Source: Lutjanus erythropterus
Lineage: Eukaryota; Chordata; Actinopteri; Lutjaniformes; Lutjanidae
Assembly: GCA_020091685.1 (NCBI GenBank)
Contig: CM034601.1
Coordinates: 16,669,320 to 16,733,319, forward strand
Direction of reading: 5' to 3'
DNA length: 64,000 nucleotides
The position numbers and the translations under genes were made by a program. Positions 1-64,000 of this stretch are shown here, in pieces; the first letter of the stretch is position 1, and each line of letters begins with the position of its first letter. Under the pieces are notes generated by a model, which had not been told where the DNA came from, did not search any database, and saw nothing but the letters and a program-made list of their open reading frames with translations.

Positions 1-1145
1 CAATATCAACATGCTGATATCAGGCATTAGCCTGCTAACATTTGTTCAGTAATACAAAGTACACCTTAGGCTTATGGACTATTTTGCAGGTATTTTGGTC
101 ATGAACTAGCCTGGAATCTCCCAACTAATATGTGAGAATGTGTATTTATCTGAAACCTCCCAGTTCATTTTCGATTTCTAAGGGGCGTTATCAACATGTG
201 TGGACCAAAATGCCTGTGGGCGCAATTTGATACACCTACAACCAATCAGACCAACAAAAAATGAATGCAGCAACCAATTCTTCTTATCTGATCTGCACTG
301 CTTAGTTTTAGTTTTGTGATCCTGAGGTGTTGCACTAGAGAGGATCTGCTGACTGGATGCTGTTGGATAGACTTATAAGCAGTTAAAGCAGCAGAACATG
401 TGACATGTGACTTTCAAATCTGGACAAGTGACTCTCCTCTGTCAGTCACTATAAAGACCTGCCACTTCTTAAATAAACGGATGTGATAACTCAATCCAAG
501 GCTGCTAGAATTATATCTGAACAGAAGGGAGGCCAGATGTGTCTGCCACACCAAGCCAAAACATAAGATTGGCAAATTTGTCTGGTTCCCAGGGTAGTGA
601 TAAACCAAAATATTTGACAAAGTTAAAAAATTGGACCTGATGATGGTATTAGTGGAAAGGTCAACGGATCAATGAAGTTACAACCGTTCATCTTGATAGG
701 AAGGTGAATATTCCTGTTCAAAACCTGATTGGTCAATACGACTTGGAATGCAAACGGAAACCAAAACGTTTGTGATACCAAAATCTTGTCCCATTCTTAC
801 AGATTCTGCATTCATATGCGCTTAACTGTTTATAGAGGTTATAGTCTGTGTTACAGTGCTCAGTTACACGGCTCAACAACAAAACACAGTATGATGAAAC
901 TGGACATGTTGCTGCAAACCGAACTGTCTTGATTTGTAAAATCTGTCAGATTTTAAGTCTCCTCATCTATCAAGACTTTTAAAATTCGTTCTGGTGTGTG
1001 GTATTTATTTTTAATCCGTTCCTTAAAATCACAGTCATAACAATCATAATTATGCTGTATAATTTCTATTGTATCCTGCGTCTACATTTGAATAATGGAT
1101 TTTTCCATTAATGGATAATTCAGTATCTTGTTGACAATGGTTAAC
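1..1145. other. Intergenic, no gene recognised
   Basis: AT-rich DNA without a convincing coding frame on either strand. The first 60 bases contain GATATC-type words like those of a dispersed fish repeat that is clearer near 63.4 kb. Confidence 0.5.
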
Positions 1146-1149
1146 TGAG

Positions 1150-1310
1150 TTGGGTGCACTACAGACATGCAGGTTCATAGGTTAATTGGTGACTCTAAAT
1201 TGTCTGTGGGTGCGAATGTGAACGTGAGCTTGAATAGTTGTCCGTCTCTATGTGTCAACCCTGAGATCGACTGGCAACTCCACCTCTTGCCCACTGTCAG
1301 CTCCCCATCC
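1150..1310 (+). repeat. Dispersed fish repeat, LINE/SINE-like tail
   Basis: The stretch reading 'ggttaattggtgactctaaa', then 'gtctgtgggtgcgaatgtga', 'gtccgtctctatgtgtcaa' and 'cccactgtcagctcccc', is a decayed copy of a tail sequence that I recognise as very common in teleost genomes. It lies just upstream of the first odorant receptor promoter. The family assignment is from memory. Confidence 0.5.
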
Positions 1311-1482
1311 CCAAAGACCTCTCAATAATGAGCAAGTACTGACAATGAATTAAAGATTGCACCAGCTCATTTTTTACACAAGAGTTTGAGACAGTTGCGC
1401 ATTTATGTACACTGATATGCAGTTCATGACCATGTGATACAGCCTCCTGCATTTCTACTCTCACACAGTGGCAGAGGGAAAA

Positions 1483-1532
1483 TATAAATGTCAAGTCTCT
1501 CACAGTGCTCTGACCACTTGATGTTATCAGTG
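1483..1532 (+). promoter_or_regulatory. TATA-like box and non-coding exon 1 of the + strand OR
   Basis: TATAAAT lies at 1483-1489. About 25-30 bases downstream a short non-coding exon would start; it ends at a good donor, CAGTG|GTGAGT, with GT at 1533-1534. The start site itself is inferred from TATA spacing. OR genes of fish and mammals often have one or more untranslated 5' exons, so the arrangement is expected. Confidence 0.5.
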
Positions 1533-1614
1533 GTGAGTTTTTTTTACAATAATTGCTATCAATCAATCGTATCATCCTCTATTGTATTCTGTTATTTTCT
1601 CCTTTTAATGTCAG
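1533..1614 (+). other. Probable 82-bp 5' UTR intron of the + strand OR
   Basis: The donor GTGAGT at 1533 is paired with a pyrimidine-rich acceptor, 'ttattttctccttttaatg' followed by TCAG ending at 1614. The ATG at 1628 is 14 bases into the next exon. The in-frame open stretch upstream of 1628 would lie inside this intron, which supports the 1628 start. Confidence 0.55.
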
Positions 1615-1627
1615 TGAATATATATTG

Positions 1628-2668
1628 ATGGGCTCAGAAGAGAAAGCTGCTACCATCTTTAATGCAACATTTGTTCGGCCTGTGAAATTTTATCTCAGTG
1701 GGTTTTCCAACATCCCTCATGTGAAGTATTACTATGTGTTCCTGTGTTTTGTCTATATCATGACAGTTCTTTGGAATTGCCTCCTTCTCTCAGTTATTTA
1801 TCTGGTCAAGACTCTTCACACTCCTAAATACATGATTGTGTTTAACCTGGCTTTGACAGATTTGTGTGGGAGCACTGCTCTTATCCCCAAACTCTTAGAC
1901 ACATTTTTGTTTAACAGGAGATACATTGTCTATGAGGCTTGTTTAAGTTACATGTTCTTTGTTCTGTTCTTTGGAAGTGTGCAGTCATGGACACTTGTCA
2001 CAATGTCCTATGACAGATTTATAGCGATTTGCTTCCCTTTAAGGTACCATAGTATTGTGACAAAACAAACTATTGCTGCAATGCTGCTGTCTGAATGGGT
2101 TTTTGTATTGAGTATGATAGCATGCATGGTTGGGCTTATTGATCGCCTCTCCTTTTGTAGATCTGTGGTGGTAAATAGCTTTTACTGTGATCATGGACCA
2201 GTAGCTTCTCTGGCCTGTAATAACATATCCTTCAGTGTCATAATGGCAAGTTTTGCTATCACTATGATCCTCTTTATTCCTCTTATATTGATAGCACTGA
2301 CATATGTTTGCATTTCCATAGCACTGAGCAGAATTGCATCAAAAGAACGACTCAAAGCATTGAAAACCTGTACTTCTCATCTGATTCTTGTGGCTATTAC
2401 CTTCCTCCCAATTGTGGGCACCAACATAGCAGCCATGACCTCCTACATCCATCCTAATGCCAGGATCATAAATTCAACTTTGACACACACCATACCATCT
2501 TTACTCAATCCAATTGTGTACTCTTTGAAGACAGAAGAAGTGCTGAGATCTATCAGGAAGCTTTTCAAAAGAAATAGGATTATCAACACAATGTCCAAAA
2601 TGCCCAGTGCCCAAAAAGGTGAAGTCCTCATCACTGCTGTATTGACACGTGAAGGAGTGTCACTGTAG
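1628..2668 (+). CDS. Odorant receptor, teleost type-1 OR (class A GPCR)
   Basis: A complete single coding exon of 346 aa. Olfactory receptors are seven-transmembrane receptors in cilia of olfactory neurons; they bind odorants and signal through G-olf. Visible hallmarks are an N-glycosylation site N12-A-T; LHTPKYM at 63-69 after TM1; the TM3 end MSYDRFIAIC at 126-135; extracellular Cys near 105, 177, 187 and 197; the KALKTCTSHL TM6 entry at 243-252; and PSLLNPIVYSL of TM7 at 290-300. Length and motif order are normal and no break is seen. The usual TM1 Gly-Asn pair reads Trp-Asn (49-50). The start at 1628 is the first ATG in frame; the frame upstream lacks an ATG and is probably intronic. The second OR (6138-7160) faces it tail to tail. 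The ligand is unknown, and the subfamily cannot be fixed without a tree. Confidence 0.95.
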   Translation: MGSEEKAATIFNATFVRPVKFYLSGFSNIPHVKYYYVFLCFVYIMTVLWNCLLLSVIYLVKTLHTPKYMIVFNLALTDLCGSTALIPKLLDTFLFNRRYIVYEACLSYMFFVLFFGSVQSWTLVTMSYDRFIAICFPLRYHSIVTKQTIAAMLLSEWVFVLSMIACMVGLIDRLSFCRSVVVNSFYCDHGPVASLACNNISFSVIMASFAITMILFIPLILIALTYVCISIALSRIASKERLKALKTCTSHLILVAITFLPIVGTNIAAMTSYIHPNARIINSTLTHTIPSLLNPIVYSLKTEEVLRSIRKLFKRNRIINTMSKMPSAQKGEVLITAVLTREGVSL

Positions 2669-3920
2669 GAAAATTGTGTGTTGTCACTTTTTACTAATAA
2701 CAACTATAGTTAAATCTGTAAGAATTACTATAATGTAGTTGTTTGTGTTTCATTATTGTGTTAGTCATAATGATCTCCTGTGCAAAATGAAATCAGGGAT
2801 TTCCATATGTAGTGAATTGTTGTTTGGCCTGTACACTGCTTGAGGTAATAATTGTTTGGGAAGAGGAGTCAAACCATCTGATGCAGCACTGTTTTCATAG
2901 CACTTTTTGGCATTGTCTCAGGACAGTGACGACCTAGAACTATCTCCAAGAAAGTTTTAAAGTAGGACAGAGCAACACATCAGTTTGCTTGCATCAGTTT
3001 TTAAATGTTGGGAATCAGTGTAATTCATACTGTGTGAAAATATTGACAATGTAAAAGACAGTGACATGAGTACAGGCCTTATCAAACATCAGTCCATCCA
3101 TCAGTCTCTAATATATCCATTTTCATTAACCCATACTGTCTGATTTGCTTCTATCTTGTGCTACTCTGCATTTGTGGCACTTCAATTTCCCTGCACATGC
3201 ACATCAGTTTTTTTTTTTTTTAATCTTTTCTTTCCTTTTTATTTTATACTCATTGTATCTAGTTGCTAATATCACTCTGTGGAGGCAATGGCCAAATGCT
3301 TTGAAGAGGTTGGTGACAAAACACTTTTATTTTACATTCACTCCCATTAAAGTCTTTGCAGAGGGTCAGAAAAAGTAAACACATCCATATATGCAGAATT
3401 ACTGCAAAGTTCAAGCCTGGTAAAATAATGACTGATAAGTTGACCTGATGTAAGCAGTCTTGACAAAAAGAGGCAACATGTTGCAGGTGAAAACATCGAG
3501 CAGTTTTCAGGTCTGGTAGGCTTGCACCATCTAGTGGTTTGTGCTTGTACCCTACTGTAGTGGTGGATTTCAGTTGAAATGTATTCCAAAACAGAGGCAG
3601 GACAGCTTGATGTGTCACAGTGTCTGTCTTGTAATTAAGAACACGTTTAACCATTTCCCATCCCAGATATAACTGCTGGGCGGATGACAGAAGAGTCTGT
3701 GAAGCACATGGCCTCATTACATTGAAGAATATCAGATTATCATGAAACATATAAAGACATGAAAGCCTACATTTTATACTTGAATATCAGATAACATGCT
3801 GTGCAGACTTGTAAAAATAATCTGTTATATGTCAGATCTTTATTTGATAGTAGAGTGATAAAATTTTACTTGATCGATCAAATTCTAAACTGATCTGGAC
3901 ATTATGTCCCCAGGACTAAA
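2669..3920. other. Intergenic between OR and transposon remnant
   Basis: No coding frame with family features. There are T-rich runs near 3210-3225. I see nothing further that I can name. Confidence 0.5.
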
Positions 3921-3921
3921 G

Positions 3922-4392
3922 AGTAAAATGTCCCTGCTTATTTCAGTAAGACAATGCCAAGACACATTCTGCACGCCTGGCTTCATAGTTAGTAGACTGA
4001 CCTGCCTGCAGACCAGACCTGTGCACCACTGAATATGTGCGGTGCATTATGAAGCGCAAAATATGAGTACGAAGACCCCAGAATGTTGAGCACTTGAAGT
4101 CGTACATCAATCAAGGATATGAAAGAATTTCACTCTAAAATCATCAACAATTAGTGTCTTCAGTTCCCAAACACTTGTTTTAGTGCTGTTAAAATAAACG
4201 GTGATGTATCACAGTGGTAAACATGCCCCTGTGCCATCTTTTTTGGGAGATGTCGCTGACAAAAAATTCAGAATTAGTGTATATTTACAAAAAACAATAA
4301 TCAGTTTGTACCGTATTCAGTTGAATATAGGTTGAAAGGGATTTGTTAATCATTGCATTCTGTGTACCAACTTTTTTGGAATTGCAGTAAAG
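3922..4392 (+). mobile_element. Tc1/mariner-type transposon, 3' remnant
   Basis: The sequence follows the 3' part of a fish Tc1/mariner-like transposase. The words 'cttatttcagtaagacaatg', 'gcattatgaagcgcaaaata', 'gaagtcgtacatcaatcaa' and 'acagtggtaaacatgcccct' correspond to the peptide blocks NVWxIMKRK, LKSYI and GDVxQW. The remnant continues through the 3' non-coding part up to 'ccaacttttttggaattgca', which resembles the terminal inverted repeat. The 5' end is missing and indels break every frame, so it is inactive. Confidence 0.7.
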
Positions 4393-6010
4393 GCTTTTCA
4401 CAGAAATTAAACATTCACAAACAACTAATGTTCAAGTAAGGTTGTTGATAATGGGATTTAAGTTTCTCCCCTTACTCTTCCTTGACCACAGTGCCTCTTT
4501 ATCCTTTCAGGTGAATGTTGTCCATCAAGCAGACAGAATTTTAAGTTTCCTCAATGTTCATAAGTATGAGCTTTTCATATCGACTCAGTCAGTTATGGTA
4601 TTTTTTCATGGAAGATGTATTTGACAGAGGATGAAAAAATGTGTTAAATAAGTATATAAGAACAACTAGAAAATGATTAGCAAGGAAACTAATGAATTAA
4701 AATTGTTGTTCAGTGGCTTTTGTTATTTCTTGTTTTCCATGTAGTGCTTTTACATGTTGACTGTCATTCATGGCACAGCTTGCACTGTACACATAAACCC
4801 ACTAGAGGGCAGGCACTCATCCTATTACAACACTACAGTCAGTGTTCTCAATTAGGTACAGCTTCAGTATATTCAGTATTTAATTTGATACAGTATAAAT
4901 TAAACACATAACTTTTTACACTTTTTTTTTTTTTTTTTTTTTTTTACATCTGACAGAGGAATCTACTATTCAAAATCATGTCACTATTCTAAACAACATA
5001 CTAAAGTATACTAGACATAAATGTTTATTTTATTATTTCCAATGTTGAGTTAACATGTACAATAGGTTGTCAAAATTAGAGGAAAAAGACATCATATCAT
5101 ATCATATATCATATCATATCATATCTCACACAAAAGAACTAAACTGATTTGGTATAGCAATTTAATTTGGCTGCAGTTTTTTGTATATTTTGACAGGACA
5201 TCGTATTGAAAAAATATTGCAAGTTACATTTTTTCATATTTTAAGCAGTTCAAGAATATTCGGATATGGAAAACAAATTGTGGTCGCAAAGTACACAAGA
5301 TAACAATAGACACATCACATAACTGGACAAAACAGGGCACACAAATAAACAAACAAAGATAACTGTGCAAGTGCGCAGTGCTCTGGGAATGTTGATCAAA
5401 CTGTGACACATGAAGACCTGCAGAGCCTATATCCTGAATAGGGTCCTCAAAAATTATGTATTCAGAAGTATAAAGAATCACTGATAAAAAGAAGAATATT
5501 TACAGCTTTTATATGGTTCTACATTTCATGATCACAGAATGATCAGAAACTCTTGCCTGGTCAGAGTCATATTAGTGAATTAACTTCACTAAGTTTGACT
5601 GTTAGTTCCCAGGATTCATCACAATGCACAGATTGACTGTTAGGTCACATGAAGAGATTCGTACAGAGATAATTATTGCATAATTATGTCCCTGCTATTC
5701 ATGCATATAAATGCAGTGTAACATAACTATAATATTTTCAGCCACATTATAAAACTTGAAGAATTTACGAGAAATTGTAGAAAGTAGATAAGCAGTGCTC
5801 TATGACAACTTGTATAACAACAATAAGCTGAAACAAACGAACCTTTTAGTGTTAAAACCTCATCCTTATCAATTTCATTTATTAAATTTAATAAATCTTT
5901 AAAAATGCAAAACTTATGAAGACATTTTGCAAATAAATAAATTCTTTGAAAGCCAGATAACAAATTCCTACTTTTTGCAACAATGTTGTTTGCCAGTTTT
6001 TCTTTTTTTT
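4393..6010. other. Intergenic with simple repeats
   Basis: Contains a T25 tract near 4921-4945 and an (ATATC)n patch at about 5090-5126. No gene is recognised. The small open frames have no domain features. Confidence 0.5.
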
Positions 6011-6019
6011 TTATTTTTT

Positions 6020-6060
6020 TTTATTTCTGACCAGTGCCAGGGCTCTGGCTTTCCTGAAAA
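6020..6060 (-). pseudogene. Short copy of an OR C-terminal tail with poly(A) signal
   Basis: On the - strand this reads RKARALALVRNK, matching the KVRALALLRKS tail of the neighbouring receptor. The 16-mer 'cagtgccagggctctg' is identical at 6032-6047 and 6225-6240. It is preceded on - by a pyrimidine-rich CAG resembling a splice acceptor and followed by AATAAA (6025-6020). It could be an alternative last exon, a relic of a duplicated OR, or chance. The AATAAA probably also serves the functional OR. Confidence 0.4.
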
Positions 6061-6137
6061 GAAAAATATTTTTTTCAGTTAAATCAGGTATTAAGAAAGT
6101 GTTCCTCCTCTTGGCTTTTAACCCTTCATTCAAACAT

Positions 6138-7160
6138 TTAGGGTCTACATTTTTCCTTCATTTGCTGAACAACCCTCCAAGGTTTGCTCTTACATTGGTC
6201 TGTGCCAATTTGACTTTTTCTCAGCAGTGCCAGGGCTCTGACTTTGATCTCTTTGGTTTTCAAAGAATAAACAATAGGATTGATGCAGGGTGGGATACAA
6301 GAGGCCAGTGAGAGGCTCAGCACACGCTGGTCCGGGTCAATGAGACCCAGATAAAGCCCGATAATAAAAATGGTAATGAGAGGAATGTAAAATACAGCAA
6401 CAAGAATGAGATGCTCAACACAAGTGGCCAGAGCTTTCACCCGACTGTCTAAAGATTTCATCCTGAACACAGTCACCAGGATACTGACATAAGACAGCAG
6501 AATAAAAGTAAAGGGGCCCACAAGGAGCAAGAAAGTAAGCAAAGTGGCCACAGACCACTGCATTGTGTAATCATTGCAGGCGAGTCTAAACACAGGTGCA
6601 TAGTCACAGAAATAACTGAACACTCTGACAGAATTGCAGAATGACAATCGGGTCATTATACCTACTGCAAATGCAATAATTCCCAGAGAAAAAGACCAAG
6701 TCAGACAAACAAGGCAAGACATGCTCCGCACTGTGTTGATTGAGTTGTGACGCAGAGGGAAACATATTGCAATCAACCTGTCATAAGCAAGTATAGCGAG
6801 TGCATATGACTCCAAAGTCCCAAAAGCATAGTAGACAAACATTTGTATCAAACATAAGTTGAATGGAATAAAATTGTCCTTAACAAGGAATATCTTTATC
6901 ATGCTGGGAATAGTGCATGTGTTCAGGATGATATCAATAACTGCGAGGTTGACCACAGCCAAAAATTTTGGAGTGTGTAAAGAATGATTAAAAGTAATTA
7001 CATAGATCACCAAACTATTGAACACCACTGTAACCACATAAACAAATGATAGAAAGATGAAGTAGACACTGATGAAGGGAAATGTCTCAAATCCGATGAT
7101 ATAGAAGCCTGGAGGATGAATGATGACAGAGTTGTTTAAAACAGTCCTGAGTAAAGACAT
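6138..7160 (-). CDS. Odorant receptor, teleost type-1 OR (class A GPCR)
   Basis: A complete intronless coding exon of 340 aa. Hallmarks: N-glycosylation motif N9-N-S; LHTPKFL at 61-67; LAYDRLIAIC at 124-133; Cys at about 103, 175, 185 and 195; KALATCVEHL at 242-251; and CIPPCINPIVYSL at 288-300. The tail is Lys/Arg-rich. It is clearly diverged from the OR at 1628, so this is not a recent tandem pair. An in-frame ATG at 7223 lies inside a probable 5' UTR intron (acceptor at 7204), so the start is placed at 7160. The usual TM1 Gly-Asn reads Phe-Asn (47-48). No disruption is visible. The expected role is odorant detection in olfactory cilia; the ligand is unknown. Confidence 0.95.
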   Translation of the reverse strand: MSLLRTVLNNSVIIHPPGFYIIGFETFPFISVYFIFLSFVYVVTVVFNSLVIYVITFNHSLHTPKFLAVVNLAVIDIILNTCTIPSMIKIFLVKDNFIPFNLCLIQMFVYYAFGTLESYALAILAYDRLIAICFPLRHNSINTVRSMSCLVCLTWSFSLGIIAFAVGIMTRLSFCNSVRVFSYFCDYAPVFRLACNDYTMQWSVATLLTFLLLVGPFTFILLSYVSILVTVFRMKSLDSRVKALATCVEHLILVAVFYIPLITIFIIGLYLGLIDPDQRVLSLSLASCIPPCINPIVYSLKTKEIKVRALALLRKSQIGTDQCKSKPWRVVQQMKEKCRP

Positions 7161-7203
7161 AGTTGAACTCCACAGCCTGTGTGTTGGATGAGGGCTCTTC
7201 ACT

Positions 7204-7382
7204 CTAAAAACAATGAAATTCATTGAAATTCATTCAGTGTCATGATTTCCATGACACTCTGATAAAACAGTCAAATCAAGTTTATGTATAAAGCACATTT
7301 ATAAAAGCAACCAAAGTTCAGCAAAGTCCTGTGCAACAGAAGTCACGCATTAACATGCTACAAGTCAGTCAATAAAGCTCAC
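7204..7382 (-). other. Probable 179-bp 5' UTR intron of the - strand OR
   Basis: On the - strand ACAG|GTGAGC has its GT at 7382-7381, and TTTTTAG ends at 7204. Splicing would join a non-coding first exon to an exon starting at 7203, 43 bases before the ATG at 7160. This mirrors the 82-bp intron of the + strand OR. Confidence 0.5.
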
Positions 7383-7480
7383 CTGTTTTTCTGTGAAGAG
7401 TTGTTCAGCACTAACTTGTGTAACTGTTACCTCCAGAGGCAGCACGCAGATGGCTGCGCATCTGACATGTGGACAGAGAC

Positions 7481-7487
7481 AAATATA
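7481..7487 (-). promoter_or_regulatory. TATA-like box of the - strand OR
   Basis: TATATTT on - lies about 100 bases upstream of the proposed donor at 7382. This would give a first exon of about 70 bases if transcription starts near 7455. Position and spacing are the only evidence. Confidence 0.35.
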
Positions 7488-7499
7488 CTCTTCTGATAG

Positions 7500-8726
7500 A
7501 TCTCTGGAGATCAGTCAACTTTGAATCAAGACTGACAACGTCAGTGTGCAAAACCGTATCCCTGAAATGAATTCGGTCCTCTGAGAGTGTGGCTATAGGT
7601 TATTTATTTGATGAAACTTGGGTAAAACAAGTCATAACCAAAGACAAGGAAAAAAAGAAAAGGGCATGAATAAAGATGTTGCTTTGACTGTTAAAATCTC
7701 CTGAAAGACTGACAAAAACTCAATCTGAATAATCAACAGATGTTTGCATTTTACAATGAGTATGTAATAATTACATTTTAATCACCACTACAGTATCCAG
7801 CTTTTCTAGCTGATGGACTAGATATTTGCAGTTCTTGCCTCTTTCTTGGTAATACACTTTGAAGCGTTGTTATTAAAATTCCGGAAAGAATATTTTTCAA
7901 TTACAAATATATACAATAACAAGGCAAATGAAAATTAAAGTATGGATGGCTTAAGACCCCTTTTCATGTCCAATATGGCAATCTTGAGTATCTGCTGGTA
8001 CCAATCCAACACTGCCCTTTTCCCTCTCTTAAACAACTAAGCTGTTAATAATGCATTAGGACAGAAGCTTAACAATGGCATCTAAAGATGTCATGCTCAA
8101 ACGGTGAAGCAAATATTTTACTCCCATGAAGGTGGAGATACAGATGTCATTTCATATTCAAAGTAAAATTTGAATAAATTGCATAAATGCATAAATTGCA
8201 CTTGGCTGTTTGGCTTTTTTCTTCTTTGAGCCTAAAATAACTTAAACACAGCTGATATGATGACAGCACTGCTCACAGGTTTCACTTGAGTTCCAGCTCA
8301 GTGATTTTCAAAGTCAGGGTTTCCAGGGGGCCTCAGCAAAATGCTAAAAAAAATTATCATGTAAAATTATTGTAAAATATAATTTAGATTGCTGGGGGTC
8401 TTTGCATGGAAAAGGTTTGGAAACCCCTGCTGTAGCTACTGTTCATGGGACACATGCAGCTCATCTTAATCCTGTTACTTGTGACACGTCTCTCTTTATG
8501 GAATGTAACTTAAAGTTTAGTTAAGTTATAAGTGGTATTTTATGCTAATGGTGGTAAAGAAATAATTACTACATGTGGTTTTCATACCGACAAAGTTGGA
8601 CGAAACTTTATTGATTTTCATTTTTTGACACCTTCATGAAACACTATAAATCTATAGGAATAATACATTTTGTGAACTGTGTTGATACAAATTGAATAAT
8701 GGGAGATAAACGTGTGTAATGACTCA
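7500..8726. other. OR upstream flank, no gene
   Basis: AT-rich, no coding features. A stretch at 8315-8430 ('gtttccaggggg', 'ggaaacccctgctg') looks like a decayed dispersed repeat. Confidence 0.45.
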
Positions 8727-8934
8727 ATAATTTTCTCTGAGGACACGTTGATTATTAAACGGACCACAGTGAGCCAAAACAAAATGATTCTAATGAGCCT
8801 AGTTTGTGAAGCCGTCAGCAGAGAGGTTTGGTTAATGACCTTGTCTTTAACAAACAAACCATTTACTGTTTAAACCTGAGACTAATTAATCTCAATTGCC
8901 CCTATTAGGAATAAAAACAATTAAAAATGGAGAC
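8727..8934 (+). promoter_or_regulatory. Conserved element copy A (homeodomain/forkhead array)
   Basis: First of six related non-coding elements. It opens with TTCTCTGAGG (8733), then CTAATGAG (8790), GTTAATGACC (8831), ACAAACAAACC (8850), TAATTAATCT (8883) and CTATTAGG (8902). The start-to-start spacings of 41, 19, 33 and 19 bases equal those of copy B. The TAAT words are homeodomain-type sites and ACAAACAAACC is forkhead-type. It lies about 1.5 kb upstream of the - strand OR. The regulatory role is inferred. Confidence 0.65.
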
Positions 8935-9935
8935 AAATGGATGTGGCTGTACATTATCATCTCGTTCTGATTACACCTGCTTTGAAAGGGCCACAAGAGA
9001 AACGGCAGAAGTGCTTTGACAAGACTAGCTTTTGTTTAATCGAATGACATGTTTGAGCTCCAACCTAATGGTTCTGGTTCGTTATATAAAATTTTAAAGG
9101 ACATTCAGACTTTAAACTCAGTTTACCATTGGTTACTGTACTTTCATCATTAGCTTTTTTATGGAAATCTTTTCTTGTGACTATCGATCTCTGAAGCTAA
9201 GTTTAAATGTCTCATTTCAATACATATTTAATTTGTGATTTTTTTTTATAACATGATGCCGATTTGAATCACTGACAGATGTGTCGTAAAAGCCTTCAGT
9301 GACTTGTGTAATTTCGGCTCACTGAACAACTTCCATATTTTGCGCATTACTTTTAACCTGATATTTTCTTTTAACCACTTTGGTGCAGTTGCTGGGATAA
9401 TTTCATAGTAAAGGACATACAAAATACCCATATTTTATATGAGCACAGCAGCACAAAATGTTTCTGTTACGATGTTAATATTCTATAGAAAATCAGTCAA
9501 AAAAGCTTAAATATTCATCCTAAAAAGTGCTATAACATAATGACCATGCACAGATCTGAGCCCAAATACTAGTTCAGTATGATCGGAAAAGCATTTTAAA
9601 TGTGGAACAACCAGCACATTAACCTAACAACAATGATGAGACAATTTATGAGGGTTGTAAATGTTGGTTACAATAATATGAAGTCAATGAGTATTTCAGG
9701 TCACAGATAAGGACCACAGCAGTCCAATATACAAATGTCATACAATTTAATTCAAGTACAACCAAGTTTATGCATAAATAAGTCAGCAATATGTGGTTGC
9801 AAAGAAATTGTGACGTGTATTTCATTCACTTGTTGCATTTGGTGAGTGTTTAAATAATGGCATAACGTCAAACAAAATTAATGTAAAGGAAAATATTATT
9901 GAACAGTAAGCCAAATGTGAGGAAACCTTGCTCTT
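8935..9935. other. Intergenic, nothing recognised
   Basis: AT-rich DNA between element copy A and a dispersed repeat. No coding or repeat signature that I can name. Confidence 0.45.
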
Positions 9936-9937
9936 TT

Positions 9938-10340
9938 TAAAGGGACAGTTCACACCCGAATCAAAAACACATATTTCTCCTCTTACCTGTAGTGCTATAT
10001 ACCCATCTACATTGTTTTAGTGTGAGTTTCAGAGTTTTCAGCCATAGAGATGTCTGCCCTCTCTCAAATATAATGGAGCTGGATGCCACTTATCTTGAGA
10101 AGCACAAAGCACAAAAAATACATTTGAACAATTCAACACCAGTGTCTCTTTGTAGAGATCATGACCTGGTTACTCAAGATCCACAGACCTTTCTGTGAGA
10201 AATTTGATTTAACTAAAATCTACCCGAACCACTTTCTTTCGATAGAAACATTTTCATAGTACGACTTTTGTGTTTCTGGTTCTTCTGTAAGGATCACATT
10301 AGAGTTGGCTTAGTAAACCCATACTTCACAAGCCTTGACA
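9938..10340 (+). repeat. Dispersed fish repeat starting AAAGGGACAGTTCACACC
   Basis: The words 'aaagggacagttcacacc', 'cctcttacctgtagtgctat', 'agagatgtctgccctctctc' and 'catgacctggttactcaaga' follow a non-autonomous DNA-transposon-like repeat that I recognise as abundant in perch-like fish. Only one end is clear. Confidence 0.6.
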
Positions 10341-10713
10341 TATTGGTAGCCACCCAGTAATGAGTTTTGTTCTCTGTGTTCAAGGAGTGCTGAACTAAAA
10401 ACCAAGAGGGAATTTGGATCTCACAGGCTCACAGCATGGACATAAAACTATCACCAACATGGAATATTTAGTGGATACAGAGTATTTTTTCCTGTTAATG
10501 TGAAACCCTGGATTGCAGTTGAAAGATCTTTACAAATATTGGTGATTCAAACAAACCTTTATTTCCATCAGACGACATTAATAACTGAGATTGTTGTCTA
10601 CTTATTCCACGTATAAAGAGACCTGTCAGTCGATCATAGTGTAATCTGTAGAATATAAATAATATATCTAACTTGGATGTGACTGAAAAACAAAATATGT
10701 CTACTGCATGATC

Positions 10714-10918
10714 TTCTCTGAGGGGCGTTTAAAGGACTTCCTTTTGCATCTTGACACCTTAGAGTCCTCCTAATAAACCTAGTTAAACATTTCATCATCC
10801 GAGAACGCAAGTTAATGACCCTTCTCATAACAAACAAACCTTTTGCTGTTTAAACCTTTCCCTAATTAATCTCACTTGCATCTATTAGCGGGTCTTGCGG
10901 TCTCACATTTGGAGGGAA
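10714..10918 (+). promoter_or_regulatory. Conserved element copy B
   Basis: TTCTCTGAGG (10714), CTAATAAA in place of CTAATGAG (10770), GTTAATGACC (10811), ACAAACAAACC (10830), TAATTAATCT (10863) and CTATTAG (10882). The spacings 41, 19, 33 and 19 are identical to copy A although the intervening bases differ. The block that is EBF-like in copies C, D and F is degenerate here but sits at the same distance. Confidence 0.65.
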
Positions 10919-11187
10919 ATGGATTGGAGCCTGAGTGCACTGCCAACATTTCCCCCAAGACTACCTCTTCTGAAATAACAAGTGAAGTTTCTTTGGACTA
11001 AACAGCAACACATCACTTGAACTTGTAGAGGCCTAATTAAATATTTGAAAAATCGACAAATGATCAAAGCTGTGATTTTGCTATCACAGCAGTAGACTCA
11101 CAGGCTAATACACCTGTATTGTAAAATATCCTGAACCTTCACACCTTGTTTAAACTAAACTGTATGAAGTAACAACATTGACAATGA

Positions 11188-11473
11188 ATAGTATTCCCTG
11201 AGAGGACTTTTGTCACCAAACAGGACACGGTGACCGCATGCAAAAGGATCCTCTCCTTCCTCTTTGACTCCTGGGAACCCTGCTAATGAGCCCTATTTAT
11301 GATGTCATTACCAAAGGATGCTGGTTAATGACCGCCTGCCTATAACAAACAAACCTTTTTACTCTTCAGACTTAAGCCTAATTAATCTCATCTGTATCCA
11401 TTAGGAGGTTTTGCACTCTTGCAATTAAAACTGTAATGGGAAGGGGTGTACACTGATATTAATGAGTCATTAG
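11188..11473 (+). promoter_or_regulatory. Conserved element copy C (full length)
   Basis: One of the two most complete copies. Order: CACCAAACAGGACA block (11213), EBF-like GACTCCTGGGAA (11266), CTAATGAG (11283), ATTTATGATGTCATTACC (about 11295), GTTAATGACC (11324), ACAAACAAACC (11345), TAATTAATCT (11379), CCATTAGG (11398), TGCACTCTTGCAATTAAAAC (about 11412) and a terminal AATGAGTCATTAG. It aligns end to end with copy F, 10 kb away. The interval to copy B is under 300 bases. Confidence 0.7.
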
Positions 11474-11929
11474 TGTTCTTTAGAAGCTCAAGTAAACCCC
11501 CCTCATTGTTTAATAGTAACCTCTTCTCTGAAGGGCTGCAGTCTCAGCCCCTAACGCACCACTGATGCCCTTTCTGAAGTTGCCTTTTTATAATTAGTAG
11601 GCTATGTGTCACAAACAAAAGGTGCCATTAGAGTTGAGATTGTGTTCACATTTATTTGCTGCGTTGGTACTGGACACAAACATGAGGACTGGGCTGACAG
11701 CTCACAAGACATCTACTTTAAAAATTACTTTTTTTAAAGCAGCAAGAAATTCAAAACGCTGCTAAACAACCTGAAAAAATCAACTACAGTTACCAGATAA
11801 ATGTGCAATCTGGTGTTAGTTTAACAATTATTTAAAGTCAGCTTTCATGTGTCATGTTCCATGTGTCCTCACTTCAGCTGTCCTATCAGTGAAAGGCATA
11901 AAACAAAAATACTCAAGGATGAACTGATA
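11474..11929. other. Intergenic between element C and a repeat
   Basis: No gene seen. A TTCTCTGAAGGGC word at about 11523 resembles the opening of the conserved elements, but the remaining motifs do not follow. Confidence 0.4.
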
Positions 11930-12590
11930 AGACTTTGGTGATTAACAGTCAAAGGTTAAGGTCACTGTGACCTTATGTCTATCCCATTTCTGTGTGGACT
12001 CAAGAGTGAACTGATGTTAGAATTTGGAGGTAAAAGGTCAAAGTCACTGTGACATGTTGTGGCCATGACTTAAGAGTTGATGCACTAATTATGACAACAT
12101 TTCACACACAAATATCTAATAGGATATATTGACGAAGTGATTAAATTTTATATCCAAAAGCTCAAAAGGTCACCTTCACCATGACATCATAATGTTCAGT
12201 CTTGTGTACTCCTCTGTAAAAAATAGTCTGTAGGTGAAGACAGCTTGTTTCTCACTGAAAATTATTCAGTGGAATCACACATGTATAGTGAGAATTTCTA
12301 TTGTGCCAAAAATGTACTTAATACCTTTTATTAAATTCGAACATCTTCACTACATATGTTATATGAGTCTGGACAGACATGGATATAAACTGCCACCTGG
12401 CTGGTTGGTGGAGGAAAAGAACCACAAAGAGGTAATTCTAGTAATGTGGAGCAACGTTAGGCCAGAGGTGGTTATGGCTCATGACAATGACAAATAAACT
12501 GTATTTAATGTGGGTTAGACAACTGGCTGATACCTGATCTGCACAATAAGGTCAGTATCGGCACTGATACTGAATCAGCATATCGGTCCA
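11930..12590 (+). repeat. Dispersed fish repeat rich in GGTCA/TGACC words
   Basis: Contains 'aaaggttaaggtcactgtga', then 'aaaggtcaaagtcactgtg' and 'caaaaggtcaccttcaccat'. It is followed by a second segment through 'agtctggacagacatggat', and then by 'gcatatcggtccatcccta', typical of a repeat end. A related copy in the opposite orientation lies at 20635-21240 and another at 47940-48250. AGGTCACTGTGACCT at 11959-11973 is a perfect estrogen-response-element consensus. Confidence 0.6.
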
Positions 12591-12604
12591 TCCCTACTAT
12601 ACCT

Positions 12605-12835
12605 AATCTTCCCACTGTGTAAGATTTAGGGGGGATTTATTGGCAGAAAATAAGAATTGTTGTGTTTTGTTACCTTAGAATGAGACATTTTTATCTACAG
12701 AGGGTGCAAGTCCTCTTCTGCCATGTTGCACTACCATGTTTCACTGGCTTCAGATACAGCATTTCATATTTTTTCCAGAGAAAACACTCACCGCTAGATG
12801 TCGCTAAATCCTACATACTGGCACTTTAAGTTAAA
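12605..12835 (-). repeat. Dispersed repeat with 'gctagatgtcgctaaatcct' end
   Basis: The words 'gtaagatttaggggggattt', 'aataagaattgttgtgtttt' and 'ctagatgtcgctaaatccta' belong to a fish non-autonomous element. A longer copy in the opposite orientation is at 14862-15190 and a truncated one at 19395-19560. Confidence 0.6.
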
Positions 12836-13634
12836 ATAACTTTTTTAGTAGTCAGTAAGCACTGACCACCCTCTGTTCTACTCATGGAATATGAATGGCT
12901 TTCACGGACTGGTCTTACTATAAACTTACATTAATATAAACATGCAGTTAAGTCTCTGTATTGACTCTTGTCTTTTCAGACATAATTTTCAAGCAAACAT
13001 GCTGTCTTAAAAATATTCCAGGTACAATTTCTCCAACAGAAACCTTACAAATACGATGCCTCTGTAGTCAAAGCAGTCTGGAAGTTCAACAACTAAATAT
13101 ATTCTTGAAAACTTTTTGTCTAGACCATCATGAAAAAATGGTGTGAGTTTTAGAGGATTAGGGGGATGTTGAAAATAGGAAAATTTAATGATAAGACCCA
13201 GCAAAGAGTCCATCTTGATCCTTAAAAAAGGGGCAGATAAGAGCTGCCTTCAGTTTTATTCTATAAAGCTGTTTATAAACTGCATAAAGATTTACATAAT
13301 ATAAGCTTAAAAACTGAGGAAAGGCTTATTCCCAACAGGAAATTTGGCTTTTTTTCTGTCATTAAAAACAAGTCACAATAAGACATTGGGATTTTGCATG
13401 TTATTATGTGTTAGTACCAATGAAGAATCATCTCAAAAGAAGTGAAGTAACTGTGCTAAACTGCACTTTTAAGAACAACAGAAGACTGGGTACAAATTCT
13501 TTTAATTATGTACAGAGGGCTGTAAAATTAATCTTTTTGGGTTAAAGGAAGGGTGACTATTTGATGGTGATGATTAAGTGTCAGGTTTTACTGAAAATGT
13601 AATGTCTCTCAGATGTATTTGCATTCCCACTTCC
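12836..13634. other. Intergenic, nothing recognised
   Basis: No gene, and no repeat that I can name. The short open frames at 12961-13213 overlap on opposite strands and lack domain features. Confidence 0.4.
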
Positions 13635-13636
13635 CC

Positions 13637-13840
13637 CTCAATTCCTAATGAATGAGGGGAGAGATTAATTAGGCAAAAAGTTTCAACAGTAGAGGGTTTG
13701 TTTGTTTACAGGCAAGGTCATTAAGCATCGCTCCCCCGGTGATGCCATGACAACTGGGACTCATTAGAAAGACTCCGAGGAGTTAAAGAGGCACGATCCT
13801 TTTGTCTTGGGTCATCACGTCCTTTTTGATAATAAAATGA
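13637..13840 (-). promoter_or_regulatory. Conserved element copy D (inverted)
   Basis: Same element on the - strand. Reading down: AGGACGTGATGACC block (about 13825), AACTCCTCGGAGT (13784-13772), CTAATGAG (13767), CTTAATGACC (13725), ACAAACAAACC (13705), TAATTAATCT (13671) and TCATTAGG (13651). The spacings 42, 20, 34 and 20 are within one base of the other copies. It is the only inverted copy. Confidence 0.65.
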
Positions 13841-14861
13841 GTCGTAAATTCCAAGGGGAATCTCATGAAAGTGTCAAGACGAGGCAATAAATGATGATAT
13901 AATTAATGTATTGTGGATTCTCTGCAATGCAAGTCTATTGTGTGTTCAAGTCAATCCATGTTGCAATAATAGACTGACCTTGGCTAACCTTTAAACCCCG
14001 ACTTCATGATTTTCATGAGCCCAGGCCGGGCCGTGATTTATGAAGGTTACTGGGGAAATATACATAGATACCCGGCGAGCTCCACTAGTGGATTTAACGT
14101 TTAAAGACCATAGCTAGTGACTTATATTAGGTTTCAGTGCAACATTTGGCTGTCAAAATATAATATTTTAGTCCAGGCCACTAACTTTTTATGTGTGAAA
14201 GTTTTATGTTATAATAATATTTTAACAAACTTCTCCCACTGTTAAGTTGCAGCATCTGTGATTTATGACCACACCTCAACTGCCTGATCTACATTTCTTT
14301 AATCCTGACATTGACTGATGATTCATTCCACTGCAAGGTAGTGGATATAAAATGAACACTTGTGCTCTGTTCTGTGAAATTGATGTGTGAAACTTTAGAT
14401 ATAATTAACTTTCTCAGGGGACATGACAGTGAGCATAGGTGGCGCTCAGTTTTGTGAGCTCCACCACAGCCTTCACATGCTATTCTAGATTAACTCCTCA
14501 AAAGGCACACTTGCAAAACGCATTTATGGTGTTTATAGTGTGCAGTCAGCAATTCTTTGCCTGACTGCTGGCCTAAAAAACTATGTGCACAGTATATGTG
14601 GTGTATATTCTACAATCAGGCCCAGCAGTTTGGCTGACTCATGTAATCTTCTTTTCTTCCTCAGTCTTCTTATTAAACATAAAAAATAAAAAATATTGAG
14701 GGCATAATGGGTAAATCCTTCTGTGAATGCAGTTTAGAGGCCATTTATAGATTAGTGTTAGGCACCAGAATCCTGTAAATCTAACAGTGCTGTAAAGCAA
14801 CAATTCTCATTTATTTGGAACATTGCCACCAATTGCCTAACCAGATGAATTAAAGAACCAT
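13841..14861. other. Intergenic
   Basis: No gene. The stretch at about 13975-14060 is more GC-rich than its surroundings and not recognisably repetitive; it may be another regulatory sequence. Confidence 0.35.
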
Positions 14862-15190
14862 TGGGTAAGATTTAATGGCATCTAGCAGTGAAATAGCAGA
14901 CTGTAACCAACTCACCTGCCAAGTGTATAGTCTATATATATCTATAGTGGCTGCGAAGCTTGTGGTTAATGCGAAAGTCCGTAACTAGAGCCAGTGTTCA
15001 GTTTATCCGTTCTGGCATGGAAGAGGACCCGCGCCCTCTGTAGGTATAAATAGCTCATTTTAAGTTAATGAAAGCGCAATAATTCTTATTTTCAGGTTAT
15101 TATACAGTAATTAAAAACATATATATGATTTTTATGTTCTATTTCTGCCAATAGAGCCTCCTAAATGCTGCACAAGTAACCTTTAAAGGG
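14862..15190 (+). repeat. Dispersed repeat, opposite orientation to 12605-12835
   Basis: Runs from 'gtaagatttaatggcatcta' through 'tagagccagtgttcagttta', 'gaagaggacccgcgccctct' and 'aataattcttattttcaggt' to 'ctgccaatagagcctcctaa'. This is the near full-length form of the family, degraded and non-coding. Confidence 0.6.
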
Positions 15191-15199
15191 ATATTAAAG

Positions 15200-15660
15200 T
15201 TATACTATTATAAGTCAGTGGTTCTGACTTTGTCTTTTTCTGGCATGACAGAAGCAGAAACTATAAACAATAACTGATGAAACAACTAATAGAAAAATGA
15301 TTTGAGATGAATTTTAGTAAATAAAGTTAAGTGCCATCAGTGCATCAGCAAACCTTATTTATTCAGTTCAACTTTGTTTCACTTTATGTTTTTTCCTTGA
15401 TCATCAACGCCCCACCTGCAGTGGCTCTGTGCCCCAACAGGGGGGCCCCTCCCCCCGTTTGAGAGCCACTGGTGTAAATGGTATAACAAAATCTTAGATA
15501 TTGCTAAACATTTCGCAGTATAGATTGTCATAAAACCCAACAATAGTTCAATACAATCATTATATAATCTGTCCACCATGCCTAGAAACCCAAACTCATG
15601 ACATTGGCAGTTTAACTTAAAGCTTTTTAGACTTCTGTATAATCCAAATATTATTCCACA
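15200..15660. other. Intergenic, nothing recognised
   Basis: AT-rich. An open frame on - at 15379-15702 has no recognisable domain and runs into conserved element E, so it is not called a gene. Confidence 0.4.
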
Positions 15661-15803
15661 CAAGGCTCCCCTGACTCTTTCCTCCCTCCTAATGAGACTC
15701 ATCTATGATCTTGCCTGTAACAAAAACATTTTACTGTTTAGACTTAAGCCTCATTAATCTCATTTGCCTCTATTACAAGGTACTGAACTCCCATTAAATC
15801 TCC
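15660..15803 (+). promoter_or_regulatory. Conserved element copy E (shortened)
   Basis: CTAATGAG (15689), ATCTATGATC, CTTGCCTGTAAC, ACAAAAACATT (degenerate forkhead site, about 15720), TTACTGTTTAGACTTAAGCC, TCATTAATCT (15751) and CTATTACA (15770). It keeps the 19-base spacing at the 3' end but has lost the segment carrying GTTAATGACC. Confidence 0.55.
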
Positions 15804-16514
15804 AAAGTAAAATCATTTCTCAAATAGTGATTAATGTAATGTTTCTGTAATTGATGAGTGAGGCAAAAATAAACTCGAGCCGCGGCAACAGATACAATAA
15901 CACAAGGTAACTGCTTTATCAACCTCGATCAGTCCTCGTCTCCCCCTTATGAAGACTGGATCCGCAATAATTTGAAGTATTTAAAAAATTTGTGCTGCAC
16001 AGAATGAAACTTATTCTGCTCCTATAAATTTATTTCATTTTCATTAATGCCCAAACATGTTTGACTCAACAGTTCCCATCAGTGTCGGTGAATAGTGAGT
16101 TATTTTTCCTTCTCACATAGAATGACCATTGTCACAGTTAAGGTAATCACTATATTCATTGTACTGTATGTATGAGGTACTGAGTAATCCCTCAGAATAT
16201 AAAAAGACCTTATAGTTTTCATATGTAGGAAATCAGCAAAGCCTTCATTGAGCTCTATATGTTTCTTTCAGGTCATAAGTCAGTTGATGCATAATTTAAA
16301 CTGAACTGCAGATTTCATGCAACATCCAGTCGTGGACTTTCTGCAGCTCAAGCAGAAACTGGAGTGATAGATAAAACCAATAACAGGGGTCATTATTTAA
16401 TAATGGTTGATTAGAGTTTCTGCACAACTATAAATGTCTAGTAATGCATGCTCTTGGTAGGTGATGTCAGGATTAGTGCCTGTAAAAGGAAGGAATGAGT
16501 GAGGCTTGCATAAT
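15804..16514. other. Intergenic
   Basis: No gene. The 15840-15960 stretch is moderately GC-rich and non-repetitive, and could be regulatory. Confidence 0.35.
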
Positions 16515-16800
16515 CATAATAACTTTATTTATATAGCACAGAGTTTACAAAGTGCTTTGACAAAGCAAAAGTAGGATACCCAGGAAGCAATTTAACAGCA
16601 GAAAGCCAAACAGTGAGGCCAAATAAAAGCAAGACAAAGACTAAAACTGAGGTAAAATTAAATACAAAGCAAAAATGCCCATTACCATAGTAGAAAAACA
16701 GAATGATAAAAGAGATACGAACAATAAAAGCAAGAAAAATGTGTCTATATAAATAAATAGAAATAAAGACAATAAAAAAAGACCTTGTCACATAATGTTG
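16515..16800 (-). repeat. Dispersed fish repeat 'aactttatttatatagcaca'
   Basis: The opening 'aactttatttatatagcaca' followed by 'tacaaagtgctttgacaaag' is a very common teleost repeat start, with an A-rich tail region after it. A weaker relative sits near 7275-7340. Confidence 0.5.
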
Positions 16801-17018
16801 AAGTTATTTACAGCAGACAGACCAGAAGAGGCTGTGTTTACACTTTTACAGGCAAAGTTATAGTGAGTAGTGAGTTTAAACCATAGATCTAAGGGAGGAA
16901 CACACGTTAAACATCACACAAATAAACACATGTAAAACATACATTAAACATTGACTTAATCACAGATAGCAACCATAAGACATATACTAAAGAACAGCAT
17001 TAATATTTATAAATACTT

Positions 17019-17084
17019 ACTTGCACTTTTTCTAGGAACTCGATTGAGAGTTCTCAATCGAGTTCCCAGAAAAAAAATGCAAAT
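17019..17084. repeat. Inverted repeat / hairpin
   Basis: GGAACTCGATTGAGA at 17035-17049 is followed, after two bases, by its exact reverse complement at 17052-17066. The flanks 'ttgcactttttcta' and 'cagaaaaaaaatgcaa' extend the pairing imperfectly to arms of about 30 bases. The element type is unknown. Confidence 0.75.
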
Positions 17085-18950
17085 CCAATATATGGCATCC
17101 TACTTATATTTTTCAAGATGTTTCCTTGGTTGCTTTTTAAACAATGATTTCTGTGTTTATTTAGTTTATAAAGTATTCTGTGTTGTCATTGCTTTATACT
17201 ACTGTGCATTTAAGGAAATAAGTGCTTGTCTTTGGGAGTGAAAACTGGCCTTCTGTTGTCTGCTGGCGTATGCTGCATTTTAGACAAGTGGCCACATGAG
17301 GGCAGTAGTTGACAGTGTTAAGATTTTAATAGTGAGGGCTAAGAGCAGTGCAAAAAGCTGGTGTGCACTCCAATGCACACTGAATGATATGAAGGTTGTA
17401 CTCTGCTACACAACATACTATTAGAGCTGTATGCATCAGTTTAGCATCATATAATGCAGGATGGGTCCAGGAGTGATTTGAAGTTTGTCTGCTCCTGGAT
17501 TGATTTTGAGGTCAAGGATGTTATAGCAAAAACATTTAATCATTGTGACAAAACTTTTCTAAATACAAGTAGAAATGAGTGAGCGTAAAAAAAAAGTGAA
17601 AGCGTTGTACTGTGTGGTTCAGGTTGTTAGTTGAGACTGTGCTCAGAGGAGGGAGCTCTGTGAATGCTCAGATGGTGACAGACAGGTTGTCAGAGCAGAT
17701 GCTGTTTTCTCTGAGGTAGCAGGCCAATGTTATGACCGGTCAGACGATCGGCAGCTTCTCTTGACTGAAGGACAGCATGAAATATTCAAACTGCTGAGAC
17801 TGCATTTTTTTTTTTTTGCAGCCATTTGAATGAGAAGATGCCCATCACGTATTCATGCTGCTCGGACAGACTGGCTGGCAGCTAATTAGCGCAGCTACAG
17901 TAGATGGTGTTGTGATCAATGGGAGTGGGATTTAATGAGCACTAAACATTTAGTGATCAAGATGAATAATCGTCATAAGGTATTTAAATGCATTTTTTTA
18001 AATAACTTCAGTGATTAAAAAACAATGTATTGAAATATAATTGTTGTTCTCTAATTGTAGTGAAGCCACGGCTTTTGTCAAATGTGGCACAGAGAATGAG
18101 TAAAAGGTTTAAAACCTATTTAAGAAATGTAAGTTTTATTTATTTATTTATTGTTAGCTCACTTATTTTTATTGTAGCACCAACAAAATACAAACTTTAC
18201 GTCAGATTGAGTGGTTTACCCATTTACCCCTCAGGCTTATCCCCCCCACCTGTCCCTGTCCCGTCCACCGACCAACTTACACAGACAAAGCATCCTCATC
18301 CAGACAGAAGATCCTTCAAGTTAGACATCAAATTTGTTCACATTTAAAATGATGTTTGGCCGTTCATCATTGACTCTTTCTGCTGATAGTTCCAAGTAAG
18401 AAATGTCCAAAAAGCTGAGACATCAGTGAATAATCTGTAAGTGAGGAGGCTTCCAGCGCTGGAAACAACAGTCTTGTTTCCTGCCGTTAGACCTGCCAGC
18501 CACACTTTGTGTGCTTTTTCTGTTAATCCTTGTTGTAGAGGCATACAGGAAAAACACTATGTTACAACCAGAAACTGATAACACTGGCTTCTTTTTTCCC
18601 CCCAGGGCTCTGAACAGTTTCTTCTTTTGTGACATAATGTCATTTTTGTTTTGTTAAAATGGATTTGGTATCAAAAAAAGTATTTCTGCAGTATTGAGCC
18701 AATGCATCGGTAGGTGTACCTGTACTCCACCCTAAATATATCCCTGTCTCAAGCTTTAACTCCTGATGTAGGCATATGTTTTGGGGAATTTAATTTAGCA
18801 TATATATATGACACTATCTCATATCCACAGATTTTTGGCATGACCTCAGTTCTGATGAAAATTCATCTTATTGCATGCATTTAAAAAGCGAGTCTCAGTT
18901 TGTACCTGGGTACGAACAGACACACAGCAGCTATTCGGCTGTTCAAGTTC
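17085..18950. other. Intergenic, possible regulatory stretch at 17,870-17,990
   Basis: No gene. 'gcagctaattagcgcagcta' and 'gggatttaatgagcacta' near 17880-17945 carry homeodomain-type words, but not in the fixed spacing of elements A-F. There is a T-run near 17807. Confidence 0.35.
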
Positions 18951-18954
18951 ACTG

Positions 18955-19045
18955 TTGATAAGAGGCTGTGGAGGACTAATGGATTAAGCACATGGCCGTC
19001 CTGCGGGAGAATTGGGGTTCAAGTCCAATGCTGGGAGATTATGAT
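18955..19045 (+). repeat. Possible tRNA-derived SINE head
   Basis: GGTTCAAGTCC at about 19016-19026 matches a pol III B box, and 'atggattaagcacatgg' about 45 bases upstream resembles an A box. The intervening sequence does not fold into a clean tRNA cloverleaf, so a decayed SINE is more likely than a tRNA gene. Confidence 0.35.
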
Positions 19046-19394
19046 TTGACAGGAGTGTGAAATTACATGTCAGTTATACCAGTTATTTACAGTTTTATTT
19101 TTTTCTTTTAATTTTCAGTTTTTGGCAGCAGTTTATTTTTAAAAAGTTAAATAAATTAAATAGTCTTACGATACTTCAAAATTTTGAATTAAAAGACTAT
19201 AGAATATAGTTCACTGAAATGAAATTTAAAATAAATGTTATATTTCCTGTATTTTTGTTTCAATATCAGCCTGTTATCTAGTTGCAATCATGCATGCAGC
19301 GTGCACATTCATTATCCATGTTTACCGGTAGTTACAAGCCAGTCCAGATCAGGAGGAGAATATTTTCAGCTGAGTTGAAAATGAAGTGGATAAC

Positions 19395-19565
19395 AGTGAA
19401 CTGTAGCCACAATGGCTTTTTACACTGTGAGTACAAATTATATTGTTGGCTACGGATGCCTTGGTGCTCGTCTCTGCCATGCCAGGGTATATAAACCTGG
19501 GTGTAAATATTATATTCCTTTTCTACCATATTCTGCCAATAAAGCCTCGTAAATCTTACACTTGA
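19395..19565 (+). repeat. Truncated dispersed repeat
   Basis: Ends with 'ctgccaataaagcctcgtaa', matching 'ctgccaatagagcctcctaa' of the copy at 14862-15190. Only the last ~100 bases are clearly related. Confidence 0.5.
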
Positions 19566-20634
19566 CTTTTACATGTGTGAAATAAAAGGCAGACATAGAT
19601 CAATGAAGATCTGCACGGCTATTTTTCCAATTTAAAGATATCATGCAGGTTTCAAAGTGAGACACAAAAAGTGTGCGATATTCTGCTACTAAAATTTGCT
19701 GTTGAGCACGGTATAATAAATCTACAATAACTGTGCACCTCAGACATCCAATTATTCATTCATATATTGATGGAGTGATCTCTGGTTGTCCTTCAGAGGA
19801 CAGCCCAGCCAGTAAAAAAAGCTTAATTAATACCTCTTAGCAGCGAGGCAGCTGCTGAAGGGTGTTCAGTACCATAGAGAGCAACTTGTAAAAACTGCTT
19901 CAAGGTTTTTATGAAATGACATAAGGTCATCAAAAAGTCTGTGATGCATAGAGAAGCACCAGTTGTGGGATTTGAGTTGCCAGCTCTATATTTCGATTGC
20001 TTCCACGGTGCCTGGGTTGTATCTTGCGCTTCAGTGTCACCTTTTCAATCACTCCACTAACCCAGGATGTGAAGGATATTAATGATTCTTATTAACCAAT
20101 TAATCTGATCCAAAATGAGCACCTGTGCTCTTTCTGGAAAGAACTTGATTGAAATTAACGTGTGAAATTTGAGGGATTAATGCTCGTCCTACAGCAAGAG
20201 ATTAAGGTCAGAACCCTCTCAGTGTATCTTTCTCACAAGCTCATTCCACGCACTGACTGTTTCTTCTCAGAAATTGACGGGAAAGTCCACGGGTTTAATT
20301 AGCTTATAGATCTGAGACACCTGTACAGCTTGTTAACACAGAATCTGTTCTACTGGTCAAAGGCCGATCGACCGGCCAACCAGTTCAGGGTGGATTAAAA
20401 CCCAGGCTGGGACTGCAGTGGTCGTCTTTATCGCCTGATGTGGTCCTGTTCAAAACCCACATGACCTTTGAGCTCAGAGGCCAGACAGAAGTTCACAATA
20501 TCGGACTTCAGTGCATCGGTTCCCATGGTTTGTAATTACACTGCAGCCACCTGAAAATGGAAATATTGAGTGTTGTAATGCATTACTTTGTAATTATCTC
20601 CCTTGCTCAGATTCATCCTAAGGTGATCTTGTAT
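19566..20634. other. Intergenic, largely non-repetitive
   Basis: No gene. The 20000-20560 part is of balanced composition and not obviously repetitive, with homeodomain-type words such as CCAATTAATCTG (about 20098) and TTAATTAGC (about 20296). It could be regulatory. Confidence 0.35.
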
Positions 20635-21240
20635 GTATGAAGTAAGTCAGCTAAATACTAGAAATGCCACCTTGTGGTTGTATGACTTCTAGTTTTCACC
20701 CATGTCTGTCCAGACTCATCATATATGTGCAGTGAAGATTTTGAAGGAATTTAATAAAACGTAGTAAGTCTACTTTTTTGCCAAAAGTACAGAGAACCCA
20801 TAGAGAGCTTCAAGTGTTTTTGCACATTATGATGTAACAGTAAAGTTGACTTTTGACCTTTTGGGTATAAAAATCATTTTATCCAATTAGACATTCCTGT
20901 GAAATGTTGTCATAATTATCATATGCACTCTTGGTTATGGTCCAACACATTTTTTCTGAGGTCCCAGTGACCCTAGATCACTAAATTCTTATCAATTCAT
21001 CCTTGAGTCCAAGTCGATGTTTGTGCCAAAGACATTGAGATATTGCATTCACAAGAATGGGACGGACTTGAGGTCACAGTGACTTTGACCTTTGATCTTT
21101 GACCTCCAAAATAAAATAATCTAATCCTCCACTGCTCCAAGTGGCTGTTCGTACCACGTTTAAAGAAATTCTGCCCTAGCACTCCTGAGATATAATAGCA
21201 CAATACCTCCAGCCATGGCTGTTGCCGACATGGAAGTGTT
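20635..21240 (-). repeat. Dispersed GGTCA-rich repeat, - orientation
   Basis: Inverted relative of 11930-12590: 'catgtctgtccagactcatc', 'gacttttgaccttttgggta', 'gaggtcacagtgactttgac' and 'ctttgatctttgacctcc'. It directly abuts conserved element F. Confidence 0.6.
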
Positions 21241-21262
21241 AAAATGATGTCATACCAAATGT

Positions 21263-21547
21263 ATAGTATTCTCTGAGGGCGCATTTATCACCAAACAGGA
21301 CATGCTGACCCCAGACAAAAGAACTTTGACTCCTGGGAGCATCTCTAATGAGCTCCATTTATGATGACATTACCACTGAATGCAGCTGTCACTGTTAATG
21401 ACCTTGCCTGTAACAAACAAACCTTTTACTGTTCAAATTTAAGCTTAATTAATCTCACAAGAACTTGTTAGGTGCCTCAAGCCTGCACTCTAACAATTAA
21501 AACTGGAAGGAAAATTGTGGGGGTGTACTGTAATAATGAGTCATTAA
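21263..21547 (+). promoter_or_regulatory. Conserved element copy F (full length)
   Basis: TTCTCTGAGG (21269), CACCAAACAGGACA (21290), EBF-like GACTCCTGGGAG (21328), CTAATGAG (21345), ATTTATGATGACATTACC (about 21357), GTTAATGACC (21394), ACAAACAAACC (21413), TAATTAATCT (21446), TTGTTAGG (21465), AACAATTAAAAC (about 21492) and a terminal AATGAGTCATTA. The spacings after GTTAATGACC (19, 33, 19) equal copies A and B. It aligns with copy C over about 285 bases. Confidence 0.7.
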
Positions 21548-21862
21548 GGTTGGTCTGGAAAGCTGCCACTTAATTTAAAATAAACAAGAGAATTGTCAAA
21601 TGAGCGACCCCTCTGTGACACATATTCAGAGCTGTGGTTTAACCACAAGCCCTCGTCATCCTCATCATCATCTTAAGTGATGTTTAGATCCTCCGAAATC
21701 TGAAGTCTGATCTCAAGTGAACTTCTGTGAGATCAACCCTTCAAGGGCTTGATGGACACTAGAGGAGCAGAGTTACCCAGTATGCATTGCGATCATTCAT
21801 TATTTCCTCTGAACAGTGGAATATAAATTAATATACGTGTAAAAAAAAAAAAAAGCTACACT
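21548..21862. other. Intergenic with A-run
   Basis: No gene seen. An A14 run lies at 21841-21854, where the GGTTCT repeat begins. Confidence 0.4.
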
Positions 21863-22200
21863 AGGGTTTCTCCAAATAAGGATGGTTGAAATACTTGGAG
21901 AATTCTTTAGACAAAGGTTCTTTGTACCATAATATAAAAGGGTTCTCAGTAGATCCCTGTGTGTGGGTTCTAGATAAAACCCCTGGGAAATAAAAGGGTT
22001 GTCAGCAAAACCCTCTGGGTGGGTTCTTGTTAGCACCCCAAGGAGGTGAAAAGTCTGTTCTCTGTAGAACCTCTTATACAGGGTTCAGGCTGAAACCTTT
22101 CACAGAACATTTTTTTGTTGGCTTCTAGGTTGAACTCTCCAGTGAAACCTTTATAAATGGTTCGACCAGGAACCAAAAAGGGTTCTCCCATGGGCACCTG
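21863..22200 (+). repeat. Internally repeated GGTTCT/AGAACC element, copy 1
   Basis: Successive imperfect units of about 40-55 bases built around GGTTCT...TAGAACC and 'ccctgggaaataaaagggtt', such as 'aaaacccctgggaaataaaa' and 'ccctctgggtgggttcttg'. A second copy in the same orientation is at 42160-42568. Confidence 0.65.
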
Positions 22201-22274
22201 AAGTTAATATTTAAGTCAAAGAATCGAAGAATAAGCAAATGAAACTAAGAATCTGATCATATGTCCCGTACCAA

Positions 22275-22590
22275 CAGGTTTCAATACCAGGGCTAGACAG
22301 ATAAATTGACCTGACAGATATACTGCCAATATTAGCTAACTGCAGATATATCAGTATTGGCATGTTTGTCCTGACTATTACATTTGTCCACCAGAGAGAA
22401 GCTGTAAAATGTCCAGCTCAAGATGTATTTTGATCAGAATTATTATTATAATTAATATTATTTCATTAAATCTTGATATTAGTATCTCCATAAACAATCA
22501 AACAAATGTTTGTGGTTACACTAGAGACACATTTCTGTCATAAACCAGAATGTAGTTGAAGTTAAATTGAAATTTGACACAATGTTATTG
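22275..22590 (+). repeat. Dispersed fish repeat with TCGAT/GATAT words
   Basis: 'gggctagacagataaattga' followed by 'cagatatactgccaatatta' and 'tgtggttacactagagacac' matches a decayed fish repeat family whose intact form I recall as 'ggctagacgattaatcgac'. Non-coding. Confidence 0.45.
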
Positions 22591-23131
22591 TGTACAACAC
22601 CATAATATTTGAGGGTTTGTATATGAAAGCAACACATCTGAAAAAATGTTTTCCTTAATTTTGGTTTGAATTATTCTCAATGATTAGGTGATGGAAGGAA
22701 GGTACATTTTATTTTCAGTCCTCTGTGCCTCTTAGACCCCTGCTCCCTCACTCTGTGACAAACGGTAATGCCCACTGCAGAGGAGACATAAAAAGTGACG
22801 TCAAATCATTCAGTCTTTGTGCACCGTGACATGTCCTCCACTGACCCCTTTTTTCATTCATAATAACAGCTGCTGCCTGCTTCTTTACGTGAATATTTCA
22901 GTTACCACTGAATCAGACCTGCAATACATTTCTGACTGCTGTGACAGTGAGCTAAAGAGAAAGTTCTCCTTGCTGGTTTTGTGTAGGACACACTGATATA
23001 AGGAAAGGTTAATAGAAAATCATGTTTGCTTTCAGTTCACTGACGTAATTTGAAAATGCCCTCAGCTCATATTATGTAAAGTTTTAGTGGTGGGGAGTTT
23101 AACGTAAAGTTCCCCTCCAGACATGTTTTGA
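22591..23131. other. Intergenic, nothing recognised
   Basis: No gene, and no repeat that I can name. Confidence 0.4.
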
Positions 23132-23620
23132 AGTATAAGGGATAGTTCGGTTTGTTTAAAGTGGGATTGTATGAGGTACTTATCGATAGTGTGACAGTAG
23201 ATGCTGGTTAGGACATGCCCAGTTTGGGCAAGCAGAGAGGGGCACCAGCATGGGAGCTCACCAATGTACTGCTGTGGACAGAGTCAGCAGCAAAACAAAT
23301 TTAGGCTACTTAAAAAAGGTCCACTTAAAAAACACAATGTCAGTTTTAGTGTATACTAAATGTATAATATTTTCACAACTTCAACTTGACATCAGACAGC
23401 TTTTTCTGACAGACAACTCAGTAGCAGTAGAACAGCAGTTCTTGTGTTCTGTGAGGTAAAATGACTGATTTCATACATGGAGTCTGGTTACTGACAAGAG
23501 TGATATTTGGCTAAAATAACTATGGCTGGTGGTGAGTTAAAGCAGTGAAAATATTATAAACATATCTTACACTTAAACTGATATTTCTAGCTTGTAACTT
23601 GCAGTGGATCACACAACTGA
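23132..23620. mobile_element. Foldback element, internally deleted copy
   Basis: Starts 'gggatagttcggtttgttta', with 'agcaaaacaaatttaggcta' inside, and then passes directly into the opposite arm ('cagcagttcttgtgttctgt', 'ggtaaaatgactgatttcat'). It is homologous to both arms of the foldback element at 50095-50990, but shorter. No transposase. Confidence 0.5.
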
Positions 23621-24145
23621 TGTTAACTCTCACTCTCTTTACTGACAAACCCACTGTGCAGTAGAGGTTTTATCTTTCTTTGCCAGTGGCATTTGCCTAT
23701 TACAAGCAATTGGCTTTCCAAATCTATCTTGCCCAGGGAACGTTTGAATCTCAGATTTCTGGGAGGTGCACAGACATCTCCTGCTTCAGCAGAGCAAAGT
23801 GATAACGCCTCTCTAGTGGCAAATGTTGCAGATACACGTAAGTACAGTGAAGGGCAGACAACTTAGGGGACATGAGAATAAGAAAAACACATTTTTTGTG
23901 AGGAAGGGATCTTGAAGCAATGTCTAACCAGCCAGATGTTACCCTCAACCTCCTCCTGCCCACAGCGACACCTCTCCTTCTGCTTCTCTCCTCTTATCTT
24001 CTGGCAGCAGCTGAGGCACATCTAGCAATCAATAACCAACAATCACATAAACTAACAGGCTTATTTCCATATGTCAGATCACAAACTTCTCCCATTCTGC
24101 TTCTCAGGATGCCAGTTTCACCTGGGCAGACCACAAGAATTTAGG
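23621..24145. other. Intergenic, nothing recognised
   Basis: The open frame at 23920-24144 (+) is Leu-rich and looks like a signal peptide by composition only. It has no family resemblance, so no gene is called. Confidence 0.35.
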
Positions 24146-24815
24146 TCACACTTTATTTAAAAGTACACCAGTAAGAGGTAAGAAACTGTACTTTGTATCA
24201 GATTAGACAAAAACTTATAATGTACTTTATTATTTATTAAGGACACATTACAATAAACCTGCACTGTAAACTAAAGTATATTATTTCCCACTGAGAGACT
24301 CTTATTACACTTTATTGGAGGGTAATTCAGGGAACATCACAACAAAACTGAACTGTAAAGTGAAATTATGTAATACATTTAACACTTTACTTTACAGTAG
24401 GGCTGCAACTTACCATAATTTTCATGGTTCATTAATAGTTGTTTAATTTAAAATGTCAGAAAATGGTGAAAAATGTCAGTCAGTGTTTCCAAAATATTCA
24501 CAGCTCAAAGCTGTTCAGTTTACTGTCAATGGAGAGTAAAGAAAACAGAAAATATAGACATTTAAGAAGCTGAAATCAGAGAATTTGTACTTTTGTTCTT
24601 AAAATTAGTCGATTAATCGATTATTGAAATGGTTGGTGATTAATTTAATAATCAGTTAATAGTCAATTATTTGATTAACTTTTGCAGCTCTAGTCCCAAA
24701 TTACCTCCTAAGAAACTCCAATAAAAAATTCTAGCTAGAAAGAGCATATTTCTAGCTTTTGTCTGATTTTATTCAAGGTATGTCATATTAGTGTACTGTA
24801 AAATAAAATGCACCG
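24146..24815. mobile_element. MITE with GGTCACACTTTATTT ends, carrying a nested repeat
   Basis: One end is GGTCACACTTTATTT (24148) and the other a decayed 'ctgtaaaataaaatgcacc'. Interior words 'gtactttgtatcagattaga' and 'attatttcccactgagaga' match a second copy at 39138-39760. At about 24403-24700 it is interrupted by another fish repeat running from 'agggctgcaact' to 'gcagctcta'. Confidence 0.6.
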
Positions 24816-25733
24816 AACATTTAAATAAATTTATCCATAGCAGCTACACTGCACCTTCAGTCTGCAACACCTAGTGATGCATGTATGTGTAAAGGTAACC
24901 ATCCTATTCAATCAGTGGTTGATGGGCTGTGAGACATCAGACACTCAGACAACTCATCATGGAGAAAATGTCCCTACGGAGGACATTTAAAAAATGGCCT
25001 GAAGTTCAGATGTGATTGAATTCGCTGATAGCAGCAGCTGTTCAACAATAAAGATAATATTTTCACCTTCATTTTAGACGTTCCCCCCAGGTTTGCAATC
25101 GGGGTTTGGCCACCCAGACGTTCATATATAGAGCAAGACGATGAGTCATCGTTTTGCATAAGGCAAGGACATTTGCTTCCTGGACTAAAGAACTCTAATG
25201 AATCTTTTCTCTACTTCCCTTTTCTTTATCTTTCTTTTTTGCGTCCTTCCTTTTTGCCGGGCTCAGCTTAAACCCCTGTCCCTGCGTCCTTACAAAGTCA
25301 CTCAACTGGATAAAGTCATTTACCTGGATGAAGAGGAGCGAGAGAGGGGAATAGACAGAGGGAGGGAGGGTGGGCCGTGTAGGTCACAGAGGATGTCTTT
25401 GACATGTGCTGTATTTGTGAGGAGGATGTAGCAAAATGGAGAAAGAACAAAGAAACAGAGCAATGCCAAGTGAAGGGCACAGACAGCGCAGAGTTGAAGC
25501 CTGAACAAAAGTTCAATCTTGTCTTTTTTGACCAACAACTCAGCATTGTGTTGTTTTATACCTCGTTATCTATGTCCAAGACTCCCCCCCCACCCCCCCA
25601 CCCCCAAAAAAAGAAAGAAAGGTGATGGCTGAAGACAGAGATGGCAGCAATGGCAGGTTGAATATTGTTAAAGTATACTCACAGCAGTGTCCATATAATT
25701 GAACATATGGTGCAAAATTGCTTACGAGACGAT
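24816..25733. other. Intergenic with C-rich low-complexity patch
   Basis: A (C)n/(A)n patch lies at about 25584-25620. Overlapping open frames at 25198-25625 run on both strands and show no domain features, so none is called. Confidence 0.4.
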
Positions 25734-25970
25734 TGGAGGTGCAATGATTAGTTGACTGATAAGTTCACCAACAGAAAATTAGCAACTATTTTGATAACTG
25801 ATTAATCATGAATGTATTTTTCCTGCTTTTCTCTGTTTTATCATATTCATATTTAACTTATTTGGGTTTGGACGGCCTAATCAAGACTTTTAAAGGCATC
25901 CCCTTGGAATCAGAGAAACTGGATTAATCAATGATTAAAATAATCATTAGTTGCAGCCCTTTTAAAATTG
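25734..25970 (-). repeat. Dispersed 'gggctgcaact' family repeat
   Basis: Begins 'aggtgcaatgattagttgac' and ends 'ataatcattagttgcagccc'. It belongs to the same family as the insert at 24403-24700 and the repeats in SMYD4 introns at 60601 and 61575. Confidence 0.55.
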
Positions 25971-26440
25971 AGATAAACTGAGACACAAAGACTGTGTGTG
26001 TGTGTATCTGTGTCTGTGTTTCTAGACTTTTTGAGGCCAGATATTTCTGGATATTAAATATAAGAACATACAGTAACCATTAATCTCAGCACTTGAGCTG
26101 AAGCAGCAGTAACATCCTCTCCTTTTGTTTTAATCTTTCTCTTTCTCAACAAGACAAACATTATCCTCTCTATGTTTTGAGTTTTCTGCCCAATTTACCT
26201 GTTTAATGGCTCATTTTATTTGGATAATCAACTCTTACTCCATTTTCACTCAGTTAATTATCAGATGAAAAAAACAACTCATATGATAATCAATAATGTG
26301 TCACTTCACTATTTGGTACATACGTGAGCTTGACCAATTTCCAATTAACCCTCTAAGAATTACCCCAACAAATGCTTTTGACAGTCACATTACAGTATGT
26401 GCCACATTATAAGTTGTTCCAGATCAACAGTGGATTGTTT
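25971..26440. other. Intergenic, nothing recognised
   Basis: Contains a short TG tract near 25994. No gene. Confidence 0.4.
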
Positions 26441-26645
26441 AAATTAAAGGTAAAGGCCAACTTTATTATGATCACACAGGGTACAGGTTATACAGTGAGA
26501 TTCAGTCTCTGCATTTAACCCGTCCTGGTATTAGGAGCAATGGGCAGCCCCAGTGCCGGGGACCTTTTCTAAGCTAGAACCAAGCATACATGTATGCACC
26601 TGGAGGAAACCCACACAGGCACAGAGAGGACATGCAAACACCACC
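26441..26645 (-). repeat. Dispersed fish repeat 'catttaacccgtcctggta'
   Basis: 'tctctgcatttaacccgtcc', 'agcaatgggcagccccagtg' and 'cctggaggaaacccacacag' are words of a common teleost repeat (LINE/SINE tail type). Confidence 0.5.
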
Positions 26646-27990
26646 TCTGTTTTATTCAGCAGGATAATCCTCACACATTAACACCACTTTTATGATTATT
26701 ACGCATAAATGTGATCTCTAGAAGTAAAAATCTTTCATGATGTTTTGCCACTTCTTAGCAACTGCCTTTTTTTAAGACGCGTAAAACCACAGACCACAGA
26801 CCTTATTTCAGACATCTACCCCAAAAGCCCATTCAAAACCCCACTGACTACAAGGCAAAGGAACTGGATGTGCAAAAATGCTGGTTTTAGAACTCATTCC
26901 TGCAGCATCCTTTATCACTATTACAAAACCCAAGAGGATAAATCTTAAGGACTTTGGTGACTCCTTGAATTTTCATTTATCGTCATCAACAGTTTTTTTT
27001 CCCACCACTTTGGTTTATGATCATACCTGCAAAACTAATGCCAGTACAGTCAGTCTCAGCTGTTCTTTGTGTTTAGAGCTAATTAGCTAGCGTGCTAACA
27101 CAGCAAGATGGTGAACATGGTAAACATTATACCTACTAAACATCACCATGTTAGCATTTTAAGTGTGAGCTTGTTAGTGTGCCTCAGCTGTTTTAAAGAG
27201 CTGTAAATATGGCTGTTGACTCTTGTTAGCCAGGACAGGGACTTCCAAAACTTTTTAATGTCAAGAACGCCCACAATAGATGCACATCAGACCACGGACC
27301 TACAACCTGAGAAGATTTTGTCTTAAGGAATCCCCATTGAACAGTTTTAATCAGTATAAAGTACAAGCAATCAGAACGGTCAACCCAATTTCTTTCCTCA
27401 GTCTTCCAGCTCCTTTTACTGAAGACCCACTCAAGGACCCCTTTTGGTCCCTGGACCTCAATTTGAAAACCAATGAGCTAGGATATGCATATACAGTACA
27501 CAATCGCACACACTCCTCCAGCATTTATCATGTGTAATTTATCTGATTTTCACAGTGAAGTTTTTGTATTGTACTTTATATTCCCCTCCCACACAGAAGT
27601 GGGTGTTTCAGTTGTTTGCTTTGTTCCTTTATTGATGGATTTGTTTGTTGTGTGTGTCTTAAAACTCTTAAAATGCCATCCTGGAACTGTGTGTTGAGGA
27701 TTTCTGAGATTCGTTTACGAATACACTTAAAGTGTATGATGTCAAAATGAGTCAAGTCAACATACTTTTCATCCTTGAACACACCGCTCTCCCCATGATG
27801 TATCTCTTCAGCCTCCATATACAACATGACAGTGCATGGTACGCTGCCATGTCACCTGATATAACAAGTGACAACATCTCACGTTTTGATGTCACTGTTA
27901 CGTAAAGGTACTGTACACTGCTGACATAGTGAAATACTCTCACCAAAGTGATGTAAACTGATATAAGTCATGATCGCCACCAACTTCATG
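26646..27990. other. Intergenic, nothing recognised
   Basis: Several overlapping short open frames (26745-27946) on both strands, none with a domain, signal peptide or splice pattern that I trust. Confidence 0.4.

Positions 27991-28064
<74 letters not shown>
27991..28064 (+). repeat. (CTAT)n microsatellite
   Basis: About 18 uninterrupted CTAT units. Confidence 0.95.
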
Positions 28065-28066
<2 letters not shown>

Positions 28067-28399
28067 ATTTCTCTCTTTCTCTCTGTTCTTTTGTTTATTG
28101 AATTTTGTTCTTAAATCTACAAATGTCTCGCATATATCAGTATCTCTTTTTATTTATTTGATCTGTGTGGCTAAAAAAAGTACCTGGTGCTCATTATTAT
28201 CACTCTGTCACACAGCTACACATCAAGACCACTGTAGTTGATTGATTCCTCGCTTTGTTGTCTTAAGTCTGGTATATTGATCACAGTTATTACAACCTGA
28301 ATGTTTCAATTCTGGATAATTTTGCCAGCCTCTGGCTCTGTAAGAAGAGGGGCAGACTATTATTTGTTGCAGAGTTTCTCAGGCGTTTTGTCTTAACAT

Positions 28400-28800
28400 T
28401 CTCTAAACTGTAAAAAGGAAAAGACCTAATGCAACTTTGCATACTGGACAATATTTTTGCACGTCCCTGTTGTAACTTTGCACAGACCGCCTGTCCCACA
28501 TAACCAAACTGAACACTGAATAATATGCACACCTTGTTTGTCTTTTTTTTGGCACACACTCTTATACTGTTCTATACTGTTTTAATACTGCACTTACTGT
28601 TTTTATAGTGCATGCTGTCTTTAGCATAGCTGTTTATCACTTTGTCTACCTCAGTCACCTTTTGGACACACTTTTATACTGTTTTCATACTGCACACCCT
28701 GTTTTTATTCTGGTTTATATGTTAAGATAACTTGTTTATTTTTCCATATGACAATAATGCCTCTAAATCCTTGGAATCCTACAAGGTCACAACTCTTTAG
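28400..28800 (+). repeat. Decayed repeat with 'ttatactgtt' words
   Basis: Recurrent 'ttatactgtt', 'tactgcac' and 'ctgtttttat' words, as in the tail of a fish LINE/SINE. No coding part is visible. Confidence 0.35.
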
Positions 28801-29796
28801 CATGTCTGCAAAAGGTAGTAACTCACCCCAAACTTTTCATTCATGCTTCAAAACCAAGCTATTGTGCCAGTAACTTGACCAGTGCCACCAAAATGAAGTT
28901 GTTTTGTCTCATCTGAGTTGTACTGGTCAAATGTTGACATGTTTTTGCACCATGGCAGTCTGGAAATGTTTCTATATACTTTATACAGATCTCTGTTTTA
29001 TTCTACTTTTTATTGACAGACTGCTTACAATGTCAGTTTTGTTAGCTGAATGCTGTTGTGTACCATACAGCTTTTTTTAGAATTAGATTTCAACAGCAAG
29101 TAAAGATTTACTGCGAAAGTCAATATAAAAAAAAAAAATGCAACAATGAAAAATCTGTTGTTGCTCAAGGAACTCACTTGTCAATTCAACAGACGTCACA
29201 AATATTAAGTGTTATACATATTTATGGAATACACATGTATGTCTGACAGTTTTGGATAATTGAATGGATTGATTTGCATGGATGGCTCAAACAATGAACA
29301 AATGTTTAAAAGTTGCGAGGAGGATGACAGTTTCACAGAGAATTAACTCATCAGCTTTGATCAGCAAAGCCATGTGCATGTGGTTATTGTACAACTTGTA
29401 GACAGTTGTACTTACTCTTTTGCACCCATGTGCCAAAACTTGCAATTTGTTTGAACTAATGAAAAATTCAAATCAACAAGCTAATTGTTCAGAGACTAGA
29501 ATTAAGCCGCAGTGACTGAGAAAAACTGCAATGAATTAAATAATCATCAAAAAAACTCCCTGATGGATTCACAACAGACATGTTTGTTGCTTTAACTTTC
29601 ATCTGATCCTGAATGAATATGCTCACACACACATTCCTTCTCTTCTGTCCTTTTCCCCAGTTATTCATGCTTGACCTTGCTTCCAAAATCCCTGTGATCA
29701 CAGTGCAGACCTTTAGTTAAGAGGGTTGATTAGCTCCGGGCTATAGAGAGATACTGACTTCGTAGGTCGATCATCATTCTCCACGCTTTATTAGTC
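28801..29796. other. Intergenic, nothing recognised
   Basis: No gene and no clear repeat. Confidence 0.4.
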
Positions 29797-30057
29797 ATGG
29801 TGCTGATGAGATTAGCGCTGCCATGCCTTTCTGTTATATATCTCTGTGTGCAGACCTCTGCCAGCCCTGCATTCTTTGGTGCTTTAAAAAAAGAAGTGGA
29901 TGAAACCTTTTCTGCTGAGCCCATAGGTGATGACGATGGGACATCTTACTCACTTAAACCTGCTTCTAGCAAATTTACAAAAAAGTTTTTTACAACGTGG
30001 AAACGTTTCTTTTGTTTGGTGTCCAGCACAGCGCTGCATGAAGTCAACGTTTCCTGA
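29797..30057 (+). CDS. Candidate small secreted protein (hypothetical, 86 aa)
   Basis: The ATG-started frame opens with a textbook signal peptide: MVLMRLALPC..., a hydrophobic core to about residue 17, then TSAS as a likely cleavage site near residues 20-23. After it comes an acidic stretch (EVDETFSAEPIGDDDG, 33-48) and a basic aromatic one (KFTKKFFTTWKRFF, 59-72) with one Cys. Dibasic KK and KR sites would suit peptide-hormone processing. I do not recognise the family. Upstream is only a weak 'ctatagag' TATA-like word, and no AATAAA lies close downstream. It may be a chance frame, or one exon of a longer gene. Confidence 0.25.
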   Translation: MVLMRLALPCLSVIYLCVQTSASPAFFGALKKEVDETFSAEPIGDDDGTSYSLKPASSKFTKKFFTTWKRFFCLVSSTALHEVNVS

Positions 30058-30556
30058 CAGTGATGATAAAAAGTACTGACGTAAAGAACACTGCTAACTC
30101 ACTGCTTTTATTTGACCTTTTTATTAAATGTTTTGGTTGGTTTTCTACGCCTACAACAATCACATGCATGGTTACATTCTGTCTCTTCCACTTTTTCCTA
30201 TTTACTGATAAAGTGACCTGGAGTTCAAATGATACACACGTACGTTATTTTCAGAGATTGAAGGCTTCTCTTAAAGACAAGGTAACTTATGCTGTGTGGT
30301 TAATGATGAAACATGACAGTTTACTTCAGCATCACTTGCTTGCATGAACATGGCACTCCAGCACATCCTCTTGCCTCATATTACCTGCCCCGGCCACTTT
30401 TCTGTGTCACCCTTTAAATTATGCACTCAGTAGATTAGAAACAGTAATTCTTTATTGTCCCTGCAGGGTTTCCTGAATGCAGACTATTAGTTTGCAGCAG
30501 TTTGCAGAGAGCTGGAGTTTTCATTACAGTAATCACATCGATTCAGCCTTTCATTC

Positions 30557-31816
30557 CAGCAGGGTTGGGTACTAATGTATTACATGTAAATCAGTATTAT
30601 GTAATCAGATTACAAAAATAATTAACTATAATAAACACAGATTACATTTGAAAAAAATAGTGATTAGATTATAGTTAAATTGTCGAGAATAACTAGATTA
30701 CATTTTTGATCATGTCTTTAAAATATGGACATTTTAAAATTATGAAACTTTTTTCATGATAACCAATGCTTTGCTAAAGGCAGAATCAGTAGGATTTGTC
30801 TGGGCTGTTCTTAAACACACCAGAAAGATAGTTGATTGTTGAGTCTTATTCCCAGGACATCAAATACTGACGTTTTGGTTTGTTAAAGCCTCCTGAGCGG
30901 CAAAATAATGAGAAATAAAGGCAGAGGGCAGGGTCTCTGCAGATACAGCCACCACCACACACTTCTAGTGGGTCAGTGATGATTGAAAAGGATTATGTTC
31001 GTACGGTTCTATACATTGTTTTGTTTTTTTTTAGGAAAAACGTTGCATATTATCCCTTTAACTCTTTAACTCTCTGCCTTTAACTCTTGCAGGGTTTCTT
31101 AAACAACTGCTCTTCTTTTTGGCAGACCTGGCAGGAGAAAGAACCCTCTGTGAAAATATGTTTTATTTGTAATGAAAATGTTTTCAGATGTTTAAGGAGA
31201 AAAAAGAATATTTGTGGAACTTTTGTGGGTGTGTCCATTTTTAGCGCAAGGTGCAATATTTTCAATGTTTGATTTCTGACGTAATCCAAAACTTTCAGAT
31301 TAAATTCATAGGTGGCTCTGGGGGGGTGAGTTGTCTGAGTGCAAGTTAATGCAGCAAGAGCTGACTCTTTCCTAGGTTTATGGGTTTATGATTTCACCCA
31401 GCTCCATTAGCCACCTCTGCAGCAGGCAACAACTTATCTATGTTAGGGCTGTCAAATTGAATGCATGAATAAATTAAAAAATAACACATTAAAAATGTAT
31501 GTAGGTTAGTGTATATCATTTAATGATATGTTCTGGCAACATGTTAGGCTTAATGATGGTCTTATGTTCAATGATAAAATTGTGTATTTAGATACATTTC
31601 TGAGGATTTGGAAAGAAAACAGTTTATTTATATATGGTTCTATTAAACTCCATCCCTTAAAGATTTCATGCCACCTAAGAATACTTATTTAGATCTGCCC
31701 CCGATTATATTACATTTTTTGTAATCCAGTGGATTATGTTACCAGTTGATAAATGTCCATGTAGTTTGTATTCAGTAACTGACTGCATTTCACAGTGATC
31801 TGACCCAACTCTGCAT
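30557..31816. mobile_element. Probable DNA-transposon-like repeat with internal insertions
   Basis: The left end 'gcagggttgggtactaatgt' and the right end 'ctgacccaactctgc' are inverted. Both flanks carry 'gtaatcagattac'/'gtaatccagtggatta' words of a common fish repeat. The interior (30780-31690) is unrelated, includes another decayed repeat at 30780-31060, and has no transposase, so later insertions are likely. Confidence 0.4.
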
Positions 31817-32217
31817 TTCAGCTTTTCAAATAAATTCTATATAACTTAACTGTGTATTTGTCACTTGGTCAGTAAGATAAATAATACTAAGTTAGTCTGA
31901 CAAGCTGCTGTAGACTGCGTATGTTGACATGATGCATGAAAAGCATTCCTGTCTCCTGGAGATATTTACTGTATATACAACATGTACAATGATAGTCTCT
32001 TATAGTCAATTAAGTGTCTTTGGCTCTGTGTGATACTCGCAGTTCATTGGCCAGCGGCTGAAATGATGACAATGTTTTTAAAAATTATTGATTTTGATTG
32101 TGTCAGGACACTTGGGGAGGAAATGTTCCCAGTCTTTTGGATAAACGCCATCCCTCGTGAAGCACCACCTCCCCTGCCCCTCTCACTGTGCAGCAGCAGG
32201 CCAGATGTCTCAGCAGG
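31817..32217. other. Intergenic / 3' flank of the TPBG-like gene
   Basis: Probable 3' UTR of the - strand gene. No AATAAA is seen in the first 150 bases after the stop. Confidence 0.4.
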
Positions 32218-33303
32218 TCAAACAGCCACGTTGGCCAGTCTGGGGTCCGAGTCCTGCTCGTAGCGGTAGTGGTAAACCTCCATCTGGTCTCGGCACGCCT
32301 CTCTGATGTTGTTGAGCCACCGTTTGATGCCTCCCCGATTCAGATAGAGAACCATGAGGAACACCACCCCGATCAGAGCCAACACTATACCCAGGAACAC
32401 GTATGAAACCGCCTCTAGGTTCTCGTTCATACAATCCACGTCCTCCCCGCGGAGCTTCTCCACAGGGATCCCCCTCTTGGCCTCCGGCTCGCTGCATAGG
32501 AGCCGCCCAGCATCCGGGCACTGGGACGAGTTCTTCAACCAGTAGTAAAACGCCTCCAGCTCACAGTTGCACCTAAACGGGTTCAAAGACAAGTACACAC
32601 GTATGCGCCTTTGCTGGTACAGATTGGTCACGTTTTCCCTCCCGATGCTCTCTATGGAGTTATTGATCAGCACTAAGGCATGCAGATTATACATATCTAA
32701 TCTCGTCAAGGGGATTGACTTCAGCCTGTTCCCTGCCAACTCCAGTCTGTGTAGGTTGTGCAAACTTTGTGCGCTGAGCGCATTTGGGAGCTGCGTCGTG
32801 GCCGCAGGCAAAAGAGAGTGATTCAGGAAAAGAGATCGCAGCTCCGGTAAGCCATGGAAAGCTCTGGCCGAGATAGACCCCAGCTGATTGTGGCTCAGAT
32901 CCAGCAAATGCAACCGGTGGAGCCCCAGAAAGGCGTAGGGTTCAATAACCTGTATCCCGTTGTAGGACAGCGAGAGTGTTGTCATTTCCAACTCCGTGCC
33001 GTTGACCATGAACGCGCCGCGCTGTAAAGTTGAGATGTTTCTCCCCCTGAGTATCAAGGTGGACGTCCAGTCCGGTATGTCCCCCGGTACCTCGGTGTCC
33101 TCCTCCCCATCACGGCAGGTCACCGTCCCGGAGTCTCTGGCACAGACGCAGGAGGACGGACAGGCATCATCCGTCCTGACAGGCGAAGACAACAAACACA
33201 CCACCGCTGCTGCTGCGTAACACAAACACCACTGATTCCACACTGAGAAAAAACACTTTGAACTGTCAGCTGTACTGTGAAATATCCACATCTTCTCCCT
33301 CAT
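32218..33303 (-). CDS. tpbg-like: Trophoblast glycoprotein-like (TPBG/5T4 family) LRR membrane protein
   Basis: One coding exon of 361 aa from the ATG at 33303; another ATG at 33291 is possible, and the frame upstream has no ATG. Numbering from 33303: a hydrophobic signal segment at about 21-40; LRRNT Cys cluster CPSSCVC (48-54); leucine-rich repeats about 80-240, including LSLSYNGI, LLDLSHNQL and LELAGNRL; LRRCT NPFRCNCELEAFYYWL (241-256); one membrane span at about 300-321; and a short cytoplasmic tail. N-X-S/T sites occur near 89, 101, 161, 214, 224 and 258. The tail YHYRYEQDSDPRLANVAV closely resembles the TPBG tail YHYRYE..DPRL, which identifies the family. Mammalian TPBG is a cell-surface glycoprotein that modulates Wnt signalling and CXCL12 responses. 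Which fish paralogue this is remains undecided. Confidence 0.93.
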   Translation of the reverse strand: MREKMWIFHSTADSSKCFFSVWNQWCLCYAAAAVVCLLSSPVRTDDACPSSCVCARDSGTVTCRDGEEDTEVPGDIPDWTSTLILRGRNISTLQRGAFMVNGTELEMTTLSLSYNGIQVIEPYAFLGLHRLHLLDLSHNQLGSISARAFHGLPELRSLFLNHSLLPAATTQLPNALSAQSLHNLHRLELAGNRLKSIPLTRLDMYNLHALVLINNSIESIGRENVTNLYQQRRIRVYLSLNPFRCNCELEAFYYWLKNSSQCPDAGRLLCSEPEAKRGIPVEKLRGEDVDCMNENLEAVSYVFLGIVLALIGVVFLMVLYLNRGGIKRWLNNIREACRDQMEVYHYRYEQDSDPRLANVAV

Positions 33304-33559
33304 GTTAGGCTCACAGTAGATCTGTGCCGATGTGTCGTGCAATCTACACTACAATCCACTCAGGCGTGTAAAGTCGAATCAGACCGGCACCGGTTACTTC
33401 GAACCATCAGGATAGAAAAAACGCACTTTCCACGGTCATCTTTGCTCCCCGATGAGTTTCCTGTGAGATATTTACGCATCGGACGGTGGACAACAGCCGC
33501 ATGTGGCTGCGTGGAAAGCTGCTGATCTGCGCTCCCTGGGTGGTATTTTTGACGCCTGT

Positions 33560-33564
33560 CACAC

Positions 33565-33614
<50 letters not shown>
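33560..33614 (+). repeat. (GA)n microsatellite near the TPBG-like 5' end
   Basis: Nearly pure AG repeat with one GC interruption, about 260 bases upstream of the TPBG-like start codon, so within its likely promoter or 5' UTR. Confidence 0.9.
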
Positions 33615-33617
<3 letters not shown>

Positions 33618-33850
33618 TCCTGTGTACACTGTGGAGTTGAAACAAAAAATCAGTTTCTCACAAGTTGCCCAAAATACAAAGAAATTAGAAGAGATCTCTT
33701 CTCCAAATTTAACCAGAAAATCTCAGACCTTATTCTCCCAAAAGACAGATTCATTGTGGAAGAAGACAGCGCTGGAGCTGGCAGGACAATACGTTGCAGT
33801 GGTACACAAACTGGTGGGCGTGATCAGAGAAGAGTGAAACAAAGTTGAAT
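33615..33850 (+). mobile_element. LINE ORF2 C-terminal fragment
   Basis: The frame CVHCGVETKNQFLTSC followed by PKYKEIRRDLFSKF resembles the Cys/His-rich C-terminus of fish L1/Tx1-type LINE ORF2 proteins. It is then frameshifted into a frame reading LELAGQYVAVVHKLVG. The fragment is severely 5' truncated and ends shortly before an A-rich stretch. It starts immediately after the (GA)n tract upstream of the TPBG-like gene. Confidence 0.55.
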
Positions 33851-34735
33851 GAATATGATTTATGTTAGGGAAATAAACAAACGAGTTAGTTGATGCTGTC
33901 ATCTTGACCGTTATTTCACTAAAATTCAATCATTCTTTATCAGTTGCTTCCCCAATCATTGTTAATAATTGATAATAATTGTGTGGTGGAACCACTGTGT
34001 AACTGCATGTCAGTAAGCATGGGTGGACTTTGTCATTTTGGGGCCTAAGGCAAGGACAGGCATGGGGGCCTCCACATCCCTTGTTCTCCCCCTTTTCATT
34101 CTGATAACAAACGAGTCATAAAAAATACTTTTATTTATGATGGAGTGCAACGGATGAATTGAAGAGTCTCAGGCTGTCCTGACGTCTGGTAATACCACAG
34201 CAGGTACTTCTGTATCTCTTGCTAGATGGCAGTATGTTAAACAGGCTGTTGTTGGGGTGGGTGTTTTCTTGCAGTATCCTCCTATTTCCTCAGTGTTTCC
34301 CCTACCATTGTCTTAGCGGGGCGGCCATTGTTAACTGGCCATCCCAGCTATCTTTCTCCATATTACTATGAACACACAGCCAACATGGTTACTGCAACAG
34401 TTGTTTAATTCACACAGTCACACAGAGAGATCTCAATTTATTCACATTGTGTCACTTACTATTTATACTCTACAGTGGGTTTGTGACTTTTTGCTTTGGC
34501 AACAGGTTTGATCTAAAATGTCATGCAAATTTGAAAAAAATTAAATTGAAAATTGAAATATATGAGATGTGCGTGCGTGGTTAAGTGGTTAACACTTGTG
34601 TTCTATTCTGTTTTGACTTTTTTGCAACATGTTTGATCTAAAATGACTAATGAAGCCAATTAGATAAAAATAAATTAAAATAGAGAGAGATATTAAATTT
34701 TAAATAACTATAAATAAAAAACACAAACAGCAAAA
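33851..34735. other. Intergenic, nothing certain
   Basis: 'ggggcctaaggcaaggacag' near 34039 resembles a dispersed repeat. No gene. Confidence 0.4.
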
Positions 34736-34930
34736 TGTATATATTAAACTTGAATTAAGAAAAATGACCAAATATACACAAAATACCGCCTATAAAGCTA
34801 AAAAATAAAAGCAATCTACATTACATTCTCTTAGAAAAAAACATTTTCATATAGACGTGTATTGGACAACATACATGCTGATGCTGCTATAGCTCATTAT
34901 AGTAGTGGTAAGTCAATATCAGGTTGTTAA
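34736..34930 (-). repeat. Dispersed repeat related to 63630-63790
   Basis: 'gaccaaatatacacaaaata', 'ttctcttagaaaaaaacatt' and 'catacatgctgatgctgcta' align loosely with 'caaatatacataaaatgctg', 'gttctgtaaaaaggttttca' and 'atttatgctgatgctgatat' of the copy at 63.7 kb. Confidence 0.4.
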
Positions 34931-36510
34931 TTTAGTTAGAGTGATATATTTATATTCTGTTGTGTATATCTGACTTTTTGCTTGTTTGATCTAAGATGCC
35001 ATGCCAATAAAACTAATTAAATCAAAAAATTTTATTTGAAAATTGAAATTGAGAAAGAGATGCAGGCAGCAATACAAATACTTCCAAGCCATCTTACGTT
35101 ATTTTTTGAAGTAGGATTAGCAAGAGTGGCCATTTAATACAGATTTACTGTATATATGAATGTTTTTGAGACTAAAATGATATTAATGATCATGTGGTGC
35201 CTGCAGTTACACTCTCTTGAGTTATTGTCTTGTCAAACCCAGTTCTCTCAGTTTGGGAGACGAAATGAATGAATTATTTAAACTCAGAAGGAGTTGTTCT
35301 AGGTAAGTTCTTTCCGATTGATCCCTTTTTCAAAGAAAGGAAACTGGCTTTCGGGGAGTTGGTCACGCTCTCCACGTCTACAGTATAGGGTTGGCAAACA
35401 AATCAATAAGCTTGAATACATAAACCACTTCCAGCACAGAGATTTGCATGGGGCGTGTGGTGCTGAACTGACATGGGACTGGTCTGTTAACTAGAAACAA
35501 GGAGATGAAATGAACACGCTTTCACAGTTAAGCCTGGATGCAATGAGGGTGAAGGGAGCCTTACTCTAATTAAGCGATATGGTGGCTTGAAGGTGGCATG
35601 GTACAGTGCATCTTTTATCTTAAGTGGACACAGTGACAATATTTTCACTTTTCCTTCACCAACCGAGATAATACTGTGCTGAACAAAGTGGTTAGTGAAG
35701 GACACATAAATAAACTAGATGCACAGTGAAGGTATCAGTGCCATAAATCATATTAGTGGTCAGCAAGAAAGGGAAAGAGATAGAGGGAAAGAAAGTCTGC
35801 TTATAGTAAGTCAGACAGTGTTCTAGGTTCAGCACCATGGACAGCTCCACAAAGCTCTGCAGAACTTTGTGATAAATGAACTTTTGTTGTACTGTGTTCA
35901 AAAGGACGCAAGAATAGAAAGTAGCCTACAAATGGAGAGATGAAAGCGAGGAATGAACAAACGAGGAATATGCATTAGTTGTTTTTCAGTAACCGACAAC
36001 AAATACAACAAGAGCTGAGAAAGAAAAAGAAATAATTAAGGAGACAGCAAAAGGTTCAGCACCATGGATGGCTCCAAATCGACAGAGGTGCAGTTATTTC
36101 TGAGAGCAGAAAGAAGGAAGGAAAATGAAGAAGGGGAAAGACTATTTAAGATTAAAAAAAAAACAAGATTTAGGACCAATCAAATAGCTTTAATGGCATG
36201 AACAGAAACATGTTGTGCCAAAGCAGTTTACAGAAAATACATATATTACAGATACATATTAAATACACATATCTACAAGTTCTGTGTTACACTGATACAG
36301 TGTATTGTTGATTGCTATGCAATATCACAGCAATATCACATGAGAGACAGTACTTTCTTTCGTCTTTAGCACGCAGCCCCAGGCCAAGTGTCAAAGATAA
36401 TTACAGTTGTGCTGATATTCATTACAACAATATTGCGTTAACAGTTCTAGTAGCGCCATTTATTAGTTAACAGTAATAAGTGACAACAGATTATAATTTG
36501 TTGTCGCAGC
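34931..36510. other. Intergenic
   Basis: The word 'aggttcagcaccatgga' occurs near both 35826 and 36053, which suggests a short local duplication. No gene. Confidence 0.4.
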
Positions 36511-36539
36511 CTATGTGTGTGCGTGTGTGTGTGCGTGTG

Positions 36540-36572
<33 letters not shown>
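36511..36572 (+). repeat. (GT)n microsatellite
   Basis: About 30 GT units with three GC-for-GT interruptions. Confidence 0.95.
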
Positions 36573-37984
36573 TCAGCCTATTACTTTTTGTGTACATTCA
36601 TGACTGTAGGCTGAAGGACTTCTGTGATTTGCTCATTTTTTTAGAGCAGCTGTAAAGCAAAATGTTGCATGTAGTAAAAAGTCCCAGTGCTGTTATACTC
36701 TATATCAGCACTCATGGAATGCCTCTTGTCCAATCAAACTGCTTGATCGGAATTAAGTGTTGTATAAAATGCAATACAGTACATTATAATTTAATAGAAT
36801 GTCTCAATACCATAGAAAAGTCCGTAATTGTTTGAGATCTTGTAGTGGGTATGAGGCCCCCAGGCTGTGTCAGGGAGATACACATTCAGCTGCCAGTTTC
36901 TTTTTGGGGTTAACATTTGGAAGTTTGTTATTTTCTTGCCGATTTTCCCATAGTGGAAATCTCTTAGAAAGGAGAGCTTCTCACAGTGGAGGAGGAATCT
37001 GTATCTATCTCCCCTGTTGAGCAGTGAGCACATACTCGCTCCTCTCTGGGCAGCCATGTCTGTCTTTGTCACTGAGCCTGTATTTGGTCAGGATCAGTCG
37101 CTCTGTCCTGTCTTTGGCAGCTATTTGAATCAAACTGAATTGTTTTTGGAACGTGGAAAGCGCAATAGTTGATTAAAAAACCAAAGAAAGGCTAAATCCT
37201 TAACAGTATTCCTCACTGACATGTGTTTATAACATTTCTAACTGGATGCAAAAATAACTTTCCAGACGACAAACCAAGTTCAAGTCAAACCCTTTGGAGT
37301 TTACTTAATTGGAGCAGCTGCAGAGTAACAGTAAGCTGTCATTGAACATCCTGTCTTACACTGTTATGGTCACAGTGAGCACAACTGTTCTTTTTAAATC
37401 TTTCTCTCTGCGTGCGTGTGTGTGTGTGTGAGTGTGTGAGTGTGTGTGTTTACTGAGTGACTGAGAGCACACACCAAGACAAAGAGCATCAGAGCATGGT
37501 GTGTGTTTTCTATCCTGATAAAGCAAAAGGTGTATCTACAATCTGCTGTGTATCTAAGTGCCAGCTTTTTCAGTTTTCTACGGGCTCCTGATGACGTTTC
37601 TCTGAACTGCAAAAATGTACAATGTATAGTAGTAACTGAACTTTTTAGTAAAAACATATTCAAACTAAAAGAGTGCACTCAGTAGTAACTAGTTACATTA
37701 AAGTAGGTACTCTCCTGCACTGCTTGTATCCTATTAGACATTGGTGTGAAAATTTGTCATAATCAGCGTATGAATTCTTTATATATATCGACTATATTTA
37801 TGTATGTATGTATGTATATGCATGTGTGTCGCTCTGACATCTCTCCAGTGTATTTCTGTAATCCCGGTTTGTGCATGTGTGTGTATCTCAGGCCTGTGTG
37901 TACAAAATTACAACAGAGTGAAAAATGTAATATCCTCCAGGCATTAATAAAATGTGCCTTCTTTTCCTCTTCCTCCTCTTCTTA
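36573..37984. other. Intergenic with short (TG)n and (TATG)n
   Basis: (TG)n at about 37415-37450 and (TATG)n at about 37798-37820. No gene. Confidence 0.5.
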
Positions 37985-38165
37985 TGGCCAACGTGAATGC
38001 CTCCTGGACGCCTCTCTTGGGAGGTTTTCTGGGCACGTCCCAGTGGGAGGAGGCCAAGAAAGGAGGAGCCAGAAAGCATTACTGGGGATACGGACATCCG
38101 TAATGCCTTGCTTAGCCTGCTGTCACCACAACCTGAACCCGGATAAGCAGAATAAGTTGATAACA
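37985..38165 (+). mobile_element. Decayed LINE 3' fragment
   Basis: 'gaggttttctgggcacgtcc', 'cagtgggaggaggccaagaa' and 'cctgaacccggataagcaga' match the last coding bases and 3' end of a common fish LINE whose protein ends near RPEPG. Internal bases are deleted and no frame is intact. Confidence 0.55.
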
Positions 38166-39137
38166 TCACTATTGTCTAGCGAGTGGGGGTTTAAACACAA
38201 CCCAAAATGAACCACGGCAAATATTTGCATGTATCATAATATCACAATACAGTGTTTTGAGAGTCGATACAATATCACAAAATATAATATTGTGATACTC
38301 AAGTGCATTAATATTTTCTTACACCCCTAGAATATATACAGAACATCTTAAATCTCTGTATATGTACTTATATTATAACAAAAAAGGAACAGAGATTCTC
38401 AACAAGAAAGCAAATATATCTTTCACAAAATGACAAACTATTCCTTTAAAGGACAACAGCAACCACAGAGGACATTTAGACCTAGTGTTTGCTTGTATTT
38501 AACAGGGGCCACGGCACTGGGGAGTCTTGAGCTGATTGCACTTTGCTGTCATGCCCAAGAGCACTAAATCTGGAACGGATGTACAAAAATGGCTTTGGTG
38601 GGGATGTAAATATAGACACTGGGAGACAGAGAGGACAAGAAACTGAGACAGAGACAGCAAGACAGGAAGAGATAGAGAATGATGGAGAATGGACTCACTG
38701 CTGGTGCTCCTGATAAGCACAAAAGGCCATATTAACGTCAGGTTGTTTTGCCTATTAAGGCATATGGGATAGTATTTCTTCCTCCGAACACACAAGGACA
38801 TCTGCTCAGTCTTCCTCTTCTCCTCTCAGGACCCCATCGCCTGCTCCACAGGTGTCCGCTCTATCTGCCGGTGCAGAGAGCTGATTTAGTGGTGGCTGCT
38901 ATTCACAGGCCGTTGCTGGGATATTGTTATGGTGCCCTCCTCGTGGCCTTCAACTTGACACTGAACCTCGTAATTGATTTACTCAAGGCTGCCCATCCCT
39001 ATCTCCTGACTACAGTGTGTGTGTGTGTGTGTGAGTGTGTGTCTGTGTGTGTGTGTGTGTGTAACCTTGGCAAGTTTTTCCTCCTATTGCCAGGTGTGTC
39101 ATTATTAATGGCAGCTCTGGTGCATATGCTGAATTTG
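38166..39137. other. Intergenic with (GT)n at 39015-39062
   Basis: No gene is recognised. The 38790-39010 stretch is less AT-rich than its neighbours, but I find no coding signature beyond a short frame that runs into the (GT)n. Confidence 0.4.
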
Positions 39138-39760
39138 GTCACACTTATTTTACAGTACACTAATGACACGTAACAAGATGTACTTTGTATTAAATTAGAC
39201 AAAAGAAATGATATGGGTAACACTTTACAACAATGGTACATTAATTCAAATTAGTTAATGCATAAATAGAATAAGGGTCACAAAGAACATTTATAAATGG
39301 GTAATTATGGTTAAGTAATTCTTATATAACATGCACAATAATGTATAGATTAGACTATAAATTAAGGAATGTCTACATGAAAATAAAGAACAAGCAAACC
39401 TCTACTTGAAGACCATGGAATTTGTCAATTTGCCTGGTAGTTAATGCTTATTAGTATAACACTGTTAAATAATGTACAATTATTAACTTACTTAACATGA
39501 CCAGCATTAGTAAATGATTACTAGACACTTGTGTTATTTCTCAAATCTAATAAGGGTCCAACAGTGGGAAATAATACATCTTTACGGTAAAGTTCTGTTG
39601 TAATGTGTCCACAATAACCCTTCATTACAGTCTAATAAAGGTCCAATAAAAGATCTAATACAGAACATATTATTTCCAGTTTTTGTCTATTTTGATAGAA
39701 AGTATGGCTTATTACATCTTATAAGTGACTTATGAGTGAGTAAAATAAAGTGTGACAAAG
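39138..39760. mobile_element. MITE with GTCACACTT ends, carrying a nested repeat
   Basis: The ends GGTCACACTTATTTTAC (39138) and GTAAAATAAAGTGTGAC (39741-39757) are inverted. Interior words are shared with the copy at 24146-24815. From about 39214 to 39530 it is interrupted by 'gggtaacactttacaacaat', the start of a different dispersed fish repeat. Confidence 0.65.
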
Positions 39761-42159
39761 TTTTATTTCCACTCTAAATTGCTCTTGCAGTCCGCTCTCA
39801 GTTTTTGATTGCCTCCTTCGTCCGTGCCGCGTCATTCTTCATTCATTAACCTTGTTTTAACAGCCAACCTGATCTGTCCTTCGTCCTCCCTCCAGCTGGT
39901 ACATGACTGACACATGCTGGACTTACTCATAATTAAATACGATTCGATATAACCCAAGGACACAGGCATACATACGCCACGCAACAGTCAAGGCCTAAAG
40001 GGATCACAACGCACAAAACAGTTGGCACAGTAGATGCAGATCTCCCAACATGACTCAACGCAGTGTCTCAGTACATCAGAGATGGTATCTCCACCCCGAT
40101 CATCTCACTGGCACTATTTTACACAGAGTGAATACTTGTTACTTTCATCAACAGAACTTTTACATTTACATATGCTGACCCTAGCCAAAACTGTGTTAAG
40201 CAGATTCCTTTAGCCGCAGCTGCTGACAGTTTGGGGAGTGGGAAACACTGGTGGACTCAGGGGTCGCCATCACACCCCCGGTGGCGCTAAAGCAAATTAT
40301 ATCAGTCTAAAACATGGCTTTTATTTCCCATCATGCTTGCTTGACTGAAAAGTTTGTTAAGTTTGCAATTTTATGTTACAAAATACAAATGGTGTTTGTG
40401 TCTGTTCAGAACATGGTGGTTCGTGTCAGTTATTGTAATTTTTGCACTGGTTTATAGTTTTAACCATTAATGAGGTGGCTGTTACATTTCTTGAGAACAG
40501 CTGGGTCCTGAGCTCCAGGATGGGAATCACTGATTTAAATGAATAAATCTGAAAACTTCTCAACTTGTAAATGATAAATAAATCACCACCTTGTGTCCTT
40601 GTCCCTCTGCACACTGCTGGTGCCCTTTTTTATGTTTTTTTTCTCCCCTGCCCCTCTGACAGCCATTGGTTAGACTGAACACAATAATATGAACCACTGT
40701 GCTCATGATTCGTATAAAGTGCAGGTTTGATTGTGTCAAAAAGATGATATTCAAATACTGTTTGAGGGAGTAGTTTGAGGTGCTGCTCTATTACACTGCA
40801 TTACATTGTAAGTCATAAAAAAAATTTTGTCCTTCCAGTTAACCTTCTCCAAAGTCGCCCATATTCGTGCTGCATTTAGGAGCCCATTCTGAAATCATGA
40901 CCTTTAAGTAACAGATTGGTCTCTTTAACTACTATGTCTAACTGCGTTCTCCTTCCCCCAGTTTGCCGTCTTACATCTTCAGTAGATTCTGCCCTTCATC
41001 ATACCTTTGACGGATTAGCAGCGTTCATTCAAGTTTTGCCTGAAAAGAACTTAAAGCTTGTGGACTAACTTTAATAAAAGTGAAAATTTCTTTGCTTTTC
41101 TGCAGAGGCACAACTCTGTCAGCTGTGAAAGTGACTCAAGGAGCTTTTTGCATGTGCAGGAGGCACACACACACACACACTTCTGCTGCTGCTGTCCGTT
41201 AGATGGGTGCCAGGGGACGTGCTGTGGCACACCAGGGTGCTCATGGGTAACAGGAGTTTCATCTAAAATCTTCCTTAATCTTTCTTCTTGCATCCCGCGT
41301 GTGTGTTTGTGTGTATGCTTGATAGCGTCCATCACTTAAAAAAGCTACGGGGGTGAGAAGTTGAAGGACTCTGTAGCAGCTGTGAATAATGTGGTTTACA
41401 CACACACATGCACACACTTCTGAGAGGAGTGTGGGCGTGTTGTGCTCATAGGCAGGTGGAGATCAGGGTTCATTTATCTCCCCTCCAGACAAACTACTGC
41501 AAAATACCTCTTGAAGTTGAAAAGACCAGCAACACATCAGCCGCCTCACTCTTTCTGTCCCTCCCTCCCTTGCATCCCGAATGCAGTCTGCACCTCTATT
41601 TGCCTGATCCACCTGTCTTTCAATCTGCCCATCTGTCTATCCGCAGACCTGCTCCTTAAACAGTACTCCACCACGGGATGAATAAGAGATGAGGGGATGA
41701 GCGAGGAGAGGAGAGGAGAGGAGAGAGGAGGGAGATATGTAGAGGAGACGAGAGGAGGGAGATGTGTAGAAGTACAGGGGAGTCCAGTCAGAGCCTTGTG
41801 GTGGTGATGAGGGTGTAAATGGATCTTGAGGAGCCGGTGGTGTCACCTGTCCCGGGACCATCAATTAGTCATTTAGACTTGTAATGGAGTGAGCTGTGGC
41901 CAGACAGACATAACTGGCCAAACAAAGCCAAGTCACTCAGTCAGAGGACGTAGCTGTGGCTGCTGATCATACTGTGTTGGCCAGAGTGGAAAACTATTGA
42001 GTGATCAGAAGAGTCACTGAGTCGCTGTCATAACAAAACATAGGATTAAATGCATACAGGAGTGGAACATGTTCTCTGTGTTTGATTCAGGGAGACAGAT
42101 TATAGTAAGCAGAATGATGATACTATATACTATGGCATCTTTGTATCAATAAGGCTTCC
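39761..42159. other. Intergenic with low-complexity patches
   Basis: (CA)n at about 41164-41180 and a GAGGA-rich patch at about 41704-41765. No gene; the open frames at 41051-41339 are antisense pairs over low-complexity DNA. Confidence 0.4.
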
Positions 42160-42568
42160 ATTAAGAACCTTGTCATCCAAAGAAAGAAAAAAAGTTCTTC
42201 AAGGATCGTTTAACTTCTTAAATGTAAAGGGTTCTTGGTAGAAATGCCTGGACTACAAAAAGGTTCTAGGTAGAACCCCCTGGGTGGGCTCTGGATAAAA
42301 CCCTTGGAATATAAAAAGGTTCTCTGTATAACCCCCTGGGTGGCCTCAAATTAGGTGGTAAAATCCTTGGAATATAAAAAGGTTTTTCTCCCTGTGTGGG
42401 TTCTGGTTGTCATCCACAGAAGGTGGAAAGGTTCTGAGTTCAGGGCTCATTGTAGAACCTGTCATAATGGGTTCTTGGTGAAATTCTTCACAGATGGTTC
42501 TTGGTGTAATGCTTTATGTTGGGTCCTAGGTAGAACTGTTTGAAAAGGTCCTTAGTGGAACCTTTATA
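42160..42568 (+). repeat. Internally repeated GGTTCT/AGAACC element, copy 2
   Basis: Tandem imperfect units, including 'aaaggttctaggtagaaccc', 'cctgggtgggctctggataa' and 'cccttggaatataaaaaggt'. It is homologous to 21863-22200 in the same orientation. Confidence 0.65.
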
Positions 42569-45500
42569 AAAGAAAAAAATTAGTTGAAACCATTAGGAAT
42601 CACACAAAGTTGGCGCATTGAAAAAAAACAAGATAAAATAAAAATCACACTTTTTTTTGGCAGGTTCTCCTCTTTATTAATCTATAATATAAAATAATTA
42701 ATTCAAATAATAAAATATAAATAATATTCCATTAACCATCTCACTTGCCTGCCAAGTATCCTGCACATAATGAAAAGTTAATATTCCATTTCAAGGTTGT
42801 AAATGAAGGATGTTTTTGAACCTTATACTCAAAGTGCTGCATAAATTCATCATTTTTCACATTACAGTCCTGACTGGGGATGATGCATCACATTCACTGA
42901 TGGATAATCCACAGTCCTTAAATTCTTATGATTTGGAGTCTGGAGGTAATATGATCCGGAAATCAATAGTTCAGGGGGGTGAGTGGAGATCATATTCACA
43001 CACCTCCCTCTCTGAATAGAACTCAGTACGTAAGCAAAAGTTCTGCTTTTATTGATCCAAATCCATAGATCATTTTTGCTCTCAGGTATTATGACTTTTG
43101 AACCCTGCATACTTTTACTGAAATATCTGTAAGTTAAAGCCACTTCACAGAGTTTTTTAACTGGTTATGAAACAGTCTTGATTTTCTCTACTGATGCTTC
43201 TGTATGACCTACACATGTAAACAAGACCATCCGTGAGAAGAGTAGCTGTTTCTGTATAGTTTCTCTTAATACCTACCACTGGATCAGTGTCTCTCTTAAA
43301 TCAGAAGAATCAAGCCTGAGTTTCGCGGGCAAAATTACAGTGAGTCTTTCGCTAGCCAGTTAAAACGAAGAGGGAGGAGATTATATTTAGATCATTTTAC
43401 TTTTGACATTATATTTTGTGGTTATTAGGGTGAAAACACTACTGCTTTTGTCCACTGGGGCAAAGCTTTCATGTTTATCTTTAATGCTTTAGCCTTCATG
43501 TTCTACTGCAAAACTTATAAGTTAAAGAACACTGATTATGTGATAATCATGTAACATTAAATTGATATAAGAGTCACGTAAGGTGTTTTCTGGGTTATTT
43601 TGACAGTGTTTTGGTCAAAAGGGTCCTTACTTTGTTTATGAATCTTGTTTATTTGGTTACAAAATGAATATGATCAGGGAGTCAGGGGTGATATGAGGTG
43701 ATTCAGAACAGATATTCATGACTTTCTGTGTATTTTTAACCCTGCAACAGTCCTAATAATGGCTTTACACAGTTAGTATTACACAATAATACCTCCTCCA
43801 GTAGCCGGCTGGATTAGTTTACATCGCTTCCTGGACCATAATGAACATTGAGTTTCTAACGATCACGTTAACGATCAAGACAAACGATATGGATACTTGG
43901 CTCACAATTCTCTATTTAGATTGAATTACAAAACGGTTGATATCTGATGTTCAGGTGACCGCTGTTTGTCCTTCTGGCTGTCACTGGCTGATGACACCGA
44001 GGCCCCCATGGCAGTTAAGACACTCACGCCGAAGGGTGAAGTGTATCGGTGACACCTTGGAAAGTGAACCACCTGGCTGAGTCCCGGCAAGACAGTGGCC
44101 TGCCGCCAGTCCTGTTAGAAGGGGTTAATCTGTTCCAGTGGTGGATGATCCAGTTTCAGTGCCACTATATGGACAAAATGTTTTGGAAGGAGGATTTCTT
44201 ACATTTGTCTATTAGATTATAACACAGTATTCTCTTTTTTTCTCTTTTGACAAGATGTGTTCAGTCACTCATTTCAGTTTAACAACATTTTCTTTAGTTT
44301 GAGGAAATCATACATGATAGAAACTTAATGTGTATTTTCAATACATGTTAAGATAACTGATGGTTGTTTCTTTTCATGATAATGAAAACAGCTAACCGTG
44401 ATTAAAGTTAGTATCAAATTCATTACCTTCCCCATTACACTTAGTTTATTCAACTTAATATCTTAAGCTTATTGAACCTTCCACATAACTCAATTGGTTT
44501 TACATGTTCAAAGCTCACAAGATGACCCTGAACTAGTTGTTCAACTTGTTCAATTTGTTCAAAGTGACTTGCTTGGTTAAATAACAGTAAAATAAAAAAA
44601 AATTAAGATACACTTTAATTAAGAAACTACTTGTTTTAACTCAAAAAAGCTAGTGTACAGCCTGCCTTAAGATTTTAAATTGTAATGATTCAAAACCTAA
44701 ACTTTTTTTTGTCAAAAAATGACATTAAGTCAGTTGTACATGAGAAAATGTGTTCAATACACTTACAATATTAAGTTGAAACAACATTTTTTATAATTTA
44801 CAACTACATCAACTTTTAATTATCGAACTCACTACTAATCTTCATCATAGTTTGCTGTGTTTTCATTGTTGTGAACCCAAACAACTATGACTAATCTTAA
44901 AGTGTGTTAGACACACAGCAAGTTTATCAAAAGAAAAGGGTCTCAGGAGAGTTTTAACTCTCACACAGTGCATGCTGGGAAGTCTGCTTATATGCTGATC
45001 ATTTTTCTTTAGAAACTTAATTTAATGAGTTGATTGAACTCTGTACAGTACATTCATTCAACTGACCATTTCAAGTCACTAATAAAGTCAGTATAAAATC
45101 TGTTTACTTTGTTTAAGTATCAGTTTGGACTGGGGTCAGAAGTAACACTGGTCATGTGCAGGATGAGTTTCCAGAGTCCACAGCGGTCATCAGATAATCA
45201 AATGACAACGTGCTAAAACCTGCTACCTAATCGTTAAATACCAATACTAGTCTGTCCAAATAAAGTGAGTAAATTAAAAGGCCAAATAAATTGAGTCATA
45301 CAGGTGAAGCCAGCCTGACATCACTCCCTCAACCTCTTTCAATAAACCTTGGTGCTGTCAGGCTGTCCTGAAGGGCCAAAGTTAGAGACAGTATTTATGT
45401 TTGGCAGGGCCAGGCAATCAGAGCAGTAGTACCCTCCATCCATCAGCAGCTAGACTGCTCATCACTTCTACCCACAGTCAGGGTGAACTTTGCAGGGCAA

Positions 45501-45695
45501 ACCGCCGCTGTTCTGCTCTGCACCCAGGGCAGCAGGACAGTGTGGAGATGGACGAGCAGCGCAGAGTCTGCCGCTCTCGCGTCTCATTTATTCAATAATT
45601 GATGCATTTGTAGCTGCTGAGAGATGTGCAATGTGTAGAGCTCCGGGACAGTGTGTGGTCAAAGACCGTAGTTAGCAAAAGTTAGCAGCTACCAG
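42569..45695. other. Intergenic; possible conserved non-coding stretch near 43.95-44.16 kb
   Basis: No gene. 43950-44160 is GC-richer and non-repetitive ('ccgaggcccccatggcagtt', 'ctggctgagtcccggcaaga'). 45400-45680 is also GC-richer, without an ATG-started frame of note. Confidence 0.35.
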
Positions 45696-45840
45696 ACAGT
45701 TTTGTAAAGTGCATTTACAATACTCCAGCTTTATACTTCTACTCCACATACCAGAGGTGGTATTGTACACTTTATGGCATTAATTTGACCACTGTACGTA
45801 CTACCTACTTTGCTTTTTAAACGCATATAATAAACTTGTA
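45696..45840 (-). repeat. Dispersed repeat 'acttctactccacatacc'
   Basis: Matches, in the opposite orientation, the repeat at 63785-63945 built on 'agtggagtaaaaagta'. Common in teleosts. Confidence 0.5.
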
Positions 45841-47939
45841 AAATACAATGTTATTATCAGAGATTCACAGACTTTTTGGCTTGTGACCCTAAAAAGCAGC
45901 ATCTTGTCGGGCTCTTGTCACATTCCTTGTTAGCAGTTCCACCACATTTCCTCTTTACACTTCTGAGTTTTATTTAAATAACTGTTCAAACCCCACAGAG
46001 ATTAAATTACCCAGTATTTAACCAGAAAAATCAAAGATTAGAGAAAAACCCAAAAGATGAATACAAATTCATGTAGCTGACTTTCAATTTTTCTTCTTTC
46101 CTGCCTCATTAATCACATCACGACTACACGGATTTATCTGCTCCTGTATGTAAAGTAGTTAAAACTAGTTCTGCCAGCAGTCAGATACAAAAATAAAATA
46201 TTGCTTACACACTGATGCATCAGTATCAGTAAACCAATAATATCATATATAATCATACATCCGTCACAGGGAACATTCCTTCTACATGGCCACATCATTG
46301 GTATCAGCCAATAAAGGCCCTAAAATGAAATATCTGTATCTGTATTCGAGCCAAAATGAGCATTTCTGCCAATATAACAGGGAGATAAGATAAAGTTTTA
46401 ACTAACTGCTAACAAGTGTTTGAAATGGATAGCAAAGTTTGTTTAGACTCACAGTGAGGAAAGATGCATTTGACTTTCAGGGAAAAAAAGAACCTTACAA
46501 TAATTGTTATATAATGAGAAAGACAGACGGGAAACCCCTTGTCAACAAGAGGACCAGCAAGTATTATCCCTGCTGAAGTATCCTTGAACGAGACACCAAA
46601 TCCCTACATGCTCTGCAGCTGATCCTGCACTGTTTTTGTGAAGGGAGAGAGTGAAAAGGAAATTTCCCCACAGAGAGCAATAAAGGATCACAGTACACAT
46701 TAGGAGGAGAGACAACTAATAAAGGAGAAGCATGAGCAGTCATAGAGGGAAATGTCTTCGTCATCCATCCACGTTTCACCGCTGTGCTGAAAATACTTGT
46801 GTCATTACGGCTGAGAGCAGAGGAGGACATTTGCAGAGAGAAGGAGGCATGGATAGATGGACAAGGAGGAGGAAGAGATTATCTTACATTTATTATGGTG
46901 GAGCTTATTAAAAAGGGGAGGTCATTATTTTTATCTGGAGAGCAGAGAGAGAGAGACCTATTCTTAGCTTTTACCCCTCTGGTTGGACAAGATAGATCTA
47001 CAGTTTTATGAGCCTGTTTTAGAAAACCCAAGCCCGACTAGAGCTTCATCAAACACACACAAAATACTGTATGTCCTACTTTTATTATCACTGCTTTGTC
47101 AGATGAAAATGTACTGTACTTTTATGGTAGTGATGAAAAAAGGATGAAAAAGAGTTGCAGACTTGTTATTCCTCAGTTATCATATTTACTACCCCAGGCG
47201 GCAGAGGGGAATGCTGACACCACAGAATATAAACTAAGTAAATAAATAAACTTCCCCAAGGGCGAGTTCTTCTCAATATTTTTTATTTTCTTTTTGAGGT
47301 TTGAACCATGTCACCTGGGTTATTGTTCCCTGGAGTGGGATGAATAATGTCAGCAATATTCAGCTTTCATATCTGGGAACATCATAACAAGCGAGCAGAC
47401 AGTAGTCCGGGGACGGCAGAAAGCTTTCCTCTGTAGAGTTTGTCAACAGCTCTTCTCATTATGAAAGATGATGTGGTGGCAGTTCAATTAAAATTATGCA
47501 AAAAAAAACAAACAAAAAAAACAGACACTGTAGAATTTAAATGACAACAATCAGTTTATACACAGTAAGATCAAGTTAATCACATACATGTGCTCACAAT
47601 GACGTAAACATGTAGATGACAAGCAGGTGTAATCTTTACCATTATCATCATCAATTTTTTAGCATCTTAGCATGACAACATTTATGAACTGGAAGAGTGT
47701 GCTCAGTAAAGTGAAAACCTCCATCAGGGAAACTGAAAAGAGTATTTTGACGTAACCCCTTTGTAACCACCTGCATTTTAATTACTAACAGTAATTCAAT
47801 TACATATTTTTGGTCAATAACTTTAATGTCTTTCAATTACATTTATGTTGTCATTTAATTCCATTTAATTAGTTACATTTAAGTAGTTACTCTGACATTT
47901 GTGTGACATGTCATTATTAGCGTATTAATTCTTGACTTA
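45841..47939. other. Intergenic; possible conserved non-coding stretch at 47.2-47.5 kb
   Basis: No gene. 47250-47490 is non-repetitive, with TTTCATATCTGGGAACATCA and a CAATTAAAATTATGC end, and resembles a regulatory block. An AT-rich repeat-like stretch follows at 47740-47900. Confidence 0.35.
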
Positions 47940-48250
47940 TGGCCAAAAATGAGTGAGGTCACAGTGATCTTGACATTTGACCACCAAAATCTAATCAGTT
48001 CTTCCTTTAGTCCAAGTGGACATTTGTTGAGGTGTTCTTGAAATATCGCATTCACAACAGTGGAATGGACATGACGTCACAATAACTTTCACCTTTGACC
48101 AAAAAAATCTAATTGCTTTATCCTTGAGTCCAAATTGGGGTTTGACAAGATGATGCATTTCAGTTGGGACCAAAATTTTGTATCGACCCTCCGACTGAAA
48201 TCCCCAGAGCCGTTCAACTACACCAGCACGGCTAAAAATACAGAAGATTG
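47940..48250 (-). repeat. Dispersed GGTCA-rich repeat, third copy
   Basis: 'gtgaggtcacagtgatcttg', 'agtccaagtggacatttgtt', 'gacatgacgtcacaataact' and 'ttgagtccaaattggggttt' match the copy at 20635-21240 in the same orientation. Confidence 0.6.
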
Positions 48251-50094
48251 GAGTGCCGATCAAACCCCAACCTTGCATAATTCGAGTTGCTTAGTCATAG
48301 GTGTGTGACTGTGTTCCAGCAAGGTGAACTGTTTCAGGAGAGTGATGGAAGGTGTGTTTTCCCCTCACCTTGTCCAGTAGTGTACACACCTCTCTTGTAT
48401 ATGTGCCAGATTTAGCAAGCCCCCACCTCTCAAACAGATAGCCCCCAGACGTAAAGATTCTCATTCAACCCACAAGCCCTTTCTCTCTCTTTACAATCAT
48501 GATTTTGGATGTTGAAATTGAGGCCTGCAAGTGCAAGCAAAAACAAACAAATGTTTCTATTTTTGTTCCAGCAGAAATCGAGAACAACCAGAGTCTTTCC
48601 AAACTGTTTCAAACACATCGTTGTGCTTAACATTTAGTCTTAAATGACAATTATTTACTGTCATCCATTTTCATAATAGTCTGTAATAACCTCGCCTGTG
48701 TGAGAGAGTGATGGGGATTTTATTTTTGCATGAGCACCAGCCACATTACCATCGTCTACATCATGTATCAGATGTCCTTTGCTGTGGAGAGACGGTCTGA
48801 AAGATGGAGCATCAAGGAGACCGACTCCAGGAACAAATCCACTTAAAAGCAGATGCAGACATTGGAGAGCTTGAGGGGGTCGGAGCTCTCAGAGCGCAGA
48901 GTGAGGGGCTCATGTAACTGGATGGGAGGAAGGCGGAAAGAGGGGATTGTTTTTGTCTGATAAAGGTGAACATGAGACCCTCCACAGGGAGAACTTGGAG
49001 TGCAGGTTAATGGATAAGTGGTGACAGGGAGATCAGTAGGATTGGTACCAAAATGAAAGGAAGTGATTATCATAAACAACAGTAACAGCAGCCCAAAACT
49101 ATCACAGCTTTAAAAATATGATTGAGAACCTAAAAGTGGACCGTTTCCAAGTTTATTAGCCCGAGGAGTACCTGCGAAAAACAGCTGTTTTATGTCTGCT
49201 GAGGTTCTAGAGAAGCTTTGTCAAATTTGAGCGAATAACCCTGGTTATGGTGGCTAGGGCTTGGAGCTTTTGCTGGAAAATCTAAAAGACAATGGGAGTG
49301 CAGAGTTTGAGACTGTTGGCAGTTGTCTTAAACTGTGTCCCAACAAATCAAAAACACAACAGCTGACCAAACTTAAAGGTCAAACAGTTGACTTCACAAA
49401 TTACATAAATTGAAGCGGAGAATAAAGAGGATATATACTGTTCAAGTAACTTAGAGACACTCCTTGTACTAGTGTAAGACACCTTCTAACATGCAAGAAA
49501 TATCAGTCGAAAAAATGGCGTAGTCATTTGGTTATTAAGAAGACAACATAAGATAATCTTCTCTGGAGTTAAACCAGAACAGCCCTTCATTCTGTTGGAA
49601 AAGACTGCACTACTTACAAGACTGCAAAATATTAATTACAGGGACTGCATCTCTCCAGGGGAGCAAAGTTTTTTGAGGTTGATTGTACCAGTAGTCCTGT
49701 GTGTTTCAGCAATCTCTTTGATTGCGTTTATCTGGCTGTTTCAGTGGGGAAATCGCTGAGATGACACATCATACAGCTCTTTATTTGATTTCTACAGCTC
49801 TACAAGGAGTGCCTCCAAAACAAAGCCATTTCAGCTAAATCACTTCACTCAACATAACAACAAACACACACCTGGTCCAGTGAGTTTACCTCTAATACTG
49901 GGCATACAGCAGCTGTGTTGCTGAGGATAACTGTCCCTGTGAAAGCATGGGAAACTGACCAAACCTCATCAAACATGTATATGACAATGTTCAATATGAA
50001 CAGACAATTCCAAATAAGGGCAGACAGCCACAAGACACCAAACAAACATCTGTGTTTGTTGGAGAATGTTTGATTGGTGTGTTGTGGGCTTAAA
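48251..50094. other. Intergenic, nothing recognised
   Basis: 48760-49060 is purine-rich and non-repetitive. No coding frame with family features. Confidence 0.4.
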
Positions 50095-50990
50095 GGACTA
50101 GTTCAGATTATTTGAAGTGGGGTTGCATGAAGTCCTCATCAACAGGAAGTGTATTACCTACAGTAGGTAGCAGTTGGCACCCCACTAGTTTAGAGCAGCA
50201 TAGAGGGACACCAGCATGGAAGCTAAGTAATGTACTGCTGTGGACAAGGTCAGCAAGAAAAGGTATTTTAGCCATGTAAAAAAGGGCCACCTAAAAATAT
50301 CAATATAATTTTAAGTCTGTGCTATATTTAGAATATTTTCACAGCTTTACTTTGCCGTCAGACAACCTTTTCTGACAGGAAAATGCCCTTAAAGAGGCCA
50401 AATATCGCTCTCTCCAAACCATCCAAACTCCATAGGAAAAATCACTAATTTTACCTTGCAGAACACAGGAGCTGCTGGTCTGTCCCTGCCTTGATCTATA
50501 AGTTAGTTAGTCTGTGTGTTACTGTTTAACTTTGCTGAATCATAACTATCTTTTGAAACACCAAACTCACACACTAACACAAACAAATTAACAGATCGAG
50601 GCAGTGATAGACCAGCAACTCCTGAGTTCTACGAGGCACGATTACTGATTTTGCCAGTGGAGTTTGGTTTGGAGAGAGCAATATTTGTCTTATATAACAG
50701 TGGTTTTCCACTGTAAAAAAAAAGGCTGTCTGACAGCAAAATAATGCAGTGAAAATATTGTTAATATATTGTGCACTTAAACATATATTGACTTTTTTGG
50801 GTGGACCTTTTTTTAAGTGGCTAAAATACTTTTTGTTGTCCACAGCAGCACATTGCTTAGCTTCCATGCTGGTTCGCCTCTCTGCTTCTCTAAACTTAGG
50901 GTGTGCTGACTGCCTACTAATGCAGGTAATACACTGACAAGCAGCAAGTCCCTCACACAACCCCACTTCAAATAATCAGAACTATTTTTC
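50095..50990. mobile_element. Foldback element, ~0.9 kb inverted repeat
   Basis: The left arm (about 50095-50501) begins with 'gttcagattatttgaagtgg' (50101), and the right arm (about 50594-50990) ends with 'cacttcaaataatcagaact', its near-exact inverse. The inner ends 'gctgctggtctgtccctgcc' and 'ggcagtgatagaccagcaac' also pair, around a spacer of about 90 bases. No transposase, so non-autonomous. A shortened relative is at 23132-23620. Confidence 0.75.
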
Positions 50991-53009
50991 ATCATAAGTG
51001 ATAAAAGTGTGAGTATATCATATCAGAAGTTTGCTGTTTTCCAAGTATATACAGGCGGCTTGTAATGATTCTGATGATTTCACTGTGAGAACCACTGGTG
51101 TTAGTGTCAGGTGAGGACTTCGTAGTCTTTTATTTCACTTTACCATTCCAGCCACACCTTCACACTGAAGGTCAGAGTTCATTGTTATGGTTACAGTTGC
51201 GTGTATTATTAATGCCGGGCTGGTTGTAATGTTGATGACCTGCGGCTTACAGGAGACGCGCTGAGTCAGGCCGACTCAGCTGTTAGTAACTCTGTCGGTC
51301 TGTGTTACAGATATTGACGCAGGCCTTGTTACAGAATACACACAAGACAGCTTTTTGTTTGCGGTCTGGCCAGTTTTGATTGCATTATGTATAGCAGGAC
51401 ATCTGATAAGCCACTGGAAATAGCCTCAAATGGCACTGGACTGTCAAATAAGCAACCTGTGATCTGATACTGGAGCAGCGAGGAGATGTCTGGAGTTCTT
51501 TTCATGCTGGCTGTGTTTCTCTTCCTCCTTCTCCCTCCATACTTCACAATATTTAGCTTGCTTGTGTTTTTCCTTTTGAACATGAGCCCACATTTTCTCC
51601 CTGAGCTGCTGACTGATATAGAAGCACACATGGCTTAGCTTACAAATGCAAACAAACAAACAGAAATATCTCAGAAAACATGAATGAGCTGTTTGTGTGA
51701 TTTTAGCTCTTGAGATGTACAGAATTTGTGTAGGTAGTGCAAAGACAAATACCACAAACAGTCACAGTATGGCTTTATGTCCTTGCCACCAGCTGTATTT
51801 CCACTTCTTCGGGTTCTGTAGTTGCCATTCTTCACCAGACCACCAGATGCCCTCAGACTTTCCTTCTTGCTCGATCTTGTCACTCCCATCTGACCTACAA
51901 TGGCTGCAATCCACTCTTTTCCCTCACCTGAGCTTCCCCACCTGCACTCATTCCCTCGTCAACCACGTATGTCATATACCAACACAGCTATCATGTTCCT
52001 TTGTTTTTGCTTTTCAGCCACTGAAAGTAATCCTGACACCTACTCTGACACAGTAGCTGTCTGTAAGCCTATATATCCTTATAGGCAATAAAAGTCCAAC
52101 TCAGTCCTAAGTTTTAGTTTTTTTTTGTGACCAGGTTTATATTGTTTTTTCTTTGTTCACTTTAAAGGTTTCATATCATATAAAAATGCCCTAACAGAAT
52201 CTGAACGTACGTAGCTCATTTATTCACTTGTGTAACCCATAAACCTTCTGTACATTGCTTATTATTCTCATATTGTTGGAAAAATAAAGGAAATACCAAA
52301 AATAAGTAAATAAGTACAAAGAATTGTACATATATCTGTGTATTCAGGATATGACAAATGATAAGAACATTGATGTCAATGCATTTAACAAGAATAAGAA
52401 GAAAAAAACAAAATGAAATAAGATATTAAAATAAAATTGTAACCTCCATCTACATCCCTGACCCTCTCCCATCCCTCCTCCCATGTGGCCTGAACTCTTT
52501 GTTAAAGTCCCTTCTACAGTCTTCATTCATTCTCTTTTTTCCTTTTGGAAATAATATTGCAGGACATATTCAAATTAACATATATTAACATATACAGGGT
52601 TATTTCATATCCAGATTTTCCCATTTCACACAACCATGGCATATCCTGTGTCTGTTTACAATATTTCATGGAGCTACAATAGACGCATAAGCTAAATAAA
52701 TAAAAGTAATGTCAGTAAAATGAAGAAAGAAAAGTTATGAAAAAGTTTTACCATTAATACTTTTCTTTTTTAGATAAACTTGAATCTTTGGGTTTTAGAA
52801 ATCCCCCCCAAATCTGTATTTCATAAATTATTGAGCATGCTTATTGAAGTGAAAGGGAATAATAGCTCATTTAATTTTCAAGCAAATAAGGTCAAATCAG
52901 GTTCACAGCTCTGTGAACATTTTTTGAAATACACATCTTTTTTCATTCAAGTTTATTTAAAGAAGAAAAGTAAATTGTTTCAACAAAGGATTACAGGTCA
53001 GCAAAACTT

Positions 53010-53016
<7 letters not shown>
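50991..53016. other. Intergenic, nothing recognised
   Basis: Overlapping short open frames at 51329-52091 on both strands are not supported by domains or splice sites. No gene is called. Confidence 0.4.

Positions 53017-53092
<76 letters not shown>
53017..53092 (+). repeat. (AC)38 microsatellite
   Basis: Uninterrupted AC dinucleotides. They create a long spurious Thr-His open frame across 52780-53235. Confidence 0.97.
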
Positions 53093-53094
<2 letters not shown>

Positions 53095-55386
53095 AACACC
53101 ACCCATGACAACAACTGGAACCTGATTTATAATCAAGGCATTTTTTATGGTCTTTCATCAGTATATTTAGAGAGAAATATAACTGGACACAATATTCAAA
53201 TACTGCATCTTTTTTTTTTTCTGGGATTACTATGATTTAATCACAAGTTTCTACATTAGGGGATGTTAAGCTGCACTCTGACCATTTGCTGTTGTGTGCT
53301 GCAGCACTTTATGTCTATGAAATCGCTGTTATCTTTGGCTCTATGTTTGCAGATTTTAAGTGACTGTAAGAAGACATTATCAAGTTAACATGTTATGTAC
53401 AGCAGCTCATTAGAGGACAAGCTGTACAAAAGAGGGATTTAAGTGGAAGTGGGGAGGAAGTACTATATCAAGTTTGTTTGAATGTAAAAATTAATTGTTT
53501 GTGGAGTAGATCCAAACTGTACTTCAGCATGGTTCAGTCAGTCAAACATTCAAACCAGCTGGTCTGGACATCTACTTTACTATAAGGCAAAATGTACATT
53601 ATAATAATATAAATACAAAATAACCTTGATAATAATTATTGATTTAGAAGATGCATGTTTCTATTTGCACAATTTCTATTCTATTTCTATTTGGTCAACC
53701 TTTTGGCTAATCTCAGAGCACAAATATTAGCTGGTTAATCAATGAAAAAAAATGAGTAACAGATATTTTGATTTATAGTTGTTTCATTCAAGCAAAAATA
53801 CCAAGTAATCAAGAGGTTTGAAGTTGTTGAACAAAACAAGACATTACTGATGTCATCTTGGGCTGTAGGACTTTGTAATGGACATGTTTCAATGTTTTCT
53901 GATGTTTTATAGACTAAAACAAAAGCAATTCATCATCAGATTAAAGCTCTGACAAGGAGCTTTCATATTATGTTAATTTTGGAGGCCCCCGTGGAAAAAG
54001 GCAATTGTGTTTCCACTGCAATACTCACAAAATATAATGTAAAAATAAAATGATCTTAATTAAAAATCTCCCCCTGCTTCTTTTTAACTGTCTAATACAC
54101 TACTTACTGTAACTTTGTCTGGGAAAATGTAAACACAGGCTCGTTTCATCTGATTTCAAGGGGAATCCAATGCAGTGGCAGCAATTAAGAAGAGCTGTAT
54201 AGAAAACTTCTCTTTGATGATTTCATTTGCTTATGTAGGTCGTAGGTCAGTTAAAAACTCTGGTGGTAATGGATGATGAAAATAATTGCAGCCTTGATCT
54301 CAGTTTTCTCTGAAAGACCTGTGATATAGTCAAAGTTGACCTCAGTTTAGTTCAAGCGATTCATAAATGACTCTAATTTATTTGGCCCTGGACCTTTGGC
54401 AACCTCGTCACAGCAATAATCAGCAGAAATCTGCCCCCGGGAGCCTTTTTGATTCACCGTTACACGACTCCCCAGCTGATTTCACCAGCTGCCTCTCTTG
54501 AGTTTTTTGACTTGACCTTGACTTTCTCTAAGTACGTATGCACGTCTGTCGAATTGGCTGCCCTCCAGATTCTGGTGATGTCTGACTGGCAGATGCCTCA
54601 GGAGTTCCAGCTGCGATCGAGATTTGATTGTCTTCGCTCAACGGGAGCTATGCTTCATCTCTGAAAACCAATGAACCTCTACAGCAGTGACTGGATCTCT
54701 TATTTTCTAGCTGTCTATGTAGAAATGATTCCTCATACACCAATTACACAGATTACTAATTGAGAAAGGGGGGAAAAAAACTAAAAACCTGACATAATGC
54801 TTTATGACTCATAAAGACTTTAAAGGTGAATGTATAAAGGAAATGAGGTGGATACTGTAGGTTCAAGAGTCAGAGGTACATTCTGCTTTCCGGCCGCCCA
54901 AGCATGAAATTGAATTTGTCGGTGGATAACTGCTGCCACCTAAAGGTCAGAGACCTACCTATATCTGTACATAGTAGCTGAGGGTATTTACAGATCGTAT
55001 AGATTGATTAACTTGCTGGGGTGTAAACCATTTCTTAACCACAGTCGTGAAAACTGCACACATTTGCTTCAGCCTCATTTAGAGAAATATGTGTAACCTG
55101 GAAGCACCTGGTGGATAAGTTGCCCCACACTGCAAGGCTCCCACTGAAGCATGAAATTGAAATTATTGATGGATACATTCTGACACCAAGAGGTCAGAGA
55201 GCCTCAATCACCTGCATGTATACCTGTGGCCATTTAGTAGCTGTGCAGACTTGCATGTCCCCTCTAAAACTATACATCAGTATAAGAGTATCTGTATACA
55301 CACATATAAGTGCTTATAAACAGAAATATATCAACTGATAATTCATACAAAGGCACACCAAACATTTCACAGATTTTAATCATTTT
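53093..55386. other. Intergenic / 3' flank of smyd4
   Basis: No gene. 54090-54680 is non-repetitive with balanced composition ('gaatccaatgcagtggcagc', 'ttctggtgatgtctgactgg') and could be conserved non-coding DNA. 54890-55200 contains a short imperfect local duplication ('cccaagcatgaaattgaat' / 'gaagcatgaaattgaaat'). Confidence 0.35.
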
Positions 55387-55392
55387 TTTATT
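55387..55392 (-). terminator. Poly(A) signal AATAAA of smyd4
   Basis: AATAAA on -, about 45 bases after the smyd4 stop codon at 55440-55438. This would give a very short 3' UTR. Confidence 0.6.
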
Positions 55393-55437
55393 GTAAAAAC
55401 TGCAATTATACTGGCAAAATTTTCACTCTGAGTAAGA

Positions 55438-58400
55438 CTATCCTCGTAAACATTCCTCCATAGCTTGCAGCTCCTGTAATTCATGACAGTGAGGGCCACA
55501 GTGAAGGCACAGCAGGCGTCTGACCTTGGGGATGACAGAGAGCGCTGGGCCTCTGGAACCACTGGGTGAAGAGAAAGAAGAGCTGTTATTTCTACTAACA
55601 CTGTAAGTCAAAATCATAAAATAGTAGGACTTATAAATACAGTTAGTAATGAAAACAGAATGTCTCTCGCTGTTAGTACATTTCACTCACCCGTTAAAGT
55701 GCAGCTGAGCTAATTTGAAGAGCTGACGACCCAGCTCTATACTGTCTTGTCCGTACTGGGAGCCAATAGCTACAGCACTTCGCTCCAGATGTGAAGCTGC
55801 ATTATTCCAGTCACCTACAGAATGAAACAAAGCAGAGAGAGGAGTTTAAAGGAGGAGAATTTAAAACATGGAGACAAATCTATGCAGACTGATGAACATC
55901 CCTGCTGTTTGGTAGAGTGGCAACGGGATAAACATTTCGATAAGAAATTCTAAATAAGGGGAATCATGAATGCCGTTTTATATCAGCTGGCACACTTATT
56001 TAAAAATATATATTTGTGCGCTGGAGATGACTGTTTGATAAACAAGCAAGGCAACAGCATGGCAGGCTGTAAACTTTACAAACTGAGTACAGATGACGCG
56101 CTGTCAGCCCCCAAGAGCAACGATTGTATGCCTGAACTATGAGCAGGAGAATAGACACGTAATAGTGGCTGTGAGGAAGTCTAATGTTTTCACATCATGG
56201 ATGAGGATGAAAGGTCTTAAAACATGAGTCTGACTGGTAAAACACACTCATGTAGGCTTATATTGGAGTTTAGTGTAGTGCACTGAACTAAAAAAAAAAG
56301 AACAAATCCTCGAACGTTCAGCCAAATCTGATTTGACTGACAAAAGTCTGAGTCACATTTCACCCTAACACCATGAATGGACAAATGTCAAACTTTTGGG
56401 TGTGATTGTTAGCGGGGACTATTAGAGGCTTTTCATGAAAACATATATATAGATATCCTGCTAACAGACAAACAGAACAGAGCACAAACCCAACCGTGTA
56501 GGTAAATCTACCTAAACAGATGGGCACTCAGAACACCACATGAAATAGTAGGAGTGTATTAACTACAAAGTTCATCTGCAAATACTCATGCATTATTATT
56601 CTCACCCATGGTAGCATACGCTCTGGCTGTGGCATCTGCCAGCTCCCCCTGTAATGAGTGTGTCTCTGCGAGGATCAGTCCAGACCGACTCTGGGTCCTT
56701 CTCAGCAGCCTCAGAGCCTCGTCTGAAGGAGACAAAGAACAAAAGGCCTCTTGAGCAACAGACACGCTCACACATTACTACGTCTGCACGCTGTATCACA
56801 ACTACCTGGCCTGTCTCTCTCCATGAGGTCCACGGCTTTCTCCAGGTCGACCCTGATCTCCTGCAGCCTGCGGCTCACCTCAGACGAAGGCACATGATGA
56901 CCACAGGATGACTGCAAACATGTAAATCCTTTTCCTCTGTTCTCGCTGCTTTTCTGAAAATCATAAAGGGTCAACAATAGTAAGGTCAATCTCAAAAAAG
57001 GACTTCATCAATAAGTAATACAATTAATCATATACAACTGTTAAAAACATCCACAACACCTACTTTGAGAGGTCCTTTGCACTTTCCACACAGGAGTCCA
57101 GACTCATGTGGACTTCCCTCTGTGTACTCCTCCTCCTCCTCCTCCTGTTGCTGCAGAGTGCAGGCCTCACACTCACACAGGAAATAGTACTGTTCCTGCA
57201 GGAGACGCTGGCGTTCTTGGGTCACCATCCTACTGCTGTGGGGACCTGAGGGCATGAGGACAGGGAAGCACAACATCACAAGGTATAACTCAAAAGACGG
57301 AAATAGAACGACACTGCAAACTAGACCCAATGACACATTAATTTTAGTGGAGAGTGTTGTAAAATGTACCTATAATCCGATGAAATATACCAGCACTCAA
57401 ACAGTCATTTTGCACACATTTTACTCCGGAAAATGACACTTCTTCTTACCGTAGCAGTGCAGGATTTCCTGTCCAGCAGTGATAACTTTGGCGGCTCTGA
57501 CAGCTACAGTGACTCCGAGGGCAGTGCCTCTGTCCTCAGCTGCACTCTCACTGAGGTCTGCAGACGGATCAGCAGCCGCTCCAGTCCTGAACACCAGGCT
57601 GGTGTTGGGACAGCATGAGTGATTCAGAAGACTAAGAGTCGGGAATATTGCTGTAGCAATGCGGATTTCCCTGCTGGACTGCACTGGTGAGTTTGCTGCT
57701 CCTGTGAGATGCAAGAACCATAAAGTAAAGGTCACTTATAGCTGAAGATGCAATTATTCAACCTTAGTTTTATTGGTTTTATTACATAAAAGCCCTTTGG
57801 CTGAGGTATAAATTTATGTACAAAAATAAAATCACATTGATGCCAGATCAGAAGATGCAATTATTAGAAAGCATAAATTCTGCTATAGTACATGTACCAC
57901 AGTACAGTGTTTATTTCAGTTTTAGTATTAGTCAGGGACAAGATTTAAGAAGTTCAGACTAGGTATCATAATACAAACACAGAACTTTGTGAAGGTAGTT
58001 GACTCACAGTAATGTGGACGTCCCAGTCTCAATAAACATATTCACACATGCCTGTTCATGCGTGTAAGGATATAAAATTGTTCCAGTTCGTTTGCTGGTT
58101 TTATTTCAGTAAACTAAAATGTTTTTTTTCCATATATGGCTTTAATTTTCAGTTTAGTTTTATTTAATTAATAATAACCTTGCTGGAAAGTTGAGGGGCC
58201 CAGATTTGACTATTTTCTTTTACTTTTTACTGACCAAATAATTAAGTGATTAATAAAGGAGCAGAGTAATTCTTAATGAAAATGAAAATAATTGTTACCT
58301 GCAGACCTAAATTACAAAAAAATTCAAGTCCAGTTCAAGTTGAGTTTTTGTTCTTCATTTAGATTTTTAAACCAGACCTTCCAGACAGTTAGAGATGTCC

Positions 58401-61400
58401 TTTAATTGGTTGAAACTTACATTTATGGTTAAGGTATTATTGTTTATACATTTTTTGCTAGTATCATCTTTTTGATGAAAACACAGTCACTGTTCATGAA
58501 AATCCATGGTAATACGTTTGATACTTCTAATCATTATTAATATACATATTAATGTCTAATAATAAGCTTTTTTTAATGTGCTGTCACACCTTGAGCAACA
58601 AAAATGACTTTAATGCCTGTGAAATCATCTTTAGTTTTTTCATCTGTGTCTTTTTCCAGCTCAGTTCCACTCTGCACTGATGCAACACTCACATTTCCAA
58701 GAGGAACAAACTGATTTCATGTTTCTGACATTTAGACACAGTCATCAATTTTTGTGAAATCCGGACTGTAATCACCTGTGTCTTGCAGCGTGACGATTGC
58801 CTGGGCATTACACCTCAGCTGCAGGAAGTGCCTCAGAACTGCACTACCCAGCTGCCACAGCTCGGAGCTCCACGCTGTCATACCTCCCTCCTCATCAGGT
58901 GATTGGCTGTTTGCCACTGAGGGTCTACTGAGGTCCCAGGATGCAGGTGGAGGTCCTGCCTTGCTGAGCTTTAGGTAGAGTGTTGCTACAGTAACTGCGC
59001 ACAGGAAACGGAGAGCAGGGCTGTGTTGATTCAGGTGGTGCAGCAGGTGGAACACGCTCAGGTAGGAGTCACCATAGTGTGACGTATGATATGGATCACT
59101 GGACTCTGGCTTTGGCTTAATGCGCTTGTCTCTGATTGGCTCCCTGGCCATCTGGATGTTTTTCAACCCTGCCTTCAGTGTTACTCTCAGAGCGAGCTGT
59201 GACATCATTCCCATCGCCATAAGATCTGCTCCCAGCGGACACTCCCAGCGGTGATGTTCCTCCCAGGCGTCTCTCTGACAGGAATCTGAACAGTATCGGC
59301 TGTAGCTACACCCCTCACACGGCACAGGACGCAGCGTTTCAGTCAAACACCTGTGACACCGCCGGTGCTCCGTCCCAAACAGCACTCCTCTCTCCATATC
59401 CTGCTTTCCTCCACTCCCTTTCACCTCCTCCATCCCCGGTATGAGGACACAGCTATACGGCCTGTCAGTGAGGACCACATCCCCAGCTGCTATTCTCTCT
59501 GCAGCCAGCAGGTGGCGACCTTTCTCCGGGCTGAAGCCAACAGTAGCCTGAGGACAAATCCCAAATCTCAGAGGTGCATCTCTGTCTGGACTCTTTGAAA
59601 CAGGGTTGTGATGATCCTCTTTTGCCTTTTGACCTGCAGAGAGGTGCTTGAGGCTCTGTGTGCGGCGCTCCTCTAGTTTGTGTAAAAGATGAGAGGGATA
59701 GCTGTTCTTTTGAGCTTCTCCAATGTCATTAAGGCAGTCCTGAGGAAAAACAGAAACACTGGAGAATGAGCCTCTGCAAAATCAAAGGTTGAGAGCAAAC
59801 CATAAAGATGACTGACATTTTAGCATTTATGCTATCCAAGGAGAAATCTGTAATATATTTATTGCAGTACATAATATATTATCAGAGATTAAGGAAACAT
59901 GTTAAGTTGAAATACTTGCATCTCTGACAACAACACTACAGCCATGGCATCCTCCTTTGAAGTTTCTATTCTAGTCCCTGACTTGTGTTATTATTTCCGT
60001 GTTTCAGTTTAATTCGAGTTCAAATTAATGCCAAATGTTCACTGAATAAATTAGTGTCCGTTTACCAAACTGATTTGAAATGAATACGTTTTCTGTTAGG
60101 ACATTTTAGCATTTTATCTTTAAGCTGTTGAGATAAGTCTGGGACTGAACATAGATCTAAACTTAAAGCAGGAGATGCTGATCTGAGAAGGCGGAGAAAG
60201 GAATAGTAAAGCCGTCTCTGCTGGACAATAAGTGAGGAGTGGCCTTTCTGGCATCAGCGGTGGAAGAAGCTTTATCCCGGGTCTATTTAAACTTCAAAAG
60301 GCCACCAAATGACTGATTATCCTGCACATTTCAGATTTCATTTAGCCCTAGACTAGTGGCAACAACAGCACATAAAAGACTCTGGAATGACTTGCTTTAT
60401 TAGAGTCGATAAAATTAATTAGTGAAACAAGGTTAAGTCACTGAGCCAATCATGTGGCTGATAGGCTTCAATTAAATGAAGCATTATAGAAGAAGAGCCC
60501 CTGGTTTCCAATAACCTCTCTGTGATGTTTCATGGATTCCTAGAAGAGCGAAAATCAGATTTTACCAGAGTGACCAGGTGAAGAATACCCTTTTAATGTG
60601 GGGCTGCAACTAATGATTCATCTGCCACTAATCGTTTAGCCTATAAAATGTCAAAAAAAAAAAAAAAATGCTCATCATCTTTTCTTTCTTTAAATTCCTT
60701 CTTTTGTCCAACCAACAGTCCAAAACCCAGAGATTCCTCATTTACTGTTACAAATGACAAATAAAAGCAGCAGATCTTCTCATGTAAGAACCAGCAGGTG
60801 TTTGACAGTTTTAATGAAAAATGCCTGAAACAATTAATCATTTATCAAAATGGTTGTCAACCAACTTTCTCCCTTTTTTTTTTCTTGACTAATTAATGAA
60901 TCAACTAATCTTTGTAGATCTACTTTAATGTCAGTGATTCGTGTGAAAAGGTCAAATCAAGTAACAAAACTGTTTATGACTTTGACATAAATCCTGTGAC
61001 ATAATTACAAAATCACTTATTTATATACTCTTGCTAATCATCTGCCTTTTGTGTGGACAGCATGTTTCCATATAATCATGAAACAATAATTTTCCCCTGC
61101 GGGATTCTCGCAGTCAAACTGACAACGACACAATCTGTTAAACATCCACAGTCAACAAATAAGACGCAGAACTGTCTTAAACAGGTTTTAACGACACCAC
61201 AAGTACGGCATGACCTCATTATTTAATTGTTGAAAATGGCACCAGCTCACCTGGTATTGGCGCAGATGGTAGAGTGCAGCAGAGCGGTTGGCATAGCACA
61301 GAGACAGCTGCTCCGAACTTGGGGGAGCAAAACATATGCCCTGTCATGACAGGAGACAAAGAAGCTGGATGTTGATGCATATTAATGAGGACCGGGAGAC

Positions 61401-62815
61401 GTGCCACGTTTAAGGCACACTGCCATATAATCACAAATACATTTTTACACTTCAGTGTGAAAAATATAAACACCATATTGCAGTACATCTGATTGTGAGC
61501 CAGTTCATGGAGCTATTATTTTCATTTTTTTCATTATACTATTGCTAAGCTGTAATATAATATCATATACAACTTCAGGGCTTCAACTAACTTACTTAAC
61601 TTACTAACTAACTTAATCAATTAGTTGTTTGGTCCATAAAGTGTCAGAAAATGGTGAATATGTTGACCATTGTTTCCCAAAACCCATGATGACACTCTCA
61701 AATGTCTTGTTTAGTCTGAGGCTGGGCGATATGGCTTCTAAATAATATTCCTAAATTTTAGTATGCCACGATATACAATACATACCTCAATATACTGGAA
61801 ATATGGATAAATTCAAGGGTTCACAACATTTTTTTCACCAAATACCTCAGTAGCAATATTTATTTATCTTGCAAAAACACTGTAGGGATGATTATTGGTG
61901 CTTTGACAAAATATTAACACAAGAAGAATTTTAATAAATAATCATCAGTAATTTCAATATAATGACTAAGTGGGTTAAGGCAAATAATAGTTAAATCACT
62001 TTACTGTAATATAGCCTTAAAAACCAAGGTGATTTCTAGTATTGATATATGAATATATTGCACAGCCGTTGTTTTGTCCACAACCCAAAGACATTCAATT
62101 TACTGTCACAAAGGAATAAAGAAACCAGGAAACAATCATTGCAGGTCTATATGACATGTTTAGCAATACTGGATCCAGAACTAAAAGATAACAGTAAATA
62201 TCTGCACAATAAAATTAGATTTTGAATATAATGGTGGACATATGGAGCAATGTTTTTTTCACATCACCTGTGAGTAGTGCAGAGCAGCTGCAGTGTAGTC
62301 TCTGGTCTTGAAGCAGCAGTTGCCCCTCTCCCTGCATTTGGCTGCTTTCTCTGTGTCCTTCTGTACTGAGTGTCCTGCAGAGATGGACTGTAGAAAGTCC
62401 AGATCATCTTGGCTGTAAAACAGAAACGGAGGGAAACTTTATCTATGATAAGCAACTAAATTAGTGCCTCTGAATGCTCCCCAGCAGCAGGAAAGTTGGG
62501 GTTTACTGTGCTCACTTTAGCCAAGCGAATATTATTTGTAACAGTGAGACATCAGAAGAGACAAGTCCAATCAGACACTCTGTCTCATATGTAAGAGTGA
62601 AACAGCTCATGGCCCAAAGGCCATAATATAAACTACCGTCTCCGATTGCAAAACTACAGTAGTAAGCTAGCTACTCACGTTGTCAGAGTTATGGTGTATT
62701 TAAAGACATCATCTATTTCGAGCAGGGATATAAATTGTTCCCTTTGCTCAGAGTCCAGCGAGGTCCATTTCTGAGCAACATGATCCTGCCACTGGACACA
62801 CGGAAGATCCATCAT
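55438..62815 (-). CDS. smyd4: SMYD4: SET and MYND domain protein 4, ten coding exons
   Basis: Exons on -: 62815-62679, 62412-62268, 61340-61251, 59739-58776, 57701-57450, 57245-57064, 56953-56806, 56722-56606, 55814-55691 and 55561-55438. All introns are GT-AG and the phases agree, giving 760 aa (human SMYD4 is 804). TPR-like helices at about 70-125 include GNCCFKTRDYTAALHYSQ and LSLCYANRSAALYHL. The MYND zinc finger (252-291) keeps its Cys/His set, CHRC to HRWEC. The SET core has LLNHSCCPNTSLVF (470-483) and GQEILHCYGP (about 522-531). Post-SET cysteines CECEAC (553-558) and CGKC (582-585) follow, then C-terminal TPR-like helices (RAYATMGDWNNAASHLERS, FKLAQLHFNG). Exon 6 encodes a run of six Glu (564-569). 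ATG at 62812 is an alternative start. SMYD4 is a lysine-methyltransferase-family protein linked to heart development and HDAC1 in zebrafish work; its substrate is not evident here. Confidence 0.95.
57702..58775 (-). other. smyd4 intron 4
   Basis: 1074-bp intron between exons 4 and 5. The open frame of exon 4 reads through the donor for a few codons to a stop at 58732, which confirms that the GTGATT donor must be used. No gene or clear repeat inside. Confidence 0.7.
59740..61250 (-). other. smyd4 intron 3, with a possible regulatory block
   Basis: 1.5-kb intron. 60225-60500 is non-repetitive, with words such as GGGTCTATTTAAACTTC and AAAATTAATTAGTG, and may be conserved. A dispersed repeat fills 60601-60925. 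Confidence 0.6.
60601..60925 (+). repeat. Dispersed 'ggggctgcaactaatgatt' repeat in smyd4 intron 3
   Basis: Starts 'ggggctgcaactaatgattc' and ends near 'gactaattaatgaatcaact', with an internal A15 run. Same family as 24403-24700 and 25734-25970. Confidence 0.6.
61575..62140 (+). repeat. Dispersed repeat split by another repeat, smyd4 intron 2
   Basis: 'agggcttcaactaacttact' to 'tctcaaatgtcttgttt' (about 61708) is the left part of the 'gggctgcaact' family. The same family resumes at about 62070 with 'ttgtccacaacccaaagaca'. Between them sits a ~360-base block starting 'gaggctgggcgatatggctt', a different fish repeat inserted into the first. Confidence 0.55.
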
Positions 62816-63365
62816 GAACTACAACAAGACCACATGGGCACCGGAGGATAATTTGGGGTTTGTTTTGAGTTCGTTTCTCAGCAGTCAGGGAAGTAATGTC
62901 AAGTCACTGTACGTCAAATAGGAGTTTCCGACCCCATCCTTCAAAATAAAAGCCGCACAGTTAAAACCCATTGCAGGATTTTAGTGAAATAAAACCCATT
63001 GCAACCCGGACGCCTATATAATTCATTGTCATGAAGTATAAAGCAAGGCTGGTTACTCAGGTCGTGAAAAGGTGAACTTTTCCTTATTGTTAATAACAAA
63101 TTAATAACAAATCCATAATTTTTTGTTCATGCAACATTTCGTTACATTGTACCCGAAGTTACTTTTTTCATTGTAACTTAAGAATCTTGTGTTTTTATAT
63201 TTGTAATTGCACTGATATGTGAATCTAGAGAAGTGTTTAAAAGGATCCAAAAGTCATATTTATGCTGTAAAAATAAAAGTCACCCATATGAATGGTAAAA
63301 CCCTTAAAGTATCTGTTATTAAATGTAGTTAAGTATCAAAAGTAATTTTCCAGTAATGAATGTAC
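62816..63365. other. smyd4 promoter/5' flank
   Basis: No convincing TATA within 150 bases upstream of the start on -. The stretch 62820-63020 is less AT-rich. No divergent gene is seen on +. Confidence 0.4.
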
Positions 63366-63369
63366 TTAA

Positions 63370-63945
63370 TATCATACTGGATTTTGGTGGGTTGACGCTG
63401 ATATAAGAGTAAAAAAAATCTGATATCAATATACTGGCTGATATTCTATGTAAAGAATACAATATACATAGTATAGAATATAGATAATTTATAAACACAT
63501 TTTTAAATGATCTTTCAAATATGGTTATCGAACACTTGTGACAAAGATATGTAATGGAGGTAGGATAATTTACAGTTCAACAATAAACTTTATTGCCAAA
63601 AGTATTTTAGGGTATTGAAGTAGTATTAGGAAAAAACATTCAAATATACATAAAATGCTGCCTGTACAGAAAAAGGTCTGCTTAATGTTCTGTAAAAAGG
63701 TTTTCATATGTCAGTGCATCAGGTAACATTTATGCTGATGCTGATATAGACCAACATAGATGTGATAGGCCAATGTCAAGCTGTCAGACAAATGTAGTGG
63801 AGTAAAAAGTAGATATTTGTCAGATGTGTTGGAGTAGAGGCATAAAGATGCATAAAACAGAAGTACTCAAGTAAAGCACGAGTTCCATAAATTTGTAATT
63901 AAGGACAATGCTTGAGTAAATGTACCAAGTTACATTACAAAGATC
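63370..63945. repeat. Dispersed repeats upstream of smyd4
   Basis: 'ctgatatcaatatactggct' (63420) and 'tgctgatgctgatatagacc' (63732) mark one fish repeat, related to 34736-34930. 'gtagtggagtaaaaagtaga' to 'agtaaatgtaccaagttac' (63797-63935) marks another, related to 45696-45840. The sequence runs to the window edge without a gene. Confidence 0.5.
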
Positions 63946-64000
63946 TGCTCCAGGTGTTTAAGATTTAATTTTAGAATATTATAAAATCATACAACAGCTG

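Follow-up and report, generated by a model that had tools for sequence, protein, structure and literature searches.

What kind of sequence is repeated beside the odorant receptor (OR) genes of this locus, and what might it do there? The window, i.e. the whole 64-kb stretch of DNA that was analysed, contains six homologous non-coding copies of one element (A-F), spread over 8.7-21.6 kb (Table 1). Their homology, asserted in the original prediction, is borne out by a genome BLAST with copy F alone, which returned A-E at E-values of 9.3e-38 to 2.5e-7, and by an nhmmer profile search of the window, which returned A-F at 5.4e-92 to 1.6e-41; the latter values are circular because the profile was built from the same copies, and the BLAST evidence is independent of the profile. 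The extents first assigned to the copies were too short: A-D and F measure 296-337 bp, and a unit of ~300 bp is found in all six, with flanks unrelated to one another. Copy D is indeed inverted and copy E shortened; E lacks the part lying between CTAATGAG and the second word, and its second and third words are degraded. The count of six has to be amended, since A-F are all real but a seventh, eroded copy (G), which retains the ACAAACGAACCTTTTAGTGTTAAAA part and is also among the rows of the genome-wide degenerate-pattern search at two mismatches, had been missed. The remaining 42 kb hold no copy, as noted at the outset, the best further profile match within 22-64 kb having an E-value of 0.052.

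Table 1. Element copies, O/E-like sites and neighbouring genes, in positions of the 64-kb window
Feature	Position	Strand	Evidence and remarks
Copy A	8701..8996	+	nhmmer, genome BLAST from F, motif positions; core motifs 8790-8909
Copy B	10685..10986	+	nhmmer, genome BLAST from F, motif positions; first motif altered to CTAATAAA
Copy C	11159..11495	+	nhmmer, genome BLAST from F, motif positions; linkers most like those of F
Copy D	13579..13894	- (inverted)	nhmmer, genome BLAST from F, motif positions
Copy E	15616..15850	+	nhmmer, genome BLAST from F, motif positions; shortened
Copy F	21235..21561	+	nhmmer, genome BLAST from F, motif positions
Copy G	5796..5879	+	nhmmer E 1.4e-6 in window; eroded seventh copy, between two OR genes
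O/E-like site, copy A	8734..8742	-	YYYCARRRR
O/E-like site, copy B	10715..10723	-	YYYCARRRR
O/E-like site, copy C	11195..11203	-	YYYCARRRR
Second O/E-like site, copy C	11268-11276		YYYCARRRR; directly before CTAATGAG
O/E-like site, copy D	13849..13857	+ (minus strand of inverted element)	YYYCARRRR
O/E-like site, copy F	21270..21278	-	YYYCARRRR
Second O/E-like site, copy F	21330-21338		YYYCARRRR; directly before CTAATGAG
OR gene, likely target	1640..2668	+	Pfam 7tm_4 E 7.7e-52
OR gene at the cluster end, likely target	6138..7160	-	Pfam 7tm_4 E 4e-48; genome scan
LRR gene, non-OR neighbour	32.2-33.3 kb		LRR protein

Comparison of the copies reveals which parts of the element have been retained. 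The start-to-start spacings of the motif words are 41/19/33/19 in both A and B, 41/21/34/19 in C, 42/20/34/20 in D and 49/19/33/19 in F, with a last gap of 19 in E, and on re-measurement they match exactly the values given at the outset. The shared motif set is present in its order and spacing, but its words are not all exact: CTAATGAG is changed in copy B, CTATTAGG is exact in A only (one mismatch in B and C, two in D, E and F), GTTAATGACC begins with C in copy D, and the fourth word of the degraded copy E has one mismatch. One word of the element is putatively forkhead-like, as suggested at the outset. Among the five full copies pairwise divergence amounts to 2-11% in motif columns as against 25-47% in linkers, and the number of gap columns per pair is 0-12 in the core and 12-74 in the aligned flanks. 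Mean pairwise identity is 92% in motifs and 60% in linkers. The divergence is not uniform along the alignment: clustering of invariant columns as strong as observed was reached by none of 20,000 column shuffles, and the longest invariant run (13) by 49 of 20,000. An ancestral element of ~300 bp has multiplied locally, one copy now being inverted, and the copies have drifted widely, whereas some five short words have been kept along with the distances between them. Words and spacing kept amid wide divergence are the pattern expected under purifying selection; both the divergence between motifs and the selection on motifs and spacing had been proposed from the first inspection, and the profile alignment, the shuffles and the motif/linker contrast now support them.

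Several identities of the element were considered and rejected. A coding exon is incompatible with stops in every frame (at least two in each of A-F, at least one in G) and with indels that do not come in threes, and a structured or small RNA gene with the absence of Rfam matches at the gathering score and of tRNAs in the window. No matches to viral contigs were obtained. For a dispersed repeat or transposon, pattern and BLAST searches of the 938-Mb genome found the element at this locus only, which argues against it. All matches in genome BLAST with copy F (6/6) and with copy A (4/4) fall here, and so do all four matches to the exact core pattern, the reversed-pattern control giving none; the hundreds of scattered copies that a transposon might have left were not found. 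A shorter pattern gave eight rows, five of them at this locus (control: two rows), and a degenerate pattern gave 20 rows at up to three mismatches (control: 10) and six at up to two mismatches, of which five are at this locus. The sole outside row at two mismatches, C3:3102660, is taken as chance (a match over 22 positions of the profile at 5.9 bits, with an E-value of 0.0014 in 701 bases), and the outside rows of the shorter and degenerate pattern searches are single or at the level of the reversed control. Genome BLAST with F detected no copy at other OR clusters, and profile searches found none either in the 90 kb covered at C11:1.255-1.345 Mb (best E 0.75) or in a small part (L040-L042) of the OR clusters on C4, C6 and C20 (best E 0.61). 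As to clustering at OR loci, which the original prediction put up for checking, the element was found at one of 11 such loci (clusters or single matches), the present one. A low-copy mobile or satellite-like element that multiplied here, with patchy similarity preserved by chance or gene conversion, would account for the ~300-bp unit with unrelated flanks in A-F and for the inverted copy; given the confinement to a single locus and the strong contrast between motif and linker divergence, we regard it as very improbable, and conversion would hardly be expected to stop repeatedly at words of 8-13 bp with the spacing kept.

The element is rich in TAATGA/TAATTA homeodomain sites, in agreement with the homeodomain-like content noted initially: TAATKR occurs 34 times in the 1,813 bp of A-F, i.e. 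18.8/kb compared to 3.9/kb elsewhere in the window, so that these published olfactory homeodomain sites are 4.8 times as dense in the copies as in the window background. The O/E-like consensus YYYCARRRR, taken from passages of PMC5638857, occurs eight times in A-F (4.4/kb vs 1.5/kb elsewhere in the window, a 2.9-fold difference). A site lies at a roughly equal position in the five full copies, and the scan found none in copy E; as this position was inherited from the common ancestor, the copies do not attest it independently of one another. No clear enrichment is seen for the strict EBF palindrome, TCCCNNGGGA, the best matches in the copies being 5-7 of 8 positions, against a background of 203 tiles in which the best match is 6 in 60 tiles and 7 in 15. 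The motif YCCCNNGGGR given in PMC8213819 is close to it. Motif density alone is weak evidence, since among the 26 windows of 250 bp with at least five homeodomain sites listed in 174 kb, 21 lie elsewhere and five overlap A, B, C, D and F; seven of the 26 also hold an O/E-like site, four of these overlapping A, B, C and F.

Within the window the copies span 5.8-21.6 kb, at the end of an OR cluster located at C11:16.642-16.676 Mb. In the genome scan this cluster comprises nine OR matches, of which seven are almost complete in length and free of stops; together with the Pfam 7tm_4 matches, this supports the OR neighbourhood originally recognized. Of the 1.5-kb upstream stretches belonging to 13 OR domains (those of two genes being shifted by one base), two contain TTAATGAC once, and no other word of the element occurs in any; NCBIfam returned no families for three window proteins. 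On the other side lies the LRR gene, which is presumably TPBG-like; among solved structures its product matches best the IGF acid labile subunit and second trophoblast glycoprotein. Homeodomain sites serve many tissues, and the array, situated between the ORs and this gene (F is 10.7 kb from it and 14.1 kb from the last OR), might regulate it in some neural tissue, with the ORs as bystanders. We consider this unlikely, as the six copies other than F lie closer to the ORs, with G between two OR genes, and an O/E-like site would suit olfactory neurons; moreover, the three weaker genomic matches to the LRR protein (40-48% over the C-terminal half) have no element nearby, because genome BLAST found copies in this window only. 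The position at the cluster end, and the retention of words rather than long sequence, would also suit elements with a structural or boundary function (insulator, silencer or matrix attachment) instead of enhancers; homeodomain enrichment and the O/E-like site are in keeping with activators of olfactory genes, and a boundary role appears quite unlikely. The copies are best read as an ancient paralogous cis-regulatory array, most likely, at a probability of about 0.6, of olfactory-neuron enhancers with the predicted role of a locus control region common to the ORs at C11:16.642-16.676 Mb. Of the locus-control array envisaged in the original prediction, the OR-cluster neighbourhood, the homeodomain-like content and the selection on words and spacing are supported, and protein binding, the enhancer role and the OR target are predicted.

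By analogy, the array is a candidate member of the group that includes the mammalian H, P and J elements and the Greek Islands. For the most part the islands of the mouse stand singly and are unrelated to each other; the array, by contrast, has six to seven homologous copies within ~16 kb, with an added ACAAACAAACC word at kept spacing. The zebrafish chr15 OR locus control region E15-1 is a teleost OR cluster control element, which the array would resemble in this respect. LSCHR, a five-enhancer hub engineered in mouse and presumably built from different enhancers, is artificial, whereas the array here is natural and paralogous; the two are alike in that several OR enhancers, putative ones in our case, are adjacent at one locus (PMC5608512). 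As described in PMC5608512 and PMC5638857, the mouse Greek Islands and H/P lie between genes, inside an OR cluster or at its border, measure some hundreds of bp and have several TAAT homeodomain sites at kept spacing, all of which they share with the array, as they do, less clearly, an O/E-like site; mouse OR enhancers carry an Lhx2/Ebf composite motif, and H, P and J have several homeodomain sites with a neighbouring O/E-like site (the latter in PMC5638857). In the mouse class I OR cluster, the J (A) element is similar in acting at cluster level, in its multiple homeodomain sites and, less clearly, in its O/E-like site; according to PMC5638857 and PMC7804114, its region is not found in zebrafish or Xenopus. 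The class I motif of J, AAACTTTTC, is exact in none of the six copies A-F, with best distances of 1-2, like most random segments. The TAAR elements TE1 and TE2 resemble the array as two cooperating elements in one receptor cluster with a common short motif, TE2 having a TAATGA triad within 206 bp, but in the accounts of PMC8213819 and PMC8213717 they have in common one ~30-bp block, unlike the whole 120-bp grammar seen here. The SHiTE words TTGCATCA and TAAAGTTTTC are exact in none of A-F; in general, the copies come no nearer than random segments to the mammalian class I, extended homeodomain and TAAR SHiTE motifs. According to PMC8213717, TAARs of teleosts may be under enhancers that are specific to teleosts and as yet uncharacterised.

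If the copies are OR enhancers, LIM-homeodomain (Lhx2-type) and EBF-type factors would bind each of them at fixed spacing, with a third factor at ACAAACAAACC, and the bound factors may open the chromatin and form a loop to a single OR promoter in each neuron. A row of adjacent copies would raise the chance that the C11:16.642-16.676 Mb cluster is chosen, and could buffer the loss of single copies, such as the decaying E and G. A tentative extension, which we regard as rather doubtful, is a natural enhancer hub in cis: a teleost OR cluster under a homotypic array of five to seven paralogous enhancers with one rigid grammar (which may be read as homeodomain, homeodomain, forkhead-like, double homeodomain, homeodomain, plus O/E), replacing locally the mammalian gathering in trans of dozens of unrelated single enhancers. 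Each OR cluster of this fish may own a private element family of the kind. Among the titles and abstract openings listed, none concerns an array of multiple OR enhancer copies in a teleost. The choice of one OR per neuron is, in our judgement, poorly mapped in fish. The seven copies in graded decay constitute a natural mutation series for which bases and distances matter, and with the array it can be tested directly if the number of enhancer copies sets how often a cluster is chosen.

All six copies of the element named in the original prediction (A to F, of which D is inverted and E shortened) were recovered by alignment and by a profile built from these same six, in which five of them extend over 296-337 bp; the measured motif spacings are exactly those it gave. 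The profile also revealed an eroded, partial seventh copy missing from that list (G, window 5796-5879, E = 1.4e-6), located between both odorant receptor (OR) genes at a place also matched, with 2 mismatches, by a degenerate genome-wide pattern. No additional copy was found with the profile in the 174 kb around the window, the next best match having an E-value of 0.14.

The claim that the five short motifs ("words") are kept while the linkers between them drifted held in the five full copies (A, B, C, D and F), with mean pairwise identity of 92% (47 columns) versus 60% (73 columns). Jukes-Cantor distances are 0.02-0.12 for words and 0.30-0.73 for linkers. As the words had been picked for looking conserved, a word-free test was added: in none of 20,000 shuffles of the core columns of the full copies were invariant columns as clustered as in the real alignment, and the longest invariant run (13) was matched in 49 of 20,000. 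Gaps are few within the core and many within the aligned flanks. The 400 bp outside each copy are about as similar as random pairs, with 2/30 comparisons (scores 28 and 32) above the 95th percentile of the background (26) and 0/30 above the 99th (35), B and C being so near each other that the flank of either enters the other. Because of this unequal divergence, the scarcity of core gaps and the random-like flanks, the copies look, from sequence, old and preserved in words and distances, an argument for selection that is based on paralogues within one genome.

In the genome (937.6 Mb, teleost-like in gene content, the window being C11:16669320-16733319), BLAST with copy F returned six matches, A to F, and BLAST with A returned four, all at this locus; so were all four occurrences of the exact core pattern (reversed control: 0). 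A repeat family was thus rejected, the element being confined to this locus in these searches, and it is very improbable that the copies represent a mobile element. Copies of greater divergence at other loci may have escaped, since genome BLAST omits very common words and scores best candidates only, and D and E were not among the matches when A was the query. The shorter pattern TAATGACC-8..12-ACAAACAAAC gave eight matches (reversed-type control: 2): five at this locus, one on C6 at 35.45 Mb, 1.17 Mb from the closest OR among the matches listed, and two on C13, which overlap inside a simple repeat. The degenerate pattern gave 20 matches versus 10 in the control at up to 3 mismatches, and at up to 2 mismatches five of six were at this locus. 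The window's right-hand part also contains a separate repeat family, perhaps a transposon (23194-23412, 50160-50378 and 50836-50935; direct and inverted copies, 71-82%).

Features of the window and of the second OR cluster on C11
Feature	Coordinates	Strand or orientation	Remarks
OR gene	window 1640-2668	+	Pfam 7tm_4
OR gene	window 7160-6138	-	Pfam 7tm_4
LRR gene	window 33348-32218		right of array; best solved match IGF acid labile subunit, second trophoblast glycoprotein
MYND-finger gene	window 59781-58732		right of array; weak SMYD1 match
Second-cluster element, left copy	C11:1272859-1273097		within 1272805-1273110
Second-cluster element, right copy	C11:1326878-1327116	inverted
Second-cluster element, partial third copy	C11:1327677-1327788		beside right copy
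Second-cluster element, one more copy	C19:7746838-7747143		genome BLAST

A genome scan for the 7tm_4 family scored at least 138 OR matches out of 392 candidates. Nine of them (8 plus, 1 minus; 7 near full length without stops, 2 fragments) form the window's cluster, C11 16,641,882 to 16,676,371, and the array starts where this cluster ends. That the copies are boundary elements is quite unlikely, and it is also unlikely that the array's target is the LRR gene on its other side, which we take to be TPBG-like. Two further OR fragments (C4:23789789-23790211 and C20:33259174-33259596, the latter ~13 kb from a contig end) have equal scores and stop counts and are possibly an assembly duplicate.

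Homeodomain sites (TAATKR) are denser within the copies than elsewhere in the window (18.8 versus 3.9 per kb), palindromic TAATTA being counted on both strands in either case. In 174 kb, 26 windows with at least five such sites were listed, five of them on copies; seven homeodomain-rich windows also hold an O/E-like site (YYYCARRRR), four of them on copies. That site lies at profile-match position 31-38, on the same element strand, in A, B, C, D and F, with a second one directly before CTAATGAG in C and F; the motif scan found none in E. The strict palindrome (EBF consensus) is without clear enrichment: the copies' best matches are 5-7 of 8, and 60 of the 203 tiles outside them also score 6 at best, another 15 scoring 7. 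For the J, extended-homeodomain and SHiTE words (mammalian motifs) the copies are no nearer than random segments. The ACAAACAAACC word may be forkhead-like. Elsewhere, a homeodomain-rich stretch at C4:32.910-32.911 Mb (7 and 6 TAATKR per 250-bp window, no O/E-like site in these windows) lies ~2.5 kb beyond the last OR listed for the cluster at C4:32.84-32.91 Mb.

A different element flanks a second OR cluster (C11:1.278-1.321 Mb), whose receptors are ~28-33% identical to those of the window's cluster. Its inverted copies, 94% identical, lie ~5 kb outside either end and contain TAATGAG, TAATGAG, TAATTAG and CTCCTGGGA, as well as O/E-like words. Genome BLAST returned three copies on C11 and one on C19; since the latter sits within a longer duplicated segment (77-90% identical) with no OR nearby among the matches listed, this may be either another element family private to an OR cluster or a duplicated segment of low copy number, and it was left out of the evidence for the window's array.

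Established for the copies are a common origin, the preservation of words and spacing, restriction to a single locus in the searches made, a position beside the ORs and homeodomain content. The best reading, with a probability of roughly 0.6, is that the array comprises paralogous olfactory enhancers that serve the OR cluster as a common control region. By analogy with mouse work (PMC5608512, PMC5638857, PMC7804114), Lhx2/EBF-type proteins would bind the copies, and looping and the choice of one OR would likewise be expected.
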